Assembly: GCA_947449575.1 (NCBI GenBank)
Contig: CANFRV010000019.1
Location: 1 to 64,000, forward strand
Direction of reading: 5' to 3'
Origin: Flavobacteriales bacterium
GTDB lineage: Bacteria > Bacteroidota > Bacteroidia > Flavobacteriales_D > Crocinitomicaceae
Length of the DNA: 64,000 bases
The stretch's first letter is position 1. Each line of letters begins with the position of its first letter. The notes beneath the pieces were generated by a model. The model did not search any database. It was not told the origin of the DNA and worked only from the letters and a program-made list of their open reading frames with translations. The position numbers were made by a program, and so were the translations under genes. Shown one piece after another: positions 1-64,000 of this stretch.

Positions 1-390
1 GTAAATGTGATTAAATATAAATTAACACACTACAAATCCATCGAAATTGCCTCCATTGCATTCGGAACCACCTTAATACCAAGTGTCATCCTCCTATATC
101 TAAGTGGCGCCATCGGTTTCTTGCAACACACACCAAAGGCATGGGAAGGACTAGGATTTATTGCAATACTTAGTATCGTAGGAACGGTAATCGCTTTATT
201 TTATTTTAATAAGTTAATCGCAATTTCCTCCACCATTTTTGCGAGTAGTGTAACCTACATCATTCCAATTGTCGCGCTATTTTTTGGTTTATACGATGGG
301 GAAACAATAAATTACACGCAAGTAATTGCCATGTTCGTCATTCTGGGCGGGGTATTTATGGTAAACCGAAACACAAGACAAAAGACTTAA
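1..390 (+). CDS. EamA/DMT-family transporter, C-terminal part (cut by left edge)
   Basis: The reading frame is open from base 1, so the gene starts upstream and only its last ~129 codons are seen. The visible part has about four hydrophobic segments and ends in the pattern of the second EamA repeat: a helix around SVTYIIPIVALFFGLYDGE, then a final helix with GGVFMVNR. This is typical of drug/metabolite-transporter-superfamily permeases of about 290-300 residues. The substrate cannot be told. A hairpin with a T tract follows at 427-446. GC is higher than in the polysaccharide locus, which suggests core chromosome. The family call is solid; the function is not. Confidence 0.8.
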   Translation, partial: VNVIKYKLTHYKSIEIASIAFGTTLIPSVILLYLSGAIGFLQHTPKAWEGLGFIAILSIVGTVIALFYFNKLIAISSTIFASSVTYIIPIVALFFGLYDGETINYTQVIAMFVILGGVFMVNRNTRQKT

Positions 391-426
391 AGACAAAAGA
401 ACACAGACAGTAAATTCAAGGTCTTT

Positions 427-446
427 GAGTGAAACGCTCTTTTTTC
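427..446 (+). terminator. Rho-independent terminator after the EamA gene
   Basis: GAGTG and CGCTC form a 5-bp stem (one G-T wobble) around an AAA loop at 427-439, followed directly by a T-rich run from 440. It lies 36 bases after the transporter stop and before the dipeptidase ATG at 494. It also argues against reading the dipeptidase from the TTG at 425, since those extra codons would be the hairpin and T tract. Confidence 0.6.
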
Positions 447-493
447 TTTTCTTCTTTTATCTTATTGTCTATTTTTACAAAAAAAAATCAACC

Positions 494-1885
494 ATGCAAA
501 ACACTCAAAATTATATTCAAAATAACAAGGAAAAATTCCTGAACGAACTAATCGATTTATTACGTATTCCTTCCATTTCTGCAGATCCTGCATACGCAAC
601 AAGTGTTAACGACGCGGCGAAATCGGTAGCGGATCACCTGACACGTGCTGGTGCGGAAAACGTTACTATTTATCCTACAAAAGGCTACCCTATTGTATAT
701 GGGGAGAAAATTATCGATCCAACGTTACCAACCGTATTGGTTTACGGACATTACGATGTACAACCTGCAGATCCATTGGAATTATGGGATAGTCCAGCGT
801 TTGAGCCGGTGATTAAAACTACCCCTATTCATCCGGAAGGCGCAATTTTTGCTAGAGGTGCATGCGATGACAAAGGTCAAATGTTTATGCATGTGAAGGC
901 CTTTGAAGCGATGGTACAAGCGGGAGAATTAGCATGTAATGCGAAGTTCATGATTGAAGGAGAGGAAGAAGTTGGAAGTGTGCATTTGGGTACATTTATC
1001 GAAGAATATAAAGAACTCTTAAAAGCAGATATCATATTAGTATCGGATACTGGGATGTTAGCTAACGATACTCCTTCCATCACTACTGGACTGCGAGGTC
1101 TAAGTTATGTAGAAGTGGAAGTGACAGGACCAAACCGCGATTTACATTCTGGTTTATATGGTGGGTGTGTTGCAAATCCGATCAATATTCTAAGCAAAAT
1201 GATTGCTTCTTTGCACGACGAAAATAACCACATCACGATTCCAGGATTTTATGACAAAGTAGAAGAACTAACGCGCGCAGAACGAGACGAAATGGCGAAA
1301 GCACCTTTCAGTCACGATGCCTACTGCAAAGCCTTAAACATTGAGAATGTATATGGAGAAGATAGTTATTCTACCATGGAACGCGGTTCGATACGTCCAA
1401 CCCTAGATGTCAATGGAATTTGGGGAGGATATACTGGTGAAGGAGCAAAAACGGTAATTGCTTCAAAAGCGTATGCTAAAATATCCATGCGTTTGGTACC
1501 GCATCAAGTTCCAGACGAAATCACCGAATTATTTAAATCACATTTTGAAAGCATTGCACCTGTAGGAACAAAAGTAGTAGTTACACCACACCATGGAGGA
1601 GACCCTGTAGTTACTCCGGTTGATTCTATAGCGTATCAAGCAGCAAGTAAAGCATACGAAACAACCTTCGGAAAACCAGCAATTCCAGTTCGAAGCGGTG
1701 GTAGTATTCCGATTGTAGCTTTATTTGAAAAAATACTCGGTTTAAAAACAGTCATGATGGGATTTGGATTAGACAGTGACGCAATTCACTCCCCGAATGA
1801 GCATTACGGCTTATTTAATTATTACAAAGGAATTGAAACGATCCCGTATTTTTACAGTCATTTTGCAGAGATGCATGGGAAGTAA
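494..1885 (+). CDS. M20 family dipeptidase
   Basis: Predicted cytoplasmic di-zinc peptidase of the M20/M25/M40 family, 463 residues, usual length for the dipeptidase branch. Visible motifs include VYGHYDVQP (His about 86, Asp about 88), RGACDDKGQ (bridging Asp about 125), the EGEEEVGS segment with the catalytic Glu near 157, and a C-terminal FGLDSDAIHSPNEH with a metal-binding His. The frame is open back to a TTG at 425, but that stretch encodes a Phe/Lys-rich tail lying in a terminator. The ATG at 494 is therefore preferred. GC is near 50% in the stretch I counted (1081-1140), unlike the downstream locus. It is probably a housekeeping gene flanking the locus. Confidence 0.93.
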   Translation: MQNTQNYIQNNKEKFLNELIDLLRIPSISADPAYATSVNDAAKSVADHLTRAGAENVTIYPTKGYPIVYGEKIIDPTLPTVLVYGHYDVQPADPLELWDSPAFEPVIKTTPIHPEGAIFARGACDDKGQMFMHVKAFEAMVQAGELACNAKFMIEGEEEVGSVHLGTFIEEYKELLKADIILVSDTGMLANDTPSITTGLRGLSYVEVEVTGPNRDLHSGLYGGCVANPINILSKMIASLHDENNHITIPGFYDKVEELTRAERDEMAKAPFSHDAYCKALNIENVYGEDSYSTMERGSIRPTLDVNGIWGGYTGEGAKTVIASKAYAKISMRLVPHQVPDEITELFKSHFESIAPVGTKVVVTPHHGGDPVVTPVDSIAYQAASKAYETTFGKPAIPVRSGGSIPIVALFEKILGLKTVMMGFGLDSDAIHSPNEHYGLFNYYKGIETIPYFYSHFAEMHGK

Positions 1886-1918
1886 TGTCATCACCTAAAT
1901 AACCTTATCTATAAAATA

Positions 1919-3664
1919 ATGTTTGTTTTTCTATTATTTATTTTCTTTTTACTTTCAATCAATTTTTTCTTTCATAAAAAAGGTTCTATATCTCTAGCAT
2001 TTTTATTTACAGGAATATTTTTTGGGATAGCAACAATACTAATAACGGAAATCTCTAGTTTTTTCGAGGCTTACAATAGTAGTTCTTCGATATATTTTTG
2101 GTCAATTTTATGCAGCTTACTTACATTCCTTTCTTTCAAACAGAAATTATTCGATTGGAATAACTATAAAATTCTCTATGTTTCAAACAAAAAAATAATT
2201 TGGTTTATAGGAAGTTTATCCATTTTACTTTTCATTCAAGGAATTTTGTATCCCCCTAACAATTGGGATTCGATGACCTATCACATGGCTAGAATTGCAC
2301 ATTGGGTAATGAATGAATCTATTGAACCTTATCCAACGCATATTTATAGACAGATATATCAACCTCCTTTAGCAGAATGGATGATTGGTCAAATCTGTTT
2401 ATTAAATAGAGCAGATTATTTCGCAAATAGTTTGCAATTATTTTTCCTAATAGCTTCGCTTGGGGTAGTAAACCTCCTGATGCTACTATTAAAAATAGAA
2501 AAAAAGACCAGAAATATTGCTTGTGTGTTAGTTATTACAACTCCAAGTATATTCATGCAGGCTACCGCTACACAAAATGATATTGTAGTTGGTTTTTTTA
2601 TTCTTTGTATCCTTTATTTTTTAATTCTTTTTTTTAAACGTAAAAACACTATAAATGCACTATTGCTTGGGTTAAGTATTGGATGTGCATTACTAACCAA
2701 AGGAACTGCATTTGTTTATCTTATTCCAATTATGGGGTTAGGGGTACTGTTATTAATACGAAGTATTTATCAAAAACATTTTGTTTTTTTGAAAGACACC
2801 CCTTTACTTATACTCGTCATTGCTTTAAGCCTAACTATTCCTTTCTCTCATTATTATAGAAATTACAAACTTTCTAACGATATTTTTGGTGCATCAGAGG
2901 ACAACTATTTTAATGAAAATATCTCTACAAAAAGTACGTTAATAGGGATTGTAAAAAATATAGGGATACATATGAGTACTCCCGTAACAAGTAACTTAAC
3001 GAATCAAATTGTTGAAAAAGCACATTTAATAACAAAAATTCCTATTTCGGACAAAAAGTATTCGTACAATGGTATCCAATTTAAAATGAACAATTGGAAT
3101 CACAACGAAGATGAGGTATCGAATTTTTTTCAAGTTATACTATTTGGTTTTATACTATTATATTGGATTGTATATCGAAAAAAACATAACCCAACATTTA
3201 CTTATACAATCCTATTTTGTCTTTTCACTTTCTTTGTATTCACGTTTATTCTCAAATGGCAACCTTGGCATATGCGTTTACAAGTACCATTATTTATGTT
3301 AATGGCTATTCCAACCGCAATGATGATAAGCTCGTTAAATAAAGAAATGATCCGTTACGCAATTTTGGGTATTCTAACCGTTTATTGTCTTGTTTTAGCA
3401 ATCTACAATCCCAATAGACCACTATTAAAAAATGAAAAACAAGCAAAATTGAAAACTAGGTTTGAAAAATACTTTGTGGCAATGCCTCCTTACCTAGAGG
3501 AGTATAAACAATGGAGATGCCGTGTTACAAAAAACAGTCCTACACAATGGGATGTGCATGGAGACACTTGGGAATACCCGATTTATTATGATTGTTTTCA
3601 TATGAAAAGAAAAGAATTTAACATTGTTCACATAAAAAACAAATCAAAATATGCAATCAAATAA
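1919..3664 (+). CDS. Multi-pass membrane protein, GT-C / GT39-like
   Basis: 581 residues with roughly a dozen hydrophobic segments over residues 1-510 and a soluble C-terminal tail. After the first helices an extracytoplasmic loop carries NNWDSMTYHMARI with Asp near 117. This resembles the early acidic motif of lipid-phosphosugar-dependent GT-C glycosyltransferases (ArnT/PMT type). It probably transfers a sugar from a polyprenyl-phosphate donor on the outer face of the inner membrane, but donor and acceptor are unknown. Its stop overlaps the start of the acyltransferase by 14 bases, so the two are probably translated together. GC drops sharply at this gene relative to the dipeptidase. Confidence 0.6.
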   Translation: MFVFLLFIFFLLSINFFFHKKGSISLAFLFTGIFFGIATILITEISSFFEAYNSSSSIYFWSILCSLLTFLSFKQKLFDWNNYKILYVSNKKIIWFIGSLSILLFIQGILYPPNNWDSMTYHMARIAHWVMNESIEPYPTHIYRQIYQPPLAEWMIGQICLLNRADYFANSLQLFFLIASLGVVNLLMLLLKIEKKTRNIACVLVITTPSIFMQATATQNDIVVGFFILCILYFLILFFKRKNTINALLLGLSIGCALLTKGTAFVYLIPIMGLGVLLLIRSIYQKHFVFLKDTPLLILVIALSLTIPFSHYYRNYKLSNDIFGASEDNYFNENISTKSTLIGIVKNIGIHMSTPVTSNLTNQIVEKAHLITKIPISDKKYSYNGIQFKMNNWNHNEDEVSNFFQVILFGFILLYWIVYRKKHNPTFTYTILFCLFTFFVFTFILKWQPWHMRLQVPLFMLMAIPTAMMISSLNKEMIRYAILGILTVYCLVLAIYNPNRPLLKNEKQAKLKTRFEKYFVAMPPYLEEYKQWRCRVTKNSPTQWDVHGDTWEYPIYYDCFHMKRKEFNIVHIKNKSKYAIK

Positions 3665-4667
3665 CAAAAGAATTTTAGAATTAGATGCCTTAAGAGGTAT
3701 TGCTGCTCTAAGTGTGTTTTTTTATCATGCATCCATATATTACAAAGAATCTTTCTATTTTTCAATTTTTAGATTTGGATTAACCGGTGTCGATTTGTTT
3801 TTTATAATAAGTGGATTTGTCATATTATCAAGTATTCAAAATAAAACACATCTTCAATTTATCAAAAGTAGACTTATCCGTTTATTTCCAACTTATTGGA
3901 TTGCTGTAACATTCACATTTATTTTTATCATCATTAAATATTTCGACAAAGGTATACTTAACCAAATCCCAATTAAACAATATTTAGTGAATTTATCTAT
4001 GATTCAAGAGTTTTTTAAAATTGAAAATCTAGATGGACCATATTGGACATTATATATTGAACTGTTTTTCTATCTCATTGTTTTCATTTTTATCAAAAAA
4101 GAAAAATTAATATTTGTAATTTTATCTTTAATTATAATTATTACACTTATTTTAAGATTTGATGTATTCTATGTTCCATTTCCAATATCTATTTTAAATA
4201 GTACCCCAATTTCCTCACATGCATCTCTTTTCTTAATCGGTATGTTATTTTACAAATTACGAGATTCAATGAATTCAATGTATTTAATCCCAATTTTAAT
4301 CTTTTTTGCTACACAAATCTTAATTTACAAATACCATTATACATGGATAAAAAACACCGATATAAATTTTAACGAGCACTTAATAATGGTATTATTATAC
4401 TTTTTAATATTCCTACTATTTGTATATAATAAATTAAGCTTTCTTGTAAATAATATATTTATCTTTTTTGGCAAAATTTCATACACACTTTACTTAATAC
4501 ATCAATATGTTACTACAGAGATAATTGAATATTACCTTGTAAACAAGATGAACTTTAATCTAGGTGTCGTAATTTTCATGATTATTTTACCAATTATAAT
4601 AATAACATCGTTTTACTTAACGAAAGTAACGGATAAAATCAGTTCCTTTTTAACAAAAAGATTATAA
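3651..4667 (+). CDS. Acyltransferase family 3 (OafA/YrhL-like) membrane protein
   Basis: 338-residue multi-pass protein beginning with the family signature LDALRGIAALSVFFYHA (Arg15, His26), followed by GVDLFFIISGFVI. About ten hydrophobic segments fit the acyltransferase-3 fold. Family members transfer acetyl or other acyl groups to sugars of surface glycans or lipids at the inner membrane. It overlaps the upstream GT-C-like gene by 14 bases and ends before a convergent minus-strand cluster. It probably O-acetylates the polysaccharide made here; the exact target is unknown. Confidence 0.85.
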   Translation: MQSNNKRILELDALRGIAALSVFFYHASIYYKESFYFSIFRFGLTGVDLFFIISGFVILSSIQNKTHLQFIKSRLIRLFPTYWIAVTFTFIFIIIKYFDKGILNQIPIKQYLVNLSMIQEFFKIENLDGPYWTLYIELFFYLIVFIFIKKEKLIFVILSLIIIITLILRFDVFYVPFPISILNSTPISSHASLFLIGMLFYKLRDSMNSMYLIPILIFFATQILIYKYHYTWIKNTDINFNEHLIMVLLYFLIFLLFVYNKLSFLVNNIFIFFGKISYTLYLIHQYVTTEIIEYYLVNKMNFNLGVVIFMIILPIIIITSFYLTKVTDKISSFLTKRL

Positions 4668-4824
4668 TTTAATTCTCTCAATTTCAATAATACAAACTAA
4701 AAAATTGAAATGAATAAAAATATGTGTTTTTAATAATTTAGATTACTTAACTTTATTTGCATTATTGATTATTATGTCAATTATATTACCGAAAAAAATG
4801 ATTATCAAATTAAAAGCTTATTAA

Positions 4825-5760
4825 TTAATATTTAAAACAATTTGATAAATATTTTTTTACCCCTATATACAATGATTTTATAATTAATATAATCAAATCT
4901 TTCTGAATTCGTTTTTTATATCCAATAGGATAATAAAACAAAGAAATTAAACAATATTTTATCGTTAGTACACTAGAGTTTGAATATTCCTTTTGAGCTA
5001 AAAAATAATAACATTTACTCAATAATTTATTTTTATCCCAAAAAGGGATATTTTTTCGAAATATTTTTTTTCGAAATATTTTCCTTAAATAAAACAACTC
5101 TTTTTCCCATTTATAAAAATCACCATGTGTAAAACTATCTGATGATTCTACATAAACAGTAGATCTATCAAGAATTTGAATTATGGGATAATTAAACACA
5201 ACCATTTGTAGACTAAAATCAAGATCTTCGCAAATGACTATTTCTGGATCAAATAATATTTTTTTAGCAACACTACTCTCAACACACCATCTTTGTGGAT
5301 TGACTGTGTAATTTAAAAAATAATGATATAAATTCATTCCAATTATTGATGGACAAACACGTTTAGTTCGAAAACCTACTGCTGTTTCGTTCCAAGAAGA
5401 TGTAAATAAAAAACCTAATGGAAATGCTAGATCAACAATTTTATCATGAAAAATTTGCAAATGATGTGGTAAATGATAGTCGTCACTATCTAAAAAACAA
5501 ATATATCTACCTTTAGCTGCTTCAATTCCAATATTTCGTGTAACACATCTTTCTTGATTAATCAAATTTCTAATATAAAATATACGTTTGTCATTTAATT
5601 GGAAATTGGAAACAATTTCAGCTGATTTATCGTTAGAAGCATCATCCACTACAATTAATTCAAAATCTTGAAAAGTTTGATTTAAAATACTATTAATTGC
5701 ACGACTTATCGTTTTCTCACGATTATACAACGGAATAATTATCGAAAAAAAAGGATTCAT
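4825..5760 (-). CDS. Glycosyltransferase family 2
   Basis: 311 residues from the ATG at 5760, giving MNPFFSIIIPLYNRE. A non-ATG frame extension to 5781 exists but would overlap the upstream gene more. The ATG shares one base with the upstream stop (TAATG), a typical coupled arrangement. A GT-A fold is shown by the VVDDAS segment (about 37-42) and the DSDD metal/nucleotide site (about 91-94). The C-terminal part is basic and hydrophobic. An in-frame 15-bp direct repeat encodes IFRKKIFRK. It is a cytoplasmic inverting sugar transferase of unknown specificity, at the 3' end of the 13615-to-4825 minus run. Confidence 0.85.
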   Translation of the reverse strand: MNPFFSIIIPLYNREKTISRAINSILNQTFQDFELIVVDDASNDKSAEIVSNFQLNDKRIFYIRNLINQERCVTRNIGIEAAKGRYICFLDSDDYHLPHHLQIFHDKIVDLAFPLGFLFTSSWNETAVGFRTKRVCPSIIGMNLYHYFLNYTVNPQRWCVESSVAKKILFDPEIVICEDLDFSLQMVVFNYPIIQILDRSTVYVESSDSFTHGDFYKWEKELFYLRKIFRKKIFRKNIPFWDKNKLLSKCYYFLAQKEYSNSSVLTIKYCLISLFYYPIGYKKRIQKDLIILIIKSLYIGVKKYLSNCFKY

Positions 5761-6752
5761 TAGGATTGAAGTTGTTTGCAAATTTTAAGAATATGTTCAA
5801 CATTTTTATCATAACAACTTCTTTCTTTTCCTAAAAACAGAATCAAATCTATATTTCTTCTAATATTGAATTTAAAAGTAAATAATTTTATAATGAGATC
5901 TAAAAATGTATATATCATTTCTTTGAACCAAAAATACTTTTTTACTTGAATGTTTTGACCAAAAAAATAGTCTCTATAAAATCGACCATAAAAACCAGAT
6001 TTATCCATGTTATTTGTCAATGATTTAAAATAACCTAAAGAAATACGATGAGGTTCTATAAAATGTTGAAATGTCAAACTTTCATCATAATAAATATGTC
6101 TTCCCAAAATTTGGATGGCTAAACATAATTCACTATCTTCTCCAGAACTTAAATTACTACCCGTTCTACCTAATGATTGAAAAACAAAACCTTTATCTAA
6201 TACTTCATTGAACACATCTGTTCTTATAATCATACCTGCACCATAAACAACATTTCGAACACCTATTACCCTACCTGTTGTTGGCATTTGAGGCCCAACA
6301 GCATAAAACCTTTTTGCATTAGCAAACCAATCAGGAAAATCGACAGTACTAACAGGTGTTCCAATCCCTCCTAATACCCCTATTCTACTATCCGCATTTA
6401 TTATTTTTTCAGCAAGATTTAAATAATTAGATGACAACCAATTATCGTCATCACAAAAAACAATGAGATCATAAGAAACGTGATTTAATCCACACATTCT
6501 TGCATTTGATAATCCAGGTTTATTTTCTTGTACAATTTTCCATGTAAAAGTGTCAAAATCTTTCATTGTATTTAAAATAATTTCTTCACTGTTATCTGAG
6601 GAAGAATTATTTACAAGAATAAGTTCAGTATTTTCAGAAGATCTATTTTCCTGTTTTTTAATATATTGTAAAGTATCAATTATTTTTTCTCCTGCATTAT
6701 AAAAACAAATAATAATAGAAACTCCTTGCTTATATTCTCTTTTAACTTTCAT
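5760..6752 (-). CDS. Glycosyltransferase family 2
   Basis: 330 residues. The N-terminal GT-A domain begins VSIIICFYNAGEKI and has VNNSSSDNS for nucleotide binding and a CDDDNW metal site at about 100-104. A later SSGEDSELCLAI segment is typical of GT2 enzymes carrying a GEDxE-like acceptor or catalytic-base motif. It is translationally coupled to the next GT2 through a TAATG overlap and lies 18 bases after the preceding one. It probably adds one residue to the repeat unit; donor and linkage are not predictable. Confidence 0.87.
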   Translation of the reverse strand: MKVKREYKQGVSIIICFYNAGEKIIDTLQYIKKQENRSSENTELILVNNSSSDNSEEIILNTMKDFDTFTWKIVQENKPGLSNARMCGLNHVSYDLIVFCDDDNWLSSNYLNLAEKIINADSRIGVLGGIGTPVSTVDFPDWFANAKRFYAVGPQMPTTGRVIGVRNVVYGAGMIIRTDVFNEVLDKGFVFQSLGRTGSNLSSGEDSELCLAIQILGRHIYYDESLTFQHFIEPHRISLGYFKSLTNNMDKSGFYGRFYRDYFFGQNIQVKKYFWFKEMIYTFLDLIIKLFTFKFNIRRNIDLILFLGKERSCYDKNVEHILKICKQLQS

Positions 6753-6770
6753 AACTTCATTTAAGTGTAC

Positions 6771-7601
6771 TTATTTTTTCTTAATTAGAAAATGATTCAA
6801 TTCAAAACTTACTTTGTCAAATAGTTTATAAAATCCTTTAACAATTATCGGTAAATAGGTTCTTCTGAATCTATATAGATGAACTCTCAACTGAAGGTAA
6901 AATGATAATTCCTTTAAATTTAGTTTCACTAATTCCATTTTTCGAAACTCCAATTGATTAGCTAATTGATCTTCAAAAGTTTTTGCATTGGGAAGAAGTC
7001 TGAAATTACCCCATCCTTTAGGGAAATAATGAAATTTAGTAACTTTTCTGAAGCGGAATATCATTTCTAAATCCATCGTATAATGATTGGTTAAAGAATA
7101 ATACCCAACTTGTGCGTGTAAATTTTTCTGATAAAAATAGGCTGTTGGGTTAACCGAAAAATGATATCCACTAAACACGTGCCATTTTTGGAGTTTTGAT
7201 GGTCTATTGACATATATCAAATCGCCATACTGATTCCATACATTACAATTCCCTACCAAATACTGTATACTCGGATTTTTAGTTAAAATCTCTGTAACTT
7301 CCTGCAAACAACCGGATGAATAATAATCATCTACATTTAAAAAACTAATATATTTTCCTTTTGCTAGCTTAATTCCTTTATTCATCGCATCCGATTGTCC
7401 CTTATCTTTTTCAGAAATCCAGGTAATAGATGCATGAATTTTAGCATATCCAGCGATTACATCAACTGTTCCATCTGAACTACCGCCATCCATAATAATT
7501 AGTTCACTATCGGCACAAGATTGGGAAAGATAATTATCTATCGCTTTTGCGATATAAGCCACATTATTGTATACAGGTAATATAATAGAAAGCAGTAACA
7601 T
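6771..7601 (-). CDS. Glycosyltransferase family 2 (WcaE-like)
   Basis: 276 residues with the GT2 core: SIILPVYNNVAYI at the N terminus, IMDGGSSDGT, KDKGQSDAMNKGI and NVDDYY near residues 89-94. The DKGQSDAMNKG pattern is common in the colanic-acid WcaE-like branch. The C terminus is basic and probably membrane-associated. It is followed upstream by a 158-base AT-rich gap, so it could have its own start of transcription, though I see no clear promoter motif there. Specificity is unknown. Confidence 0.85.
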   Translation of the reverse strand: MLLLSIILPVYNNVAYIAKAIDNYLSQSCADSELIIMDGGSSDGTVDVIAGYAKIHASITWISEKDKGQSDAMNKGIKLAKGKYISFLNVDDYYSSGCLQEVTEILTKNPSIQYLVGNCNVWNQYGDLIYVNRPSKLQKWHVFSGYHFSVNPTAYFYQKNLHAQVGYYSLTNHYTMDLEMIFRFRKVTKFHYFPKGWGNFRLLPNAKTFEDQLANQLEFRKMELVKLNLKELSFYLQLRVHLYRFRRTYLPIIVKGFYKLFDKVSFELNHFLIKKK

Positions 7602-7759
7602 ATAGTTTTTTTACACTAGATTCATAATTAAAAATTAATTACAATTAGCATTATTTATATAATGTATTTTGAATAAAAATCTCGAATTATATTTGTTTAA
7701 TTATTTATTTATTAGATAAACTTAATAAATAACATCGATTAATTTACATTGAATTTATA

Positions 7760-9103
7760 TTATTTCTTAATATCTAAACTGGAAAATTCAGACTGTTTTT
7801 CGTGCATCAAGACAAGAAACAAAAATGGTAGTAACGGCGCTTTAAAACGGACCAATACACCAAATAAACCTGAAGTATAACCAGCAAAAAAACCTAAAAT
7901 TAAAGAAAAAACAATAGAAGTCATTAATAATTCATTGTTTCGAATATTATTTAATTTATTGAATATATTTCTTGTAAAAATAAATCGTAGGGTAAGTAAT
8001 AAAAATATAAGTGCTTCCAATCCACTTAGGCGTACGAAAAAACTTCCATCATCCCAAATATAAGGTCGGTAAAACGCGGTGTATATAGAAATAGGCATGG
8101 CCCTTAGCATACCTGCTGGTGAAAAATCCGAAATTCCTAAATCATATTTATTTTCTCCATAAATCGAATTTGTTTTCAAATCCGTTTGAATTACTTCTGC
8201 TTCCTTTGCAAACTCTTGCCCTTTAGAAGATCCTAAAAATGATAGTACTGCTCCTAATATTGCTCCTATAAATAACAATTGGATGAGCCACTTAGAAAAC
8301 TTGGATGATCTTGATCTACTAATACGTGCACCTATCGCCATAAAAAATGGACCAATAGCAACAATTAGCATGAAATCTCGAATATTAAGAATTAAAAACA
8401 CAGATAGAAATATTAAAATCCAATTTCGTTTTTCAGGTAATTCTGTGGATTTAAAAAAAGTAAACAATTGAATCAAAAGAAATAGAAGGGAAGAATAGAT
8501 GAGCATGTCTTTTGTGATACCTGTACACCAAAAACATGTGGATGGCAAAAATAAAGTCGCTATAGCAGCATTACGTTCAGAAATAACACGATGTTTCAAA
8601 ATCAGCTCAAACAACATCCAACTAACGCGAAAAGATATAAATGAAGTAATCATCGTCATGGCAAAATAACTGCGAAATGTTATAAAGGTTAAAATACTAT
8701 ATATTTTTGCAGCAAACCAGGCCTCGTCTTCTTTGTATATCCAATTCGGAGGCATTCCAATTCTATAATTAAAGACATGATAACGAAGTCTATCCGGATT
8801 ATTCGTAAATATCTCCTGAAAATATTTTAGTGGACTATCCCAAAATAAATTATTTAATTTTTGTGCAGAATCCCAATAAGCGGTAGAATCTCCTCCTGAG
8901 TACATCTTAATATATATTACAGAAAAAAAAATAGCAGAAAAAAACTTCACATAAAACCCAGTTTTATAATACTTGTAGTACGATTTATTTTTATTGTTAT
9001 TTGCTGTTGAATTAACAAACCAAAATAGAATAATAACCCACAATAATATAGACAAACCATCTACAAATCCTAAAAACTTAAAAGATCCTTCAGCATCTAA
9101 CAT
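7760..9103 (-). CDS. Multi-pass membrane protein of unknown function (polymerase or GT-C candidate)
   Basis: 447 residues with about ten hydrophobic segments. An early loop carries YSGGDSTAYWDSAQKL, and a central stretch FLILNIRDFMLIVAIGPFFM is followed by a soluble loop. I do not recognise a named family. In this setting it could be an O-antigen-polymerase-like or GT-C-like protein, and the acidic first loop recalls GT-C enzymes. It sits five bases after the GNAT gene in the same minus-strand run. A Wzy role would be unexpected if all export is by the Wzm/Wzt transporter at the right end, so this is left open. Confidence 0.55.
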   Translation of the reverse strand: MLDAEGSFKFLGFVDGLSILLWVIILFWFVNSTANNNKNKSYYKYYKTGFYVKFFSAIFFSVIYIKMYSGGDSTAYWDSAQKLNNLFWDSPLKYFQEIFTNNPDRLRYHVFNYRIGMPPNWIYKEDEAWFAAKIYSILTFITFRSYFAMTMITSFISFRVSWMLFELILKHRVISERNAAIATLFLPSTCFWCTGITKDMLIYSSLLFLLIQLFTFFKSTELPEKRNWILIFLSVFLILNIRDFMLIVAIGPFFMAIGARISRSRSSKFSKWLIQLLFIGAILGAVLSFLGSSKGQEFAKEAEVIQTDLKTNSIYGENKYDLGISDFSPAGMLRAMPISIYTAFYRPYIWDDGSFFVRLSGLEALIFLLLTLRFIFTRNIFNKLNNIRNNELLMTSIVFSLILGFFAGYTSGLFGVLVRFKAPLLPFLFLVLMHEKQSEFSSLDIKK

Positions 9104-9108
9104 TTATT

Positions 9109-10044
9109 CTATAAATCATCATAATTAATACTAGTAATTTTATTCGTTAAATAGGCGTTTAACTCTTTATTATCTTTTTCGCTTAGAATAAAATTTACAT
9201 CTAAAATAGATTTCATTTTCCCAAATCTAAATAAATTAAATAAATAACCTTTACTTAGGAAAAAGAAATATAGTTGGTTTTTTTTCGGTTGAAGGGAAAC
9301 AACATATTTCCCTGATTTAAAAGAAGTAGAATGCAGTTTACGAAATAAAATTGCTAATATCTGTTCATTAGAATATTCAGAATAACAAACTATTTGGTAT
9401 GTTTTTAAATGGGTAGAATATAGAACAAAATGGGAAATACCATTAAGTTGCATAGTGATAATCGCATAGTTAAACTTAGGGTTTTGCGTTCGCCATCGCA
9501 ATTGTTGCTTCAAACAAATAGATTCTGCTTCTGAATATGGTAAAATTAACTGGTTTATCACGTCATTTAAATTGTCCTTATGTAGTTCTGTATTATGAAA
9601 GTTCCGAATTAATGGAAATAATGGAATTCTAAAAAAATAAAGCATCGCATCTTGCTTTTTCCACCCTGCTGATAAAAATGACTTGGTTGCAATTTTCGAG
9701 CAAATAGTATAAATCACCTTCGTTTCCTCCAAACCTTTTTCAGTCATTGCTTGCACAATTTTTTTTGCTAATCCTTTACCACGGTAGGCGGGATCTGTCA
9801 TCAGATCTGTAAATTTTAATAATTTCTTTTTTTCAGTTGGTAAAAAAATCAATTCTGGTAATAAAGCAGCGGATGCTATTAATCGCTGATTATCAAATAC
9901 GCCACATAAAATTGCATCTCCATCCGGATTTTCGAAATATTTCCATAGAAAAAATTGTTCTGTAATTGTATTTGCATTGAAACAGGTTTGAAATAAACGA
10001 TATATTTCAGGTAAATGGGATTTATTCAGCCAAACTAATTCCAT
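9109..10044 (-). CDS. GNAT-family N-acetyltransferase
   Basis: 311 residues. The N-terminal half has the GNAT acetyl-CoA signature DPAYRGKGLAKKIV (about 87-100) preceded by the expected beta strands (LLKFTDLMT). The C-terminal half is less defined and could be a second, degenerate GNAT domain. It overlaps the deacetylase gene upstream by ten bases. Pairing of a deacetylase-family protein with an acetyltransferase suggests remodelling of amino-sugar or O-acetyl groups, but the acceptor is unknown. Confidence 0.75.
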   Translation of the reverse strand: MELVWLNKSHLPEIYRLFQTCFNANTITEQFFLWKYFENPDGDAILCGVFDNQRLIASAALLPELIFLPTEKKKLLKFTDLMTDPAYRGKGLAKKIVQAMTEKGLEETKVIYTICSKIATKSFLSAGWKKQDAMLYFFRIPLFPLIRNFHNTELHKDNLNDVINQLILPYSEAESICLKQQLRWRTQNPKFNYAIITMQLNGISHFVLYSTHLKTYQIVCYSEYSNEQILAILFRKLHSTSFKSGKYVVSLQPKKNQLYFFFLSKGYLFNLFRFGKMKSILDVNFILSEKDNKELNAYLTNKITSINYDDL

Positions 10045-11003
10045 AACTTTTGTTTTACTTTTCGTATTTCTGAAAGTATCCCTAGCATCTGTAAAATTGC
10101 ACGTTCTAAAGAAGCATGGTACATATTCATTCGATAATAGAATTTATTGGTTGCTTTTATATTCAATTTATCTTGGGTATATAAAATATATTCATAGCCA
10201 ACTTGTCTTAAAAGTTGATCACTTTGCGAATTTCCTATCCCGTTTGGATAGGCAAAAATTGTTACTTTTTTGTCAAGAATATGTTCTATAATTTGTTTTG
10301 ACTCGGTAATCTCAGCTATAATTTCATCGTTTGAAAGAGTAGAAAAAACAGGGTGGGAATGGGAATGGGATCCAAATTCAATCAGTGGATTGTCTTTTTG
10401 TGCAGCAATCCATTCTTTTGTCAAAACCTTTGTGTAATTTGGTTGTAACACCCCAAATTCCTGTTGCATTCTTGCTATAAAATCTTCTTTTTCATGTTTT
10501 TTTAATCGCGACAAAACGTTGGTAAATGCAGATTCAACTTTAGCTGGTTTTTCTCCAGAAATTTGAATTGGATGCTCCATATACCTATCATCCAAATAAG
10601 AAATAGGTTTGGAATTATGATTCAATATATCATAAATCTGTATAAAATATTGCGGTTTTCCATCGATAAGGATTTTAGTGTCTATGTTTATGGTGTATTT
10701 TAGTTGATTTAGCTCCATGTAATCAAATACATGCGTTCTGATGTCATCCATCCCATCGTCAAAAGTAATGATCAATAAAGGTTTTTTGAGCTTATTTTCT
10801 ACAAAATCAGGAATTTCCTTAAAATGTATTACCGTAAAATTCTGTTTCACAAACTGCATTAACTGCTCAAACGTTTTGATTGGAACACCTGGGTAATACG
10901 TCGAATTTAAATCATTCACTTTATGAAACATTAGTACATAGATTTTTTTACTGTTTTGAAAAAATCTATAATTACATGTTAACCTTCGCAAGTATTGTAA
11001 CAT
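10035..11003 (-). CDS. Polysaccharide deacetylase (NodB/CE4 family)
   Basis: 322 residues. The CE4 fold is shown by LLIITFDDGMDD (catalytic and metal Asp at 82-83), a GSHSHSHP segment supplying the zinc histidines (213 and 217), and FAYPNG near 260. Family enzymes remove N- or O-acetyl groups from sugars with a divalent metal. There is no signal peptide, so the substrate is probably a lipid-linked or nucleotide-linked intermediate on the cytoplasmic side. It overlaps the downstream GNAT gene and follows a GT4 gene by 13 bases. Catalytic residues look intact. Confidence 0.85.
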   Translation of the reverse strand: MLQYLRRLTCNYRFFQNSKKIYVLMFHKVNDLNSTYYPGVPIKTFEQLMQFVKQNFTVIHFKEIPDFVENKLKKPLLIITFDDGMDDIRTHVFDYMELNQLKYTINIDTKILIDGKPQYFIQIYDILNHNSKPISYLDDRYMEHPIQISGEKPAKVESAFTNVLSRLKKHEKEDFIARMQQEFGVLQPNYTKVLTKEWIAAQKDNPLIEFGSHSHSHPVFSTLSNDEIIAEITESKQIIEHILDKKVTIFAYPNGIGNSQSDQLLRQVGYEYILYTQDKLNIKATNKFYYRMNMYHASLERAILQMLGILSEIRKVKQKLWN

Positions 11004-11016
11004 AACTAAAAAGTAT

Positions 11017-12300
11017 TTATGCGTGCTTTAGTATCAATTCGGCCAAAATTTTAGTCTGAAAGTTAATCGAAAAATCTTGAACATTTAATAAATCTCGGTT
11101 TAAAAAAGAATTGTTACTCGACTTAGCGAGGATTAATCGTTCTATGTATTGAAACAATTCCATTTCACTTGTTGCCACAAATCCTAGTTTGGATGCTACT
11201 AGTATACGTTCGATTACGTCATTATCGGAACCAAAAAATAATATATTCTTACTGGTCGAAATATATTCAAATAATTTACTCGATGGTATTCCTTGAAAAC
11301 CAACATACGGTAACATTATTAGTAAATCTGCATTATTTTGTATTTGTATGTACTGATCACGGTTTAACCATTCATAGATTACAAGATTAGTTTCAAATCC
11401 TTTAGCAGCATTCAGAACTCGACTTTTTTGTGCTGGATCACTTCCTAAGCCAGCAAAATGTAAAATTACTTTTGTGTTTGAAACTTCAAACTTTTGTTTT
11501 TTTAGAAATAATATAAACGCTTCGATAGGTTGATTATAATACAATGTTCCCGCATACAGTATATTAAATTCTTTGGTCTGTGAAAACTCCGTGCTATTTT
11601 GAATGCTTGTAAAACCATTATAAATAGTATGTCCCTTTACATCTAGAATCCCTTCGATTTGTTTTACGTAAGAATCCGATACACTTGTAAAAAAACTTGC
11701 CGAATTCACCCACTTTTTTTCAAAATAACGGTAATATTTATACAAATATCTATTAAATGGCCTTACTTCCGTAGCCATTTTATTCGTTGTCCAAGAATCT
11801 CTGTAATCCGCAATCCAATGAATGGATAACTTTTTTGCTAACAGATAGCCAAATTTAAATTGAACAAAGGGATTTGCTGAGATAAACACATGCTTTACCT
11901 CTTTGTTTTTTAGCAGATAATCTTTCGAGAAATAATATAGATTGGAAAATGGTACAAAATGATTCGTAAAAGGCTCCGTTATTAATTGAATAAAAGTTAA
12001 TACCTTACTTACAATAGCCAACCATTTATTTTGTTGGGATTTAATAACACATTGATCCCGTAAAGAAGACTTATAGGGTAAATAATATACCTCATAGCCA
12101 TCCCCTATTTTATGCTCAATCGTATTTGATGTTGATTGTAAAAAGGCATTTGGTGTATCATTTTGTTGATTCCAATGGCGTGTAACAACAATGGGATAAA
12201 ACCCAAACTTATGAAAATTAGCAACAATGCCATGAATACGATTCGATGCTGTTAAGGGACATGGCGGAAAAAAATAAGAGAGCACTAAAATTTTACGCAT
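11017..12300 (-). CDS. Glycosyltransferase, GT4-like
   Basis: 427 residues with a GT-B layout. The N terminus MRKILVLSYFFPP and the early S-NRIHG segment match the acceptor domain of GT4 enzymes. A linker with ADYRDSWT sits mid-protein. The C-terminal nucleotide-sugar domain has NILYAGTLYYNQP and GIPSSKLFEYISTSKNILFF, a weak form of the EX7E region (KLFEY). It is one base from the deacetylase-like gene upstream. It is expected to transfer a sugar from a nucleotide donor in the cytoplasm with retention. Confidence 0.82.
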   Translation of the reverse strand: MRKILVLSYFFPPCPLTASNRIHGIVANFHKFGFYPIVVTRHWNQQNDTPNAFLQSTSNTIEHKIGDGYEVYYLPYKSSLRDQCVIKSQQNKWLAIVSKVLTFIQLITEPFTNHFVPFSNLYYFSKDYLLKNKEVKHVFISANPFVQFKFGYLLAKKLSIHWIADYRDSWTTNKMATEVRPFNRYLYKYYRYFEKKWVNSASFFTSVSDSYVKQIEGILDVKGHTIYNGFTSIQNSTEFSQTKEFNILYAGTLYYNQPIEAFILFLKKQKFEVSNTKVILHFAGLGSDPAQKSRVLNAAKGFETNLVIYEWLNRDQYIQIQNNADLLIMLPYVGFQGIPSSKLFEYISTSKNILFFGSDNDVIERILVASKLGFVATSEMELFQYIERLILAKSSNNSFLNRDLLNVQDFSINFQTKILAELILKHA

Positions 12301-12301
12301 A

Positions 12302-13615
12302 TTAGTTATTATCTCTCTTTAAAATTATTGCTTTTACGAATCCCATAATTTCATTTTTTAACACGTTATATTTACTATTAATTGAAAAATGATTATTATG
12401 AATTAATATGGAAAGTTGAAATCCATATCTTTCACATAAATAAATTTTGTGTTTAACGTCTTCTATTTTATTAAAATTGGAATCAGTTATATGTTTTTCA
12501 ACGGTAGTATCCATTAATGAAAGAGGAACTATTTCAATGGGAAATGCCTTTTGATCTATTGGATTCCACATTCTAAAAGTTCTTGTAATTCCTCCTCTAA
12601 ATAATAAAGAATCAAAAAAACAAAAAGAATGTTCTTCTTGTACGCCTAAAACCGAAAGTAAAAATAAATCTTTTTTATAATTTATTTTTAAATAATGAGA
12701 ACGATAGACGGTAGGATAATAACCAAAAATTTGATGAAACCGATTCAATTGCATCCCTAATATTTTAGGGGATTCAAAACTATGTATTGAAGGATGAATC
12801 CCCATTTTAACCCCTTTTAATTGCAATTCTTTAAAAAACTTTTTTTCTAAACTTCTAATTTTATTGTAAAAATCAATATTACCATCAAAAAAAACACCTT
12901 TTTCCGGCAATAAAATAAAAGCAATATTTTCTATTTCGATATTAGTAAAATTAATCTCCTCTTGATTTAATAAAAACATCTCATTATTCAGCATAGGATT
13001 ATCCATTTTAAAAATGGACCAAAAATAACTTCTAATTTGCTTTATAAATTCAATTTTATCATTTCGAAACCAGTAAAAAAACCATTTTGCTTTCTGCAGC
13101 AAAGAAATACCTTGCCAATAATTGATGATATCGTAATCACATGAAAACTGTACTTTAAATGACTTAGAAGGTATTACCTCAAAAGTGAAGGATAAAATAC
13201 GAATCAAAATATCCGATATTGGTATAGATAAGTATTTCTGTAACGAACTACTTAAACTCTTAGAAATAATTCTGCCATAGCTATCTAAATCTATGAACTC
13301 TTGATAACATTCATTCGTGAAATAATAAATCAATTTAAGATAATTCGAATATTCTAATTCTTTCAATATGGAATAAACCAAAGAAATATCCTTTTCTTGT
13401 TCACAAAGATATACAAGCAATTCTAAAACTTTACAATCATCGCTGTCTAAAGACAATGTGTCAAAATCAAAATGTTTTTCAGTATACAGATGTTTTTCAC
13501 TATAAAAAAATAAAACGCCACTTGCATCATTCGTAAAATCAATCTTAAACAGTGGATTTAACTTATAAAAAGCCAAATCATAAAGTAAATAATTAACTTT
13601 GTTATTATCTAACAT
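12302..13615 (-). CDS. DUF7033/polysaccharide-deacetylase-like protein, probably not a canonical deacetylase
   Basis: 437 residues with no clear FDDG or HxxxH site. The C-terminal half carries GIHPSIHSFESP, then YRSHYLKINYKKD, a VLGVQEEHSFCFFDS stretch and FRGGITRTFRMWNP. This order resembles Bacteroidota proteins annotated as polysaccharide deacetylases with an N-terminal DUF7033. The GxHPS and RSHYL elements are from memory of that family. The ATG is only 15 bases from the divergent GT4 ATG at 13631. Function is unknown; it may be a pathway-specific deacetylase relative acting with 10035-11003. Confidence 0.55.
   Translation of the reverse strand: MLDNNKVNYLLYDLAFYKLNPLFKIDFTNDASGVLFFYSEKHLYTEKHFDFDTLSLDSDDCKVLELLVYLCEQEKDISLVYSILKELEYSNYLKLIYYFTNECYQEFIDLDSYGRIISKSLSSSLQKYLSIPISDILIRILSFTFEVIPSKSFKVQFSCDYDIINYWQGISLLQKAKWFFYWFRNDKIEFIKQIRSYFWSIFKMDNPMLNNEMFLLNQEEINFTNIEIENIAFILLPEKGVFFDGNIDFYNKIRSLEKKFFKELQLKGVKMGIHPSIHSFESPKILGMQLNRFHQIFGYYPTVYRSHYLKINYKKDLFLLSVLGVQEEHSFCFFDSLLFRGGITRTFRMWNPIDQKAFPIEIVPLSLMDTTVEKHITDSNFNKIEDVKHKIYLCERYGFQLSILIHNNHFSINSKYNVLKNEIMGFVKAIILKRDNN
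13594..13601 (+). promoter_or_regulatory. Candidate -7 element for the 13631 GT4 gene, inside the opposing gene
   Basis: TAACTTTG fits the Bacteroidota -7 consensus TAnnTTTG and lies 30 bases before the ATG at 13631, within codons near the start of the divergent gene. No good -33 TTG is seen at the right distance, so this is a weak prediction that rests on the tiny intergenic space. Confidence 0.35.
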
Positions 13616-13630
13616 ATAGGTTCGTTGTAA

Positions 13631-14929
13631 ATGACAAAGGTAAAATTTAAAACATTAGTTTTATTCGTTTCTTCCTATCCAAGTCCAATTGGAGAGATGT
13701 TTATTGAAAATGAATTAAAAGTATTACAAGAAAAATTCGGTAAAATTTGGATTATTCAAACAAAATTCTTAGAAAATTACAAGTATCATAGATTATTTAA
13801 GCCAAATAATTCTGAAAAAAAAATAATGTATGAAACCAAAATAAATAAAGCGCGATCAATCGTTCGATTATTTTTTTCTAAATACTTTTTCTCTGAAATA
13901 TCAATGATTTTAAAAACTAATCCAAAAAAATTAGTTAATTACAAAATATACAAGGATTTAATATACTATTACCTAGGTTCTGAAAAAAAAAAGTATTGGT
14001 TAAAAAACTTTATTTTTGACAACAATATCGATTTAAAAACTACCCTTTTCTACACTTATTGGTGTGATGAAAATACGTTTTTATTAACTAGATATAATTT
14101 AGAATCCCAAAAAATTCATTACATATCGCGTCTACACAGTTGGGATTTATATTACGAAAGACATAACTCAAACTTTTTACCTTTTAGAACTATAATTTTT
14201 AATTCTGCTTGGAAAATTTTTCCAATATCAAAAAATGGTAATAACTATATTACAAAAAAACTTCCTAAAGTTGCTAAATCTAAATTTTTCATCTCCTATC
14301 TAGGAGTTGAAAATCTAAAATTAAATAATAGATATACAAATTTATTAACCTTACCTAAAAAACCTTATTTAGAGATTCTTACATTATCATATATATCTCC
14401 TATTAAAGGACTTGAAAAATTAATTAATTCTTTATCCAAAATTTCTGATTTTAAAATACATTGGCACCATATTGGTTGGGGGATTAAAGAATATGAACAA
14501 AAAATTCGATCTGCCTCATTAGAATTAATGGAAAAAAATCAAAACATTAAGATTACATTTCACGGTAAATTATCTCAAATCAAAGTCAAAGAATTTCTAG
14601 AAACTAAAGAAATTGACGTGCTTATTAATTGTAGTGATCAGGAAGGTATACCTGTTACAATGATGGAAGCTTGCAGTGCGGGCATACCTATAATTGCGTA
14701 TCCTGTTGGTGGTATACCTGAAATCGTGAAACATAATTACAATGGTTTTTTAATACCTTTAAATAATTCTGATTTTTCGGAACAAATTAGATCATTTAAC
14801 TATTTAAATAGCGATGAAAAAAAAAGATTATCCAACAATGCTCAAAATTTTCAAAGAAATGAGTTTAATGCAATAGTAAATTATTCAAATTTTTTCGATA
14901 CTATTCAAACAAAAAAATATTTTAATTAA
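13631..14929 (+). CDS. Glycosyltransferase family 4 (first of a tandem pair)
   Basis: 432 residues. The GT-B C-terminal domain shows SYISPIKGLEKLI, a KITFHGKLSQ strand, and the GT4 signature EGIPVTMMEACSAGIPIIA (EX7E, about 337-356) followed by PVGGIPEIV. The N-terminal domain has TYWCDENTFLL and SRLHSWDLYYERH. These are shared at matching positions with the next gene (TYWLDFHTLAL, SRAHNWDVYFER), so the two are paralogues. It is divergent from 12302-13615 with a 15-base gap. It is a predicted cytoplasmic retaining sugar transferase of unknown specificity. Confidence 0.88.
   Translation: MTKVKFKTLVLFVSSYPSPIGEMFIENELKVLQEKFGKIWIIQTKFLENYKYHRLFKPNNSEKKIMYETKINKARSIVRLFFSKYFFSEISMILKTNPKKLVNYKIYKDLIYYYLGSEKKKYWLKNFIFDNNIDLKTTLFYTYWCDENTFLLTRYNLESQKIHYISRLHSWDLYYERHNSNFLPFRTIIFNSAWKIFPISKNGNNYITKKLPKVAKSKFFISYLGVENLKLNNRYTNLLTLPKKPYLEILTLSYISPIKGLEKLINSLSKISDFKIHWHHIGWGIKEYEQKIRSASLELMEKNQNIKITFHGKLSQIKVKEFLETKEIDVLINCSDQEGIPVTMMEACSAGIPIIAYPVGGIPEIVKHNYNGFLIPLNNSDFSEQIRSFNYLNSDEKKRLSNNAQNFQRNEFNAIVNYSNFFDTIQTKKYFN
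13635..13642 (-). promoter_or_regulatory. Candidate -7 element for the 13615 minus gene, inside the opposing gene
   Basis: On the minus strand this reads TACCTTTG, a full match to TAnnTTTG, 20 bases before the minus ATG at 13615 and lying in codons 2-4 of the plus-strand GT4. No matching -33 element is visible. Together with 13594-13601 it suggests crossed divergent promoters. Confidence 0.35.
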
Positions 14930-15015
14930 TAAATTTTAATACTAATAAATTATCTTTTAAGTCTATTTAATTATTTAAAAAGATTTGAATTCCTTAATCA
15001 TTACAAATTAAATCT

Positions 15016-16278
15016 ATGAAATTCAACAGAAAGAATCTATTTATTTATGTTTCTGATTTTTGGCGTGTCGAAGCAACCTTTTTACTTCCTGAATTGGAAA
15101 TTTTAGCAAATAATTTCAATCAAATTAAAATTGTTAATACAAGTGAAGATAGTAGCAAAAGTCTTAAAGATTTAAATTTCAAAAAAGAAAACTATGATTT
15201 ACCAATTAACATTGAATTCTATTCATTACCAAAATCAATTAAACCGAGTTCACTATCTAATTTTTATAAATTAGGTAATTTAGTATTAATCAAAGAATTA
15301 CTAAGATGTATTTGGTTTTTAAAAAAAGTACGATATGCAGCACTAAAAGATGTTATTAGCTATCATTTGAAAGCTCAATTATTTTATGATGCATTAAGAA
15401 AACAAGTATCCCTAGCGGATTGTGATATAATGTATACCTATTGGTTAGATTTTCACACATTAGCACTAATACAAAACAAAACAAGATTAAAGTCTAAAAT
15501 TATTTCTAGAGCCCATAATTGGGATGTGTATTTTGAACGAAGCAAAAGTGGTTACCTCCCTTTCAGAAAAGATTTACTAAGAAATTTAGATTTATTCTGT
15601 CCCATTTCAGAACATGCAAAAAAATACCTTTGTGCAACACTTAAAGAAAGTTTTCAAAATATTCAGGTATCTAAATTAGGAATACATGCTTTAAAACAGT
15701 GTGAAACAATAAATTTCAATATAAACAAACTAAAAATTGTAAGCATTTCCTATATTTCACTAGTAAAACGTGTTGAATTACTATTAGATGCAATGGCACA
15801 TATTCCTTCCACCATAAACATCGAATGGATACACATTGGGCCAGGAAATGATTTAATGCAACTACAAGAGCAAAGTGAAGCTCTGACCAAATTAAAACCC
15901 AATATTGCTATCGAATTTAAAGGATTTATGGATATGAAGGAAGTGCAAGCATTCTTAAAAAATGAAGTAATCGATTTACATATCAATGTAAGCGCATTCG
16001 AAGGGATACCTGTATCCATTATGGAAGCGATGAGTTGTGGTATTCCTTGTATAGCCACAAATGTCGGTGGTAACGCAGAGATAGTAAATGAAAAAAATGG
16101 AGCTTTATTAACAGCTAATCCAACAAAAGAAGAAATTGCGGATGCCATTACTGCTTTCTACAATCTTTCGCAAGAAGTAAGAATCAACAAAAGCAAGCAA
16201 GCAAAACAAACCTGGGAATTAGAGTACAATGCAGCGATAAATTTTGAAAAATTCAGTAAATTATTGACGGAAATGTAA
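15016..16278 (+). CDS. Glycosyltransferase family 4 (second of a tandem pair)
   Basis: 420 residues, paralogous to 13631-14929. Shared landmarks are YTYWLDFHT, ISRAHNWDVYFERS, SYISLVKRVELLL, the GPGND donor-domain loop, and FEGIPVSIMEAMSCGIPC (EX7E, about 329-347) followed by NVGGNAEIV. It lies 86 AT-rich bases after its paralogue and ends nine bases before the convergent gene at 16288. It probably adds a neighbouring or related residue to that added by its paralogue. Confidence 0.88.
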   Translation: MKFNRKNLFIYVSDFWRVEATFLLPELEILANNFNQIKIVNTSEDSSKSLKDLNFKKENYDLPINIEFYSLPKSIKPSSLSNFYKLGNLVLIKELLRCIWFLKKVRYAALKDVISYHLKAQLFYDALRKQVSLADCDIMYTYWLDFHTLALIQNKTRLKSKIISRAHNWDVYFERSKSGYLPFRKDLLRNLDLFCPISEHAKKYLCATLKESFQNIQVSKLGIHALKQCETINFNINKLKIVSISYISLVKRVELLLDAMAHIPSTINIEWIHIGPGNDLMQLQEQSEALTKLKPNIAIEFKGFMDMKEVQAFLKNEVIDLHINVSAFEGIPVSIMEAMSCGIPCIATNVGGNAEIVNEKNGALLTANPTKEEIADAITAFYNLSQEVRINKSKQAKQTWELEYNAAINFEKFSKLLTEM

Positions 16279-16287
16279 AAACAAAAT

Positions 16288-17211
16288 CTAGCTTTTAAAA
16301 CGATTGAGCATTCGTCTTAAAAAAGAGTTATTTGACTTGTATATATGATGAAAAGGTATTAATTCACCTCCAAATGCACGCACATAATTTTCAATTCCTA
16401 GTAGCATCGAGCCTTCAAAATCAAATCGATTTGTATAATTAGACATGTCTTGTATGGCGTTCCACAATAACAAACTATTTCCATTACTTTTTTTGTAGTT
16501 AGGATCGCTTGCACTCATCAGATAATAGGCACATTCAGAATCCCAAAGTACAAGAATCGCATTTATAACAGTTCCAGAATTGTTTTTAGCGACATATAAT
16601 TTTCCACATTGATGGAGTGAAATAAACGTCAACAACTTCTCAATTAATGCAAGACTATATGGATTTTTCACTTTATTATTTTGAAAAGTAACATCCAACA
16701 ATGCAAAAAATTCATGGGAATCTAATTCATGCGTGACGAATAATTGTTTAGAAGCGCGTTGAATGTCGGAGCGTAAAGCAGTTTTAAAATTAGACCAAAT
16801 AGCTTGTAAATTATGTAACTCTTTCAGCACATACGTATATCTTGTTTGTTGCTTAAATCCTTGCTGAAAAAATGCGATGTGGTTGTAAAAATGAGGATGC
16901 CAACGTTGTTCAAAATAATCAAACTGAATATTTTCAAGTATGTAAGCTTGAAACTTCATTTGAATAGTGGCAAATTCTTTAGGTGTAATGTTTTTTTCAA
17001 TGAGGTATGGCCCCATATAGGTCGTTAAAACAGGAGAAATAATTTTATTACCTTGCTTTGCAGAAGTAAAGACACCCTTTACTATGTTATTTTCTTCAAA
17101 AATTAATACATTCCAATTATCTTTACCACATACAAAATCCAACCAATCTACTTGAAAGAACAAAGGTAAACTTGCTTGTAATGTAAATAAATTATTTTTG
17201 ATTTGTTTCAT
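16288..17211 (-). CDS. FemAB/BioF2-like GNAT-fold acyltransferase
   Basis: 307 residues. The C-terminal half has the pattern of the BioF2-like acetyltransferase domain (GNAT_6): a basic FKTALRSDIQRAS helix, KLYVAKN then INAILVLWDSECAYYLMSASDP, SLLLWNAIQDM, FDFEGSMLLGIENYVRAFG. Such proteins transfer acyl or aminoacyl groups and are common in exopolysaccharide loci. It overlaps the 3' end of the GT4 gene by 20 bases. The acyl donor and acceptor sugar are unknown. Confidence 0.7.
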   Translation of the reverse strand: MKQIKNNLFTLQASLPLFFQVDWLDFVCGKDNWNVLIFEENNIVKGVFTSAKQGNKIISPVLTTYMGPYLIEKNITPKEFATIQMKFQAYILENIQFDYFEQRWHPHFYNHIAFFQQGFKQQTRYTYVLKELHNLQAIWSNFKTALRSDIQRASKQLFVTHELDSHEFFALLDVTFQNNKVKNPYSLALIEKLLTFISLHQCGKLYVAKNNSGTVINAILVLWDSECAYYLMSASDPNYKKSNGNSLLLWNAIQDMSNYTNRFDFEGSMLLGIENYVRAFGGELIPFHHIYKSNNSFLRRMLNRFKS

Positions 17212-18331
17212 AGATATTCAATAACCGATCAACATATGAGACAATGTCATACTTTTTCACAAACTCAGATGCATTTTGAATTAATGTTGTTTTAAAATCA
17301 TTATCATCAAGAAGCAACTCAACAGCATCACAAAAATCATCAATAGATTCTTTTTTAATTACTAAAGAATTAAATCTATCAATCGTAATATCTGTATTTC
17401 CTCTCCCATCAAGCGTAACAATTGGTACTTTAGCAGCCATTGCTTCTAAAAAAACGAGGCCAAACGGCTCATACGTAGCAGTATGAATCAAAAGGTCTGA
17501 ATTATATAAATTTTCATGTATATTTTTCACTTTACCTAATAATCTAATATTTGATTGAAGATGATATTTATTTATTTTTTTCAATAATACATCCCGATAA
17601 TTACCATCCCCACAAATATCTAAAATAACATCACGTCCTCTACTTATTAATTCTTGGACAACATCAATTTGAAACAATTGATTTTTTTTTGAAACCAAAC
17701 TCCCTATAGAAATTAATTTGATGGTATTTGATGGTTGAAGAAAACGTTGTTTATTTTCAAGTTTAAAGCGGGATATATTTATTGCATTCGGCAAAAAAAA
17801 GATATTCAATGCTTTATTTTTAGGAATATTTGAATCAATGTAAGATAATGTATCTTTTGATATTGCAATTAAATTAGAATTACTTTTTTTGTATCGTTTA
17901 ATTAACCAATCCCGCTCTATTGAATTTGTTAAGCTAGTCTTTGATGATATTGTTTTCAAACTTTTACGTTTTAACTGAACAATATTGTCATGAAAATGAG
18001 AAAAATATCTAGTATTTTCATTAATTAATGCCCTAGATAAAATCTCTGCTTCGAATAAATGCGAATGAATTATATCCGGCTTAAATTCTTCTAGTAAATT
18101 AATTAAAGATTTTAATTGATATTTATTCTTCTTAAAAACAGATAATTTAACCCTTGAATTGGTAACTAATACAGGGAAATTAATTTCTAAGTCAAAATCA
18201 TTTATATTATTCATCACAACTAACGCAACAGAAATATTTTCTCTAATTGACAATTCATTACAAATATCAATAACAAGCCTTTCAGCTCCTCCCATGGAGA
18301 GATTAGGTATAAAATGTAAAATGCGCAACAT
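17192..18331 (-). CDS. Glycosyltransferase family 4
   Basis: 379 residues with a typical GT4 plan: LRILHFIPNLSMGGAERLV at the N terminus (donor and acceptor cleft glycine loop), DIIHSHLFEAE, then KLISIGSLVSKKNQ, LDICGDGNYRD, IRLLGKVKN, and TYEPFGLVFLEAMAAKVPIV (EX7E) near the C terminus. It is directly adjacent to the methyltransferase upstream and overlaps the GNAT-like gene downstream. Confident as a family 4 transferase; sugar specificity is not predictable. Confidence 0.92.
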   Translation of the reverse strand: MLRILHFIPNLSMGGAERLVIDICNELSIRENISVALVVMNNINDFDLEINFPVLVTNSRVKLSVFKKNKYQLKSLINLLEEFKPDIIHSHLFEAEILSRALINENTRYFSHFHDNIVQLKRKSLKTISSKTSLTNSIERDWLIKRYKKSNSNLIAISKDTLSYIDSNIPKNKALNIFFLPNAINISRFKLENKQRFLQPSNTIKLISIGSLVSKKNQLFQIDVVQELISRGRDVILDICGDGNYRDVLLKKINKYHLQSNIRLLGKVKNIHENLYNSDLLIHTATYEPFGLVFLEAMAAKVPIVTLDGRGNTDITIDRFNSLVIKKESIDDFCDAVELLLDDNDFKTTLIQNASEFVKKYDIVSYVDRLLNIYETNQK

Positions 18332-19108
18332 CTATTTCTTTGAACAAATAAAAAAAACAGAACTACTTAAAAAGAAATTTTTTCGCAACCTAAAAAATTG
18401 AATATAATCGGGAAAAGGATAAAAAGCTGGAAGTAGAACATGCTGGATTTCAAATTCCTGCGAAATAATTTTTTTCCAATTAGAAATTCGATAATGCTTT
18501 AAATCATAATAAATAAATTTTGCATTCGGATAACTATGAGAACGAGGTGTAAATAATAAAGACAATCTATCTTTAAAATCTCTGTATTTAAACGCTTTGC
18601 ATAAAAACAAGAGATTGATATGCGTTGTAAATAAAAAATGAGAAAAAAATGCTAGCCAAGCCATAGAAGCGGTTGGCATACCAATAATTAATGTACCATC
18701 CGACTTAAGAACTCTAGACATTTCAGCTAACGTTTTACTTTCTGAATCTACATGTTCTAAAACATGAGAGGAATATACCACATCAAAAGAATTCGATTCA
18801 AAGGGTAAATCTTCAGCAGCAGCTTTTAAAATGGGTCTTTCTTTCCATAAATCATTTGTAAATCTTCCAACACCATGTTCCCCAGGAGCTGGATCAACAC
18901 CTTGCACCTCACAATCTAAATCAGTTCGCGCCTTTATTAAACTATATCCAGCACCACAACCTACATCTAGAAACGAGGAACAAGAAGGGATGTATGATTT
19001 TATCGCATCCCATTCAATATTTCTTATTCTTTCTTGATATAATTCTACTTTAGATTTAGTAGAAGTGGGATACCAAAATATTTTTTTTATCATTTTAATT
19101 ATAAACAT
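18332..19108 (-). CDS. Class I SAM-dependent methyltransferase
   Basis: 258 residues from the ATG at 19108. The frame extends to 19168, but that start would overlap the upstream GT2 by 44 bases, while 19108 leaves a 16-base gap. Motif I is FLDVGCGAGYS (about 46-56), followed by QGVDPAPGE, then FDVVYSSHVLEHV and LIIGMPT, all typical of the Methyltransf_11 group. The C-terminal half is hydrophobic. It may O-methylate a sugar or cap the glycan, which in ABC-exported O-antigens can set chain length. That role is inference. Confidence 0.85.
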   Translation of the reverse strand: MFIIKMIKKIFWYPTSTKSKVELYQERIRNIEWDAIKSYIPSCSSFLDVGCGAGYSLIKARTDLDCEVQGVDPAPGEHGVGRFTNDLWKERPILKAAAEDLPFESNSFDVVYSSHVLEHVDSESKTLAEMSRVLKSDGTLIIGMPTASMAWLAFFSHFLFTTHINLLFLCKAFKYRDFKDRLSLLFTPRSHSYPNAKFIYYDLKHYRISNWKKIISQEFEIQHVLLPAFYPFPDYIQFFRLRKNFFLSSSVFFICSKK

Positions 19109-19124
19109 TTTTTTGAATTCATTT

Positions 19125-20009
19125 TCATGAATGTAAAAATAACATTTTAATTTTGTGTTTAAATTCAATTTTAGGATACATAATTAAAGATATAATCAAC
19201 CAATACTTAGATAAAAAAAACATATTTTTATTTCTATAGTAATCTGAAATACCAAAATAACATCTATTTAACTGCTTTTGTTTACAACTTATCGGTATTT
19301 TTGATCCTATTGAATATTTTGTAAATAATTTTGTCAGACCTCTCATACGTTTCAAATAGGCATTAGAATTACTGATATTCACGGAGTTATTATCATGCAA
19401 TTGATACGTTACGGAATGAATTGGTATATAAAAAACCGAGTAAACATCCATAATTACAGTCCATAATACCGTATCCTCAACTACAATACAATCCTCGTCA
19501 AATTTGAAATCATTCAAAATATTTCTTGAAATACATACACGAGCGGGAACAATAGACTCATTTATAAAAAAATCAATTTTATTTAAATCATCACTAGAAT
19601 AATTTCGAGTATGTTTTATATCTTGAGATGAAACTATAGTGGCACCTGTAAAATAAAGCCCTTCAGAGTATTCGTTAATTTTAATATAATTGTAAACTTT
19701 TTCTAAATGATTTTTTTCATTAAAAAAATCATCACTATCTAAAAAAATTAAAAATTGTCCGTTTGCTTTTTCAATCCCATTATTTCTAGCGACTGCTCTT
19801 TCGGAATTAGATTGATAGTAATACGAAACTCTTGAATCATTGCATATTAAAGTTTCAACAACACTGGATGTATTATCTGAAGAGCCATCATCAACTATAA
19901 TGACTTCTAAATTTACAAAGCTTTGCTCTAAAACACTTTCTATAGATTTCTTTAAAAAAAATGCTCTATTATACGTAGGAATAATAATTGAAAAAAAAGG
20001 AGATCGCAT
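19125..20009 (-). CDS. Glycosyltransferase family 2
   Basis: 294 residues. GT2 core: FFSIIIPTYNRAFFLKKSI, VIIVDDGSSDNT (about 35-46), RNNGIEKANGQ, LIFLDSDDFF (metal site about 92-95), and later VVEDTVLW. It is the first gene of the minus run 20009-16288. Upstream is a 310-base AT-rich divergent gap in which no clear minus-strand promoter is seen. Sugar specificity is unknown. Confidence 0.9.
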   Translation of the reverse strand: MRSPFFSIIIPTYNRAFFLKKSIESVLEQSFVNLEVIIVDDGSSDNTSSVVETLICNDSRVSYYYQSNSERAVARNNGIEKANGQFLIFLDSDDFFNEKNHLEKVYNYIKINEYSEGLYFTGATIVSSQDIKHTRNYSSDDLNKIDFFINESIVPARVCISRNILNDFKFDEDCIVVEDTVLWTVIMDVYSVFYIPIHSVTYQLHDNNSVNISNSNAYLKRMRGLTKLFTKYSIGSKIPISCKQKQLNRCYFGISDYYRNKNMFFLSKYWLIISLIMYPKIEFKHKIKMLFLHS

Positions 20010-20319
20010 ACAGAATAGATAATTAATTTATTTGAAATATTAAATTATGTTTTAAAAAGAAAATAATAAAATTAAAATGTAAATATAGTATTTAGATGAA
20101 AATTAAATAATTATAAAATCAAATTATGTAATTTAAAATTACAAAAGCGAATATCATAAAATCATAATAAGAAAGGATTATTAAAAAAAATTGAACCAAT
20201 AAAAAACTTTTTAAAATTCAAATTTTAATACTAATCTTTAATATTTAAAAGTAAATTCTTTTTTTATCCCTAGTAGATATAAAATTTAAATGTAATATAT
20301 TTGTGTAAGAACTTAAACC
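20010..20319. other. AT-rich divergent intergenic region
   Basis: 310 bases between the minus GT2 at 20009 and the plus GT61 at 20320. It is very AT-rich with no coding frame of note, no strong hairpin and no RNA gene recognised. The only regulatory candidate is the plus-strand -7-like box at 20296-20303. The minus gene's promoter must also lie here, but I could not place it. Confidence 0.6.
20296..20303 (+). promoter_or_regulatory. Candidate Bacteroidota -7 element for the GT61-WbqC cassette
   Basis: TATATTTG matches TAnnTTTG and lies 16 bases before the ATG at 20320, which would give a very short leader. A clear TTTG at the -33 position is missing, so the call is tentative. Confidence 0.4.
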
Positions 20320-21402
20320 ATGCATTCATCAAATTATAAATTACCTTTGAATTTTAAGGAAGAATGGAAGTATCTTTTCAAAGAAGATAATAAACATGTA
20401 AAAGTAAATTTAAAATCTAAAATAATCAAAAACACTTTTGTAAGTCATTACGGATTAGTTTATAAAAATGGTTTGTTAAATATAAATTGCGCTCCAAACA
20501 TCAAAATAAGTAATTATGATACCAACGTTTATATTCGACATTGGAAAAAAGTTAGTGAACAATTTTTGGTATGTAAATTCGGTAATAGTCTTAAATCAAT
20601 AAATTTAGAACAAGATAAATTATATCTTGTAATACATTCCCCATGGTTTAGTTATTATTTTTGGATTACGGAATGTTTACCAAGATTGCTAAGAACGTTG
20701 GAAAAATTCACAACAAATGATTTTGTTTTGATATATCCTGAAATTTGGAAAAATTTTACTTTCGTTAATGAAACCCTAGAACAAATTCCCAATCTTCAAT
20801 TAAAACTAATTGAAGATGGTGTTCACTTATTTATACCCAAACTTATTTTGACAGACATTAAACCATGGACACCTATGTTCATTCCAAGAGAAGTTATATT
20901 GACACGCGAATTTCTCTTTAAAATATCTAATAAATACAGTAAAGAAACAAAAGAAGATAATTGTCGAGTTTATATTTCAAGATCGGCTGCAAAACGGAGG
21001 AAATTCATCAACGAAGAAGATGTAGAAAACTTATTCAAAAAATACGATTATAAAATTGTTCAAATGGAAGAATTAAGTTTTTTCCAACAAATTCAATTAA
21101 TGAAAAAAACAACTCTTTTAGCGGGACTAACAGGTGCTGGTCTCATAAATATTATGTTTATGAAAGAAAACGGCGCATTCTTAGATCTTTCGAATGAAAG
21201 ATACAAAAACAAAACACAATATAAATTTCACTTTTTTAAATTATGTAATATTTTAAATATTACCTACTCGATTTGTTTTTTCAAAAGTGAAACAACCAAA
21301 AATATTGATCATTGGAGCAACGAAAATTTAATCGCAGATATAAACACCATCGAAAAAGAAATAATTAAACAAATTGAAGATGTTGAAAAACGTAGAAAAT
21401 AA
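20320..21402 (+). CDS. Glycosyltransferase family 61
   Basis: 360 residues with GT61 (DUF563) landmarks: SPWFSYYFWITECLPRLL in the middle, CRVYISRSAAKRRKF and EEDVENLFKKY, then FFQQIQLMKKTTLLAGLTGAGLINIMFM near the C terminus. The LxGxHGAGL element appears here as LAGLTGAGL, where Thr replaces the usual His. It leads a four-gene plus-strand cassette with overlapping starts: GT61, PIG-L deacetylase, formyltransferase and WbqC. The donor sugar is unknown; it may transfer the sugar modified by the following genes. Confidence 0.85.
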   Translation: MHSSNYKLPLNFKEEWKYLFKEDNKHVKVNLKSKIIKNTFVSHYGLVYKNGLLNINCAPNIKISNYDTNVYIRHWKKVSEQFLVCKFGNSLKSINLEQDKLYLVIHSPWFSYYFWITECLPRLLRTLEKFTTNDFVLIYPEIWKNFTFVNETLEQIPNLQLKLIEDGVHLFIPKLILTDIKPWTPMFIPREVILTREFLFKISNKYSKETKEDNCRVYISRSAAKRRKFINEEDVENLFKKYDYKIVQMEELSFFQQIQLMKKTTLLAGLTGAGLINIMFMKENGAFLDLSNERYKNKTQYKFHFFKLCNILNITYSICFFKSETTKNIDHWSNENLIADINTIEKEIIKQIEDVEKRRK

Positions 21403-22024
21403 AAAAATATTAATCTTAGCTCCTCATACCGATGATGGAGAGCTTGGTTGTGGTGGTACAATTTCAAAATTAACATCTGAAAATGCAGATGTATATTATA
21501 TGGTTTTTTCTGTTTGTACACGATCACTTCCTAGAGGATTAAATCCAAACACATTAACCGAAGAAGTTACAAAAGCTACACAAAAACTTGGAATACCAAA
21601 ACAAAATCTTATAATACATGACTATGATGTTCGTGTTTTTAATGAATGTAGACAAAGTATTTTAGACGATATGATAAAGTTCAGAAACGAGCATAATCCT
21701 TCTTTAATATTTCTTCCTGCGAGAAGTGACATTCACCAAGATCATGAGGTAGTTACCAACGAGGGAATAAGAGCATTTAAAAAAAGTAATATACTAGGAT
21801 ATGAAATGCCTTGGAATAACCTAACTTTTGATACAAGCTGTTTTTCAATTCTAAATAAACAAAATTTAGATTGTAAAATGGATGCACTAAATGAATACAA
21901 TTCTCAGAAAAATAGACCTTATTTCAATGAAGACTTCATTAGGTCTCTTGCTATTACAAGAGGGACACAAATCGGGTCAAGCTATGCTGAAGCTTTTGAA
22001 GTAATTCGTATGATATGGGATTAA
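21380..22024 (+). CDS. PIG-L/LmbE-family deacetylase
   Basis: 214 residues from the ATG at 21380; a TTG two codons upstream is unlikely. The metal and catalytic motif is APHTDDGELGCGG (His16, Asp18, Asp19), and the second zinc His lies in SDIHQDHEVV near 118-121. Members remove N-acetyl groups from GlcNAc-type sugars, nucleotide sugars or similar substrates. It overlaps the GT61 end by 23 bases, and the following formyltransferase start overlaps its own end by 10. Context suggests that a freed amino group is then acylated, possibly formylated; this is inference. Confidence 0.9.
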   Translation: MLKNVENKKILILAPHTDDGELGCGGTISKLTSENADVYYMVFSVCTRSLPRGLNPNTLTEEVTKATQKLGIPKQNLIIHDYDVRVFNECRQSILDDMIKFRNEHNPSLIFLPARSDIHQDHEVVTNEGIRAFKKSNILGYEMPWNNLTFDTSCFSILNKQNLDCKMDALNEYNSQKNRPYFNEDFIRSLAITRGTQIGSSYAEAFEVIRMIWD

Positions 22025-22671
22025 AATCAATTGTATTTATATTAAGTTCCCTAAACTTAAGGGAAATTACTTGTTTTGATTACTTTAATAATCTAAATTT
22101 TATTTTCATTAATAATGAAAATGAACTTTATAATTATGTGAAACAATCAAGCATTAAGCAATTTCTTATTACATATAATACGAATGTAATTATCAAAGAA
22201 GAAATATTAGATATATGTGAATGCTCATATAATATACATGCTGCTTCACCCGAATTCCCAGGAAGAGATCCTCATCATTGGGCTATCTATAGAAAAGCTA
22301 GTGAATATGGCGCAACACTTCATGAAATTGACAAACTTGTTGATAGTGGTTCAATAATACAAACGAAATCATTTAAAGTGACAAACGAAGACACACCATA
22401 CTCACTTTTAGAAAAAGCGAATAAAAAGTCTGTAGAACTTTTGAATTGGGTATTAAACGAATTAAATAATCATAATACCATTAAGAAAAACTCTAAGCTA
22501 AAATGGAGTGGAATTAAAACAAAAAGAAGTGATTTTCTAAAAATATGTGATTTAACAAATATTATAGATATACATGAATTTGAATTAAGAATTAAAGCTT
22601 TTTATTCCTCAAAACAACCGAATCTTTTTCTCCATAAATTTAATCACAAATTCTATTTAACAATTAAATGA
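22015..22671 (+). CDS. Formyltransferase-family protein (sugar N-formyltransferase candidate)
   Basis: 218 residues. The Formyl_trans_N active site is visible as YNIHAASPEFPGRDPHHW (Asn73 and His75) and KLVDSGSII (Asp110), the Asn-His-Asp set of 10-formyl-THF-dependent enzymes. The protein is shorter than Met-tRNA formyltransferase and lacks its C-terminal domain, as in sugar N-formyltransferases. It starts inside the deacetylase gene and its stop overlaps the WbqC ATG (ATGA). It probably formylates the amine exposed by the PIG-L enzyme or a related amino sugar; the substrate is unproven. Confidence 0.8.
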   Translation: MGLKSIVFILSSLNLREITCFDYFNNLNFIFINNENELYNYVKQSSIKQFLITYNTNVIIKEEILDICECSYNIHAASPEFPGRDPHHWAIYRKASEYGATLHEIDKLVDSGSIIQTKSFKVTNEDTPYSLLEKANKKSVELLNWVLNELNNHNTIKKNSKLKWSGIKTKRSDFLKICDLTNIIDIHEFELRIKAFYSSKQPNLFLHKFNHKFYLTIK

Positions 22672-23366
22672 AAGTTGCAATTCATCAACCTAATATTTTT
22701 CCATGGCTTGGATATTTTCAAAAAATTCATGCATGTGACACCTTTGTATTCTTAGACCACACAGTTAATAATCGATCTGAATCTAACTATACGAGAAGGG
22801 TAGAATGTTTAAATAATCAAAGTGAAAAATTTTATATTACAATACCGATATTAAAAAAAGAAACAAATTTCATACCATTAAATCAATGGGAAATTAATTG
22901 CAATTCGAATGGTTTTCCAAAAAAAATTCTTGATACTTTGTACTTTTCCTATAAAAAACATCCTTATTTTGAAGATGTGTATCCTCTTTTAGAAAAATAT
23001 TTTGACTTTTCAAACTCAAATTCAATTGTCGAAAAAAATATTGAGTTTATTTCAGCTGTTTGTATTAAACTAAATTTAAATACAAAATTTATAAGAAGTA
23101 GTAATCTTAATATTTCAAATCACAAAACAGAAATGTTGATAAATATTATTTCTTTTCTAGATGGTAAAACATATATATCTGGAAAAGGAGGTGTTACTTA
23201 TCAAGATCCAGAATTATTCAAATTAAATAACATTAACTTAAAAACAATTGCATACAATGATTTTGAATATGAACAAATAAACTCAAAAAAATTTATCCAT
23301 GGTTTATCGATAGTCGATTGTTTAATGAATTTGGGTTATAAAAAAACATTCAAATTAATTTCCTAA
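22668..23366 (+). CDS. WbqC-family protein
   Basis: 232 residues beginning MKVAIHQPNIFPWLGYF, the WbqC signature, with DTFVFLDHTV and NYTRR next and YISGKGGVTYQD toward the C terminus. WbqC-like proteins recur in O-antigen loci; their biochemical role is not firmly established as far as I know. It overlaps the formyltransferase by four bases and ends the plus-strand cassette, convergent with 23428-25206. Co-occurrence with a formyltransferase suggests an amino-sugar role. Confidence 0.88.
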   Translation: MKVAIHQPNIFPWLGYFQKIHACDTFVFLDHTVNNRSESNYTRRVECLNNQSEKFYITIPILKKETNFIPLNQWEINCNSNGFPKKILDTLYFSYKKHPYFEDVYPLLEKYFDFSNSNSIVEKNIEFISAVCIKLNLNTKFIRSSNLNISNHKTEMLINIISFLDGKTYISGKGGVTYQDPELFKLNNINLKTIAYNDFEYEQINSKKFIHGLSIVDCLMNLGYKKTFKLIS

Positions 23367-23427
23367 ATACCAGCTATATTATTTCAATTTAGAAAATGTA
23401 CAAATAAATTCATTCTTAAAATTCAAC

Positions 23428-25206
23428 TTAATTATTATAATAAAGCTTAATAAACACTTTATTTTTTACTCGAACTATTTCTTTTAATCTAACTGCAGCT
23501 GAACTAAGTTTATGTATTTTTTTATTAAATGAATAATTATAAGACAAAATAAATTTAGGCCTATATTTATTTAACCATTCCAAAAGGACTTTTTCTTTCG
23601 ATTTATTAGATTTTAAATAAATTATGTCAATCTTACTTAAATTATTATCATGTATTTGAAATATCTCTTTTTTATTCAAACAAATAAAATTAGAAATATC
23701 TAGAGGATAATCTAATCGATTATCATACATTAAAAAATATCCTATATTATTAAATGAATAGGCTATATTAGAATTTAGGTCTAAATCTGAAGTCTCATTT
23801 ATAACTATCCATTTCATAAAACTACTGCTTCGATCACATTTCAAGTATACTTGAACACGTTTTTGGAATACATCTATCTTTTGTTTTCTTACTAAACTTT
23901 GCTCTCCAAAATTAACACAAGAACTAATGAATAAGAAGAACATAATCAATATTTGATACTTTTCAATTTTAAAAATTAAATATATGGAGATAACAACAAC
24001 AAAAACTGAAACTGGATTAATAAGCATTTGAGCTAAATTAGGAGTTCCATGTTTCATGGAAATATAGATCGAAAGTAGTATGATTGTACTAAATAAAACT
24101 ATTATTATAAATCTATTTTCTTTCGATATAAATAAATTATATATGACTAAAATTATAGCTATTAGATATGTTAAAAAAGGTTGTAAGACTAATTCAATAA
24201 AAATTACAAGAATAGACTTGAAAGAATAATTATTTATTTTTGGTGAAGAGTGAAATAAAGCAATGGAGGGAGCGTGAATGTGTAAATACAAAAAATATAA
24301 ATAACTTAAAAGTAAAATAATAAAAAGCAAAAAGTTTTGTTTAAAGCTATATTTTTTTAACATATAAAAAAATATGAAAAATATAAAAACACTACAAAAT
24401 AGAATCGTTGTAGTATAAGTAACACAAATTACTAGTAGTAAAATAATAGATTGAAAATAATTTTTTTTGAAAAAGTCACTAAAAAATAAAGCTACAATAG
24501 GAATTAATATAATTATTTTAGTACTGTAAATGTTTAATCCAGGGCTGAAAATATACCTAGAATAACTTATGTTTAAAAGTGGGGAATCAAAACCAATTAG
24601 TTTCATACTTAACCCAAAAAGAACAAATAAAATTAAAAGGTATTTATATATTTTCGTTTTATTATTATCTCCAACCAATTCAAATAAACATAATATTCCT
24701 TGAGAAAAAAGTATTGGATAGGTTATCAACAGTAAAGAAAAAGAATTAGATATTGAAAAAAATTTAACAAGAAATGCTGAAAACCAAATATCCGAAAAAT
24801 GATATAAAGAAACACCATTTACATTATAATAACCAGAAACTAAACTATGAAAATTTTCCTGACCTGAAAAATATAATTTTTGAGCTAATTTTGCATATAC
24901 AGATAAATCAAAATGTACATTTAAATTAGAAGGATGTATTGGAAACCCTAGGATCGCAAAAAAAAACAAAAAACCCAATAAATAGATTAAAAGTATTTCT
25001 TGTATTTTAATTCGAATTCTAGAAACTGAATAATGTTTTTTGAAATAAAAAAAAAGTAAAAACGGAATTAGTAAACTAATTGAATTTCCTTTCGTGAAAA
25101 TCAAAGCAGTAATAGAACTAATTAAGAGAAATAATACTATCGAAAATCTGTTAAACAAAGCTAAAGAAACAGATTTGGAGAAAAACCAAGGAATAGATTT
25201 AAACAT
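23428..25206 (-). CDS. Large multi-pass membrane protein, unknown (GT-C-like)
   Basis: 592 residues with roughly twelve or more hydrophobic segments to about residue 450, then a soluble domain of about 140 residues. An early loop has NVHFDLSVYAKLAQKL and SGYYNVNGVSLYHFSDIWFSA, with acidic residues and His reminiscent of GT-C first-loop sites, but I cannot assign a family. It is nine bases downstream of the RffA-like gene. It may be a polyprenyl-phosphate-sugar transferase acting in the periplasm. Function is unassigned. Confidence 0.5.
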   Translation of the reverse strand: MFKSIPWFFSKSVSLALFNRFSIVLFLLISSITALIFTKGNSISLLIPFLLFFYFKKHYSVSRIRIKIQEILLIYLLGFLFFFAILGFPIHPSNLNVHFDLSVYAKLAQKLYFSGQENFHSLVSGYYNVNGVSLYHFSDIWFSAFLVKFFSISNSFSLLLITYPILFSQGILCLFELVGDNNKTKIYKYLLILFVLFGLSMKLIGFDSPLLNISYSRYIFSPGLNIYSTKIIILIPIVALFFSDFFKKNYFQSIILLLVICVTYTTTILFCSVFIFFIFFYMLKKYSFKQNFLLFIILLLSYLYFLYLHIHAPSIALFHSSPKINNYSFKSILVIFIELVLQPFLTYLIAIILVIYNLFISKENRFIIIVLFSTIILLSIYISMKHGTPNLAQMLINPVSVFVVVISIYLIFKIEKYQILIMFFLFISSCVNFGEQSLVRKQKIDVFQKRVQVYLKCDRSSSFMKWIVINETSDLDLNSNIAYSFNNIGYFLMYDNRLDYPLDISNFICLNKKEIFQIHDNNLSKIDIIYLKSNKSKEKVLLEWLNKYRPKFILSYNYSFNKKIHKLSSAAVRLKEIVRVKNKVFIKLYYNN

Positions 25207-25214
25207 ACTAATCG

Positions 25215-26342
25215 TTATAAGTTATTAAACTGATGTATAACGTAATTGGTATCAATCCCAATATAAAAAGGTAATCTCAATAATACATTAGAGAATTTAT
25301 CTGAGTTATATAACACTCTACCATCATGTTGTTGATGGTAAAAAACACTAGAATGCAAACTTTGATAATGAAATACGGTTTGAATACCCTTCATTTTAAG
25401 GGAACTAATTATAAAATCTCTTTGTTTAGTTGAATTACACAAAATATAAAACATATGTGCATTATTTGAGGAATAATCAGGAATTGTAGGTAATTTAACA
25501 TCTTGATTTTTTGCCCACTCATCTAACCCTTTATAATAATTTATCCATATCTCTTTTCTCAAATTTTGAATAAATTCTATATTTTCAAGTTGCGCCCATA
25601 AAAATGCCGCTATTATTTCTGACGGTAAAAAAGAACTTCCTATGTCTACCCATCCATACTTATCCACTTGTCCTTTAAAAAAAGCAGATCTATTCGTACC
25701 TTTCTCCCAAATTATTTCTGCTCGATCGTTAAAACTCTCATCATTAATTACCAACATACCACCTTCTCCAGAAATTACATTTTTGGTTTCATGAAACGAA
25801 AAAGCGGCTAAGTGACCTATGCTACCTAAGGGTCTTTTAATTCCGTTTTTGCCTGTATAATAATTATCAATCGCCTGCGCTGCATCCTCAATGACAAATA
25901 ATTGATATTTTTCAGCAATTTCCATTATCTTATCCATATCACAAGCAACTCCTGCATAATGTACAGGTATAATAGCTTTAGTCTTGTTTGTAATTAATGA
26001 TTCTATTTGATTCTCATCCACACATGGATTATCAAAATGACTATCTATAAAAACAACTTTTGCACCTCTTAAAATAAATGCATTTACAGTACTTACAAAT
26101 GTGAAACTTGGCACTATAACCTCATCACCAGGCCTAATATCAATTAAAATAGCAGCCATTTCTAGCGCATCGGTACAGGAAGTAGTCAATAAACATTTTT
26201 TAAAACCATATGTTTTTTCGAAATATGATTGACATAGTTTAGTGTATTTTCCGTTACCCGAAATGTGGCCGTTTTTTACCGCATCCTCTATATATTCAGT
26301 CTCTTTACCTGTAAAATAAGGTTTATTAAATGGTATTTTCAT
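25215..26342 (-). CDS. rffA: dTDP-4-amino-4,6-dideoxygalactose transaminase (RffA/WecE-like)
   Basis: 375 residues, usual length. The PLP enzyme fold is clear: the N terminus IPFNKPYFTGKETEYI matches WecE/RffA closely, then TTSCTDALEMAA, DEVIVPSFTFVST, IEDAAQAI, and FSFHETKNVISGEGG with Lys187 as the Schiff-base lysine. Known enzymes make dTDP-Fuc4N from dTDP-4-keto-6-deoxyglucose using glutamate. The ATG shares a base with the LuxC stop (TAATG). It ends cassette A, which also has a WecD-like acetyltransferase. No rmlA or rmlB is present in the window. Confidence 0.9.
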   Translation of the reverse strand: MKIPFNKPYFTGKETEYIEDAVKNGHISGNGKYTKLCQSYFEKTYGFKKCLLTTSCTDALEMAAILIDIRPGDEVIVPSFTFVSTVNAFILRGAKVVFIDSHFDNPCVDENQIESLITNKTKAIIPVHYAGVACDMDKIMEIAEKYQLFVIEDAAQAIDNYYTGKNGIKRPLGSIGHLAAFSFHETKNVISGEGGMLVINDESFNDRAEIIWEKGTNRSAFFKGQVDKYGWVDIGSSFLPSEIIAAFLWAQLENIEFIQNLRKEIWINYYKGLDEWAKNQDVKLPTIPDYSSNNAHMFYILCNSTKQRDFIISSLKMKGIQTVFHYQSLHSSVFYHQQHDGRVLYNSDKFSNVLLRLPFYIGIDTNYVIHQFNNL

Positions 26343-27562
26343 TAGTATATATTAATTTTCCTGGATAAAGTATTAACAAGATCATAACCATCCCAAACAA
26401 CAGAAAACTCTGAAGTTTGTCCTATTGGAACTATCCTATCAACTCCTTTGATTCCATTTTCACTAATTAATTGGGCAAAAATTGATTTCTCTACCCCAAA
26501 ATATGAAATGGTTTGTATGCGAGGGGAATTCAAAATAGTAGATAAACTAATTAAATCTTTTATATATACCTCATTAAAATAACCACAATTTATATGACTT
26601 TCTAATGTTTCAGAATCTAGTTTGTTTAAATTTGCTAAATATATTTCATTTCCGTGCAACGCGTAAGAATCAATTTTTTCATCAATGACTTGCGCATATA
26701 AATAAGTAAGTTTGTCCACGACTGAGGATGCTTGAATAGTATATTTTTTGGACTTTATTATTTTCTTAACAGCCGACCAAAAAATTTGTTTTGAAATTTC
26801 TAATTTTTGTTCATCTCCAGTCCAAACCAAGGTATGAGGTGAGGTACATGCATTTTGATCAAATAAATATGTATCATTAAAAAAATGTAAAGCTAATTTA
26901 TCTATTTCAGTTGTTTGACTCAATTGATCCGTATCTATAATACAAAGTGAATATCTATCACTAAAAGTAACATCAAAAGCGCGAGGAGAAAGATTAGATT
27001 CTCTTATTTTAGCAATTGTTTTGTCACCTCCCCATATAACACGATTTGCACATATGGAAGAAAAATAATCAGTTATTATATTGTTAATCGAATATTTAAT
27101 CAAAATAATTTTACTCAAAACAAGGGTGTATTTTGAATCTCGTCGCATTTCATTCAAAATTTCTATAATTATTTCAACTTGTCTAAAGTTTTTGGAAGGC
27201 AACCTAACAATATTAATATTACCTGCCAAAAGCCCCATAACCAGAGAATAAGCAAAATTTAAAGGAACATTAGAAGGTGCTATATGAAATGTAATACCCC
27301 TTCCTATTTGTAACGTTTTGTCATCATTTATTTTATGTTTAAAAATTTGATCAATGTTAGATCTCCTACAAAAAAATGCAAAACTAGCAACTTCAGGAAA
27401 GATTCGAATTTCTTTATGATTAGTTATTTTTTTTGAAAATGAATTTAAAAAATAAATAACATCAGTATTTAAAATTGACAAAACAGATTCATTTTGAACA
27501 CTTTCCCAATTACTATGTGTCCAAAATTGAATAGACATAAGGTTTTTTATTTCTTCATTCAT
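26342..27562 (-). CDS. LuxC-family acyl reductase (cassette A)
   Basis: 406 residues from the ATG at 27562; a GTG three codons earlier is possible. LuxC hallmarks are IGRGITFHIAPSNVPLNFAYS, GLLAGNINIVRLPSKN, WGGDKTI, and FDQNACTSPHTL with the acylated Cys near 239. LuxC reduces activated acyl groups to aldehydes with NADPH. The first eight bases overlap the LuxE stop. It is a clear paralogue of 51232-52449. In bioluminescence LuxC works with LuxE; here no lux genes are present, so the aldehyde or acyl group probably serves sugar modification. Confidence 0.88.
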   Translation of the reverse strand: MNEEIKNLMSIQFWTHSNWESVQNESVLSILNTDVIYFLNSFSKKITNHKEIRIFPEVASFAFFCRRSNIDQIFKHKINDDKTLQIGRGITFHIAPSNVPLNFAYSLVMGLLAGNINIVRLPSKNFRQVEIIIEILNEMRRDSKYTLVLSKIILIKYSINNIITDYFSSICANRVIWGGDKTIAKIRESNLSPRAFDVTFSDRYSLCIIDTDQLSQTTEIDKLALHFFNDTYLFDQNACTSPHTLVWTGDEQKLEISKQIFWSAVKKIIKSKKYTIQASSVVDKLTYLYAQVIDEKIDSYALHGNEIYLANLNKLDSETLESHINCGYFNEVYIKDLISLSTILNSPRIQTISYFGVEKSIFAQLISENGIKGVDRIVPIGQTSEFSVVWDGYDLVNTLSRKINIY

Positions 27563-28622
27563 ACGTATCACTACATCCTCTTATTTCTGCCGATTTTATT
27601 CGACCTATAACTTTAAAATATTTCCCTTTTCGTCCACACAAACATGTATCTTCTCCTAATAGTACTCCTTCGTCTTCGGTTAACAACGAATGACCAGGAT
27701 AGCTTTTCGGTAATATCGACAGTACTTGAATTATACCTATCTCTCCTATATCTGCTAAAGAAAAATCAGTTGGCCTTCTTATTAATATTTCTGCATAAAT
27801 TGGAGCATGTAAAAATCCAAATTCACATTGCATAAATATAGAACCTGTTTGTTCAGCCATTCCATAATAATCATATATTTTTTTAATGCCAGTAATTTTA
27901 AAAAATTGATTTTTAAACTCTTGATCGGAAATAGAAAGATTTATTAATTTTTTCCAACCACCTCCATGAATCAAAATAGCATTACTTAAATCATAGTGAA
28001 AGGTTGATTGCTGTATTTTTTTTAAAAAACATTCAAAAACAATATACGTAAAACCAAATAATAATATTTGCTTGCCAGAATTCTCTTTTAGAAAATCTAA
28101 TATAACTTGCTCATTTAAATTCATTTCACTGTCTAAAGCATAAACTACTTTTGAAGCGAAAATTGAAAAACCTAATATACCAGCCCCTCTAGCTGAAAAA
28201 TAATTCCTATTTTTAATAACTTCTGGAGAATCTATGATTAGCATTGGTAATCTAGATGGACCTATATAAGAACTTACTATTTTAGTTAAAACTTTTGTTT
28301 GACTAAGAGCAGTATCTTTGTCTAAAAAAATTCGAGAAACTTGTTGATTCGATGTTCCTGAAGAAGTTACTACTTTAACAACATGAATATCTAAAATGGA
28401 TTTTAATTCTCTTTCTTTAAACAATCTAACAGGTAAAAAAGGAACTTCAGAGATATGCTTTAATTTTTCAACATTAAACTTTTGTGCTTTTAAAATACGA
28501 TTATAGGAAGCACAATTAGAGGAATGGTAACTTGTCAAAACACGCAATTCATGCATCATTTTTTCCTTTTTTCGTATTTTATCTAATTCATAAGGTAAAT
28601 ATTCGATTAATTGCTTGTCCAT
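27555..28622 (-). CDS. LuxE-family acyl-protein synthetase (cassette A)
   Basis: 355 residues. The adenylate-forming core shows PFLPVRLFKERELKS, VTSSGTSNQQVSRIFLDKDTA, ARGAGILGFSIFA, HGGGWKKL, DYYGMAEQTGSIF, LLTEDEGV and a C-terminal GRIKSAEIRGCSD. LuxE activates a carboxylic acid as acyl-AMP and passes it to a protein cysteine for delivery to LuxC. The gene overlaps LuxC by eight bases. The closest relative here is 52433-53509, with nearly the same motifs and the same C-terminal GCSDT end. Confidence 0.88.
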   Translation of the reverse strand: MDKQLIEYLPYELDKIRKKEKMMHELRVLTSYHSSNCASYNRILKAQKFNVEKLKHISEVPFLPVRLFKERELKSILDIHVVKVVTSSGTSNQQVSRIFLDKDTALSQTKVLTKIVSSYIGPSRLPMLIIDSPEVIKNRNYFSARGAGILGFSIFASKVVYALDSEMNLNEQVILDFLKENSGKQILLFGFTYIVFECFLKKIQQSTFHYDLSNAILIHGGGWKKLINLSISDQEFKNQFFKITGIKKIYDYYGMAEQTGSIFMQCEFGFLHAPIYAEILIRRPTDFSLADIGEIGIIQVLSILPKSYPGHSLLTEDEGVLLGEDTCLCGRKGKYFKVIGRIKSAEIRGCSDTYE

Positions 28623-28627
28623 ATCAA

Positions 28628-29989
28628 TTATTTAAATAATTCAAAATAGATAATCTTTCCAGATGCATTTCGTGGTATTTTATCTATATACCGAATATCA
28701 AACACACTAGTGTGTAATTTTGTTAAACTAACTACCCAAGTTTTTACATTTTCTAGTTGGTTGGAATCTGTTAAGTAAATGACAAGTTTGTCATCTACCC
28801 CTCCGCAAACTGCATCGATACCTTTCAAATGTAACTTTTCCTCTATATCGGATAAACTAACTCTATTTCCAAATATTTTAACAAATCGATTTTTTCTACC
28901 AATCAAATAATAATATCCATCTTGATCCTTATAACCAATATCACCTGTATACAACTTCCCTTTGTTTTCATCTTCTTTTATTAAATCTTGAACACAAGTT
29001 GCATACCCCATAGATACATTTTCACCATAATAAACAAGTTCACCTTGTGTGTTAGTTGAAGTAATAACTGCATCATTTTCATCTCTTAATTCGAATATTC
29101 CACCTGGTATCGGCACACCAATACTTCCTAATTTACTAAGTGCATTTTCAGAAGGCAAATAACTAATTCTAGCAGTAGCTTCAGTCTGTCCGTACATTGT
29201 AAAATAGTTAATCCCTTTTTCAATTGCATTAAAAACAAACTTTTCTAACAACTTAGGATTCATTTTACCACCAGCTTGCGCTAATCGTATAATTGGATTA
29301 CTTTTCATTTCAAAAAAACGAAGCTTATCTAATATTTCAAAAGTATAAGGTACACCATACAGACTAGTTATTTGGTGTTTGTTTATTAATTGCCAAAATT
29401 CTTTTTGTAAAATCGAATAATCTGTAATTACTATTGATGACTCTGCAATTAAATGGGAATTCAATATAGATAAACCAAAAGAATAATTCAGAGGCAAATT
29501 TGTGATAGCAACATCGGTATTTTTTAAATCTAATGCTTGCTTGATGGCTTTTGCATTACTTAATAAATTTCCATACGAAATCCTAACAAATTTCTTACTA
29601 TTTGTACTGCCAGATGTACTTAATAATAATGCCAAATCTTCACTAATACTGATTTTATCATCAGAATATTTTTTTAATTCTATTCCTTGATTTGATAGTA
29701 TAATCTCGCCTTTTAGTGAATTTGAAATAGAAGAAAAAATATAATTTGGGTTGTATATAGTTAAAATACTTTCCAATTCTTCTATCTCTGTATCGTTCAA
29801 AAGTATTACTACATATCCACTCACAATACAATAAATGTAAAAAAGGATATATTCTGGTCTGTTTTTGATAATAATAACTATTAATGAACGTTTAGAAATG
29901 TTTAATGATTTTAATTTTGTTAAATAATCATCTACATTAAAATCATCTGTAAATTTTAAGTTTTTTATGGCATTATTTAAGTTGAACAT
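28628..29989 (-). CDS. AMP-binding acyl-CoA/acyl-ACP synthetase (cassette A)
   Basis: 453 residues, shorter than typical acyl-CoA synthetases. The adenylation P-loop LLLSTSGSTNSKKFVRISY (about 121-139), the acyl-pocket motif MYGQTEATARISY, the YTGDIGYKDQDGYYYLIGR core and the terminal PRNASGKI with the adenylation Lys are all present. It is expected to activate a carboxylic acid and load CoA or the adjacent ACP. Paralogue: 53513-54859. Five bases separate it from LuxE and seven from the SDR. Confidence 0.88.
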   Translation of the reverse strand: MFNLNNAIKNLKFTDDFNVDDYLTKLKSLNISKRSLIVIIIKNRPEYILFYIYCIVSGYVVILLNDTEIEELESILTIYNPNYIFSSISNSLKGEIILSNQGIELKKYSDDKISISEDLALLLSTSGSTNSKKFVRISYGNLLSNAKAIKQALDLKNTDVAITNLPLNYSFGLSILNSHLIAESSIVITDYSILQKEFWQLINKHQITSLYGVPYTFEILDKLRFFEMKSNPIIRLAQAGGKMNPKLLEKFVFNAIEKGINYFTMYGQTEATARISYLPSENALSKLGSIGVPIPGGIFELRDENDAVITSTNTQGELVYYGENVSMGYATCVQDLIKEDENKGKLYTGDIGYKDQDGYYYLIGRKNRFVKIFGNRVSLSDIEEKLHLKGIDAVCGGVDDKLVIYLTDSNQLENVKTWVVSLTKLHTSVFDIRYIDKIPRNASGKIIYFELFK

Positions 29990-29996
29990 TTTATTC

Positions 29997-30755
29997 CTAA
30001 ATTATAGTCATTCCATCCACTTCTATAATTTGGCCAGAAATGTAACTTGATAAATCAGATCCTAAAAACAAAGTTAAATTTGCTACATCTTCTTTTGATC
30101 CTAATCGATTCATCATTACATTACTAGACAATTTTTGAAGTTTATTTTCACCAATCGAACGTAACATATCTGTATCAATTAATCCAGGAGCAATAGCATT
30201 AACGCGAATATTATATGCAGCTAATTCTTTAGCAGCTGTTTTTGTCATTGAAATTATCGCTCCTTTGGTTGAAGAATAAACTAGTTGACCTACATTACCT
30301 TTGGTTCCAACAATTGAGGAAATATTTATAATGCTACCTGATTTATTTTTCCTCATTAATTTAGTACAGTATTGAATCATATCAATAACAGAAAACACAT
30401 TGACATTAAATTGATTCTGTACCTGACTTCTATCAATCATACCGATAAGCGCATCCTGCATTATTCCTGCATTATTCACTAATATATCAATACTGTTTGT
30501 CAATCCTAATATTTCTTTAAATAATTTAGGTACACTTTCAGCATCTGCCAAATCATAAAAAAAAACAAATAACCTAGTGTTTAAATATGTTTTATAATGA
30601 ATAGTTAATTCATCAAGGTAAGTATTATCTCTTACTACGATAAATACCGTCGCACCATTTGCTAAAAAGGTATCTGTGATCACCTTACCTATCCCTCTAT
30701 TAGCACCTGTAATCAATGCTTTTTTTCCCTCTAAACTTATTTTACTGGACACCAT
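29997..30755 (-). CDS. FabG-like short-chain dehydrogenase/reductase (cassette A)
   Basis: 252 residues with a full classical SDR set: TGANRGIGKVI for NAD(P) binding, NNAGIM, NISSIVGTKG with the catalytic Ser, and YSSTKGAI for the Tyr and Lys, plus the C-terminal SGQIIEVDGM. FabG-type enzymes reduce 3-oxoacyl-ACP to 3-hydroxyacyl-ACP. Its start overlaps the ACP gene by 14 bases, which strongly suggests an ACP-bound substrate, for example making a 3-hydroxyacyl group for the amino sugar. Confidence 0.88.
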   Translation of the reverse strand: MVSSKISLEGKKALITGANRGIGKVITDTFLANGATVFIVVRDNTYLDELTIHYKTYLNTRLFVFFYDLADAESVPKLFKEILGLTNSIDILVNNAGIMQDALIGMIDRSQVQNQFNVNVFSVIDMIQYCTKLMRKNKSGSIINISSIVGTKGNVGQLVYSSTKGAIISMTKTAAKELAAYNIRVNAIAPGLIDTDMLRSIGENKLQKLSSNVMMNRLGSKEDVANLTLFLGSDLSSYISGQIIEVDGMTII

Positions 30756-30969
30756 ATTTCTTTAATAGCTCAATACCCTTTTGATAAGATGAAAAATCAA
30801 TTATATCTAATGTTTCCATCATAATATTGAATTCTTCTTCGATCCGCATAATTAAATTCATATGACCAACTGAATCCCAAGCACTTATAGACTGATACTC
30901 TAAACTTACAAGAGAATCTAATTCTAATCCAAATGCTTCTTTAAAAACTTTATTATATTGATCTATCAT
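30742..30969 (-). CDS. Acyl carrier protein (cassette A)
   Basis: 75 residues, acidic, with the phosphopantetheine site WDSVGHM (Ser33) and the FNIMMETLDI helix after it. It is a dedicated ACP distinct from housekeeping AcpP. Its 3' end overlaps the SDR start, and it follows the WecD-like gene by two bases. It resembles the second ACP at 57355-57591 (both WDSVGHM). Confidence 0.9.
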   Translation of the reverse strand: MIDQYNKVFKEAFGLELDSLVSLEYQSISAWDSVGHMNLIMRIEEEFNIMMETLDIIDFSSYQKGIELLKKYGVQ

Positions 30970-30971
30970 AA

Positions 30972-31700
30972 TTAATTGTATTTTGTGTAAATATAATTAA
31001 AACTTATTATTTCATATCCAAAACTTTGTAGAACTCGAACAACTTTTGGATTATTTGAAGAAACTACAGTACTAATTACTTTAGCTTTTAATCGAAAGAT
31101 TTCCGTATTAGTTTTGCTTATGATTATAAATCCAAGTCCCGAATTCAAATAGTCTGTATATAAACCAGATAAAAACGGATAATATTCCTCATTATTAATT
31201 TTTTTAAGAATAAAAAATCCAATGCTTTTTTCTTGAAATTCTACTTTATACGCTTTCGCACCTAATTTCAATTCATCTTCTATCCAATGTACATACCTTT
31301 TCGAAGCTAAAGCATAAGAAAAATTATTATCCAATGAGATTCGATCTGTGTGAAATATATTTTTGGAAACTTCAGAATATAATTCTTTTAAATCAACACT
31401 ATTCATTTCGGTATAAACGATTGAATCATCAATCCTCTTTTGCAACGAATTCAATGTTATTTGATTTTTTACTTCGAGTTTCATATTAATTAATACTTCT
31501 CTAAAAACAAATTTTTTATGCGTAAGTAATTCGTTAACATCCATTCTTGAAACAGGTACTTTTACAACAATATAATTCATGGATAATTTAGAATCGATGA
31601 AATCAGATACTGATTCAACTTTATCAGTATCTTCAACAACGATTTCGATACAATCCATATCCAAATTTCTTTTTTCCCAAAAAGCATTAATTATTTTCAT
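30972..31700 (-). CDS. GNAT acyltransferase, WecD/RffC-like
   Basis: 242 residues. The C-terminal GNAT domain has FHTDRISLDNNFS, YVHWIEDELKLGAKAY, FLSGLYTDYLNSGLGF and VVSSNNPKVVRVLQSFGYE. WecD (dTDP-fucosamine acetyltransferase) has a comparable layout of TDRIS, Y.RWI and a terminal NxxxxxxLxxxGF motif. Together with the RffA-like enzyme it probably N-acylates dTDP-Fuc4N. The donor could be acetyl-CoA or an acyl-ACP built by the adjacent ACP genes. It is the first gene of cassette A. Confidence 0.75.
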   Translation of the reverse strand: MKIINAFWEKRNLDMDCIEIVVEDTDKVESVSDFIDSKLSMNYIVVKVPVSRMDVNELLTHKKFVFREVLINMKLEVKNQITLNSLQKRIDDSIVYTEMNSVDLKELYSEVSKNIFHTDRISLDNNFSYALASKRYVHWIEDELKLGAKAYKVEFQEKSIGFFILKKINNEEYYPFLSGLYTDYLNSGLGFIIISKTNTEIFRLKAKVISTVVSSNNPKVVRVLQSFGYEIISFNYIYTKYN

Positions 31701-31731
31701 TTAATTATAAAAAATTATATTTTACACAAAA

Positions 31732-32652
31732 CTATTTGTTCAATTTTTCATCAATTATATATAACGGACGAGCTTTAACTTCTTCAAAAATTTTCCCTAT
31801 GTATAGTCCTAGTATGCCTAATACAAATAATAATATTCCTCCTACAAACCAAATCGAAAAAATTGTAGAAGTATATCCCTTAACGTTTATGATGCCAAGC
31901 CAATGCGCAATTAAATTATAAATGGCCAATAAAAAAGAAATTAACGAAATTAAAAATCCAAATTTCACAGTCAATTTTAATGGTTTATTACTATTCGATA
32001 ATATTACGTCCAGTGAAAGATCAATTAATTTGCTCAATGTATATGAACTACTACCATGTAATCTCTTAGAATGTGTTACATCTAGATATGCATTCTTAAA
32101 TCCTGTAATTCTTAATAAACTTGGAAAAGATCTTGAGTTCTCTGAATAGGAAAGAATTGCTTTTATTACTTTTTGATTATAAATACCAAAATTAGCAACT
32201 GAACTATCTGATTTAAAATCTGCGAGATAGGAATATACTGCGTGAAAAAGTTTAGATGACATTTTTTTTAAAAAACCATCTTGTCTCATACTTCTTCGTG
32301 CCTGAATATAATCATATCCTTGAATAACTTTAGCATACAAATTGGGTATTTCTTCCGGAATATCTTGTAGATCACAATCCATTACGACTACCCATTGCCC
32401 AGTAGCATTTTCCAAACCAGCTGTGATTGCATAATGTTGTCCAAAGTTGCGACTTAACTTAAGTCCTACAACTCTTGTATCAACAGCACACTCTTCTACG
32501 ATTAGTGCCCAAGAATTTTGAGGGCAGCCATCTTCCACCAAAATTATTTCATAATCATTTGAAATATGAATAAATGATTTTTTTATTCGTTCCACCAATT
32601 CCTGGATGGTATTAGCTGATTTGTATACTGGTATAACAACAGAAAACATCAT
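31732..32652 (-). CDS. Family 2 glycosyltransferase, DPM1/ArnC/GtrB-like with C-terminal helices
   Basis: 306 residues. GT2 domain: FSVVIPVYKSANTI, ILVEDGCPQNS, LSRNFGQHYAITAGLENA, DCDLQDIPEEI (metal site about 93-99), and HGSSSYTLSKL. Two transmembrane helices follow at about 230-290. This is the form that charges polyprenyl phosphate with a sugar on the cytoplasmic face. Either the second base triplet or the first ATG may start it (MM). It may feed one of the GT-C-like membrane proteins nearby. Confidence 0.88.
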   Translation of the reverse strand: MMFSVVIPVYKSANTIQELVERIKKSFIHISNDYEIILVEDGCPQNSWALIVEECAVDTRVVGLKLSRNFGQHYAITAGLENATGQWVVVMDCDLQDIPEEIPNLYAKVIQGYDYIQARRSMRQDGFLKKMSSKLFHAVYSYLADFKSDSSVANFGIYNQKVIKAILSYSENSRSFPSLLRITGFKNAYLDVTHSKRLHGSSSYTLSKLIDLSLDVILSNSNKPLKLTVKFGFLISLISFLLAIYNLIAHWLGIINVKGYTSTIFSIWFVGGILLFVLGILGLYIGKIFEEVKARPLYIIDEKLNK

Positions 32653-32692
32653 ACTTTAATTTTTATCTACTCAATAACTATAAATAATAATA

Positions 32693-34006
32693 CTAATTAT
32701 CCGAATACAATTGCAAGTATTTTTGCACCATCAAATTAAAATTATATTTTTTTTCGACTTCTTTCCTTACATTTTTAGTTAACTCAGATCTTTTTACCTC
32801 AGGTAGCTTAAAAAAATCAATCAAAGCAGATTTAAAAGCGTTACTTTCTTGATGATTTTGGATTAGAAATCCTAAGCCTTCATTGATTATAATTTCTGGA
32901 ATTCCACCAATTTCTGAGGCTATAACCGGTGTACCACAAGCCATAGATTCGAGTATTACTAATGGGAAATTATCTGCCTGTGTAGGATACAAGAGTACGT
33001 CACAAGCTGCATATAATTGGGACAATTCTTTTTCACAATTAATGTACGGAAAAGAAATATGGTTATTAAGATTTTCTTCTTGACCTCCTCCAATCGTAAT
33101 GAATACTAAATTATGTAAAGATTGATCGGATATAAGTTTACGAACAATTTCGCCCCCTTTAAACGGATTAGCTGTAGCAAATTCTGCAACAAACAAAACA
33201 AGTTGTTTTTCTATTGGTAAATTGAATTTTTCTCTTGCAGACTTCTTATCGTGAGGATAGTATAAACTAGTGTCAACGCCATTAGGAATAACTTTAATAT
33301 TTTTTAATGTAGGATAAACTATTTTAAATCGTTTGGCTAACCATTCGGAAGGACAAATAATAGTCGGATTCAGTTTGAGAAGCCATTTTCTTTTATACTT
33401 TGAAACGCTAGAAGTATTATCAAATTTAACTGCTGGATAAATACTCAAATCGGGGCAATTACCACAGCCATTCGTCCAGCGCGTACAACCTAACGTACAA
33501 GAACAATGTCCGGTAAGCAAACTCTCATCATGTAATGTCCAAAACACTTTTTTTCCTTGTAATAAATTAGAAAATAATGCAGGTGAGAAAAAATCTCCAT
33601 GTAAATTATGAATATGTACAATCGATGAATCGTTGAAAAATTCAGAATTAATTAAGCTTAATGCATGAAAACCTGAAAACTCAATCCAACCTTTTTCTAA
33701 TGCCTCCCTTCTTAATACTTCTTCCAAAAAACTATATTTTCGTTTTTCTATTTCAGAAATCCAAATTTCTTTAGACAACTTGTTTTTGACAAACATTTTT
33801 AAAGTGAAAAATTTTTGTACTTCTCTTGATAATTCTCTTGCGATATTTGCTGCCCCACCCCCTGAATCAAATGTGTTTATAACACTTATTTGTTGTTTTT
33901 TATTTTTTTTATAAGTCTTTTTAAAATAGGTATAATAACTCAAAAAGAATATAAAATTCTTACGTATTAAATTCTCTAATCTTTGAATCACTATTTTTTT
34001 TAACAT
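32693..34006 (-). CDS. Glycosyltransferase family 4 with Cys-rich motif (WcaC-like)
   Basis: 437 residues. INTFDSGGGAANIARELS is the N-terminal glycine loop. WTLHDESLLTGHCSC is followed by the cysteine cluster LGCTRWTNGCGNCPDL, a hallmark of the WcaC-like GT4 branch. The C-terminal half has VLFVAEFATANPFKGG, FITIGGG, DVLLYPTQADNFPLVILESMACGTPVIA (EX7E region) and IGGIPEII. It starts one base after the epimerase stop. It transfers an unknown sugar in the cytoplasm; the cysteines may bind a metal or be structural. Confidence 0.9.
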   Translation of the reverse strand: MLKKIVIQRLENLIRKNFIFFLSYYTYFKKTYKKNKKQQISVINTFDSGGGAANIARELSREVQKFFTLKMFVKNKLSKEIWISEIEKRKYSFLEEVLRREALEKGWIEFSGFHALSLINSEFFNDSSIVHIHNLHGDFFSPALFSNLLQGKKVFWTLHDESLLTGHCSCTLGCTRWTNGCGNCPDLSIYPAVKFDNTSSVSKYKRKWLLKLNPTIICPSEWLAKRFKIVYPTLKNIKVIPNGVDTSLYYPHDKKSAREKFNLPIEKQLVLFVAEFATANPFKGGEIVRKLISDQSLHNLVFITIGGGQEENLNNHISFPYINCEKELSQLYAACDVLLYPTQADNFPLVILESMACGTPVIASEIGGIPEIIINEGLGFLIQNHQESNAFKSALIDFFKLPEVKRSELTKNVRKEVEKKYNFNLMVQKYLQLYSDN

Positions 34007-34007
34007 G

Positions 34008-35066
34008 TCAGCGCATTTTAATAGAGATGAACATTTCGGTTAACGTCTCTTTTAAATCATATTTCCAATCCCAATTTGGATAATCACCCTTAAATTTAGA
34101 CAAATCACTAATATACCAAATATGGTCACCGATACGATTTGTCTCTGAATAAGAATAATTAATTTTATTACCTGTAATTTCTTGACACAAATCTATTGCC
34201 TCTAGCATACTGCAGTTAGCATGTCTACCACCTCCTGCGTTATATACTTCACCAGATCTTGGATTTTGATAAAAATGCCAAAACATATTCACTAAATCGT
34301 AACTATGAATATTATCCCTAACTTGCTTCCCTTTATACCCGAAAATTGTATAAGGATCTTTATGTATCGCACATTTCATCAAATAAGACAAAAAACCATG
34401 TAATTGAGCTCCAGAATGATTTGGACCTGTCAAACATCCCCCTCTAAAAACCCCAGTTTTAATACCAAAATAGTTACCATACTCTTGAACCATAACATCT
34501 GCTGCTACTTTACTTGCGCCAAAAACAGAATGCTTCGTTTGATCTATAGACATTAATTCATCAATCCCATTAACAAAATATGGATGATTTGTATCAATTT
34601 CCCAACGTTTATCTAATTCGATGAGAGGTAAAAAATTTGGTGTATCACCATATACTTTGTTTGTAGAAGTAAATATAAATACTGCATCTGGACAATATAT
34701 TCGGGTCATCTCCAACATATTTAAAGTTCCTGTTGCATTTACACCAAAATCAGTAAGTGGTTCACGAGCTGCCCAATCATGACTAGGTTGTGCAGCAGTA
34801 TGAATAACTAAAGAAATTTCTTTTCCATACTCTTCAAAAATAGGCTTCAATGTTTCTACGGATCGAATATCGGCGGAATAGGATTTAAAATTATCATATT
34901 TTTCTTCTAACCGATGTTTATTCCAATTAGTAGAACTCTCATTTCCAAAAAAATAAGAACGCATATCATTATCTATACCAATAACCAAATCAAACTTAAT
35001 GGACATAAATTCGACGGACTCTCCTCCTACTAATCCAGACGAGCCTGTTACTAATGCTATTTTCAT
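34008..35066 (-). CDS. NAD-dependent epimerase, CDP-paratose/tyvelose 2-epimerase-like
   Basis: 352 residues, extended SDR. It has TGSSGLVGG for NAD binding, [23 protein letters not shown], and [15 protein letters not shown]. The STNKVYGD and GKQVRD elements are shared with CDP-tyvelose 2-epimerase (RfbE). The usual YxxxK is VFGASK here (Phe182, Lys186), so the catalytic Tyr is replaced by Phe, as a 2-epimerase using a different base might allow. RfbFGH in the same locus supply the CDP-3,6-dideoxy precursor, so a CDP-sugar substrate is plausible. Confidence 0.75.
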
Positions 35067-35235
35067 TTGTTTATCGTTTAAAATTGTAAATGTAAGAACT
35101 AATTATATTTTCTCGAAAATTCTGGTAAATAGAGTTGATAAAGCAGAATTTAATAATAGAAACATAATTACGACGAACTATAAAATTAATATTATTAACC
35201 TAACAAATAGGAAATTGAAATTTATATAAGAATAC

Positions 35236-36111
35236 TTAAGATAACATTAACCAGCTTGAAGGTCTTAAATCCTGTGTCTGAGACTGAAGTTTTTCGTCAG
35301 CAAACCATTTTTCAGGCGTAATAACACATTTAGAGGGATTGCTAGCTAACCATGCACCCCACCAAGCAAATGTACTATTAGGAATGATAAAATGCTTACA
35401 ATTAGTCATTAAATTCAAATAAGCAGAAAAACGATCCCCTTTATAAGTTTGATGATCTACAAAAAACATTGGATAATTTGTCTTAAAATTTGTTCGACAC
35501 CATTCTACATCATCAGAAAAAATAAACAACTCAATATCTTGACCAATAGTATTGATTAAAAATGTTAATGCATCGTGATAATATTTGAGTGTTGGTGTTC
35601 CATGCGTCTGAATTGCTGAAGCTATGGATACAAAATCTGCACGTCGAAAATTAATACAAATACTTTTGGTTGCATGAATACGATTCAATAAATCTTGTTG
35701 TACAGGATTCAAAGGCTCTAGAAACTGAAATTCATGTTTGATTACATCTTGTATTTCTTGAAAGTACTTATAACTTTGCCAATAACCATCTAAATAAAAT
35801 CGAGAAAATTTATTCAATTCAACAAAATCTTGAAAATGAAAACCTTCCTCTATCAAATGAACTGTTCCTTTGGAAAACATTTTTTTTTTTCGAAATTTTT
35901 CTTTCATTTCAGCATTAAAAAAATCAAAAGTGTTTAATCGAAAAATATCTAAATCAAAATCTCTGAAAACGAAATTTAATTTAGGTGTTCTATCAAGTAA
36001 AAAATCAACGTCTAAAACCAATTTTTTACGAAATTTATTAGCTAAAGAACGCCCAAATGCATATTGAAACATTTGATTTCCCAAACCACCCATTAATTTT
36101 ACAACAACCAT
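35236..36111 (-). CDS. Glycosyltransferase family 11 (alpha-1,2-fucosyltransferase family)
   Basis: 291 residues with GT11 motifs in order: MVVVKLMGGLGNQMFQYAFG (acceptor loop), CINFRRADFVS (motif I, HxRRxD-like with Phe), ELFIFSDDVEWCR (motif III), and IPNSTFAWWGAWLAS (motif II). Family members use GDP-fucose and invert; a 6-deoxy sugar donor is therefore likely but no GDP-fucose genes are in the window. It is 169 bases upstream-separated from the epimerase gene and 32 bases from the GT2. Confidence 0.9.
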   Translation of the reverse strand: MVVVKLMGGLGNQMFQYAFGRSLANKFRKKLVLDVDFLLDRTPKLNFVFRDFDLDIFRLNTFDFFNAEMKEKFRKKKMFSKGTVHLIEEGFHFQDFVELNKFSRFYLDGYWQSYKYFQEIQDVIKHEFQFLEPLNPVQQDLLNRIHATKSICINFRRADFVSIASAIQTHGTPTLKYYHDALTFLINTIGQDIELFIFSDDVEWCRTNFKTNYPMFFVDHQTYKGDRFSAYLNLMTNCKHFIIPNSTFAWWGAWLASNPSKCVITPEKWFADEKLQSQTQDLRPSSWLMLS

Positions 36112-36143
36112 ACTAAAAACATTCTAAACAAAATTAAAGAAAA

Positions 36144-36998
36144 TTAAACATGCTTAATGAAAAAACATCGTTTAAATAAACGAAGAAATAATACATGTTT
36201 TTTTTGGTAACCCGTCAATAAAATGATTTTATATATTTTATAGAAATAATCTAATTGTTTTAAATGTGAAAATCGTCTTATATATTTTCGAAACAAATAA
36301 GAATATTCAGCAAGTTGTAGTTCAGCGTTATAAAGACAATCATTTGTGATGTTATGCACATCCATTACCGAACAATATAAAGCATCTTCTATATATATTA
36401 ATTGTTTATTTTTCATTAAAAAACGTACATAAAACTCTATATCCACTAACCAAATTAATCCTTCATCAAATACTTGAACCAAACTTCGATGAAAAAAAAT
36501 AGCAGAAGGGCTTCCAAAAATATTTGCTAAAATTAAACGTTCCGGTTCATTTTGAATTTCTTGAATGTTCGCTTGATTTGTACCAAATGTTTTATGAACG
36601 CCTCTATCAATTAATAATGATGCTGAAACAAGTAATGATTCTTTGTTAACCATAGCAATTTTCAACATTTTGGATAGGGCATAATCGTCCACAAACCACT
36701 CATCATGATGCATAATCTTAATAAAATCACCAGTTGCTAACGATATTGCATAATCCCAATTGCGCGGCGAACCTAAACTTGGGAGATTTCGTTGAAAGTT
36801 TATATCTGGATGAAAAACCCTAAACTCTTTAACTAAATTAAAAACATCCTCAGTAGAACTATCATCCGAAATTATTACTTCTATAGATACTTCCTTTTGA
36901 GAAAATATGGAAGATAACGTTTTACGTAAATAATGAGTTTGATTATAGGTCGGTATACAAATACTTATAACTGGTAATACTATTGATTTTTGGTGCAT
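36144..36998 (-). CDS. Glycosyltransferase family 2
   Basis: 284 residues. Core GT2 elements: [52 protein letters not shown] where the usual DxD is HHDE, and a C-terminal VDIEFYVRF segment followed by a basic hydrophobic tail. It begins four bases from the GT4 downstream of 38108. Specificity is unknown. Confidence 0.87.
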
Positions 36999-37001
36999 AT
37001 T

Positions 37002-38108
37002 TCAACTTTCAATTAGTAATGCAATCTCATTGGAGATTTTTTTTGGATTAAAATCTTTAAAATTTTCTCGATTTTGTACGGAAAATAATTCTCTTTCTTT
37101 TTTGTTCTTTATAACATCTAAAATTCGATTTGCCATCAATTCAATATCAAGATAAGGTATCACACAGCTTGCATCAATAACCTCAGAAATACCAGTTGCG
37201 CTTTCAAAACAAAAAATTGGAAGTCCTAACATTCCAGCATCAATAGCCGCCAAAGGGAAAGGGTCTTCACGGGAGGAAAGTAAAAAAATATCAGATTGAA
37301 GATACCATTTAATAGGGTCGTCCGTTTCATTAATAAAAACAATTGAATCCTTTATTCTTAGTTTTTCGATATCCGCTTCGTTTACGCTTCTTCGTTCATC
37401 TGATTGATAACCAACCCAAAAAAATTGTACACTGGGTTCCTTTTTTAAAATAGCGTGCGCTATCAACAAGAACAAATCATCCCCCTTCCTCCAATATGCA
37501 CCTCCACACATTAAAATTGTAGTCGGTGTTGATTCTTTACTTATATTTTTATTTTGTATGAAGGTATCCGTTGTTTCTCGAACAACAAAAATTTTACTAA
37601 TAGGTAATTCAAACTTTTCAATTAAGCATTTTTTATTTAAATACGATGGGACAATATACGAATCTATGTGTACATCATCATTATGCAAAAATGGGTGGAA
37701 TTGAGAAATAACTGTATCTAATTCATGTATGTGTACAATTAATTTACAGCCAATTTTTTTTTTAAATACTAAACCTAAAGACAAAGAAACCACAGTGTTT
37801 ACATAAATACAATCGTAATGATGTGAAGAAATTTCTACCAATAATTCATCATACTCTGATAGTAGTTTTTTCCCAAAAAACTTTCGTTGTAAACGATTTA
37901 GAAACGTATATCTTGTTTTTCTAGAATAAGAATCTAACCTATAATATTTAGTAGACAAATCTTTAAATCGTTGTTCTAACTTACCGCCACCTTGAAGTGA
38001 AACGGTCGTAGTAGTGTATCCTTTTTTTTTCAACTGCTCAAAAACTAAAAGTATAGATTTAGGTGCGCCAGATAAAGAAACATCGTGTAGAACTAATAAA
38101 ACATCCAT
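37002..38108 (-). CDS. Glycosyltransferase family 4
   Basis: 368 residues. Start MDVLLVLHDVSLSGAPKSIL gives the N-terminal glycine loop; IYVNTVVS and LIVHIHELD follow. The C-terminal donor domain has TILMCGGAYWRKGDDLFL, QFFWVGY, and FLLSSREDPFPLAAIDAGMLGLPIFCF, a GT4 EX7E region with Asp in the second acidic place. It starts one base after the GT2 stop upstream. Sugar unknown. Confidence 0.88.
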   Translation of the reverse strand: MDVLLVLHDVSLSGAPKSILLVFEQLKKKGYTTTTVSLQGGGKLEQRFKDLSTKYYRLDSYSRKTRYTFLNRLQRKFFGKKLLSEYDELLVEISSHHYDCIYVNTVVSLSLGLVFKKKIGCKLIVHIHELDTVISQFHPFLHNDDVHIDSYIVPSYLNKKCLIEKFELPISKIFVVRETTDTFIQNKNISKESTPTTILMCGGAYWRKGDDLFLLIAHAILKKEPSVQFFWVGYQSDERRSVNEADIEKLRIKDSIVFINETDDPIKWYLQSDIFLLSSREDPFPLAAIDAGMLGLPIFCFESATGISEVIDASCVIPYLDIELMANRILDVIKNKKERELFSVQNRENFKDFNPKKISNEIALLIES

Positions 38109-38109
38109 T

Positions 38110-39003
38110 CTAATTAATTCTTTTATAATTGAACAATTTTATTTTTAACCTTGTAATAAGCTCTGAAAATAACTTTCTTGTTTTTAGTTGAATTAGAATT
38201 TCCCGTTCTTTTCTATAGAATAATTCGTTTTTATAAGCTGTCAATACATGCGTTTCAACTTCATATTTAAGGGATCTAAGTAACCATTCTTTATTTATTC
38301 TATTAGATTCTTGTTTAATTAACAACTTAGTCTCTAATGAACCCAAAATTTTGTTATATCCTCCATGGCTTTTAGACAAGCCACCAATATGATCTCTATA
38401 CACCCCCATAACCTCATCCATGAAATACAAATCACCACGGAAAGAACTTAAAATCAATATAACTATATCACCACTTTGACAATTTATAATCCAATCTGGT
38501 ATAATTACTGAAGACCTAAATAGAACACTACAAGTTGCTATAAAATGTTCTTCAAATAAATCTTCAGTCGAAAAAATATTTTTATCCTTGTGCGTATATA
38601 ACTGTTTGTATTTATCATTCTGCTGAAAAACTTGATGAAAACACAAACTATAATTATTATTTTTTTCTAAAAAATCAACTTGCTTTTGTAATTTAAATTC
38701 ATTTGTCCAATAATCATCTCCTTCACACAAAGCAGTATATTTAGCAACAACATGTTCGTGTGACTGTTTACCATTTTTTGAGGCACCTAAATTAATTGAA
38801 TTGCGATGATATAAAATAGTTAATCTAGGATTTGAATGACTTAAACATTCTCTTACTTTGTGTTCTGTATCGTCAGTAGAACAATCATCGAATATTAACA
38901 ACCTAAAATCAAAATTTGTCTTTTGCTTAATTACACCTTGAATTGCTTCTGAAATATAATCTTGATGATTATATGTAACCATTAAAATATCAACTGTATA
39001 CAT
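38110..39003 (-). CDS. Glycosyltransferase family 2
   Basis: 297 residues. TVDILMVTYNHQDYISEAI, LLIFDDCSTDDT, KYTALCEGDDYW (GDD metal site, about 95-98) and LQKQVDFLEKNN form the GT2 domain characteristic of the family often found with capsule loci. It lies 19 bases after RfbH. Donor unknown. Confidence 0.9.
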   Translation of the reverse strand: MYTVDILMVTYNHQDYISEAIQGVIKQKTNFDFRLLIFDDCSTDDTEHKVRECLSHSNPRLTILYHRNSINLGASKNGKQSHEHVVAKYTALCEGDDYWTNEFKLQKQVDFLEKNNNYSLCFHQVFQQNDKYKQLYTHKDKNIFSTEDLFEEHFIATCSVLFRSSVIIPDWIINCQSGDIVILILSSFRGDLYFMDEVMGVYRDHIGGLSKSHGGYNKILGSLETKLLIKQESNRINKEWLLRSLKYEVETHVLTAYKNELFYRKEREILIQLKTRKLFSELITRLKIKLFNYKRIN

Positions 39004-39022
39004 TTATTTTAACAGTTTGGAT

Positions 39023-40330
39023 TTAACTTAAGATTTCATCAAATACTTCCACTACATAATTTATCATTTCAGGAGTGATTGAAGGACAAAGACCAATCCA
39101 AAAAGTATTGTTAACAATAAGTTCTGTATTGGGTAAATTTCCTATTGATCTAAATTCAATGTCTTTGAAATAAGGTTGTTTACGTATATCACCGGCAAAA
39201 AGAAGACGCGTGCCAATTTTTTTTTCGGTAAGAATATCGATTAATTCATTTCGCATAATTCCTGAGTTTGTTTTTAAGGAAATTAGAAATCCAAACCAGG
39301 AAGGATCTGCGTGTTCAGATGCTTCAGGTAAAATGAGCTTATCTTGCCATTTTTTCAATCCTTGATATAGTAATGCGTAATTTTCTTTTCTTCGTTCAAT
39401 GAATATTGGGAGTTTTTCTAATTGCGCAAGACCTAAAGCTGCTTGCATATCGGTTATTTTTAAATTGAACCCAGATCTTGAATATACATATTTATGATCG
39501 TAACCATAAGGTAAAGTGCCACATTGCTGACAAAAACGTTTTCCGCAGGTGTTATCCTTACCTGGTTCGCACCAGCAATCTCTTCCCCAATCCCGGAATG
39601 ATTCTGCGATTTTTTTTAGTTTAGCATTTGATGTAAAAACAGCTCCCCCTTCTCCCATAGTAATATGATGCGCAGGATAAAAACTAAGTGTAGCAATGTC
39701 ACCAAAAGTTCCAACATGTTTATTTTGATAGGTTGTTCCAAGAGCATCACAGCAATCTTCCATTAACCAAAGGTTGTGTTTTTTACAAAAAGCAGAAATG
39801 GTTTCCAAATCAAACGCATTTCCCATCGTATGCGCAATTACGATCGCTTTTGTTTTTGGTGATAACGCTTTTTCTAAATCTTCCACTTTTATTTCATACG
39901 TTGGAATATCCACATCCAAAAAGACTGGAATCGCACCGTATTGAAGAATTGGATTGATGGTCGTTGGAAAAGAAGCAGCTACGGTAATGACTTCATCACC
40001 TGGCTTTATTGCTCTATCTCCTAGTTCTAGGGCAGTAAGTGTAGAAAACGCCACCAAATTTGCAGAAGATCCAGAATTAACCGTAATAAGTTGCTTTGTA
40101 TTGATAAATTTAGCAAGCTTCTTTTCAAAAAGCGTATTGAATCGTCCAGTTGTAAACCATGCATCCAATGCTGATTCGGTAATATTGATGATTTCGTGAT
40201 GATCGATTAATTTTCCACTAACTGGAATTGCTGTTTCACCAGGAACAAATGGTTTTTCTTTGAATACTTCGTTGTGATATTCTTTTATTAATGAAAAAAT
40301 TTGATCTTTCAGTTTTTCAGTTTTTGACAT
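39023..40330 (-). CDS. rfbH: CDP-4-keto-6-deoxy-D-glucose-3-dehydrase (RfbH/E1)
   Basis: 435 residues, canonical length. It is a PMP-dependent, iron-sulfur C3 deoxygenase. The usual aminotransferase Lys is replaced by His in FYPAHHITMGEGG (His221-222). The E1 cluster pattern C-X57-C-X1-C-X7-C is exact at Cys194, 252, 254 and 262 (RDCWCEPGKDNTC). With RfbF and RfbG it makes the CDP-4-keto-3,6-dideoxyhexose precursor. The separate E3 reductase was not seen in the window. Confidence 0.96.
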   Translation of the reverse strand: MSKTEKLKDQIFSLIKEYHNEVFKEKPFVPGETAIPVSGKLIDHHEIINITESALDAWFTTGRFNTLFEKKLAKFINTKQLITVNSGSSANLVAFSTLTALELGDRAIKPGDEVITVAASFPTTINPILQYGAIPVFLDVDIPTYEIKVEDLEKALSPKTKAIVIAHTMGNAFDLETISAFCKKHNLWLMEDCCDALGTTYQNKHVGTFGDIATLSFYPAHHITMGEGGAVFTSNAKLKKIAESFRDWGRDCWCEPGKDNTCGKRFCQQCGTLPYGYDHKYVYSRSGFNLKITDMQAALGLAQLEKLPIFIERRKENYALLYQGLKKWQDKLILPEASEHADPSWFGFLISLKTNSGIMRNELIDILTEKKIGTRLLFAGDIRKQPYFKDIEFRSIGNLPNTELIVNNTFWIGLCPSITPEMINYVVEVFDEILS

Positions 40331-40366
40331 TTGGTTTTTCTTAGTAATAGTAAATTTATGGTGACT

Positions 40367-41437
40367 TTATTTTAAACAGTAGCTTTCAATCTGTTTCACT
40401 CTACTGGTATAGATATCTTGCTCATTGATCTCGTCCAAATAACCTTGAACGGTTAATTGAATCGTTTCTTCAAAGGTTAATTTAGGTTTCCAATCCAACA
40501 AATTGACCGCTTTGGTAATATCTAATTTAAGTAAACCGGCCTCATGTAACTTTTCATGCGTTTTTGGAGAGGAAACTTGAAGAGTTGGAATTCCTTTTTT
40601 CACTTCATCAACGACATCACCAACGCTGTAATTTCCCAAATCTTTTGGTCCAAAATTCCATCCCCCAGAAAATGATTTACCCTCTAACCATAGTTTTTCG
40701 GACAGTTTCAAATAGCCAAAAATGGGTTCTAAAACAAACTGCCAGGGGCGGACTGAATTGATGTTTCGAATTTCTAATTCTTCATTATTGATATATGATC
40801 GAATGATATCCGGTAAAATTCTATTCTCCGCCCAATCACCGCCACCAATGACGTTCCCAGCTCTACCTGATGCGACATTTGCTGATCCTTTCTTTTCAAA
40901 AAACGATTTGATGTAAGAATGGGTAATTAACTCCGAACAACCTTTGGATGCACTATAGGGATCATCACCGCCCATTGGATCATTTTCGCGATAGCCCCAC
41001 AACCATTCGTTGTTCTTATAACATTTGTCAGTTGTTACATTAATTGCTACTTTGACAGATGGACAATTTCGAACTGCCTCAAAAAAGTTCACCGTTCCCA
41101 TTAAATTCGTTTCAAAATTATAATGAGGTTTTGAATAAGATTCGATAACCAAAGGCTGAGCTGCCAAATGAAATGCAAAATCTGGCTTTACCTCTTGAAA
41201 ATAATTTAATAGTGCGTTTTGATCTCGAACGTCTCCAATTCGGTGGTTTATTTTTGTTGCCAGATTGGTGGAAACGAAATTATCTCGGTATGTGTACGGT
41301 TCAAGTGAATACCCATAAACCTCGGCACCTAACTCGCGCAACCAAATGGCCATCCAAGATCCTTTAAAACCGGTATGGCCTGTAATGAGTACTTTTTTAT
41401 TTTCAAAAACACCTTGAAATAAGTCTAATTTGTTCAT
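40367..41437 (-). CDS. rfbG: CDP-glucose 4,6-dehydratase (RfbG)
   Basis: 356 residues. Extended SDR with VLITGHTGFKGSWMAIWL (NAD loop), AAQPLVIESYSKP, TTDKCYKNNEW, DPYSASKGCSELI (Tyr and Lys) and RAGNVIGGGDWAENRILPD. This set is diagnostic for RfbG. It converts CDP-glucose to CDP-4-keto-6-deoxyglucose in the cytoplasm. It lies between RfbF (seven bases) and RfbH (36 bases) in the usual F-G-H order. Confidence 0.96.
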   Translation of the reverse strand: MNKLDLFQGVFENKKVLITGHTGFKGSWMAIWLRELGAEVYGYSLEPYTYRDNFVSTNLATKINHRIGDVRDQNALLNYFQEVKPDFAFHLAAQPLVIESYSKPHYNFETNLMGTVNFFEAVRNCPSVKVAINVTTDKCYKNNEWLWGYRENDPMGGDDPYSASKGCSELITHSYIKSFFEKKGSANVASGRAGNVIGGGDWAENRILPDIIRSYINNEELEIRNINSVRPWQFVLEPIFGYLKLSEKLWLEGKSFSGGWNFGPKDLGNYSVGDVVDEVKKGIPTLQVSSPKTHEKLHEAGLLKLDITKAVNLLDWKPKLTFEETIQLTVQGYLDEINEQDIYTSRVKQIESYCLK

Positions 41438-41444
41438 CTTAAAA

Positions 41445-42218
41445 TTATTCCCAAATTTTCCATTCTGCTATTCCTTTCTCCCAATATTCATTCAAATCTT
41501 GTTTGTCTTTTAGGGTATCCATGGGTTTCCAAAATCCACTATGTTTATAAGCTCCAAGTTGATTATCTTTGGCTAAATTTTCTAAAGGAGCTTGTTCCCA
41601 AATTGTTGAATCACCTTCAATGTATTTAAAAATATCCGGTTCACAAACAAAAAAACCACCGTTTATCCAACTTCCATCACCTTTCGGTTTTTCAAAGAAA
41701 GATTCAACTTCATTTTCATCATTTATACCTAGTGCACCAAATCGACCACTAGGTTGAACGGCAGTAACTGTCGCTAATTTTCCAAATTTCCTGTGTGTGG
41801 AAAGGAGTTCAGAAATATTGACATTACTAACACCATCTCCGTAAGTCAACATAAATGTTTCGTTATTTACATAACTTTCGATACGTTTGATTCGTCCTCC
41901 AGTCAGGGTATCTTTGCCAGTATCAACAAGCGTTACCTTCCAATTCTCTGCGGTGCTGTTGTGCACTTTCATTTTATTGTTTGCCAAATCAAAAGTAACA
42001 TCGGAATGATGCAAGAAAAGATTGGAGAAATATTCCTTTACAGAATAGCCCTTATACCCCAAACATACAATAAATTCATTAAACCCGTAATAAGAATAGA
42101 TTTTCATTATATGCCACAATATTGGCTTCCCTCCGATCTCTACCATTGGTTTTGGACGAACATCCGTTTCTTCTGAAAGACGAGTTCCCAAACCTCCAGC
42201 TAAAATTACGACTTTCAT
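41445..42218 (-). CDS. rfbF: Glucose-1-phosphate cytidylyltransferase (RfbF)
   Basis: 257 residues. VVILAGGLGTRLSEETDVRP is the nucleotide signature, followed by KPMVEIGGKPILWHIMKIY and MLTYGDGVSNVNI (metal Asp), and GGFFVCEPDIF later. It forms CDP-glucose from CTP and glucose-1-phosphate, the first step of CDP-3,6-dideoxy sugar synthesis. It starts a three-gene RfbFGH unit after a 182-base AT-rich gap upstream. Confidence 0.96.
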   Translation of the reverse strand: MKVVILAGGLGTRLSEETDVRPKPMVEIGGKPILWHIMKIYSYYGFNEFIVCLGYKGYSVKEYFSNLFLHHSDVTFDLANNKMKVHNSTAENWKVTLVDTGKDTLTGGRIKRIESYVNNETFMLTYGDGVSNVNISELLSTHRKFGKLATVTAVQPSGRFGALGINDENEVESFFEKPKGDGSWINGGFFVCEPDIFKYIEGDSTIWEQAPLENLAKDNQLGAYKHSGFWKPMDTLKDKQDLNEYWEKGIAEWKIWE

Positions 42219-42400
42219 ATATTAAGACTATTTTTGTATGAAAATTTATAAAAAATAATGTATTACAAAATCAAAAAATATTGAGTAACAAACTATCTAG
42301 TAAAACATAAAATTCTATTAAAAAATTCAATATCATTCTACAAAAATACCATTATATATTTAATTATAAGTTAATGCATTTTGAATTTCAACATGGAGAT

Positions 42401-42790
42401 CTATCTTTTTTTAAAAACAAAAAATTTCATGCAAAAATAAGAGACAATTGCCATCGGAAGTGTTATAAATCCTGAAATTAAATAAATATTATCAAAACCA
42501 AAAAAAGTAAATATTTTAATTAAAAACATTTGAAAAAACATAATTATAGTGTAACAAAGTATGAAACGTAAAATAAGTTTATTGTTTTTACTTTTAAAAA
42601 CGATAGAACTATATGTTTTATAATTAAATAGTACTCCCAATATTGTAGCAATGAAAATGGATAAATTTGTCTGATTTATTAAGTAATAAATTACAGTAAA
42701 AATCAAATATCCAACAATCGTATTTAATACTCCTACCAATAAAAATTTTAAAAGACTATTATCAACCAATTTTTGAATAAAAGCTAACAT
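42401..42790 (-). CDS. GtrA-family membrane protein
   Basis: 129 residues with four hydrophobic helices. FLLVGVLNTIVGYLIFTVIY at the N terminus and LGVLFNYKTYSSIVFK before helix three are GtrA signatures; the last residues are basic (KRR). GtrA proteins are proposed to flip polyprenyl-phosphate-linked sugars. It sits 28 bases after a GtrB-like GT2 gene, the usual pairing; a GT-C-like partner could be 49100-50581. Confidence 0.88.
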   Translation of the reverse strand: MLAFIQKLVDNSLLKFLLVGVLNTIVGYLIFTVIYYLINQTNLSIFIATILGVLFNYKTYSSIVFKSKNNKLILRFILCYTIIMFFQMFLIKIFTFFGFDNIYLISGFITLPMAIVSYFCMKFFVFKKR

Positions 42791-42818
42791 CTATTTACTT
42801 TTAAAAACAATAAATACA

Positions 42819-43772
42819 TCAATCAAAATTTATTCGCTCTTTCTCAACTACCAAAGGACGCTTACGAACTTGCGTGTGAATAGCACCGATATACTCACCG
42901 ATAATACCGATAAAGAATAACTGGACTGATGAGAAAAAGAAAATCCCAATGACCATCGGAGCTGTTCCTGCTTCAAAGGTATCCCAATACAAAAGTTTAT
43001 ATATGAAGTAACCTACTGCTACAAATAAACTTAACAATGCTGCAAAAAAACCGATAAAAGCAGATAGCCTAAGTGGTAATTTAGAATGATTTGTGAAACC
43101 AAGCATGGCCATTTCATACAAGGTAAAAAAATTATTTTTGGTTTTACCTGCGGCACGTTGGGGTTGCGTATACGGGATTTGAAATCTGCTGAATCCAAGT
43201 TCTGTAATTAAGCCCCTGAAATAAGGATACGGATCATCGAGATTTCTAAGAACTGATATGAATTGTTGGTCATAAAGACCAAAACCCGTAAAATTCTTAA
43301 CTGGGGTTTCGCCTTGTCCTTTAGATGCACGACTCAATAAATTATAAAAAAAGCGTCGAATGAAAAACATGAGCTTATTTTCCTTGCTACTTTTCTTTAT
43401 TCCAATTACAATTTTATGACCTTCTTCCCATTTTTCTAGAAAGTCTTTTATCATTTCGGGAGGATCCTGAAAATCTGCCACAAGCGATACAACCGCATCC
43501 CCATTACATTGAACAAGTCCGTGAAAAGGGGATCGAATATGCCCGAAATTTCTTGCATTAACAATGACTTTTACATGTTTGTCGTTTGCTGCAATTCGTC
43601 TTAAAATGGATACTGTAGAATCAGAAGAAGCATTGTCTATAAAAACGTGCTCATACGTATATTGAGGAAGTGCAGAAAAAACTTCAGCGACAGCATGAAC
43701 CAATCCCTCAACATTTTCCTCTTCATTATAACAAGCGGTTAAGATTGAAATATGTTTTTTTGACTCAATCAT
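42819..43772 (-). CDS. Polyprenyl-phosphate glycosyltransferase, GtrB/ArnC-like
   Basis: 317 residues. GT2 domain: ISILTACYNEEENVEGLV, VFIDNASSDST, NARNFGHIRSPFHGL, SLVADFQDPPEMI (metal site about 96-102), then two C-terminal transmembrane helices at about 235-305. This type loads a sugar onto undecaprenyl phosphate. Next to a GtrA protein, it suggests a periplasmic side-branch glucosylation-like system. It follows the cyclase gene by one base. Confidence 0.92.
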   Translation of the reverse strand: MIESKKHISILTACYNEEENVEGLVHAVAEVFSALPQYTYEHVFIDNASSDSTVSILRRIAANDKHVKVIVNARNFGHIRSPFHGLVQCNGDAVVSLVADFQDPPEMIKDFLEKWEEGHKIVIGIKKSSKENKLMFFIRRFFYNLLSRASKGQGETPVKNFTGFGLYDQQFISVLRNLDDPYPYFRGLITELGFSRFQIPYTQPQRAAGKTKNNFFTLYEMAMLGFTNHSKLPLRLSAFIGFFAALLSLFVAVGYFIYKLLYWDTFEAGTAPMVIGIFFFSSVQLFFIGIIGEYIGAIHTQVRKRPLVVEKERINFD

Positions 43773-43773
43773 T

Positions 43774-44850
43774 TTAATTGCAGTATTCTTGTTGAAAATA
43801 TTTTATAGCTGAAATGGATTCCTCTTCCGATAAATCTAATATTTTGACAAAATTAAATTCATTATTCATTAAAATAAGAGGTAGTTTGTTACCCACTCGC
43901 TTTTTATCCTGTTTCATTGAAGAAATAATATCTTCATTTGGAATTGAAGTAAGTAAATGAAAATTAGACTTCAATAATTCCACAAATGTCACTTCAATCG
44001 ACTTCATCAAATTTTCTTCCAGAATGCTACGCTTATAAGCAACAAAATTTGCCATAATCATTCCAATTATAATGGCTTGACCATGCGGGATTTTGTAATT
44101 GGTTGCAGTTTCAATCGCGTGACCAAATTCATGTCCATAATTCAGTAAATTTCTCTTACCTTGATCGAATTCATCTCCATCCATGTATGTCCATTTGATA
44201 TCAAGGGAAGATTGAATAGCTTCAAGAATTGTTTCTATATCCTGTTGATGAATATTAATTAAACTAGAATGAAGTTTCTCAAGTTTTTGACTTCCCCCCA
44301 TCGTATGAAGTTTCACAACCTCTCCCATACCACTATAAAAATCCTCTTCTGAAAGTGTATTGGTAAAAGTCGGACATATATAAATTTCGTGGGGAGGATA
44401 AAATGTTCCAAGAATATTCTTGTAGGATTTGAAATTTAATGAGGTCTTGCTACCCATACAACTGTCCGCTTGAGCTAAGAGTGTTGTAGGAACATAAATC
44501 CAATTAAGCCCCCTGTAGAAAGTAGATGCTACAAATCCACTAACATCTTGCGTTATTCCTCCACCAATAGAAATTATCTTGGTCTTTTTTGTAGGTTTTA
44601 ATGCAATAACTTTGTCAAATACTTTTTCAGAGACTGCAAGCGTTTTATTTTCCTCAATTGCATCTAAGACAATAAGTTTATCTTGACCATCTAACTGCTT
44701 AAAGAAATTGTAATAGAGCTCGAATACGTTTTTATCAATAATAAAAACGGCCTCAGAAATTGTTAATAAATGACTTAAAAAATCAAGATTATTTTCGAAA
44801 AATATTTCATAATCATGAATACTTGAATGAATTTGTTTGCTTTTAGTCAT
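43774..44850 (-). CDS. 3-Dehydroquinate-synthase-like sugar phosphate cyclase (non-canonical)
   Basis: 358 residues from the ATG at 44850; longer frame to 44901 would overlap the SDR by 50 bases, while this start leaves one base. NAD loop ISIGGGITQDVSGF, PTTLLAQADSCMGSKTSLN, MGEVVKLH and LLNYGHEFGHAIE plus KIPHGQAI. The Zn ligands Glu177, His240 and His256 are all present, but DSSVGGKT of true AroB is DSCMGSKT and HGEAV is HGQAI. It is therefore probably a pathway-specific cyclase or dehydrogenase, not AroB. Context suggests a cyclitol or unusual sugar. Confidence 0.8.
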   Translation of the reverse strand: MTKSKQIHSSIHDYEIFFENNLDFLSHLLTISEAVFIIDKNVFELYYNFFKQLDGQDKLIVLDAIEENKTLAVSEKVFDKVIALKPTKKTKIISIGGGITQDVSGFVASTFYRGLNWIYVPTTLLAQADSCMGSKTSLNFKSYKNILGTFYPPHEIYICPTFTNTLSEEDFYSGMGEVVKLHTMGGSQKLEKLHSSLINIHQQDIETILEAIQSSLDIKWTYMDGDEFDQGKRNLLNYGHEFGHAIETATNYKIPHGQAIIIGMIMANFVAYKRSILEENLMKSIEVTFVELLKSNFHLLTSIPNEDIISSMKQDKKRVGNKLPLILMNNEFNFVKILDLSEEESISAIKYFQQEYCN

Positions 44851-44851
44851 T

Positions 44852-45517
44852 TTAAATAATGCTATATCCACCATCAGCGAAAATGGTTTGTCCTGTAACA
44901 AACGTATTTTTATCTGATGCGAGAAAATAAATAAGTTCCGCTATTTCGAAAGGTTCAGCCAATCTATTTATTGGTAAAGAAGCTTTAATTTGATCGATTT
45001 GCTCAGGTGAATTATTCAACTTCGTGAGTTCGGTATTTACATAACCAGGAGCAACCGCATTTATAAGAACATTTGAACTAGCGAATTCCACTGCCGCAGT
45101 TCTTGTAAAAGCGTTAATTGCAGCTTTGGACGAAGAATACATTGATCTACCGGATTTGGTTACTCCGCTCCAAATTGAACTAACATTTACAATTCGCCCA
45201 TATCCTCGGTCTCTCATCCTTGGAGCGAAGAAATTTGACAGCATAACCGTAGCCCAAAAATTGGTATTCATAAGTTCATTAGCGCTTTGAAAGTCTATTT
45301 CACCAACATAAGCGAGAGGATTGATTCCAGCATTATTAACCAAAACGTCAATGTCTAGATTCAAATTGTCCAAATAGGTTTGAATAGAAATTGTATTCGA
45401 CAAGTCCAATTCTTTTCTTGTTGGGGCAATTAATGAAAATCCATTTTCCAGAAATACTTTAGAACAGGCTTTTCCTATTCCTTTGCTCCCTCCAGTAATT
45501 AATACGGTTTTAGTCAT
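44852..45517 (-). CDS. SDR-family oxidoreductase
   Basis: 221 residues. LITGGSKGIGKACSK, NNAGIN, NVSSIWSGVTKSG and YSSSKAAINAF (Tyr, Lys) with C-terminal GQTIFADGGYSI. It is a classical SDR reductase or dehydrogenase. It overlaps the HpcH/HpaI gene by eight bases and ends two bases from the cyclase ATG, so it is tightly linked with these unusual enzymes. Substrate unknown; it is probably a hydroxyl or ketone on the same intermediate. Confidence 0.88.
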   Translation of the reverse strand: MTKTVLITGGSKGIGKACSKVFLENGFSLIAPTRKELDLSNTISIQTYLDNLNLDIDVLVNNAGINPLAYVGEIDFQSANELMNTNFWATVMLSNFFAPRMRDRGYGRIVNVSSIWSGVTKSGRSMYSSSKAAINAFTRTAAVEFASSNVLINAVAPGYVNTELTKLNNSPEQIDQIKASLPINRLAEPFEIAELIYFLASDKNTFVTGQTIFADGGYSII

Positions 45518-46331
45518 ACTTCCCCCCTGCCTGCTCGATTAATTTGTCGTAACGTTTTTGGAGCATTTCAATACGCGATTCATCTTCCTTGTAAATCATT
45601 CCATAGAAATTACGTTTGTTTTTCAGCCACATTAATTCGAAGCCTACAGCTTTCAAAATTCCTTTGTCTCCACCGTTTGCAAGGGACGCTTTCTTCGCAT
45701 CAAATAAAACTTTACGTGTTTCAAACTTATCTAAATGACCATTTGTATAAGTATCGAAGAAAGGAAGAGATTCAGCAGAAACTCCTCCTCCTATGACACA
45801 TTCCATTCCATTGAAATTTTTAGCTTTCATTAAAACTTCAGAACAAATTTTTCCAATCTCATCTGAATTGATGTGTTCCCTTGTCAAACCAAGGGATCCT
45901 GTCATATCTACGCGTCCAACAACAATTCCTTTTAACTCATTAATGGTTGAAAGTTGAAGCATCTCATCAAAATTCTTAACCGTTGAAATTGTCTCCACAT
46001 TGATTAAAAAATCAACTTCTTTTCTTTCGTCTTCGGGAAAAGCCAGGTTTGCGCAAGCTAAAAACTTTTTCAAAGCATAAGGCGTTTCGATCATTGGCCC
46101 TACTATTCTTGTTACGCCAATTGATCTCGAATCATACATATCTTTAAGTGCTTCGCAGCCACCTATTTTAATTGTTAAATCCATTCCTGCTTTGGTAATT
46201 ACTTCTTTCAATCGAAGCGCTTCTTCAAGTCGAGTTCCCTCTGCTTCAAATTCGGCTTTGATACCAATTGCATGATGATTTTCTTTCAAATCTTTCAATT
46301 GGTCTACCATTTTTTTTTCTAGGATATTCAT
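45510..46331 (-). CDS. HpcH/HpaI-type aldolase/citrate lyase-family protein
   Basis: 273 residues. The TIM-barrel metal-aldolase pattern is seen in GIKAEFEAEGTRLEEALR, IGGCEALKDMYDS, GPMIETPYALKKF, NVETISTVKNFDEML, VVGRVDMTGSLGL. The family cleaves or forms C-C bonds using pyruvate-, oxaloacetate- or CoA-linked enolates. Between a ThDP enzyme and an SDR it suggests C-C bond formation during sugar synthesis; this is inference. A -7-like box lies upstream but is not convincing. Confidence 0.82.
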   Translation of the reverse strand: MNILEKKMVDQLKDLKENHHAIGIKAEFEAEGTRLEEALRLKEVITKAGMDLTIKIGGCEALKDMYDSRSIGVTRIVGPMIETPYALKKFLACANLAFPEDERKEVDFLINVETISTVKNFDEMLQLSTINELKGIVVGRVDMTGSLGLTREHINSDEIGKICSEVLMKAKNFNGMECVIGGGVSAESLPFFDTYTNGHLDKFETRKVLFDAKKASLANGGDKGILKAVGFELMWLKNKRNFYGMIYKEDESRIEMLQKRYDKLIEQAGGKYD

Positions 46332-46379
46332 TTTCGAATTAAAGTTAGATTAATTATCAAATTTAGTTAGTATTTTAAT

Positions 46380-48182
46380 TTAATTCACTTCTTTTATAAA
46401 TAAATTTGAACGAAATTCTTTCCTGTCGAGAAACGGTGCTAAATCCTCCAAAGGAGCAGAAACCATTCTACCATCGTCTAGTTTTTTAGAGGTTACTTTT
46501 GGAAGAAATTTATAGTCATCGGTCAAAATCACCTCACAAATTAATGGACCGTCGTATTGAAAAATTAAATAAAGTTCATTTTGCAAGTTGATAGTAGAAA
46601 GAATTTGAGTAGTTTTAATTCCATAAGCTTCACCCAATTTTAAAATATTAGGAAAACTAACACCAGATTTGGAATCACTTCCAACACGATGTCCACCAAA
46701 AAAACCATCTTGCGTTTGCTTAATTGAAACGTAGCCATCATTATTCAAATAAAATATTTTAATTGGCATTTGATAATGGACAACCGTTTGTAATTCTTGT
46801 ATATTCATTTGGATACTTCCGTCTCCGGCCAAACAAATTACTTCCTTAAAATTATTGGCAACACAAGCTCCAATTGCTGCTGGCAAGTCATATCCCATTG
46901 ATGCGCATCCACTATTCCAAAAAATACGTGTATTATTTTTAATTGGCATTGCTTGAAAAGGAGCAACGCATGCTGTTCCATTACCAGCCACACAAATTGA
47001 ATTTTCCGGAAGAAATTCACCTAATTTTTCCATAAAAACATAAGGGTGAACTCCTTTAGAAGCATTTCGATATTCCGCCAAAACACTTGGATATTTGCCT
47101 TTTCTCTCTTTTGCCCATTTGAGCCAGTCCCTATGTTTTTCCTTTAATTTATCAGCTATAATTTCTTCCAAACTTTCAATGAATTTTTTGGCGTCAGAAC
47201 AAATAGCCAGATCAGGTTTTAGTGTTGGCTTTTCCAATTCCGCTTGGTCAATATCGACAACGATTTTATATGCTTCTCGGGCGAAGTATTCCCAGTTGTA
47301 ACTAACTTGACGAATATTATTTCTAGTTCCTAACATAACTAAAACATCCGCATTTTGAACCGTAAAATTTCCCGCTCTGTTACCTAGTGTTCCAAATCTA
47401 CCAATGTAATTCTTGTGATTGTCATCAAGCAAATCAATACCATTAAATGTTGTAACTACAGGAATGTTGCAAGAATTTAAGAATTCAATGAATTTATTTT
47501 GTGCACCAGCTATTCGAATTCCTTGTCCTGCTAATATTACAGGTCTTTCAGCAGAAAGCAGTTTTTCAACGACCATTTCAATCTGAACCGTTAACTCGGT
47601 TTTAGGGTTTTCAATTGTAATAGGACTATTGAACTCACTTAATAAAGACTCATCAATTAAAGCCCCTTGCACATTCATTGGAATATCAAGCCAAACAGGA
47701 CCAGGCCTTCCACTTGTTGCCTCAAAAATAGCTTTTTGAAGGTAATATCTAATTTCTGTTGGTACTAGTACGGAATGGGCAAATTTCGTTATAGGTGAGA
47801 CGATTTTTATTATATCAACCTCTTGATCACCCAATTGACGCAAATCTTTTACTTCAGGGCAGATATGAATGGTAGTTTCAAACTTTACTTGGCCGGATAA
47901 ATATAAAACTGGTACAGAATCTGTCCATTGTCCCATAACCCCAGTTAGTGTATTCAATCCACCAGGGCCAGTTGTAACGTTCACAACAGCCAAGCAATTC
48001 TTCGTTCGTGCGTAACCTTCTGCGGCAATGGCACTTGCTTGTTCATGATGATTACATATATAAGTTAATTCACGACCAAGAGAATCATTTAAATGCATTG
48101 CGCCACCACCTGTTACCATAAATACATGCTCCACACCATTATTTTTCAAATACTTTGCTATAAAATCAGAAACCTTTATCAT
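46380..48182 (-). CDS. ThDP-dependent acetolactate-synthase-like enzyme (YerE-like candidate)
   Basis: 600 residues with all three ThDP domains. N-terminal FMVTGGGAMHL and HHEQASAIAAEGYAR (catalytic Glu47). Middle domain PVILAGQGIRIAG. C-terminal GDGSIQMNIQE (453 on) through YLNNDG (Asn480-481) is the metal-diphosphate site. Known relatives transfer an acetyl unit from pyruvate, including YerE, which builds branched CDP-3,6-dideoxy sugars. RfbFGH next door provides that type of substrate, but assignment to YerE activity is inference. It lies four bases from an epimerase gene. Confidence 0.88.
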   Translation of the reverse strand: MIKVSDFIAKYLKNNGVEHVFMVTGGGAMHLNDSLGRELTYICNHHEQASAIAAEGYARTKNCLAVVNVTTGPGGLNTLTGVMGQWTDSVPVLYLSGQVKFETTIHICPEVKDLRQLGDQEVDIIKIVSPITKFAHSVLVPTEIRYYLQKAIFEATSGRPGPVWLDIPMNVQGALIDESLLSEFNSPITIENPKTELTVQIEMVVEKLLSAERPVILAGQGIRIAGAQNKFIEFLNSCNIPVVTTFNGIDLLDDNHKNYIGRFGTLGNRAGNFTVQNADVLVMLGTRNNIRQVSYNWEYFAREAYKIVVDIDQAELEKPTLKPDLAICSDAKKFIESLEEIIADKLKEKHRDWLKWAKERKGKYPSVLAEYRNASKGVHPYVFMEKLGEFLPENSICVAGNGTACVAPFQAMPIKNNTRIFWNSGCASMGYDLPAAIGACVANNFKEVICLAGDGSIQMNIQELQTVVHYQMPIKIFYLNNDGYVSIKQTQDGFFGGHRVGSDSKSGVSFPNILKLGEAYGIKTTQILSTINLQNELYLIFQYDGPLICEVILTDDYKFLPKVTSKKLDDGRMVSAPLEDLAPFLDRKEFRSNLFIKEVN

Positions 48183-48185
48183 ATT

Positions 48186-49070
48186 CTACTTATCAGTAAT
48201 TAATAAATCTTTATTAAAATTATTTTTATTGGCTAAATACCAATCATATAATTCAATCACAGAATTCTCAATTGCAGTGAATTGAAGATTTGGCATTTCC
48301 TTTCTTAACAACGAATTATCACCACTATATTCAAGACCAAAACCATCTTGTGCTACTTTAATCTCAATATCTTTTTTAGAAATTGTTTTTACTAATTCGG
48401 CAATTTTTAATAATTCTACTGAACTATCAGGAGTGATATTAAATGCTTTTTCAATTGGATTATTATCTATAAAATGCTCTAAAATTGGCATCAAATCATT
48501 AATATATAAGTAATCAAATTTTTTATTTTGACGTAAGGTAATTGGTAAACCAAACAAACTTTTGCAAATAGCATTGGATATAAATCGAATAGCGTAATCT
48601 TCATATTTTCCAAAAATTCCAAAAATTCGAAAATCGTAAACATTAGTTAAACTTGATAATAATTTCCCTAAAATATATTTATTGTAACCATGTTCATCTT
48701 TTGGGATATGAGTCCCAAAATAAGCTTCCTGCATTTTTGGTACATAGTTTTGCATATCATAAATGGCGCCAGATCCCATATTTATTAACTTTCCCCAGCT
48801 ATTTTGATGTTTTAATAAATTAAACATCATTCGTGAGTTTATGAGAAATATATTATCAGTATCAGTTGCATTCCTATGACTAGGTTTAACAGCTGAATGA
48901 ATTACTACATCAAACGTATTATTTCTAAAATAATCACTAACACTTTCATCATCACTACAATCTAGTTCTAATCTTGAAGGAGCTACCATAGTATATTTTT
49001 GAGCAAGATACGATTCTTTAATATTCCTTCCAATAAAACCGTTTCCTCCAGTTAAAAGTATTTTTTTCAC
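48186..49070 (-). CDS. NAD-dependent epimerase/dehydratase-family reductase
   Basis: 294 residues. KKILLTGGNGFIGRNI for NAD binding, DVVIHSAVKPS, INMGSGAIYD, GYNKYILGKLL (Tyr and Lys), FRIFGIFGKYED, DYLYINDLMPIL. It is an extended SDR. Its place directly before the ThDP gene recalls a yer-type pair, where a reductase (YerF) follows aldehyde/aceto addition; this is an inference. It may reduce a 4-keto or aceto group on a CDP-sugar. Confidence 0.8.
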   Translation of the reverse strand: MKKILLTGGNGFIGRNIKESYLAQKYTMVAPSRLELDCSDDESVSDYFRNNTFDVVIHSAVKPSHRNATDTDNIFLINSRMMFNLLKHQNSWGKLINMGSGAIYDMQNYVPKMQEAYFGTHIPKDEHGYNKYILGKLLSSLTNVYDFRIFGIFGKYEDYAIRFISNAICKSLFGLPITLRQNKKFDYLYINDLMPILEHFIDNNPIEKAFNITPDSSVELLKIAELVKTISKKDIEIKVAQDGFGLEYSGDNSLLRKEMPNLQFTAIENSVIELYDWYLANKNNFNKDLLITDK

Positions 49071-49099
49071 TTGTAAAAAATTAAATAAACAAACAATAA

Positions 49100-50581
49100 T
49101 TAATTTTTATTCTTCATGTAGTACATAACTGAATTTTTTGGAAAAAAAATTGTTGAATGCCTATAATTATTTTGTAATGAATCAACTTCTCTCATGTCAA
49201 TTTCATTACTTTTAATATACTTAATTGGTGGTTTTGAAATTAAAAAAGGAAGTAAATAAGGTTCAAATTGAAAATGATTAAAATAGACAATTTCTCTAAT
49301 CTTATTACGTTTTTTTAAAAGTTCATTACCAAAAGGTATAAAATCTTTGGTTACATACATCCCTTCAAGTAATGGGAAACGATTAACATCTAACAAAGAA
49401 AAATCTTTACTTATATCGATGGTTCTTCTAACCCCTATTTCTATTCGAAGAAGGATATAAATGGAAAGCAATAGTATTATACCAAATTTAAGTGCTTTTG
49501 AAAAACTTTTAGAAAATGTATATACTAACTTCAAAAACTCTTTAACAAATAGAAAAATTAGTGGGAAAATAGGAGTGAATGACCAGTAGGAATGTCTAAG
49601 ACAATGCACTGGATATAACTGAGATAAATTTACCAGAGAAAAAATAAAAACAGAAAGAAAAATCCTTAAATTATTACTTAGCCCATCTCTAAACCACCTA
49701 ACACAAATTTTAACACTGCAATAAATTACAAAAAAGAATAAGAACGTGTTATATACCAATTTGATATAAGGTATACGATGTGGTTTTAATAAAGGAAACC
49801 AATTGTCAGTTGTTAAATTCTTAAATAATATCGAAAAAATATAACTTATTCTATCAAAAACTGTATCTGCAGGATTATAAATCATAGTCACTTGTTTTGA
49901 AAATGAACAATCAATATAATAATTGAGAATTCCAAAACTCCATAAACTCGTTAATACAATCAAAAATATGGTTGCCAATCCAATCAATGAATAAATCAAA
50001 TTGGAGGGTCTGTAAATTGGTATTAAACATACTAATCCAAAAACAGATATCAATCCACATGATTGTCTAATAAAAAAAATAATACCTACAAAAAGTCCCA
50101 AATAAAAAAAATCAATTCGCTTCTTTTGTTTTTTGAATAAAAGAATATTGATTAATATAAAAAAAGGTAATAAATAAACACTACTCCAAGGGTGCATTTC
50201 GATTACCATGTAAGGAGCAAAAGACACCCAAATTAAAACTGAAAAAAAGGCGTTATATGAATTAAGTATTAATCTTCCAAATTTATACAGTAAAACTGAA
50301 ACAATAGCATAGACAATACAGGTGAAAATTTGTATGTTAATTAATTTAAATCCAAAAAACAAAAAAACCAATGCATGTAAGACAGCTGTTAAAGGTCCAT
50401 AATGATAATAATATTCCTTATAAATAATCCCATTTTCCGAGAGTAAACCCATGGCGCCATTAACCATGATTCCTTGATGATGAATATCAACACCTAATCT
50501 AGAAAAATGTGATGACAAAATTAGAGTTAATAAAAAAAGAATTAACTTAAATTTAAAATCGATATTTTTTAATTTAGCCAT
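49100..50581 (-). CDS. Multi-pass membrane protein, GT-C-like
   Basis: 493 residues with about eleven hydrophobic segments, then a soluble domain after about 390. An N-terminal loop has SRLGVDIHHQGIMVNGAMG and YKEYYYHYGPLTAV, an acidic first-loop pattern fitting GT-C glycosyltransferases. It may use polyprenyl-phosphate sugar from 42819-43772 (GtrB-like) with the GtrA protein. It begins two bases from the NeuD-like gene. Assignment is tentative. Confidence 0.55.
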   Translation of the reverse strand: MAKLKNIDFKFKLILFLLTLILSSHFSRLGVDIHHQGIMVNGAMGLLSENGIIYKEYYYHYGPLTAVLHALVFLFFGFKLINIQIFTCIVYAIVSVLLYKFGRLILNSYNAFFSVLIWVSFAPYMVIEMHPWSSVYLLPFFILINILLFKKQKKRIDFFYLGLFVGIIFFIRQSCGLISVFGLVCLIPIYRPSNLIYSLIGLATIFLIVLTSLWSFGILNYYIDCSFSKQVTMIYNPADTVFDRISYIFSILFKNLTTDNWFPLLKPHRIPYIKLVYNTFLFFFVIYCSVKICVRWFRDGLSNNLRIFLSVFIFSLVNLSQLYPVHCLRHSYWSFTPIFPLIFLFVKEFLKLVYTFSKSFSKALKFGIILLLSIYILLRIEIGVRRTIDISKDFSLLDVNRFPLLEGMYVTKDFIPFGNELLKKRNKIREIVYFNHFQFEPYLLPFLISKPPIKYIKSNEIDMREVDSLQNNYRHSTIFFPKNSVMYYMKNKN

Positions 50582-50583
50582 TT

Positions 50584-51231
50584 CTAAAACACTTTAAAAT
50601 CTTCATCAATTCTTTTTATTACTCTTGCGGGATTACCAATTGCCAAAACTTTTTCAGGTAAATCAATATGCAAAACGGATCCCATGGATAAAATACTATT
50701 AAATTTTATAGTTTTCCTTTCTTTCACAACAGAACTCATTCCCAAAAAGCATTCATTTTCAATTATTGAATCTCCGCCGATATTTACCATTGAAGAAATA
50801 ATCGTATTATCTCCAATTTGAATATCATGCCCTATAATACTTTGAACATTAATTAATGAATTTTCACCAATAACCGAATACGGGCCTATTAGAACAAAAG
50901 AACATATAATACAACCTTTGTTTATAATTGCCGACTCGCTTATAATTGCAGATGGATCAATCAATTTCCCTAGATTAAATCCATGTTTTTTTATTTTCGC
51001 CAACATATCAACTCGGTGTCTTACTTCACCGGTCGCAATTATTAACTCATGTTCTTTATTATGCCAATCTCTTTTTATAATTTCTTCCAATGAAAAAACA
51101 CGAATATTATCAAATTCAAAATCATTGATAAAATAAATAAATTTATATTTAAATTGACTTTTGTTAATACGATTTGCTATGTCAAAAACTTCTTTTCCTA
51201 GCCCACCATTACCATATATAAATAGTTTCAT
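50584..51231 (-). CDS. NeuD/PglD-like hexapeptide-repeat acyltransferase (cassette B)
   Basis: 215 residues. KLFIYGNGGLGKEVFDIANR is a Rossmann-like N-terminal nucleotide-sugar-binding subdomain, then left-handed beta-helix repeats from about 95 (LIDPSAIISESAIINKGC, IGHDIQIGDN, IIENECFLG) and AIGNPARVI at the end. PglD and VioB use this layout to N-acetylate 4-amino-4,6-dideoxy nucleotide sugars. Here a VioA-like aminotransferase (60104) supplies the amino sugar, so it may use acetyl- or acyl-ACP. It is immediately adjacent to LuxC. Confidence 0.85.
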   Translation of the reverse strand: MKLFIYGNGGLGKEVFDIANRINKSQFKYKFIYFINDFEFDNIRVFSLEEIIKRDWHNKEHELIIATGEVRHRVDMLAKIKKHGFNLGKLIDPSAIISESAIINKGCIICSFVLIGPYSVIGENSLINVQSIIGHDIQIGDNTIISSMVNIGGDSIIENECFLGMSSVVKERKTIKFNSILSMGSVLHIDLPEKVLAIGNPARVIKRIDEDFKVF

Positions 51232-52449
51232 TTAAATTATATTAATTATTCTACTTAGCGAAGAAACTATATCATAACCATCCCATATAGTTGAAAAATC
51301 ACTAGCCTTACCTACCGGAACAATTCGATCAACTCCTTTTAATCCGGAGTCAAAGATAATATTTTTAAGGTAAATGGGATTTAACCCATAATAGGTAATT
51401 GTCTGATATTTTGGAGAATCAATTATAGCACTTAACAAAAGTAAATTATCATAATAAAACTCATTAAAATACCCACAATTAGAGTGAGAAATTGAAATAG
51501 AAGACTCTAGTTGTATTAAATCAGCAATAAATAAATTATTTTTTTTATTTTCAAAAAGATTTAGTTTACCATCTATGGCTTGTTCATGAGCAAAGACTAA
51601 TTTATCAATAACGGTAGATGATTCAACAATGTAACTTTTACTTTCAAGTATTTTTCTTATTGCATTCCAAAAAAATGTTTTAGCTTCTATGAGTTTATCG
51701 GCATCACCATACCAAATAATTACATGTGGAGAAGTACAAGCATTTTGATCAAACAAATAAGTATCATTGTAAAAATCTAACGCCAATTGTTCCAAATTAG
51801 AACAATTTAAAATGGCATTTATTTCTAAAACACAAATCGAATAACGATCACAAAAAGTGACATCATATGCTCTTGGCATGATTGGTGATTTTCTAATGTT
51901 TGAAATAGTATCATCTCCCCCCCAAATAACACGATTAGAACAAAAGGAGGAAAAAAAGTCAGTTATAAATCCAATACGATTATATCTTACTAATATAATC
52001 TTAGAAAATACGGATTCAAATTTCATTTCCCTTCTAAATGCATCTAAAACATCTAAAAATAACTTAATTTGATCAAAATTTTTGGAAGGTAATTTTACTA
52101 TGTTAACATTACCAGCCAATAACCCCATAACCAAAGAATATGCGAAATTCATTGGTACATTTGAAGGTGCAATATGAAAAGTTACACCGCGCCCTATCTG
52201 CAATTGATTATTTCCTAAACTTGAACCTTGAAATTTTAATAAATTAGACTTTCTACAAAAAAAAGCAAAAGTAGCAACATCAGGAAATCTCCTAATATCA
52301 GTATGTTTATTAATTTTCTTTGATAATTCATTCAAAAAAAATATAACATCATGATTATAAACACTAAAGACAGGCTCATTATAAACACTATCCCAACTTG
52401 AATGAGTTGTAAACAACAATTCAAGTTGATTTTTATACTCTTCCTTCAA
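51232..52449 (-). CDS. LuxC-family acyl reductase (cassette B)
   Basis: About 405 residues from a TTG at 52449, chosen by alignment with the cassette A LuxC. In the paralogue the ATG occupies the same place (GTG ATA CGT ATG there; GTG ATA CAT TTG here). No ATG exists in this frame near the start; GTG at 52467 is the alternative. IGRGVTFHIAPSNVPMNFAYS, GLLAGNVNIVKLPSKN, WGGDDTI and FDQNACTSPHVI (acylated Cys about 238) match 26342-27562. It reduces an activated acyl group to an aldehyde. Confidence 0.86.
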   Translation of the reverse strand: MKEEYKNQLELLFTTHSSWDSVYNEPVFSVYNHDVIFFLNELSKKINKHTDIRRFPDVATFAFFCRKSNLLKFQGSSLGNNQLQIGRGVTFHIAPSNVPMNFAYSLVMGLLAGNVNIVKLPSKNFDQIKLFLDVLDAFRREMKFESVFSKIILVRYNRIGFITDFFSSFCSNRVIWGGDDTISNIRKSPIMPRAYDVTFCDRYSICVLEINAILNCSNLEQLALDFYNDTYLFDQNACTSPHVIIWYGDADKLIEAKTFFWNAIRKILESKSYIVESSTVIDKLVFAHEQAIDGKLNLFENKKNNLFIADLIQLESSISISHSNCGYFNEFYYDNLLLLSAIIDSPKYQTITYYGLNPIYLKNIIFDSGLKGVDRIVPVGKASDFSTIWDGYDIVSSLSRIINII

Positions 52450-53509
52450 ATGTATCACTGCATCCACGAATTTCAGCCGATTTTATTCGACCAGTAATTT
52501 TAAAATATTTCCCTAATCTTCCACAAGCACAGGTGTCTTCTCCAACTATAAAACCTTCGTCTTCAGTTAATAATGAAAACCCTGGATAACTCAAAGGCAA
52601 TATAGAAAGTACTTGAACTATTCCAACTTCTCCAAATTCAGCTACAGAAAAATCAACTGCTTTACGTACGATAATATCTGCATAAATTGGAGCATGTAAA
52701 AATCCAAATTCACATTCCATAAATATTGAACCTGTTTGTTCCACCATCCCATAATAATCGTATATACGTTTTAAACCACTAGCTATGTAAAGCCTCTGTT
52801 TAAATTCTTCACTTGAAATTGCCTCTGAAGTCAATTTTTTCCAGCCGCCACCATGTATAAGAATACTATCACTTAGATCAAATCTTATATTCGATTTTTC
52901 TAAACTTTTTAAAAAATAAGCGTAAACAATAAATGTGAAGCCAAATAGCAAAATCTTTTGTCCTTTGTGAGCCAATAAAAAATCATAAATCACTTTTTCA
53001 TTTAAATTCATCTCTTCATCAAATGCAAAAACACGCTTAGTTCCAAACATTGAAAAACCAAGAATACCTGCTCCTCTTGCTGAAAATAAATTACGATTTT
53101 TAACAACTGCTTCAGAATCTAAAATAAGCATTGGTAGGCGTTTACTACCAATATATGAACTTATAATCTTGGTTAAGACTTTTGTTTGAAGTAATGCTGT
53201 TGTTTTATCTAAATATATCTTAGATACTTTTTGTCCGGATGTACCAGAGGAAGTCATTGTTTTAACAATTTCCTCTTCTGTAACAGATTTTAATTCACGA
53301 TTTTTAAAAAGTCTAACAGGTAAAAATGGAAATTCTTCTAATGTTTTAAAATTTACAGAATCTAAATTTTGAGATCTTAAAATACGAAAAAAAGATTCAC
53401 ATTTAGATAGATGTCGTTTATTCAACGAATTTAATTCTTCAATTAAGAACTTTTGTTTTTTAGAAAAACCTAATTCATATGGTTGATATTTAAGCCAATC
53501 TTCATGCAT
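52433..53509 (-). CDS. LuxE-family acyl-protein synthetase (cassette B)
   Basis: 358 residues, paralogue of 27555-28622. FPFLPVRLFKNRELKS, MTSSGTSGQKVSKIYLDKTTA, ARGAGILGFSMFG, HGGGWKKL, DYYGMVEQTGSIF, LLTEDEGF and GRIKSAEIRGCSDTF. The LuxE/LuxC junction is conserved with cassette A (17-base overlap here, 8 there). It should adenylate a carboxylic acid and pass the acyl group to LuxC. Confidence 0.88.
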   Translation of the reverse strand: MHEDWLKYQPYELGFSKKQKFLIEELNSLNKRHLSKCESFFRILRSQNLDSVNFKTLEEFPFLPVRLFKNRELKSVTEEEIVKTMTSSGTSGQKVSKIYLDKTTALLQTKVLTKIISSYIGSKRLPMLILDSEAVVKNRNLFSARGAGILGFSMFGTKRVFAFDEEMNLNEKVIYDFLLAHKGQKILLFGFTFIVYAYFLKSLEKSNIRFDLSDSILIHGGGWKKLTSEAISSEEFKQRLYIASGLKRIYDYYGMVEQTGSIFMECEFGFLHAPIYADIIVRKAVDFSVAEFGEVGIVQVLSILPLSYPGFSLLTEDEGFIVGEDTCACGRLGKYFKITGRIKSAEIRGCSDTFEGRV

Positions 53510-53512
53510 ATG

Positions 53513-54859
53513 CTAGAACAATTCTGTATATAAAATTTTACCCGAAATATTTCGAGGGATTTTTTGAATAAACTTTACTTCAAAAGCTGACGAATGTATT
53601 AAAGTTATTTTACTTAACCATTTTTTTACAAACTCAATTTTTGAAAAATCAGTGATATAGGTGGTTAAATTATCGTCAACGCCACCACAAACTGCTTCAA
53701 TTCCTAAATTAAATAATTTATCTTCCAAATCTTCCAAACTAATGCGATTACCATATAATTTAAGAAATCTATTTTTTCTTCCAACAATATAATAATAACC
53801 TTCATTATCAAATTTGGCTAGATCACCTGTATATAATACCCCTGAATTTTCATCTGGATTATATAAATCTCTTCTAGTTGATGCATATCCCAAAGAAACA
53901 TTTGGACCACAATAAACAAGTTCACCGACAGTTTCCGCATCATTAACAATTTGATTACTAGCGTCTCGTAATTCAAAACGACCATCTGGAATAGGAATTC
54001 CAATACTACCTTTTTTAACTAAAGACATAATTGGTGGAACATAACTCATTCTAGCTGTAGCTTCCGTTTGACCATACATAGTATAGTATTCTATTCCCTT
54101 TTGAGAGCAAAAATCTACATATTTATCTTGCAATAATATATTCAACTTTCCTCCTGCTTGAGCAATTAAACGAATGTTAGGTAAATCCATTCTAAAAAAC
54201 CTAATTTTGTCCAATATTTCAAACGTATAAGGAACTCCAAATAGATTAGTTACTCTGTGTTCTTTAACCAAATCCCAAAATTCTTTTTGAATAACTGAAT
54301 GGTTTGTGAAAATAACTTTCGCACCACTATATAAATGTGTATTTAAAACCGACAATCCAAAAGAATAATGAAGTGGTAAATTGGTAATAGTAATATCTGT
54401 TGATTTAATGGAAAGATAATTTATTATTGATTTTGTATTCGCTTCTAGATTTTCATAGGATATCCGAACAAATTTTTTACTACCTGTACTACCAGAAGTC
54501 GATAATAAAAGACAAGGGATTAAAATTTCATCTAAAATAAATTCTTTTCTTTCATAGACACAATATTGTTTCTCATACAAACAAATATAATCATCTATCT
54601 GATTTTTTATTTCTTGAAAGGATTTTAAGATACACAAATCAGGCTTAAAATTAATAATTAAATTTTTGATTTCAGATGATTTTACCTCACTAGAAATTAA
54701 TATAATTGAAATTTTTTGAGTTAGTAAATAGGTATATAACTCTGAAAACAGCAAAGTATTTTCTGCTTGAAGTAGTATTAATTTAATTGAATTAACCGAA
54801 AATATATTTTTTATTCTAAGAAAGTCATCGGTACATTCATTTTCAATATATTTAAACAT
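53513..54859 (-). CDS. AMP-binding acyl-CoA/acyl-ACP synthetase (cassette B)
   Basis: 448 residues, paralogue of 28628-29989. LLLSTSGSTGSKKFVRISY, NLPLHYSFGLSVL, MYGQTEATARMSY, YTGDLAKFDNEGYYYIVGR and PRNISGKILY with the terminal Lys. It is predicted to activate the acyl unit for CoA or for the ACP at 57355. It ends three bases before LuxE. Confidence 0.88.
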   Translation of the reverse strand: MFKYIENECTDDFLRIKNIFSVNSIKLILLQAENTLLFSELYTYLLTQKISIILISSEVKSSEIKNLIINFKPDLCILKSFQEIKNQIDDYICLYEKQYCVYERKEFILDEILIPCLLLSTSGSTGSKKFVRISYENLEANTKSIINYLSIKSTDITITNLPLHYSFGLSVLNTHLYSGAKVIFTNHSVIQKEFWDLVKEHRVTNLFGVPYTFEILDKIRFFRMDLPNIRLIAQAGGKLNILLQDKYVDFCSQKGIEYYTMYGQTEATARMSYVPPIMSLVKKGSIGIPIPDGRFELRDASNQIVNDAETVGELVYCGPNVSLGYASTRRDLYNPDENSGVLYTGDLAKFDNEGYYYIVGRKNRFLKLYGNRISLEDLEDKLFNLGIEAVCGGVDDNLTTYITDFSKIEFVKKWLSKITLIHSSAFEVKFIQKIPRNISGKILYTELF

Positions 54860-54884
54860 AAGAGCTTTCCTAAATTAAATTATT

Positions 54885-55292
54885 TTAAACTTTTCTATAT
54901 TTACTTTTCATTAAAAAAACATTTTCTAGTATCGAATAATCCATTTCTTTTACTTGATTACCTCTCGGGAATGGTGGGCTTGAAAAATTGGATAATCTAT
55001 CAATTATAATACTATTTGTATAATATAATTTTAATACGTTCTGACACATACTTAAATACAAACGTTTATCGGACACTTTAAAGTCATTAACAAAACTAGC
55101 GCCAACTTCTAATTCTTGATCTTTAAGATTAGAAATCTCTAATATTTTAGTTTTAATTTCGTTGATTTTTTCATCACTGTAAAAATCTTTTAAAATAATG
55201 GAACCTGAAGGCATTTTATATTCCACTGATTCAGGAATAATATAATCTAATAACACTTTGAGTCTTCCATTAATTATTTCTGTCAATTCCAT
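54885..55292 (-). CDS. Small protein next to GMC oxidoreductase, gluconate dehydrogenase subunit-3-like
   Basis: 135 residues, no signal peptide or helix. The C-terminal part LYLSMCQNVLKLYYTNS, SSPPFPRGNQVKEMDYS and a basic YRKV end resemble the small gamma subunit found beside GMC-type glucose/gluconate dehydrogenases (YYxD, PPFPxG, DF/YS pattern from memory). It is immediately after the GMC gene start-to-stop (one base). This pairing supports the call but the homology is weak. Confidence 0.45.
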   Translation of the reverse strand: MELTEIINGRLKVLLDYIIPESVEYKMPSGSIILKDFYSDEKINEIKTKILEISNLKDQELEVGASFVNDFKVSDKRLYLSMCQNVLKLYYTNSIIIDRLSNFSSPPFPRGNQVKEMDYSILENVFLMKSKYRKV

Positions 55293-56891
55293 TCAATTGA
55301 TTATTTGATTAAAATTATTTTTAATATAATCAGATATATATAATGAAAGAGCTTGAATGGTTGATGCTGGATTAACAGCAGCAGAAGTAACAAAGATACT
55401 GCTATCTACTATAAATAAATTTCTGTGATCGTGCGTTTGACCATACTGATTAACAACTGATTTTGAAGCATCTAAGCCCATCTTAGTTGTGCCCATAATA
55501 TGCCAACCAGCATTTCTAACAGGACCAAACTGTAATACACTATTAGCACCTGAAGCATTTAATACTTCTTTACCTCTCTCTAGTCCATGAATTAAAATTT
55601 TCTTACTGTTTTCTGACAATTTATAATTTATTTTTGGACAAGGTATTCCAAAATTATCAATTAAATTATCGTCTAAAGTAATTGAATTTGTTTCTTCTGG
55701 TAAATCTTCAATAATTATACTAATACCAATAGTTTTTCCATATTTTAATCTAAATTTATGATGATGCATTTCACCGATAAATTTTTTATCTCTAAAAAAT
55801 AAATTATTTGCTGTTTCTAATGCCCCAGGTGTCCTTAAAACTTGCATGGTATAACCTCTAAAAAAACCTCTATTAACATCCGTTTCATAAAACTCTTGAC
55901 TCAAAACACAACATCCATGTGGTCCAAGATTAGATTCAATATCTTCTTCAAATTCACCTTCTACATATCCTAGAGGATGTAACATTAAATTTTTACCAAC
56001 AAGTCCCGAACTATTTGCTAACCCATTTGGAAAATTCAAAGATTTAGAGTTTAATAAAATTCTTGGAGTACCTACTCCACTAGCTGCTAATATAACAAGT
56101 TTAGCTTCTTGAAAAAGCAGTTGTTTGTCTTTATCAAAATAATTTACTCCGATTATTTTATTAAATTCATTTACTACTATTTCCTTAACTGTACATTGTG
56201 TTTTAAGTATAACATTATTTTGTAAAGCCAATGGCCAATATGTAATATCTACACTAGATTTAGCACCTTGAGGGCATCCCATATTACAAGGGCCTAAATT
56301 AATACAACCACCTCTATTTCCTCTATCTTTTGTTATAATTGCACTGTAAGAAGGCCACCAATGCCATCCTAATTTGTTAAATCCTTTAGCTATTTTCTCG
56401 CCAATCTTTCCGATTGGAACATGCTGATATTCAAAAGTCATTTCAGGATAAGCAGGATCGCCTGACAGACCAGAAACTCCCATCATTTTGTCATTTAAAT
56501 TATAATAAGGTTCTAAATCTTCATAATTAATCGGCCAATCAGATGCTACTTTATCTAATTTATTAACTTTGAAATCAGAAGGATGAAATCTAGGGAAATG
56601 ACCAGAGTACAATATTGTAGAACCACCAACAGCGTTATAATTTGCTATAGAAATTGGAGATTCAGAATCATTAATCGGATAATCAGAACTTAAATTTCTA
56701 ATATTTGGACTTGGATTAAAACGATTATATCTTTCCAATTCCCAATTAAGTTTAGTGGTAGGGTATTCTTCCGAATTTACAAATGTACCTTGCTCAATAC
56801 ACATAATTGACAACCCAGAATTTGATAAATTCCATGCTGCTGCTGCTCCAGAGGCACCCGATCCAATTATCAAAATATCAATTTGAAGCAT
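55293..56891 (-). CDS. GMC-family FAD-dependent oxidoreductase (cassette B)
   Basis: 532 residues. The FAD dinucleotide loop is IIGSGASGAAAAWNL (8-22), with GGSTILYSGHFPRF and C-terminal GWHIMGTTKMG and VNPASTIQAL (active-site His and Asn). The hinge carries Cys196-X5-Cys202-X3-Cys206 in GGCINLGPCNMGCPQGAKSS. That spacing resembles the cysteine region of bacterial FAD-glucose dehydrogenases that bind a 3Fe-4S cluster. There is no signal peptide, so it acts in the cytoplasm. It may oxidise an alcohol on the acyl group or sugar. Confidence 0.88.
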   Translation of the reverse strand: MLQIDILIIGSGASGAAAAWNLSNSGLSIMCIEQGTFVNSEEYPTTKLNWELERYNRFNPSPNIRNLSSDYPINDSESPISIANYNAVGGSTILYSGHFPRFHPSDFKVNKLDKVASDWPINYEDLEPYYNLNDKMMGVSGLSGDPAYPEMTFEYQHVPIGKIGEKIAKGFNKLGWHWWPSYSAIITKDRGNRGGCINLGPCNMGCPQGAKSSVDITYWPLALQNNVILKTQCTVKEIVVNEFNKIIGVNYFDKDKQLLFQEAKLVILAASGVGTPRILLNSKSLNFPNGLANSSGLVGKNLMLHPLGYVEGEFEEDIESNLGPHGCCVLSQEFYETDVNRGFFRGYTMQVLRTPGALETANNLFFRDKKFIGEMHHHKFRLKYGKTIGISIIIEDLPEETNSITLDDNLIDNFGIPCPKINYKLSENSKKILIHGLERGKEVLNASGANSVLQFGPVRNAGWHIMGTTKMGLDASKSVVNQYGQTHDHRNLFIVDSSIFVTSAAVNPASTIQALSLYISDYIKNNFNQIIN

Positions 56892-56894
56892 TAA

Positions 56895-57368
56895 CTATTT
56901 TTTAGGCAAATATTTTTCAAAAATATCAGGTATAGTAATCAACATCTCCGCATCACAGACAAGTTCATCTTTTACGAATCCTTTTCCAACTCCTTTACAA
57001 ACTCCCCTTTTCCAAGATATAACTTTAGTTTCTATTCTCAAACAATCTCCAGGAAATACTTCCTTTCTAAATCTTACTTTATGAGACAAAGCATGAGTTA
57101 CTTTCCCTTTATTTCCTGGAAGAGTAGTAATAGCTACTGTTAACATTTGAGCCATAGCCTCTAACTGAAGTGCTCCAGGCATGTTAGGTGCGCCTTGAAA
57201 ATGAACAGGAAAAAACCATTCATTATTTGTTAAATTTTTAAATCCGTTTGCAAAAACACCTGGTTCATATTCCGTCACGAAATCAATCATTAGAAATGGA
57301 TACCTATTTGGCTGAAATTCTAATAACTCAACAAAATTCAAAGTTTTTATCGATTCACTCAACTCCAT
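56895..57368 (-). CDS. FabZ-like 3-hydroxyacyl-ACP dehydratase (cassette B)
   Basis: 157 residues, hot-dog fold. RYPFLMIDFV, KNLTNNEWFFPVHFQGAPNMPG (catalytic His56) and QLEAMAQML (Glu70) are the FabZ signatures. It overlaps the ACP gene by 14 bases and so probably acts on an ACP-bound chain. Unlike cassette A, which has no dehydratase, cassette B could make an enoyl or dehydrated acyl group. Confidence 0.87.
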   Translation of the reverse strand: MELSESIKTLNFVELLEFQPNRYPFLMIDFVTEYEPGVFANGFKNLTNNEWFFPVHFQGAPNMPGALQLEAMAQMLTVAITTLPGNKGKVTHALSHKVRFRKEVFPGDCLRIETKVISWKRGVCKGVGKGFVKDELVCDAEMLITIPDIFEKYLPKK

Positions 57369-57591
57369 ACTTAACTAGTGTTTTAACAGCAACTTCATAA
57401 GATGACAAATCAATTATATCATCCATTTCCATTTCAATATTGAATTCATCCTCTAGTGATGCAACTAATGACATGTGACCAACAGAATCCCATTCAGGTA
57501 TACTTTGATATGTCAATGTTTTTAAATCAAATTTTTCGTCTAAATTAAATTCTTGCCTAAATATGTTTTCAATTTTACCAATATTACTCAT
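57355..57591 (-). CDS. Acyl carrier protein (cassette B)
   Basis: 78 residues, acidic, with the phosphopantetheine site IPEWDSVGHM (Ser36) and FNIEMEMDDIIDLSS following. It is a dedicated ACP resembling that of cassette A. It overlaps the FabZ-like gene and follows the transketolase C half by five bases. Confidence 0.9.
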   Translation of the reverse strand: MSNIGKIENIFRQEFNLDEKFDLKTLTYQSIPEWDSVGHMSLVASLEDEFNIEMEMDDIIDLSSYEVAVKTLVKYGVE

Positions 57592-57596
57592 TACAT

Positions 57597-58580
57597 TTAT
57601 TTTATTAAATTATTAATTGCATTTTGTATCCCTTCATAAGTTAAATTATAATTATTAAGAATAAACTCATAGGACCCGTTTACAACGAATTCTGAACAGG
57701 GAAAGCCCAATACTTCTAAATCTACATCCAATTTATTAGAAAATAAATATTCAGTTAATATCGATCCTAGTGACCCATTTATAGAATGCTCCTCTGTAAC
57801 TATTACCTTTTTAATTTTATTTTCCTTTATATATTTATCAAGCGAGGCATAATCAAAAGGATTTATTGTATGGCAATTAAGAACCTTTACCCCAATTCCA
57901 AGTTCCTTAAAATATTCAGCATTTCTAATAGAAGGATATACTTGGCTACCATTTGCAACAATTAATATATCATTTCCATAATCTACTTGCAATATGTGCT
58001 TTCCAAATACAAAATTATAATCAGATCTATTTACAATAGGATAATTTATTGATCCGTTTAATCTTATATAATATGGTTTATCGTCTGTAATTGCATACTC
58101 TAAAACTTTATATAATTCAAAAGGGTCTGTAGGACATGTAATCTGTAAATTTGGTATATTGCGCATGATAGCAACATCTTCTAATCCAAAGTGTGAATTA
58201 CCAAGTGTTCCAAGTGCAACGCCAGAAGCAAGTGCAACCAAAATTACTGGTTGTTGCATATATCCTAAATTCATTCGAATTTGCTCAGAGGAACGAAATG
58301 AAAAAAAAGGAGCAAAAGTTGTTAATATTGGTTTTAAGCCTATTTTTGTTAAACCTGCAGCAACACCAATCATATTTTGTTCTGCAATACCAGCACCAAT
58401 ATATCTATCAGGAAATTCATTTATAAAAGGACCAAGCCCAGATGACCTTCCTAAATCAGCCGACATAACCTGAAAATCATGTGATTTGGCTAAATGATTT
58501 ATCGCTTGTCCTAAAGCAGCCCTAACTCCCATTCTACCTAGGAGTTTAGCATTTCTTTCTGTAAAAAATTCTGTGGACAT
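57597..58580 (-). CDS. Transketolase-like protein, C-terminal half (split enzyme)
   Basis: 327 residues covering the pyrimidine-binding and C-terminal domains. GIAEQNMIGVAAGL carries the ThDP-activating Glu67; SADLGRSSGL and TTFAPFFSFRSSEQIRM precede and follow. The matching N-terminal half is the next gene upstream. As in split transketolases of secondary pathways, the two halves should assemble. The acceptor may be the LuxC-derived aldehyde or a sugar; this is inference. Confidence 0.9.
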   Translation of the reverse strand: MSTEFFTERNAKLLGRMGVRAALGQAINHLAKSHDFQVMSADLGRSSGLGPFINEFPDRYIGAGIAEQNMIGVAAGLTKIGLKPILTTFAPFFSFRSSEQIRMNLGYMQQPVILVALASGVALGTLGNSHFGLEDVAIMRNIPNLQITCPTDPFELYKVLEYAITDDKPYYIRLNGSINYPIVNRSDYNFVFGKHILQVDYGNDILIVANGSQVYPSIRNAEYFKELGIGVKVLNCHTINPFDYASLDKYIKENKIKKVIVTEEHSINGSLGSILTEYLFSNKLDVDLEVLGFPCSEFVVNGSYEFILNNYNLTYEGIQNAINNLIK

Positions 58581-58581
58581 T

Positions 58582-59379
58582 TTATGACAATTCTAATTTT
58601 GCTAAGGTATATAATTTTTCTGATAAAACATTATTATGCCAATCAGCATTATTTTCCATAAAACTTATACCATTACCTTTAATTGTTTTACCAATAATTG
58701 CATTTGGTTTTTGAGTTTGAAAATTTGTATTTTCAATGGCATTTTTAATTTCTTCGTAATCATGACCATTAACTGTTTTTACATTCCAACCAAAAGCATT
58801 AAATATGTTATCAAATGGTAACTCAGTCAAACTTTCTGAAGTAGTACCATCATTTTGAAAACCATTTACATCTACATAAAAGATTAAATTATTCAAATCA
58901 TGAGCTGTAGCAAATTGAACTGCTTCCCACACACTACCTTCATTACATTCCCCATCACCCAAAACACAAAACACTTTTTTATTTGATTTAATTTTTTTCA
59001 AACCAAGTGCAATGCCACAAGCCATTGATACTCCTTGACCTAAACTCCCATTAGAGGATTCAATACCAATTTCTACATTCATGATTGGATGAGATATAAA
59101 TTTTGAGCCATCCCTTAAAAATTGATCAAATATTTCATCACTAATTATACCTTGGTGATTTAAAACACCATACAATGCTAACACGGTATGTCCTTTAGAT
59201 AAAATAAAGTAATTTCTGTCAATCTTTTTAAAGTCAACACCCATATACTCATTAAAAACTAAATATACAAAATCTAAACAACTAAATGCACCACCAAAAT
59301 GTGTAGCTTTACCAGAACGATAAGCTAAATCCAACATTATATTTTTAATCTTTTTTATTTCTATTCTAGATGCTTCCAT
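58582..59379 (-). CDS. Transketolase-like protein, N-terminal half (split enzyme)
   Basis: 265 residues. SKGHTVLALYG and SNGSLGQGVSMACGIALGL precede the ThDP-metal motif LGDGECNEGSVWEA (141-154) with FYVDVNGFQNDG closing it. Usual length for the N half of split transketolases. The gene ends one base before the C half and directly follows the SDR. It is a C2 (ketol) transfer enzyme; its substrates cannot be read from sequence. Confidence 0.9.
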   Translation of the reverse strand: MEASRIEIKKIKNIMLDLAYRSGKATHFGGAFSCLDFVYLVFNEYMGVDFKKIDRNYFILSKGHTVLALYGVLNHQGIISDEIFDQFLRDGSKFISHPIMNVEIGIESSNGSLGQGVSMACGIALGLKKIKSNKKVFCVLGDGECNEGSVWEAVQFATAHDLNNLIFYVDVNGFQNDGTTSESLTELPFDNIFNAFGWNVKTVNGHDYEEIKNAIENTNFQTQKPNAIIGKTIKGNGISFMENNADWHNNVLSEKLYTLAKLELS

Positions 59380-60111
59380 TTATGAAATCTTGATTATTTG
59401 ACCATTAATACCAAGGGATTCTTCACTTAGAAGAAAATTTACAATATTACTTACTTTATCATTTTCAATTGGACTTTCTGAATTTGAAAATTTCAACAAT
59501 TTATCTTTGGAAGTTTCAGACATAAGATCACCCATAGGATTTGAAACTACTGTTGGAGCAACGCCATTAATTCTAATGCCACTTGACTTTAATTCTATGG
59601 ATAAGTTTTTTATTAAATAATTTAGAGCTGATTTTGATGATCCATATGCAAAACTTCCTATATCATTAAAATATGAATACATTGAGGAATATATAACAAT
59701 ACTAAAAAGTTTATTATTATTCTTAGATGACCTTCTTGCTATTCTAACAAATTTGTTAATGAACAAAACAATAGAAAATAAATTATGATCAAAAACATCA
59801 AATAAATCCTTTTTAGTTGTCATTTGCACCATGTTTCCATAAGGTTTTCCTATAGTAATTACTAAACCGTCAAAATTAAACCCAAACGAAGTGAATTCAG
59901 TTATAAAATGATCCACAGATTCTTCCGATAAAATATCAAGCTCTAATAGTTTAACTTTTTGAAAACCAAAAGTATTTTCTATTTTTTGAATTTTAGATTC
60001 ATCAATCTTTTGCGTCGTAATTACTACTTCCTGACTACAGGACACAATTTTTTTTGTCAAACTAAAACCTAAATCACCTAACCCTCCTACAATCAAAAAC
60101 TTATTATTCAT
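59380..60111 (-). CDS. SDR-family oxidoreductase (cassette B)
   Basis: 243 residues. FLIVGGLGDLGFSLTK for NAD(P), VIYSSMYSYFNDIG (Ser), FAYGSSKSALNYLIK (Tyr, Lys), GVAPTVVSNPM and NGQIIKIS at the C terminus. It overlaps the VioA-like gene by eight bases. It probably reduces a keto group on the acyl chain or on the sugar, parallel to the SDR of cassette A, though the two are not close paralogues. Confidence 0.86.
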   Translation of the reverse strand: MNNKFLIVGGLGDLGFSLTKKIVSCSQEVVITTQKIDESKIQKIENTFGFQKVKLLELDILSEESVDHFITEFTSFGFNFDGLVITIGKPYGNMVQMTTKKDLFDVFDHNLFSIVLFINKFVRIARRSSKNNNKLFSIVIYSSMYSYFNDIGSFAYGSSKSALNYLIKNLSIELKSSGIRINGVAPTVVSNPMGDLMSETSKDKLLKFSNSESPIENDKVSNIVNFLLSEESLGINGQIIKIS

Positions 60112-61195
60112 TTTTTGAATTATTAATGATAATATTACAAATTTGTGAAATTTCTTCTTCTTTTAAACCAATATAAAGTGGAAGACACAAAACTCTAGTA
60201 GAAATCGAATCGGAAACATCACACTTCACATTATTTTTTAAAAAACTAATATTATTTAATGATGGATAAAAATATCGTCTAGGATAAATTTCCAAATTAT
60301 TTAAAACATTTAAGACTTTTAATAATGTTTTTTCTGAATGAAAAATTATAGGGTAATAACTATAATTCCATAAAGTATCATCTCTTAATAATAAAACTTC
60401 AAAATCAACGCATGTTAAATAGGTACGATAATAATCAACAATCCTATTTCGTTCATCAAAAATTTCGTTTATATAATTAATCACCGTTAATCCCATGGCA
60501 GCATGGAGTTCAGACATCTTTCCATTGATACCTAGACCTTGAAAATCATAAGGGCCATCATGTCCAAAATTATGGCTATAAAATATTTTGTGATACAATT
60601 CTCTATCTTTACAAAAAATAGCACCTCCCTCACCTGTATGAAAAACTTTTGTTGCGTGAAAACTGCATGTGCTAATATCGCCATATTCGAAAAGACTTAC
60701 CCCCTTGTATTTAACTCCAAAACAATGAGCTGAATCATAGATTACTTTTAAGTTGTGTTTCTTTGCAATTCGATCTATTTCTTCAACATTACATGGATTT
60801 CCAAATACATGAGTAGCCAAAATACATGTTGTTTTCTCTGTAATTGAAGCTTCTATTTTAGTTTCATCAATAGTTAAATACTCCGGATGTATATCAACAA
60901 AAACAGGTGTACAATCTTCCCAAACAATAGCTGCTGTAGTAGCAATGTAACTAAATGGTGTGGTTATTATTTCTCCACTTTTACCTAAAAGTTTTAGTGC
61001 AATTTGAAGCGGGATTGTACCATTATTTAGACATAAAACATGCGTATCTTTTAAATCAAGATAATCTGCAAGTATTGATTCTAATTCTAATACCAATTCC
61101 CCTCTATTTGTTAACCAGCCATTATCAAATGCTTGTTTAAGATGTAAAGTATATGCTTCAATAGGAGGTAAAAATGTTTTTGTAACAGGAATCAT
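60104..61195 (-). CDS. DegT/DnrJ/EryC1 aminotransferase, VioA-like
   Basis: 363 residues. Start MIPVTKTFLPPIEAYTLHLK and NGWLTNRGELV match VioA-type dTDP-4-amino-4,6-dideoxyglucose transaminases; TTPFSYIATTAAIVWEDC, YDSAHCFGVKY and FHATKVFHTGEGG with Lys183 as the PLP lysine follow. VioA makes dTDP-Qui4N from dTDP-4-keto-6-deoxyglucose. Its start overlaps the Wzt stop by four bases. It is the first biosynthetic gene after the exporter and heads cassette B. Confidence 0.82.
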   Translation of the reverse strand: MIPVTKTFLPPIEAYTLHLKQAFDNGWLTNRGELVLELESILADYLDLKDTHVLCLNNGTIPLQIALKLLGKSGEIITTPFSYIATTAAIVWEDCTPVFVDIHPEYLTIDETKIEASITEKTTCILATHVFGNPCNVEEIDRIAKKHNLKVIYDSAHCFGVKYKGVSLFEYGDISTCSFHATKVFHTGEGGAIFCKDRELYHKIFYSHNFGHDGPYDFQGLGINGKMSELHAAMGLTVINYINEIFDERNRIVDYYRTYLTCVDFEVLLLRDDTLWNYSYYPIIFHSEKTLLKVLNVLNNLEIYPRRYFYPSLNNISFLKNNVKCDVSDSISTRVLCLPLYIGLKEEEISQICNIIINNSKNE

Positions 61196-62442
61196 TGAAT
61201 TGTAGATTTAAAAATTGGCCTAATAAATCCTGGTTCTCTTCCCATGTAAGTTCCTAATTCTCTCGCACCATCTATAATCTGAAAACTCATTATATCTTTC
61301 TCTGAAAGAACACCATGTTTTTTATTCTTAATCAAATGAAAGTGAAGATAAAATGTACCTGATTGAAAAAATAATGGTGGAAAATGAAAAAGTAATTTGT
61401 TATCCCCATATTTTAATTCGGTATTTGAATGTGAAAATGAAAATAAAGCATCACCCTGTTCATTATAAAGATGATAAGTAATATGATAATTAGAAATATC
61501 TTCGTAAAGTGTAAAAAAAGTTTCTAGAATTATCTCTTGATGATCTAGAAGTGTATTTTTTGTAATATCACTATAATTATAAACACGAATACTTTTCAAC
61601 TCAAAAACATCAAGATATTTTAAAGAGATATTAGATAATAAATTAGATTTATTTTGACCTCCAAAATATCCAGAGATACAATCTGACACACTAGAATCAA
61701 TTGAAACATTTCCATTCTTCAATAATATTGCTCTATTACAAAGTGTAGATATGGATGGCATATTATGACTTACAAATAAGATTGTACGTCCATCACTTTT
61801 AGAGATATCACCCATTTTACCCAAACATTTTTGTTGAAATTCGGCATCACCAACAGCAAGCACTTCATCCACAATTAGTATTTCAGACTCTAAGTGAGCA
61901 GCAACAGCAAACGCCAAACGAACATACATTCCAGATGAATAACGTTTAACAGGTGTGTCAACATATTTTTCAACACCGGCAAAAGCAATAATTTCATCTA
62001 ATTTACGGGTAATTTCATGTTTACGCATCCCTAAAATAGCACCATTCAAGTAGATGTTTTCTCTTCCTGTTAACTCAGGATGAAATCCTGTTCCTACTTC
62101 TAACAAAGAAGCAATTCTGCCCTTTACTTTTATTGAACCGATAGTAGGTGCGGTAACTTTAGATAATATTTTCAATAATGTCGACTTACCAGCTCCATTT
62201 CGCCCTATAACACCAATAACATCTCCTTTTTGAACTTCAAAATTTACATCTTTTAAAGACCAAACAAAATTATTACCATCCTGTATAGAACGATCGTTTT
62301 CAACACCCATATGAATAAAAGGATCTTCTTTTCCCCTTATCCTAGCCCACCAACGTTTTGTATCTTCTTTAAAAGTAGAAGCTCCAACAAGACCCAAACG
62401 GTATTGTTTAGATAAGTTTTCAACTTTAATAACTGTACTCAT
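61192..62442 (-). CDS. wzt: ABC transporter ATP-binding protein (Wzt-like, with C-terminal glycan-binding domain)
   Basis: 416 residues from the ATG at 62442; the longer frame to 62589 overlaps the permease by ~146 bases and encodes its helices out of frame. Walker A GRNGAGKST (80-88), YSSGMY signature (168-173), Walker B ILIVDEVLAVGD, and LEVGTGFHPELTGRENI are typical of polysaccharide exporters. The region after about 275 is a beta-rich extension like the Wzt C-terminal domain, which can recognise a modified chain end. It pairs with the Wzm-like permease, one base away. Confidence 0.93.
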   Translation of the reverse strand: MSTVIKVENLSKQYRLGLVGASTFKEDTKRWWARIRGKEDPFIHMGVENDRSIQDGNNFVWSLKDVNFEVQKGDVIGVIGRNGAGKSTLLKILSKVTAPTIGSIKVKGRIASLLEVGTGFHPELTGRENIYLNGAILGMRKHEITRKLDEIIAFAGVEKYVDTPVKRYSSGMYVRLAFAVAAHLESEILIVDEVLAVGDAEFQQKCLGKMGDISKSDGRTILFVSHNMPSISTLCNRAILLKNGNVSIDSSVSDCISGYFGGQNKSNLLSNISLKYLDVFELKSIRVYNYSDITKNTLLDHQEIILETFFTLYEDISNYHITYHLYNEQGDALFSFSHSNTELKYGDNKLLFHFPPLFFQSGTFYLHFHLIKNKKHGVLSEKDIMSFQIIDGARELGTYMGREPGFIRPIFKSTIQ

Positions 62443-62443
62443 A

Positions 62444-63292
62444 TCAAATTGTATCCATAAAATTTTTCTCAGTACGATGGAAGATAAAAACACCAATAAA
62501 CAAAACCAAACAACCGAAAAAGAAACTATATGCCACTTGAAACCAAGTAAATGTTCCTGTACCAGTAAAAACATATCTAAATATCTCAATCAATGGTGAA
62601 ATTGGATTCAGATATAAATAAGGTTTGTAAAATTCAGGAATAGCACTAACGGGATACATGATTGGAGTTGCATACATCAAAAGCATCATTCCAATACTTA
62701 CTACCATAGATAAATCACGATATTTAGAAGTTAATGATGAAATCATTATACCACCTCCCATTGCAATCATAGCTAAAATTATTATAAGTAAAGGTACTAA
62801 AAAAATATATTCAAAATGAAAATGTAAAGTTGATGACTTTTGAAAATAATAGATTAAAAAAACTACATATGTTAAAAACTGAAAACTAAGCTTAAGTAAA
62901 TTCGAAATCATTAACGAAATTGGGGTAATTAATCTAGGGAAATAAACTTTACCAAAAATACCAGCATTAGCTGAAAAGGTGGTTGAAGCACCATTAAAAC
63001 AAGCTTGAAAATAATTCCACAAAGTAGTACCACCCAAATAAAACAATGGACCAGGCAGTCCATCAGTGGATAAATGAGCTACTTCAGAAAACAAAAAAGT
63101 ATAGGTGAAGACAGTAAAAATTGGACCTAATAAAAACCAAACAGGTCCTAGTATTGTCTGTTTGTAAATAGATATTATATCTCTTTTGACAAAAATAAAA
63201 ATCAAATCACGATAGTCCCAAATTTCTCTAATGTTTATTTTATACCATTTAGTATGTGGTGAAATAATTGTAGACCAATTCGTCTCTTCCAT
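62444..63292 (-). CDS. wzm: ABC-2-type polysaccharide export permease (Wzm-like)
   Basis: 282 residues, about six transmembrane helices, with the ABC-2 hallmarks DLIFIFVKRDIISIYKQTIL, YLGGTTLWNYF and TPIMYPVSAIPEFYK. Cytoplasmic N terminus. With Wzt it exports the finished lipid-linked glycan across the inner membrane. It is the first gene of the long minus-strand run, with a full Bacteroidota promoter 15-45 bases upstream. Confidence 0.93.
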   Translation of the reverse strand: MEETNWSTIISPHTKWYKINIREIWDYRDLIFIFVKRDIISIYKQTILGPVWFLLGPIFTVFTYTFLFSEVAHLSTDGLPGPLFYLGGTTLWNYFQACFNGASTTFSANAGIFGKVYFPRLITPISLMISNLLKLSFQFLTYVVFLIYYFQKSSTLHFHFEYIFLVPLLIIILAMIAMGGGIMISSLTSKYRDLSMVVSIGMMLLMYATPIMYPVSAIPEFYKPYLYLNPISPLIEIFRYVFTGTGTFTWFQVAYSFFFGCLVLFIGVFIFHRTEKNFMDTI

Positions 63293-63306
63293 TACTTTTT
63301 TTCTTG

Positions 63307-63337
63307 CAAAATTACAATTTAAACACGATTATTCAAA
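63307..63337 (-). promoter_or_regulatory. Bacteroidota-type promoter for the long wzm-wzt operon
   Basis: On the minus strand TTTG (63337-63334) is followed by a 19-base spacer and TAATTTTG (63314-63307), matching TTTG and TAnnTTTG of Bacteroidota primary sigma promoters. A start near 63300 would give a leader of under ten bases or so before the wzm ATG at 63292. Spacing and both boxes are directly visible; activity is inferred. Confidence 0.65.
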
Positions 63338-63518
63338 CAAATCAAGAATTAAAAAAATAGACCATTTTAAAAAATCGAACTGTAGTAACATTTGAAATCT
63401 ACACATACATTGATGGAAAAATTCGAATTATTAGAATTAATGAAAATTCTTTTTTAATTTTAAAAAATATAATTCAAGAAATTTAAAACACATAATTATT
63501 AATAATATCTATACAAGA

Positions 63519-64000
63519 ATGAAAAAAATAATAATTTCCTTGTTAAACAAAGCGCCTTACATAAGAGGTTTATTCAATGAATTAAATGGATTAAAAAAAG
63601 AATTGAGGTTTCCTATTGGTCATTACCACAATCCAATTCCAAACTCAAACGAAATTGAAGAGCATTACAGCAAAATAAACAATAAAATACAAGACATAAA
63701 TTTCAACTTTGAAAATCAAATTAATCAACTTGAAACATATAAAATATTTTATAATGAAATGCCATGGGATTTTTACGATGATTCCAAAAATGTTAGTTTT
63801 AGATACAAAAACAAAGATTCTTATTACAGATACTCAGATGCAATATTTTTATATTTGAATTTGAGAAAATACCAACCAAAAAAAATAATTGAAGTAGGTT
63901 CCGGTTTTTCATCTGCAATAATGATAGATACCTATGAAAATTGCATGCAAAACATTCAAGTAAATTTCTGTTTTATTGAACCAAACCCTGACGATAGACT
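63519..64000 (+). CDS. SAM-dependent methyltransferase-like protein (cut by right edge)
   Basis: 160 codons are present from the ATG at 63519 and the gene continues past the edge. After an N-terminal region (LNKAPYIRGLFNELN) the motif KKIIEVGSGFSSAIMIDTYE is a SAM-binding motif I, and FCFIEPNPDD matches the acidic post-motif. This is a class I methyltransferase fold, possibly of the group found in O-antigen loci. It is divergent from wzm across 226 AT-rich bases. Confidence 0.75.
   Translation, partial: MKKIIISLLNKAPYIRGLFNELNGLKKELRFPIGHYHNPIPNSNEIEEHYSKINNKIQDINFNFENQINQLETYKIFYNEMPWDFYDDSKNVSFRYKNKDSYYRYSDAIFLYLNLRKYQPKKIIEVGSGFSSAIMIDTYENCMQNIQVNFCFIEPNPDDR

Follow-up and report, generated by a model that had tools for sequence, protein, structure and literature searches.

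The window, that is, the whole 64,000-nucleotide stretch of DNA analysed here, carries inside an ABC-transporter-type glycan locus a cassette of four plus-strand genes coding for a GT61-family glycosyltransferase, a PIG-L deacetylase, a compact formyltransferase (FT) and a WbqC-family protein (Table 1). Successive genes overlap by 29, 10 and 4 nt and the genes on either side lie on the minus strand, as a preliminary description of this DNA had claimed in presenting the cassette as an overlapping unit opposite in strand to its neighbours. Two further genes of the window are also encoded on the plus strand; thus, the cassette is not its sole plus-strand island. The G+C content of the four genes (24–31%) is unremarkable beside the 29.3% of the window. 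No match to the cassette was found in the phage records searched, and plasmids yielded three distant FT matches, none adjoining an annotated WbqC, PIG-L or polysaccharide deacetylase.

Table 1. Features of the cassette and of the surrounding glycan locus.
Feature	Position	Strand	Details
Four-gene cassette	20320-23366	+	
GT61-family glycosyltransferase	20320-21402	+	360 aa; PF04577 82 bits (cut-off 27)
PIG-L (LmbE) de-N-acetylase	21374-22024	+	216 aa; PF02585 55.9 bits (cut-off 28.2)
Compact formyltransferase, PGRDPHH subfamily	22015-22671	+	218 aa; PF00551 38.9 bits (cut-off 26.1)
WbqC-family protein	22668-23366	+	232 aa; PF08889 182 bits (cut-off 21.3)
Flanking gene	19125-20009	minus	
Flanking gene	23428-25206	minus	
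Two further plus-strand genes	13631-16278	+	
DegT-family gene	25215-26342		
DegT-family gene (RfbH)	39023-40330		
DegT-family gene	60104-61195		
GT2 gene	31732-32652		matches ArnC model below its cut-off
GT2 gene	42819-43772		matches ArnC model below its cut-off

HxDD and HxxH are the zinc/catalytic motifs of PIG-L deacetylases, and the corresponding APHTDD and HQDH of the window's protein are invariant in 4/4 aligned sequences. The Asn-His-Asp residues of the FT (N73, H75 and D110) are likewise invariant in all 16 sequences aligned, and the motifs of both enzymes are intact, as had been stated earlier. The PIG-L gene starts with TTG, with an alternative ATG at 21380. Its product falls under the NCBIfam equivalog cut-offs of BshB1 (53.2 vs 182.5 bits) and BshB2 (32.2 vs 195.25 bits) and belongs to a distinct subfamily: across 299 genomes, 29 genes score at least 262 bits and the next score is 85 bits. 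Two genomes (G116 and G126) carry an FT scoring 125–126 bits without this PIG-L subfamily.

The FT shares the Formyl_trans_N family and the Asn-His-Asp motif with sugar N-formyltransferases (ArnA N-domain, VioF/FdtF type, PseJ) and with the formylation domain of LgrA, and it has its compact size in common with PseJ. Its PDB matches are ArnA (the best), the Qui3N formyltransferase, PseJ and LgrA. The protein scores far under the NCBIfam equivalog cut-off of ArnA (49.6 vs 777 bits) and also misses the equivalogs for dTDP-4-amino-4,6-dideoxyglucose formyltransferase (33.1 bits, cut-off 238) and PRK06988 (55.3 bits, cut-off 316). Family membership suggests 10-formyl-THF as the donor. In characterised sugar formylation the formyltransferase acts on an amine made by an aminotransferase, and to our knowledge N-formyl sugars have so far been explained by such aminotransferase-then-formyltransferase routes. 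The FT of the window differs from the known sugar enzymes in that its partner is a deacetylase.

The preliminary description had framed such a module in terms of dTDP-sugars, a premise that found no support: the best RmlB matches in the window score 88 and 79 bits vs a cut-off of 365, the genome's only RmlB above the cut-off lies on another contig (C2), and the nucleotide-sugar genes of the window include CDP-glucose ones. A dTDP-sugar N-formyl pathway was considered and set aside, nothing having been found to link the cassette to dTDP-sugars.

Comparison with other genomes indicates that parts of the cassette associate beyond chance. WbqC lies within 5 kb of the FT in 11 of 32 loci of this FT subfamily, and all 11 also carry a deacetylase, which is a CE4-like domain fused to the FT in six, CE4-like and nearby in four, and PIG-L in one (the CE4 profile having been made from ten of the loci later counted with it). 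The PIG-L and CE4 profiles found a deacetylase in 0 of the 21 WbqC-less loci, 10 of which end at a contig edge within 4 kb. The association of WbqC with a deacetylase at FT loci (Fisher 8e-9) ignores kinship, the 32 loci including three from Bradyrhizobium and two sister alphaproteobacterial ones. Genome contigs were scanned once, with two short patterns, so that recall is partial; gene content was scanned across all frames, and the plasmid loci L032-L034 were excluded. A Pfam tally near the 21 WbqC-less loci took in 99 of 129 proteins, omitting two long tail-like ORFs, the near-duplicate locus L053, one 448-aa ORF and short ORFs, and reports no more than the 25 most frequent among 104 families; rarer deacetylase families would escape both the profiles and this tally. 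In four genomes among the WbqC-less loci, WbqC is absent genome-wide. A second, alphaproteobacterial draw gave ten new FT loci, of which one carries WbqC and is the very locus that bears an FT-CE4 fusion; the other nine have neither. In the class of Marinobacterium, the module was found in 1 of 274 genomes, the starting genome itself. Since 21 of the 32 loci have neither WbqC nor one of these deacetylases, the FT can function in other settings too.

As for the four genes as a set, the order GT61-PIG-L-FT-WbqC was seen only in the window, and by profile GT61 is present in 0/32 FT loci and 0/27 other PIG-L loci of the order. All four components are nevertheless present in 4/4 related Bacteroidetes drafts that carry the FT, where GT61 and PIG-L are adjacent and the FT and a full-length WbqC sit at separate places; these drafts are close relatives and do not constitute independent cases. 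The co-occurrence check put forward in the preliminary description thus has a mixed outcome. A GT61 homologue, 44–45% identical, lies immediately 5' of PIG-L in L066-L069, and the GT61 protein, whose PDB match is EOGT (E 5e-5), is probably a partner of the deacetylase.

The CE4-like domain, absent from the window, is the partner in relatives, and its fusion to the FT recurs in L173 in addition to the six loci counted above. One natural fusion, from a Bradyrhizobium, is encoded at 7818-9269 of L038. No Pfam family, PF01522 included, matched it in the seven scanned proteins that hold it; all 13 Foldseek matches of its model at E<=1e-3 are CE4 enzymes, with Z up to 12.4 to CE4 structures. Among these is WbmS (3hft), a Bordetella CE4 protein titled as functioning in O-antigen biosynthesis, which matches at Z 9.7, although other CE4 structures match more closely; the accessible parts of the literature on WbmS consist of gene lists and recombination notes. 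In L051, a PIG-L 39.5% identical to the window's occupies the CE4-like position. PIG-L and the CE4-like fold thus occupy one slot, which supports the sequence 'deacetylate, then formylate'. An Arn-like scheme would reverse these steps: the FT would protect the amine and a transferase would move the sugar, after which the formyl group would be taken off by the PIG-L or CE4 enzyme. Among PDB structures the FT matches ArnA best, ArnD matches the CE4-like model at Z 10.4, and the two GT2 genes in Table 1 match the ArnC model, at 198 and 110 bits vs a cut-off of 529. We consider transient formylation improbable, however, as a deformylase and a formyltransferase in one polypeptide would cancel each other and hexapeptide proteins neighbour the PIG-L subfamily in the majority of the order's genomes where it occurs; moreover, 22 CE4 structures are listed above ArnD, although Z values no more than 1 apart count as ties.

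The deacetylation-formylation module posited earlier therefore recurs, both as fusions and as a CE4-like or PIG-L protein beside the FT, but it is not the commonest setting of the window's PIG-L subfamily, which is found more often near a hexapeptide protein, probably an acyltransferase, than near an FT (18 of 27 other loci of the order, by a hexapeptide profile made from six of the loci later counted with it). These neighbourhoods share with the cassette a PIG-L of the same subfamily beside a probable acyl-transferring enzyme, and differ in having the hexapeptide protein where the window has the formyltransferase. Their frequency fits a general acyl swap in which one acyl group is taken off and another put on.

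The reading we favour, which we hold to be somewhat better than an even bet, is that the cassette swaps a sugar N-acetyl for an N-formyl group during surface glycan assembly. GT61 would most likely pass on, or act upon, an N-acetylhexosamine residue. PIG-L, to judge from its family, motifs and neighbours, would strip the acetyl group and leave a free amine; the FT would then formylate an amine of that residue with 10-formyl-tetrahydrofolate, as its own family and motifs suggest. Genome comparison shows that either PIG-L or a CE4-fold enzyme can occupy the deacetylase slot, the latter in some cases as a fusion with the FT. WbqC, a regular partner, may serve the same amine chemistry and is probably a ligase-like enzyme, its predicted fold being that of BshC. 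We infer both the substrate and the step order, the order of the genes being compatible with the FT before or after the deacetylase. The cassette might instead be a mixed insertion in which the FT formylates a 4-amino sugar supplied by one of the three DegT-family aminotransferases of the locus, while PIG-L and WbqC carry out other steps. The synthesis of ordinary N-formyl sugars involves no deacetylase, and the many FT loci free of WbqC and these deacetylases would agree with such an arrangement. We regard it as very unlikely given that a deacetylase accompanies WbqC in every WbqC-bearing FT locus and that FT-CE4 fusions exist.

Were the swap to be confirmed, the deacetylase-FT-WbqC module, with two deacetylase families in one slot and a natural fusion, would constitute a second general route to N-formyl sugars, one that allows re-acylation of an N-acetyl sugar. 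Our literature search found no paper combining formyltransferase, PIG-L and polysaccharide, nor any joining acetylglycyl with O antigen gene cluster or PseJ with formyltransferase. For N-formyl or formyltransferase together with deacetylase, the matches listed were mainly Brucella, Francisella and unrelated papers; a Salinibacter paper, in its accessible part, mentions one formyltransferase gene.

The role of 'assisting' once given to WbqC can be sharpened. The protein is a constant neighbour in the deacetylase-FT module, and its AF2 model (pLDDT 88, pTM 0.87) is best matched in VIA-align by BshC (4wbd; Z 13.5, rmsd 3.2, 215 of 232 residues) and next by class I LysRS (Z 11.7), the third row standing at Z 8.3. 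A BshC-like, class I synthetase-like fold is thus predicted, and WbqC may be an amine ligase. BshC ranks first only by VIA-align, Foldseek giving no match at E<=0.001. At the sequence level, hhalign assigned the WbqC-BshC link a probability of 0.5%, hmmsearch gave nothing usable, and a Pfam scan returned the WbqC family alone and not the BshC family (PF10079). The genome's own BshC is on a different contig. WbqC was described in 2017 as functionally uncharacterized in the accessible text of PMC5532660, and no paper on its function was among the matches listed in our search.

The predicted fold invites comparison with the bacillithiol (BshA-BshB-BshC) and mycothiol (MshA-MshB-MshC-MshD) pathways. 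The glycosyltransferase of these pathways is of GT4 type, where the cassette has GT61. With both, the cassette shares a glycosyltransferase, a PIG-L-type deacetylase and a BshC-like or class I synthetase-like protein. In mycothiol synthesis, the N-acyl cap is added last; the cap in the cassette would be formyl rather than acetyl. The product of both pathways is a small thiol, whereas the cassette lies in a glycan locus, and by sequence its WbqC is not a BshC member. For the pathway steps we rely on the accessible part of PMC4360819. An aminoacyl version of the proposal would copy the mycothiol logic of glycosyltransferase, deacetylase, cysteine ligase and N-acetyltransferase: the deacetylase would free the amine, WbqC would add an amino acid and the FT would formylate that amino acid's amino group. 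Neighbours of WbqC that make or acylate amines are in line with this scheme: besides deacetylases, PglD-type proteins are direct neighbours in 7 of 37 cases and DegT aminotransferases, read by eye, occur at +2 in four loci. Moreover, bacterial sugars bearing N-acylated aminoacyl groups exist, as the accessible text of PMC3210612 relates. Against it stand the FT-CE4 fusion, which suggests that the FT works directly on the freed sugar amine, the sequence and Foldseek results given above, and the statement in the same part of PMC4360819, of 2015, that BshC was itself still awaiting a demonstration of ligase activity in vitro. We therefore rate the aminoacyl version as unlikely, though not negligible, and advance only tentatively the corresponding idea of WbqC as a BshC-fold ligase that joins amino acids to sugar amines within a glycan-borne mycothiol plan, one that would open with the addition of N-acetylhexosamine by GT61. 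If true, WbqC would offer a candidate enzyme for the missing step behind the N-acyl-aminoacyl amino sugars (N-acetylglycyl or N-acetylalanyl derivatives, for example) of many O-antigens, and a BshC-like fold would in any event offer this widespread glycan-locus family a testable role.

The four cassette genes lie in a large glycan locus of the window (64 kb, 29.3% G+C, within contig C19 of a 3.5 Mb genome in 69 contigs), together with a Wzt-like ABC transporter ATPase, numerous glycosyltransferases, the CDP-glucose genes and RfbH. As the preliminary description held, the genes overlap (by 29, 10 and 4 nt) and stand between minus-strand genes on either side, and both the PIG-L deacetylase motifs and the Asn-His-Asp residues of the formyltransferase (FT) are complete. 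The products fall far below all cut-offs of the NCBIfam equivalogs BshB1, ArnA, Fmt and dTDP-4-amino-4,6-dideoxyglucose formyltransferase. Parts of the cassette recur together elsewhere, but the exact order of the four genes was found only in the window among the genomes searched. The cassette is real, its parts are recurrently associated, and it represents known N-acyl-sugar chemistry in a new variant form. Elsewhere in the locus, two LuxC/LuxE sets, the first adjoining DegT aminotransferase and FabG-like SDR genes, look like a route from an acid through an aldehyde to an amine that would decorate a glycan, and a further group of genes possibly specifies an unusual sugar or cyclitol pathway.

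Coordinates of the cassette genes and of other features observed in the window and in other loci (L-numbers)
Location	Feature	Coordinates	Strand	Remark
Window	GT61	20320-21402	+	over Pfam cut-off
Window	PIG-L deacetylase	21374-22024	+	over Pfam cut-off
Window	Formyltransferase (FT)	22015-22671	+	over Pfam cut-off
Window	WbqC	22668-23366	+	over Pfam cut-off
Window	DegT aminotransferase	25215-26342		
Window	LuxC-like reductase, LuxE-like acyl-protein synthetase, AMP-ligase	26342-29989; 51232-54859		two sets
Window	FabG-like SDR	29997-30755		
Window	DHQ-synthase-like, SDR, HpcH-type aldolase, TPP enzyme, split transketolase-like genes	43774-50581; 57597-59379		glycan locus
Window	Large ORFs	7760-9103; 11017-12300; 12302-13615; 23428-25206		glycan locus; no Pfam match at thresholds used
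L070 (contig C12, window genome)	Second full-length WbqC	7817-8524		adjoins DegT-like and GNAT-like genes (by eye)
L031; L035; L047	Standalone subfamily FT	363-1076; ~7878-8540; 3482-4018		adjoins large phage-tail-like genes
L051 (Holosporales)	Cluster with two FTs	5835-9691		second fused to GNAT acetyltransferase domain, overlaps WbqC, near PIG-L
L043; L046; L045	Second, lower-scoring formyltransferase	3197-3961; 3222-3986; 4836-5741		upstream, same glycan cluster as FT-WbqC pair
L033 (Vibrio anguillarum serovar O2, small plasmid pLO2)	Distant formyltransferase	3305-4021		

The FT subfamily is rare: matches of at least 120 bits occur in 3 of 299 genomes of the window's order (next best, 74 bits), and in the class of Marinobacterium the centre genome itself is the only one of 274. 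Thirty-two loci were assembled, 31 from one named-genome scan with a three-row alignment and one (L031) from scanning viral contigs. In 11 of them WbqC is no more than 5 kb away from the FT; these come from Bradyrhizobium (L038, L039, L042), genomes labelled alphaproteobacteria or Robiginitomaculum (L043, L046, L048, L049), Opitutia (L044), Marinobacterium (L045), Holosporales (L051) and Sedimenticola (L060). All 11 carry a deacetylase: a C-terminal domain fused to the FT in six (L038, L039, L042, L043, L046, L048), a separate gene of the same cluster in four (L044, L045, L049, L060), and in L051 a PIG-L protein 39.5% identical to that of the window. The profiles used here detected a CE4-like or PIG-L deacetylase in none of the 21 loci lacking WbqC, 10 of which are truncated, their contig ending no further than 4 kb from the FT. 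The Fisher value of the association is 8e-9, for loci that are not independent: the 11 collapse to about eight lineages. GT61 was found by profile search in none of the 32. Beside the standalone FTs, the phage-tail-like genes, which in L031 include a DUF2793 protein by Pfam, presumably belong to a gene-transfer agent; an additional formyltransferase (80 bits) was also seen in L182 and L183.

Pfam gives no match for the FT-fused domain. Its R-H-D-x-D and H-x4-H motifs are invariant in a ten-row alignment, and CE4 deacetylases are the top PDB sequence matches of its profile, at weak E-values of 0.008 and above. For the Marinobacterium protein, an AlphaFold model (pLDDT 88, pTM 0.86) retrieved 13 structures with Foldseek at E<=1e-3, all CE4, and VIA-align gave Z up to 12.4, with ArnD at 10.4; the Bordetella O-antigen protein WbmS also matches (Z 9.7). 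By these predictions the domain is a CE4-fold enzyme. In the window and L051, PIG-L thus occupies the place that this enzyme holds in most WbqC-bearing relatives. That the same slot is shared by two deacetylase families, of which one comes fused to the FT, is the strongest argument that their common task is de-N-acylation coupled to formylation. Because ArnD has the CE4 fold, we retain an Arn-like alternative in which the FT formylates an amine transiently, the sugar is moved and the PIG-L or CE4 enzyme deformylates it; an FT fused to its own deformylase would be self-defeating, however, and we regard this scheme as unlikely.

The class of Bradyrhizobium served as a second sample. The CE4 profile matches 12 and the FT profile 13 (E<=1e-22) of its 210 genomes; ten FT loci were new, G324 and G339 having been included earlier and G780 left out. 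One of the ten (L173) is an FT-CE4 fusion adjoining WbqC, and the profiles showed neither such a fusion nor WbqC in the other nine. The ten new CE4 loci score 89-178 bits, below the fusions: L168 has CE4, a divergent FT (78 bits) and WbqC consecutively, L165 and L166 have CE4 and WbqC without FT, and within the stretch retrieved seven have neither WbqC nor FT. In G642 the FT and a CE4-like gene are on separate contigs (L163, L162), and in L172 a distant PIG-L (58 bits) lies near a CE4 piece.

The FT tree tentatively groups the window FT with those of four Bacteroidetes drafts (L036, L037, L040, L041), two labelled Flavobacteriales, where the FT adjoins guanylate kinase and YicC genes, not glycan genes. 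In these drafts (G322, G323, G326, G327), GT61 (44-45% identity) is immediately upstream of PIG-L (53-54%) amid glycosyltransferase genes, and a full-length WbqC (169-190 bits, 34% identity) lies beside ABC-transporter genes. All four components are therefore present in each draft, with no shared operon; being closely related, the drafts do not count as four separate instances. In G333, whose FT locus is L047, WbqC and a CE4-like gene (158 bits) lie ~1.7 kb apart, and the FT is on another contig. WbqC is absent from the four other FT genomes tested (G321, G336, G338, G339), and G116 and G126 have an FT (125-126 bits) but lack the window's PIG-L subfamily.

The profile sets that subfamily sharply apart: 28 of the order's 299 genomes have, between them, 29 genes scoring at least 262 bits, and the best score after these is 85; G302 carries a tandem pair. 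A same-strand hexapeptide protein lies within three genes of PIG-L in 18 of the 27 other genomes (L092-L118), by a profile seeded from six of the genes counted; the hexapeptide genes come singly or in twos. GT61 was found at none of the 27 loci. Pfam identifies all seven of the neighbours sampled as hexapeptide proteins, and in one of them an LpxD domain scores below threshold; such proteins would transfer acyl groups. The usual neighbour of this PIG-L in the order is thus probably an acyl-adding enzyme other than the FT, the FT being exceptional, which favours a swap of acyl groups and disfavours a special link of PIG-L to formyl alone.

For WbqC, sequence searches found no solved structural relative, and Foldseek gave no match at E<=0.001 to its model (pLDDT 88, pTM 0.87). 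VIA-align placed BshC (4wbd) first, at Z 13.5 over 215 of 232 residues, ahead of class I LysRS (11.7) and TyrRS (8.3); where Foldseek finds no clear match, the best value is typically 7 to 8. The alignment begins near the BshC GQQ motif, and the HQ-x8-YF of WbqC is spaced, by eye, as in the genome's own BshC. Profile-profile comparison showed no relation, so WbqC is not classed as a BshC member; on its modelled fold it may work like BshC. In the order, 20 WbqC genes have between them 37 direct neighbours on the same strand, among which are PglD-type proteins (7), ABC ATPases (7), GT2 (7) and DegT (2), and a DegT-like gene stands at +2 in four loci (by eye); WbqC therefore often accompanies enzymes that form sugar amines or acylate them.

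From gene families, predicted fold and co-occurrence, we infer the most likely substrate, step order and WbqC reaction: GT61 would provide or use an N-acetylhexosamine residue, PIG-L would release its amine, the FT would put a formyl group on, and WbqC would act on the amine. One account of marine bacteria records sugars that bear formyl, N-acetylglycyl or N-acylalanyl groups (PMC3210612). Mycothiol synthesis, described as using a glycosyltransferase, a deacetylase, a cysteine ligase and an acetyltransferase (PMC4360819), matches the cassette in its kinds of step, which suggests a bolder reading, by analogy and in our judgement rather unlikely, in which WbqC ligates an amino acid to the freed amine and the FT caps it.
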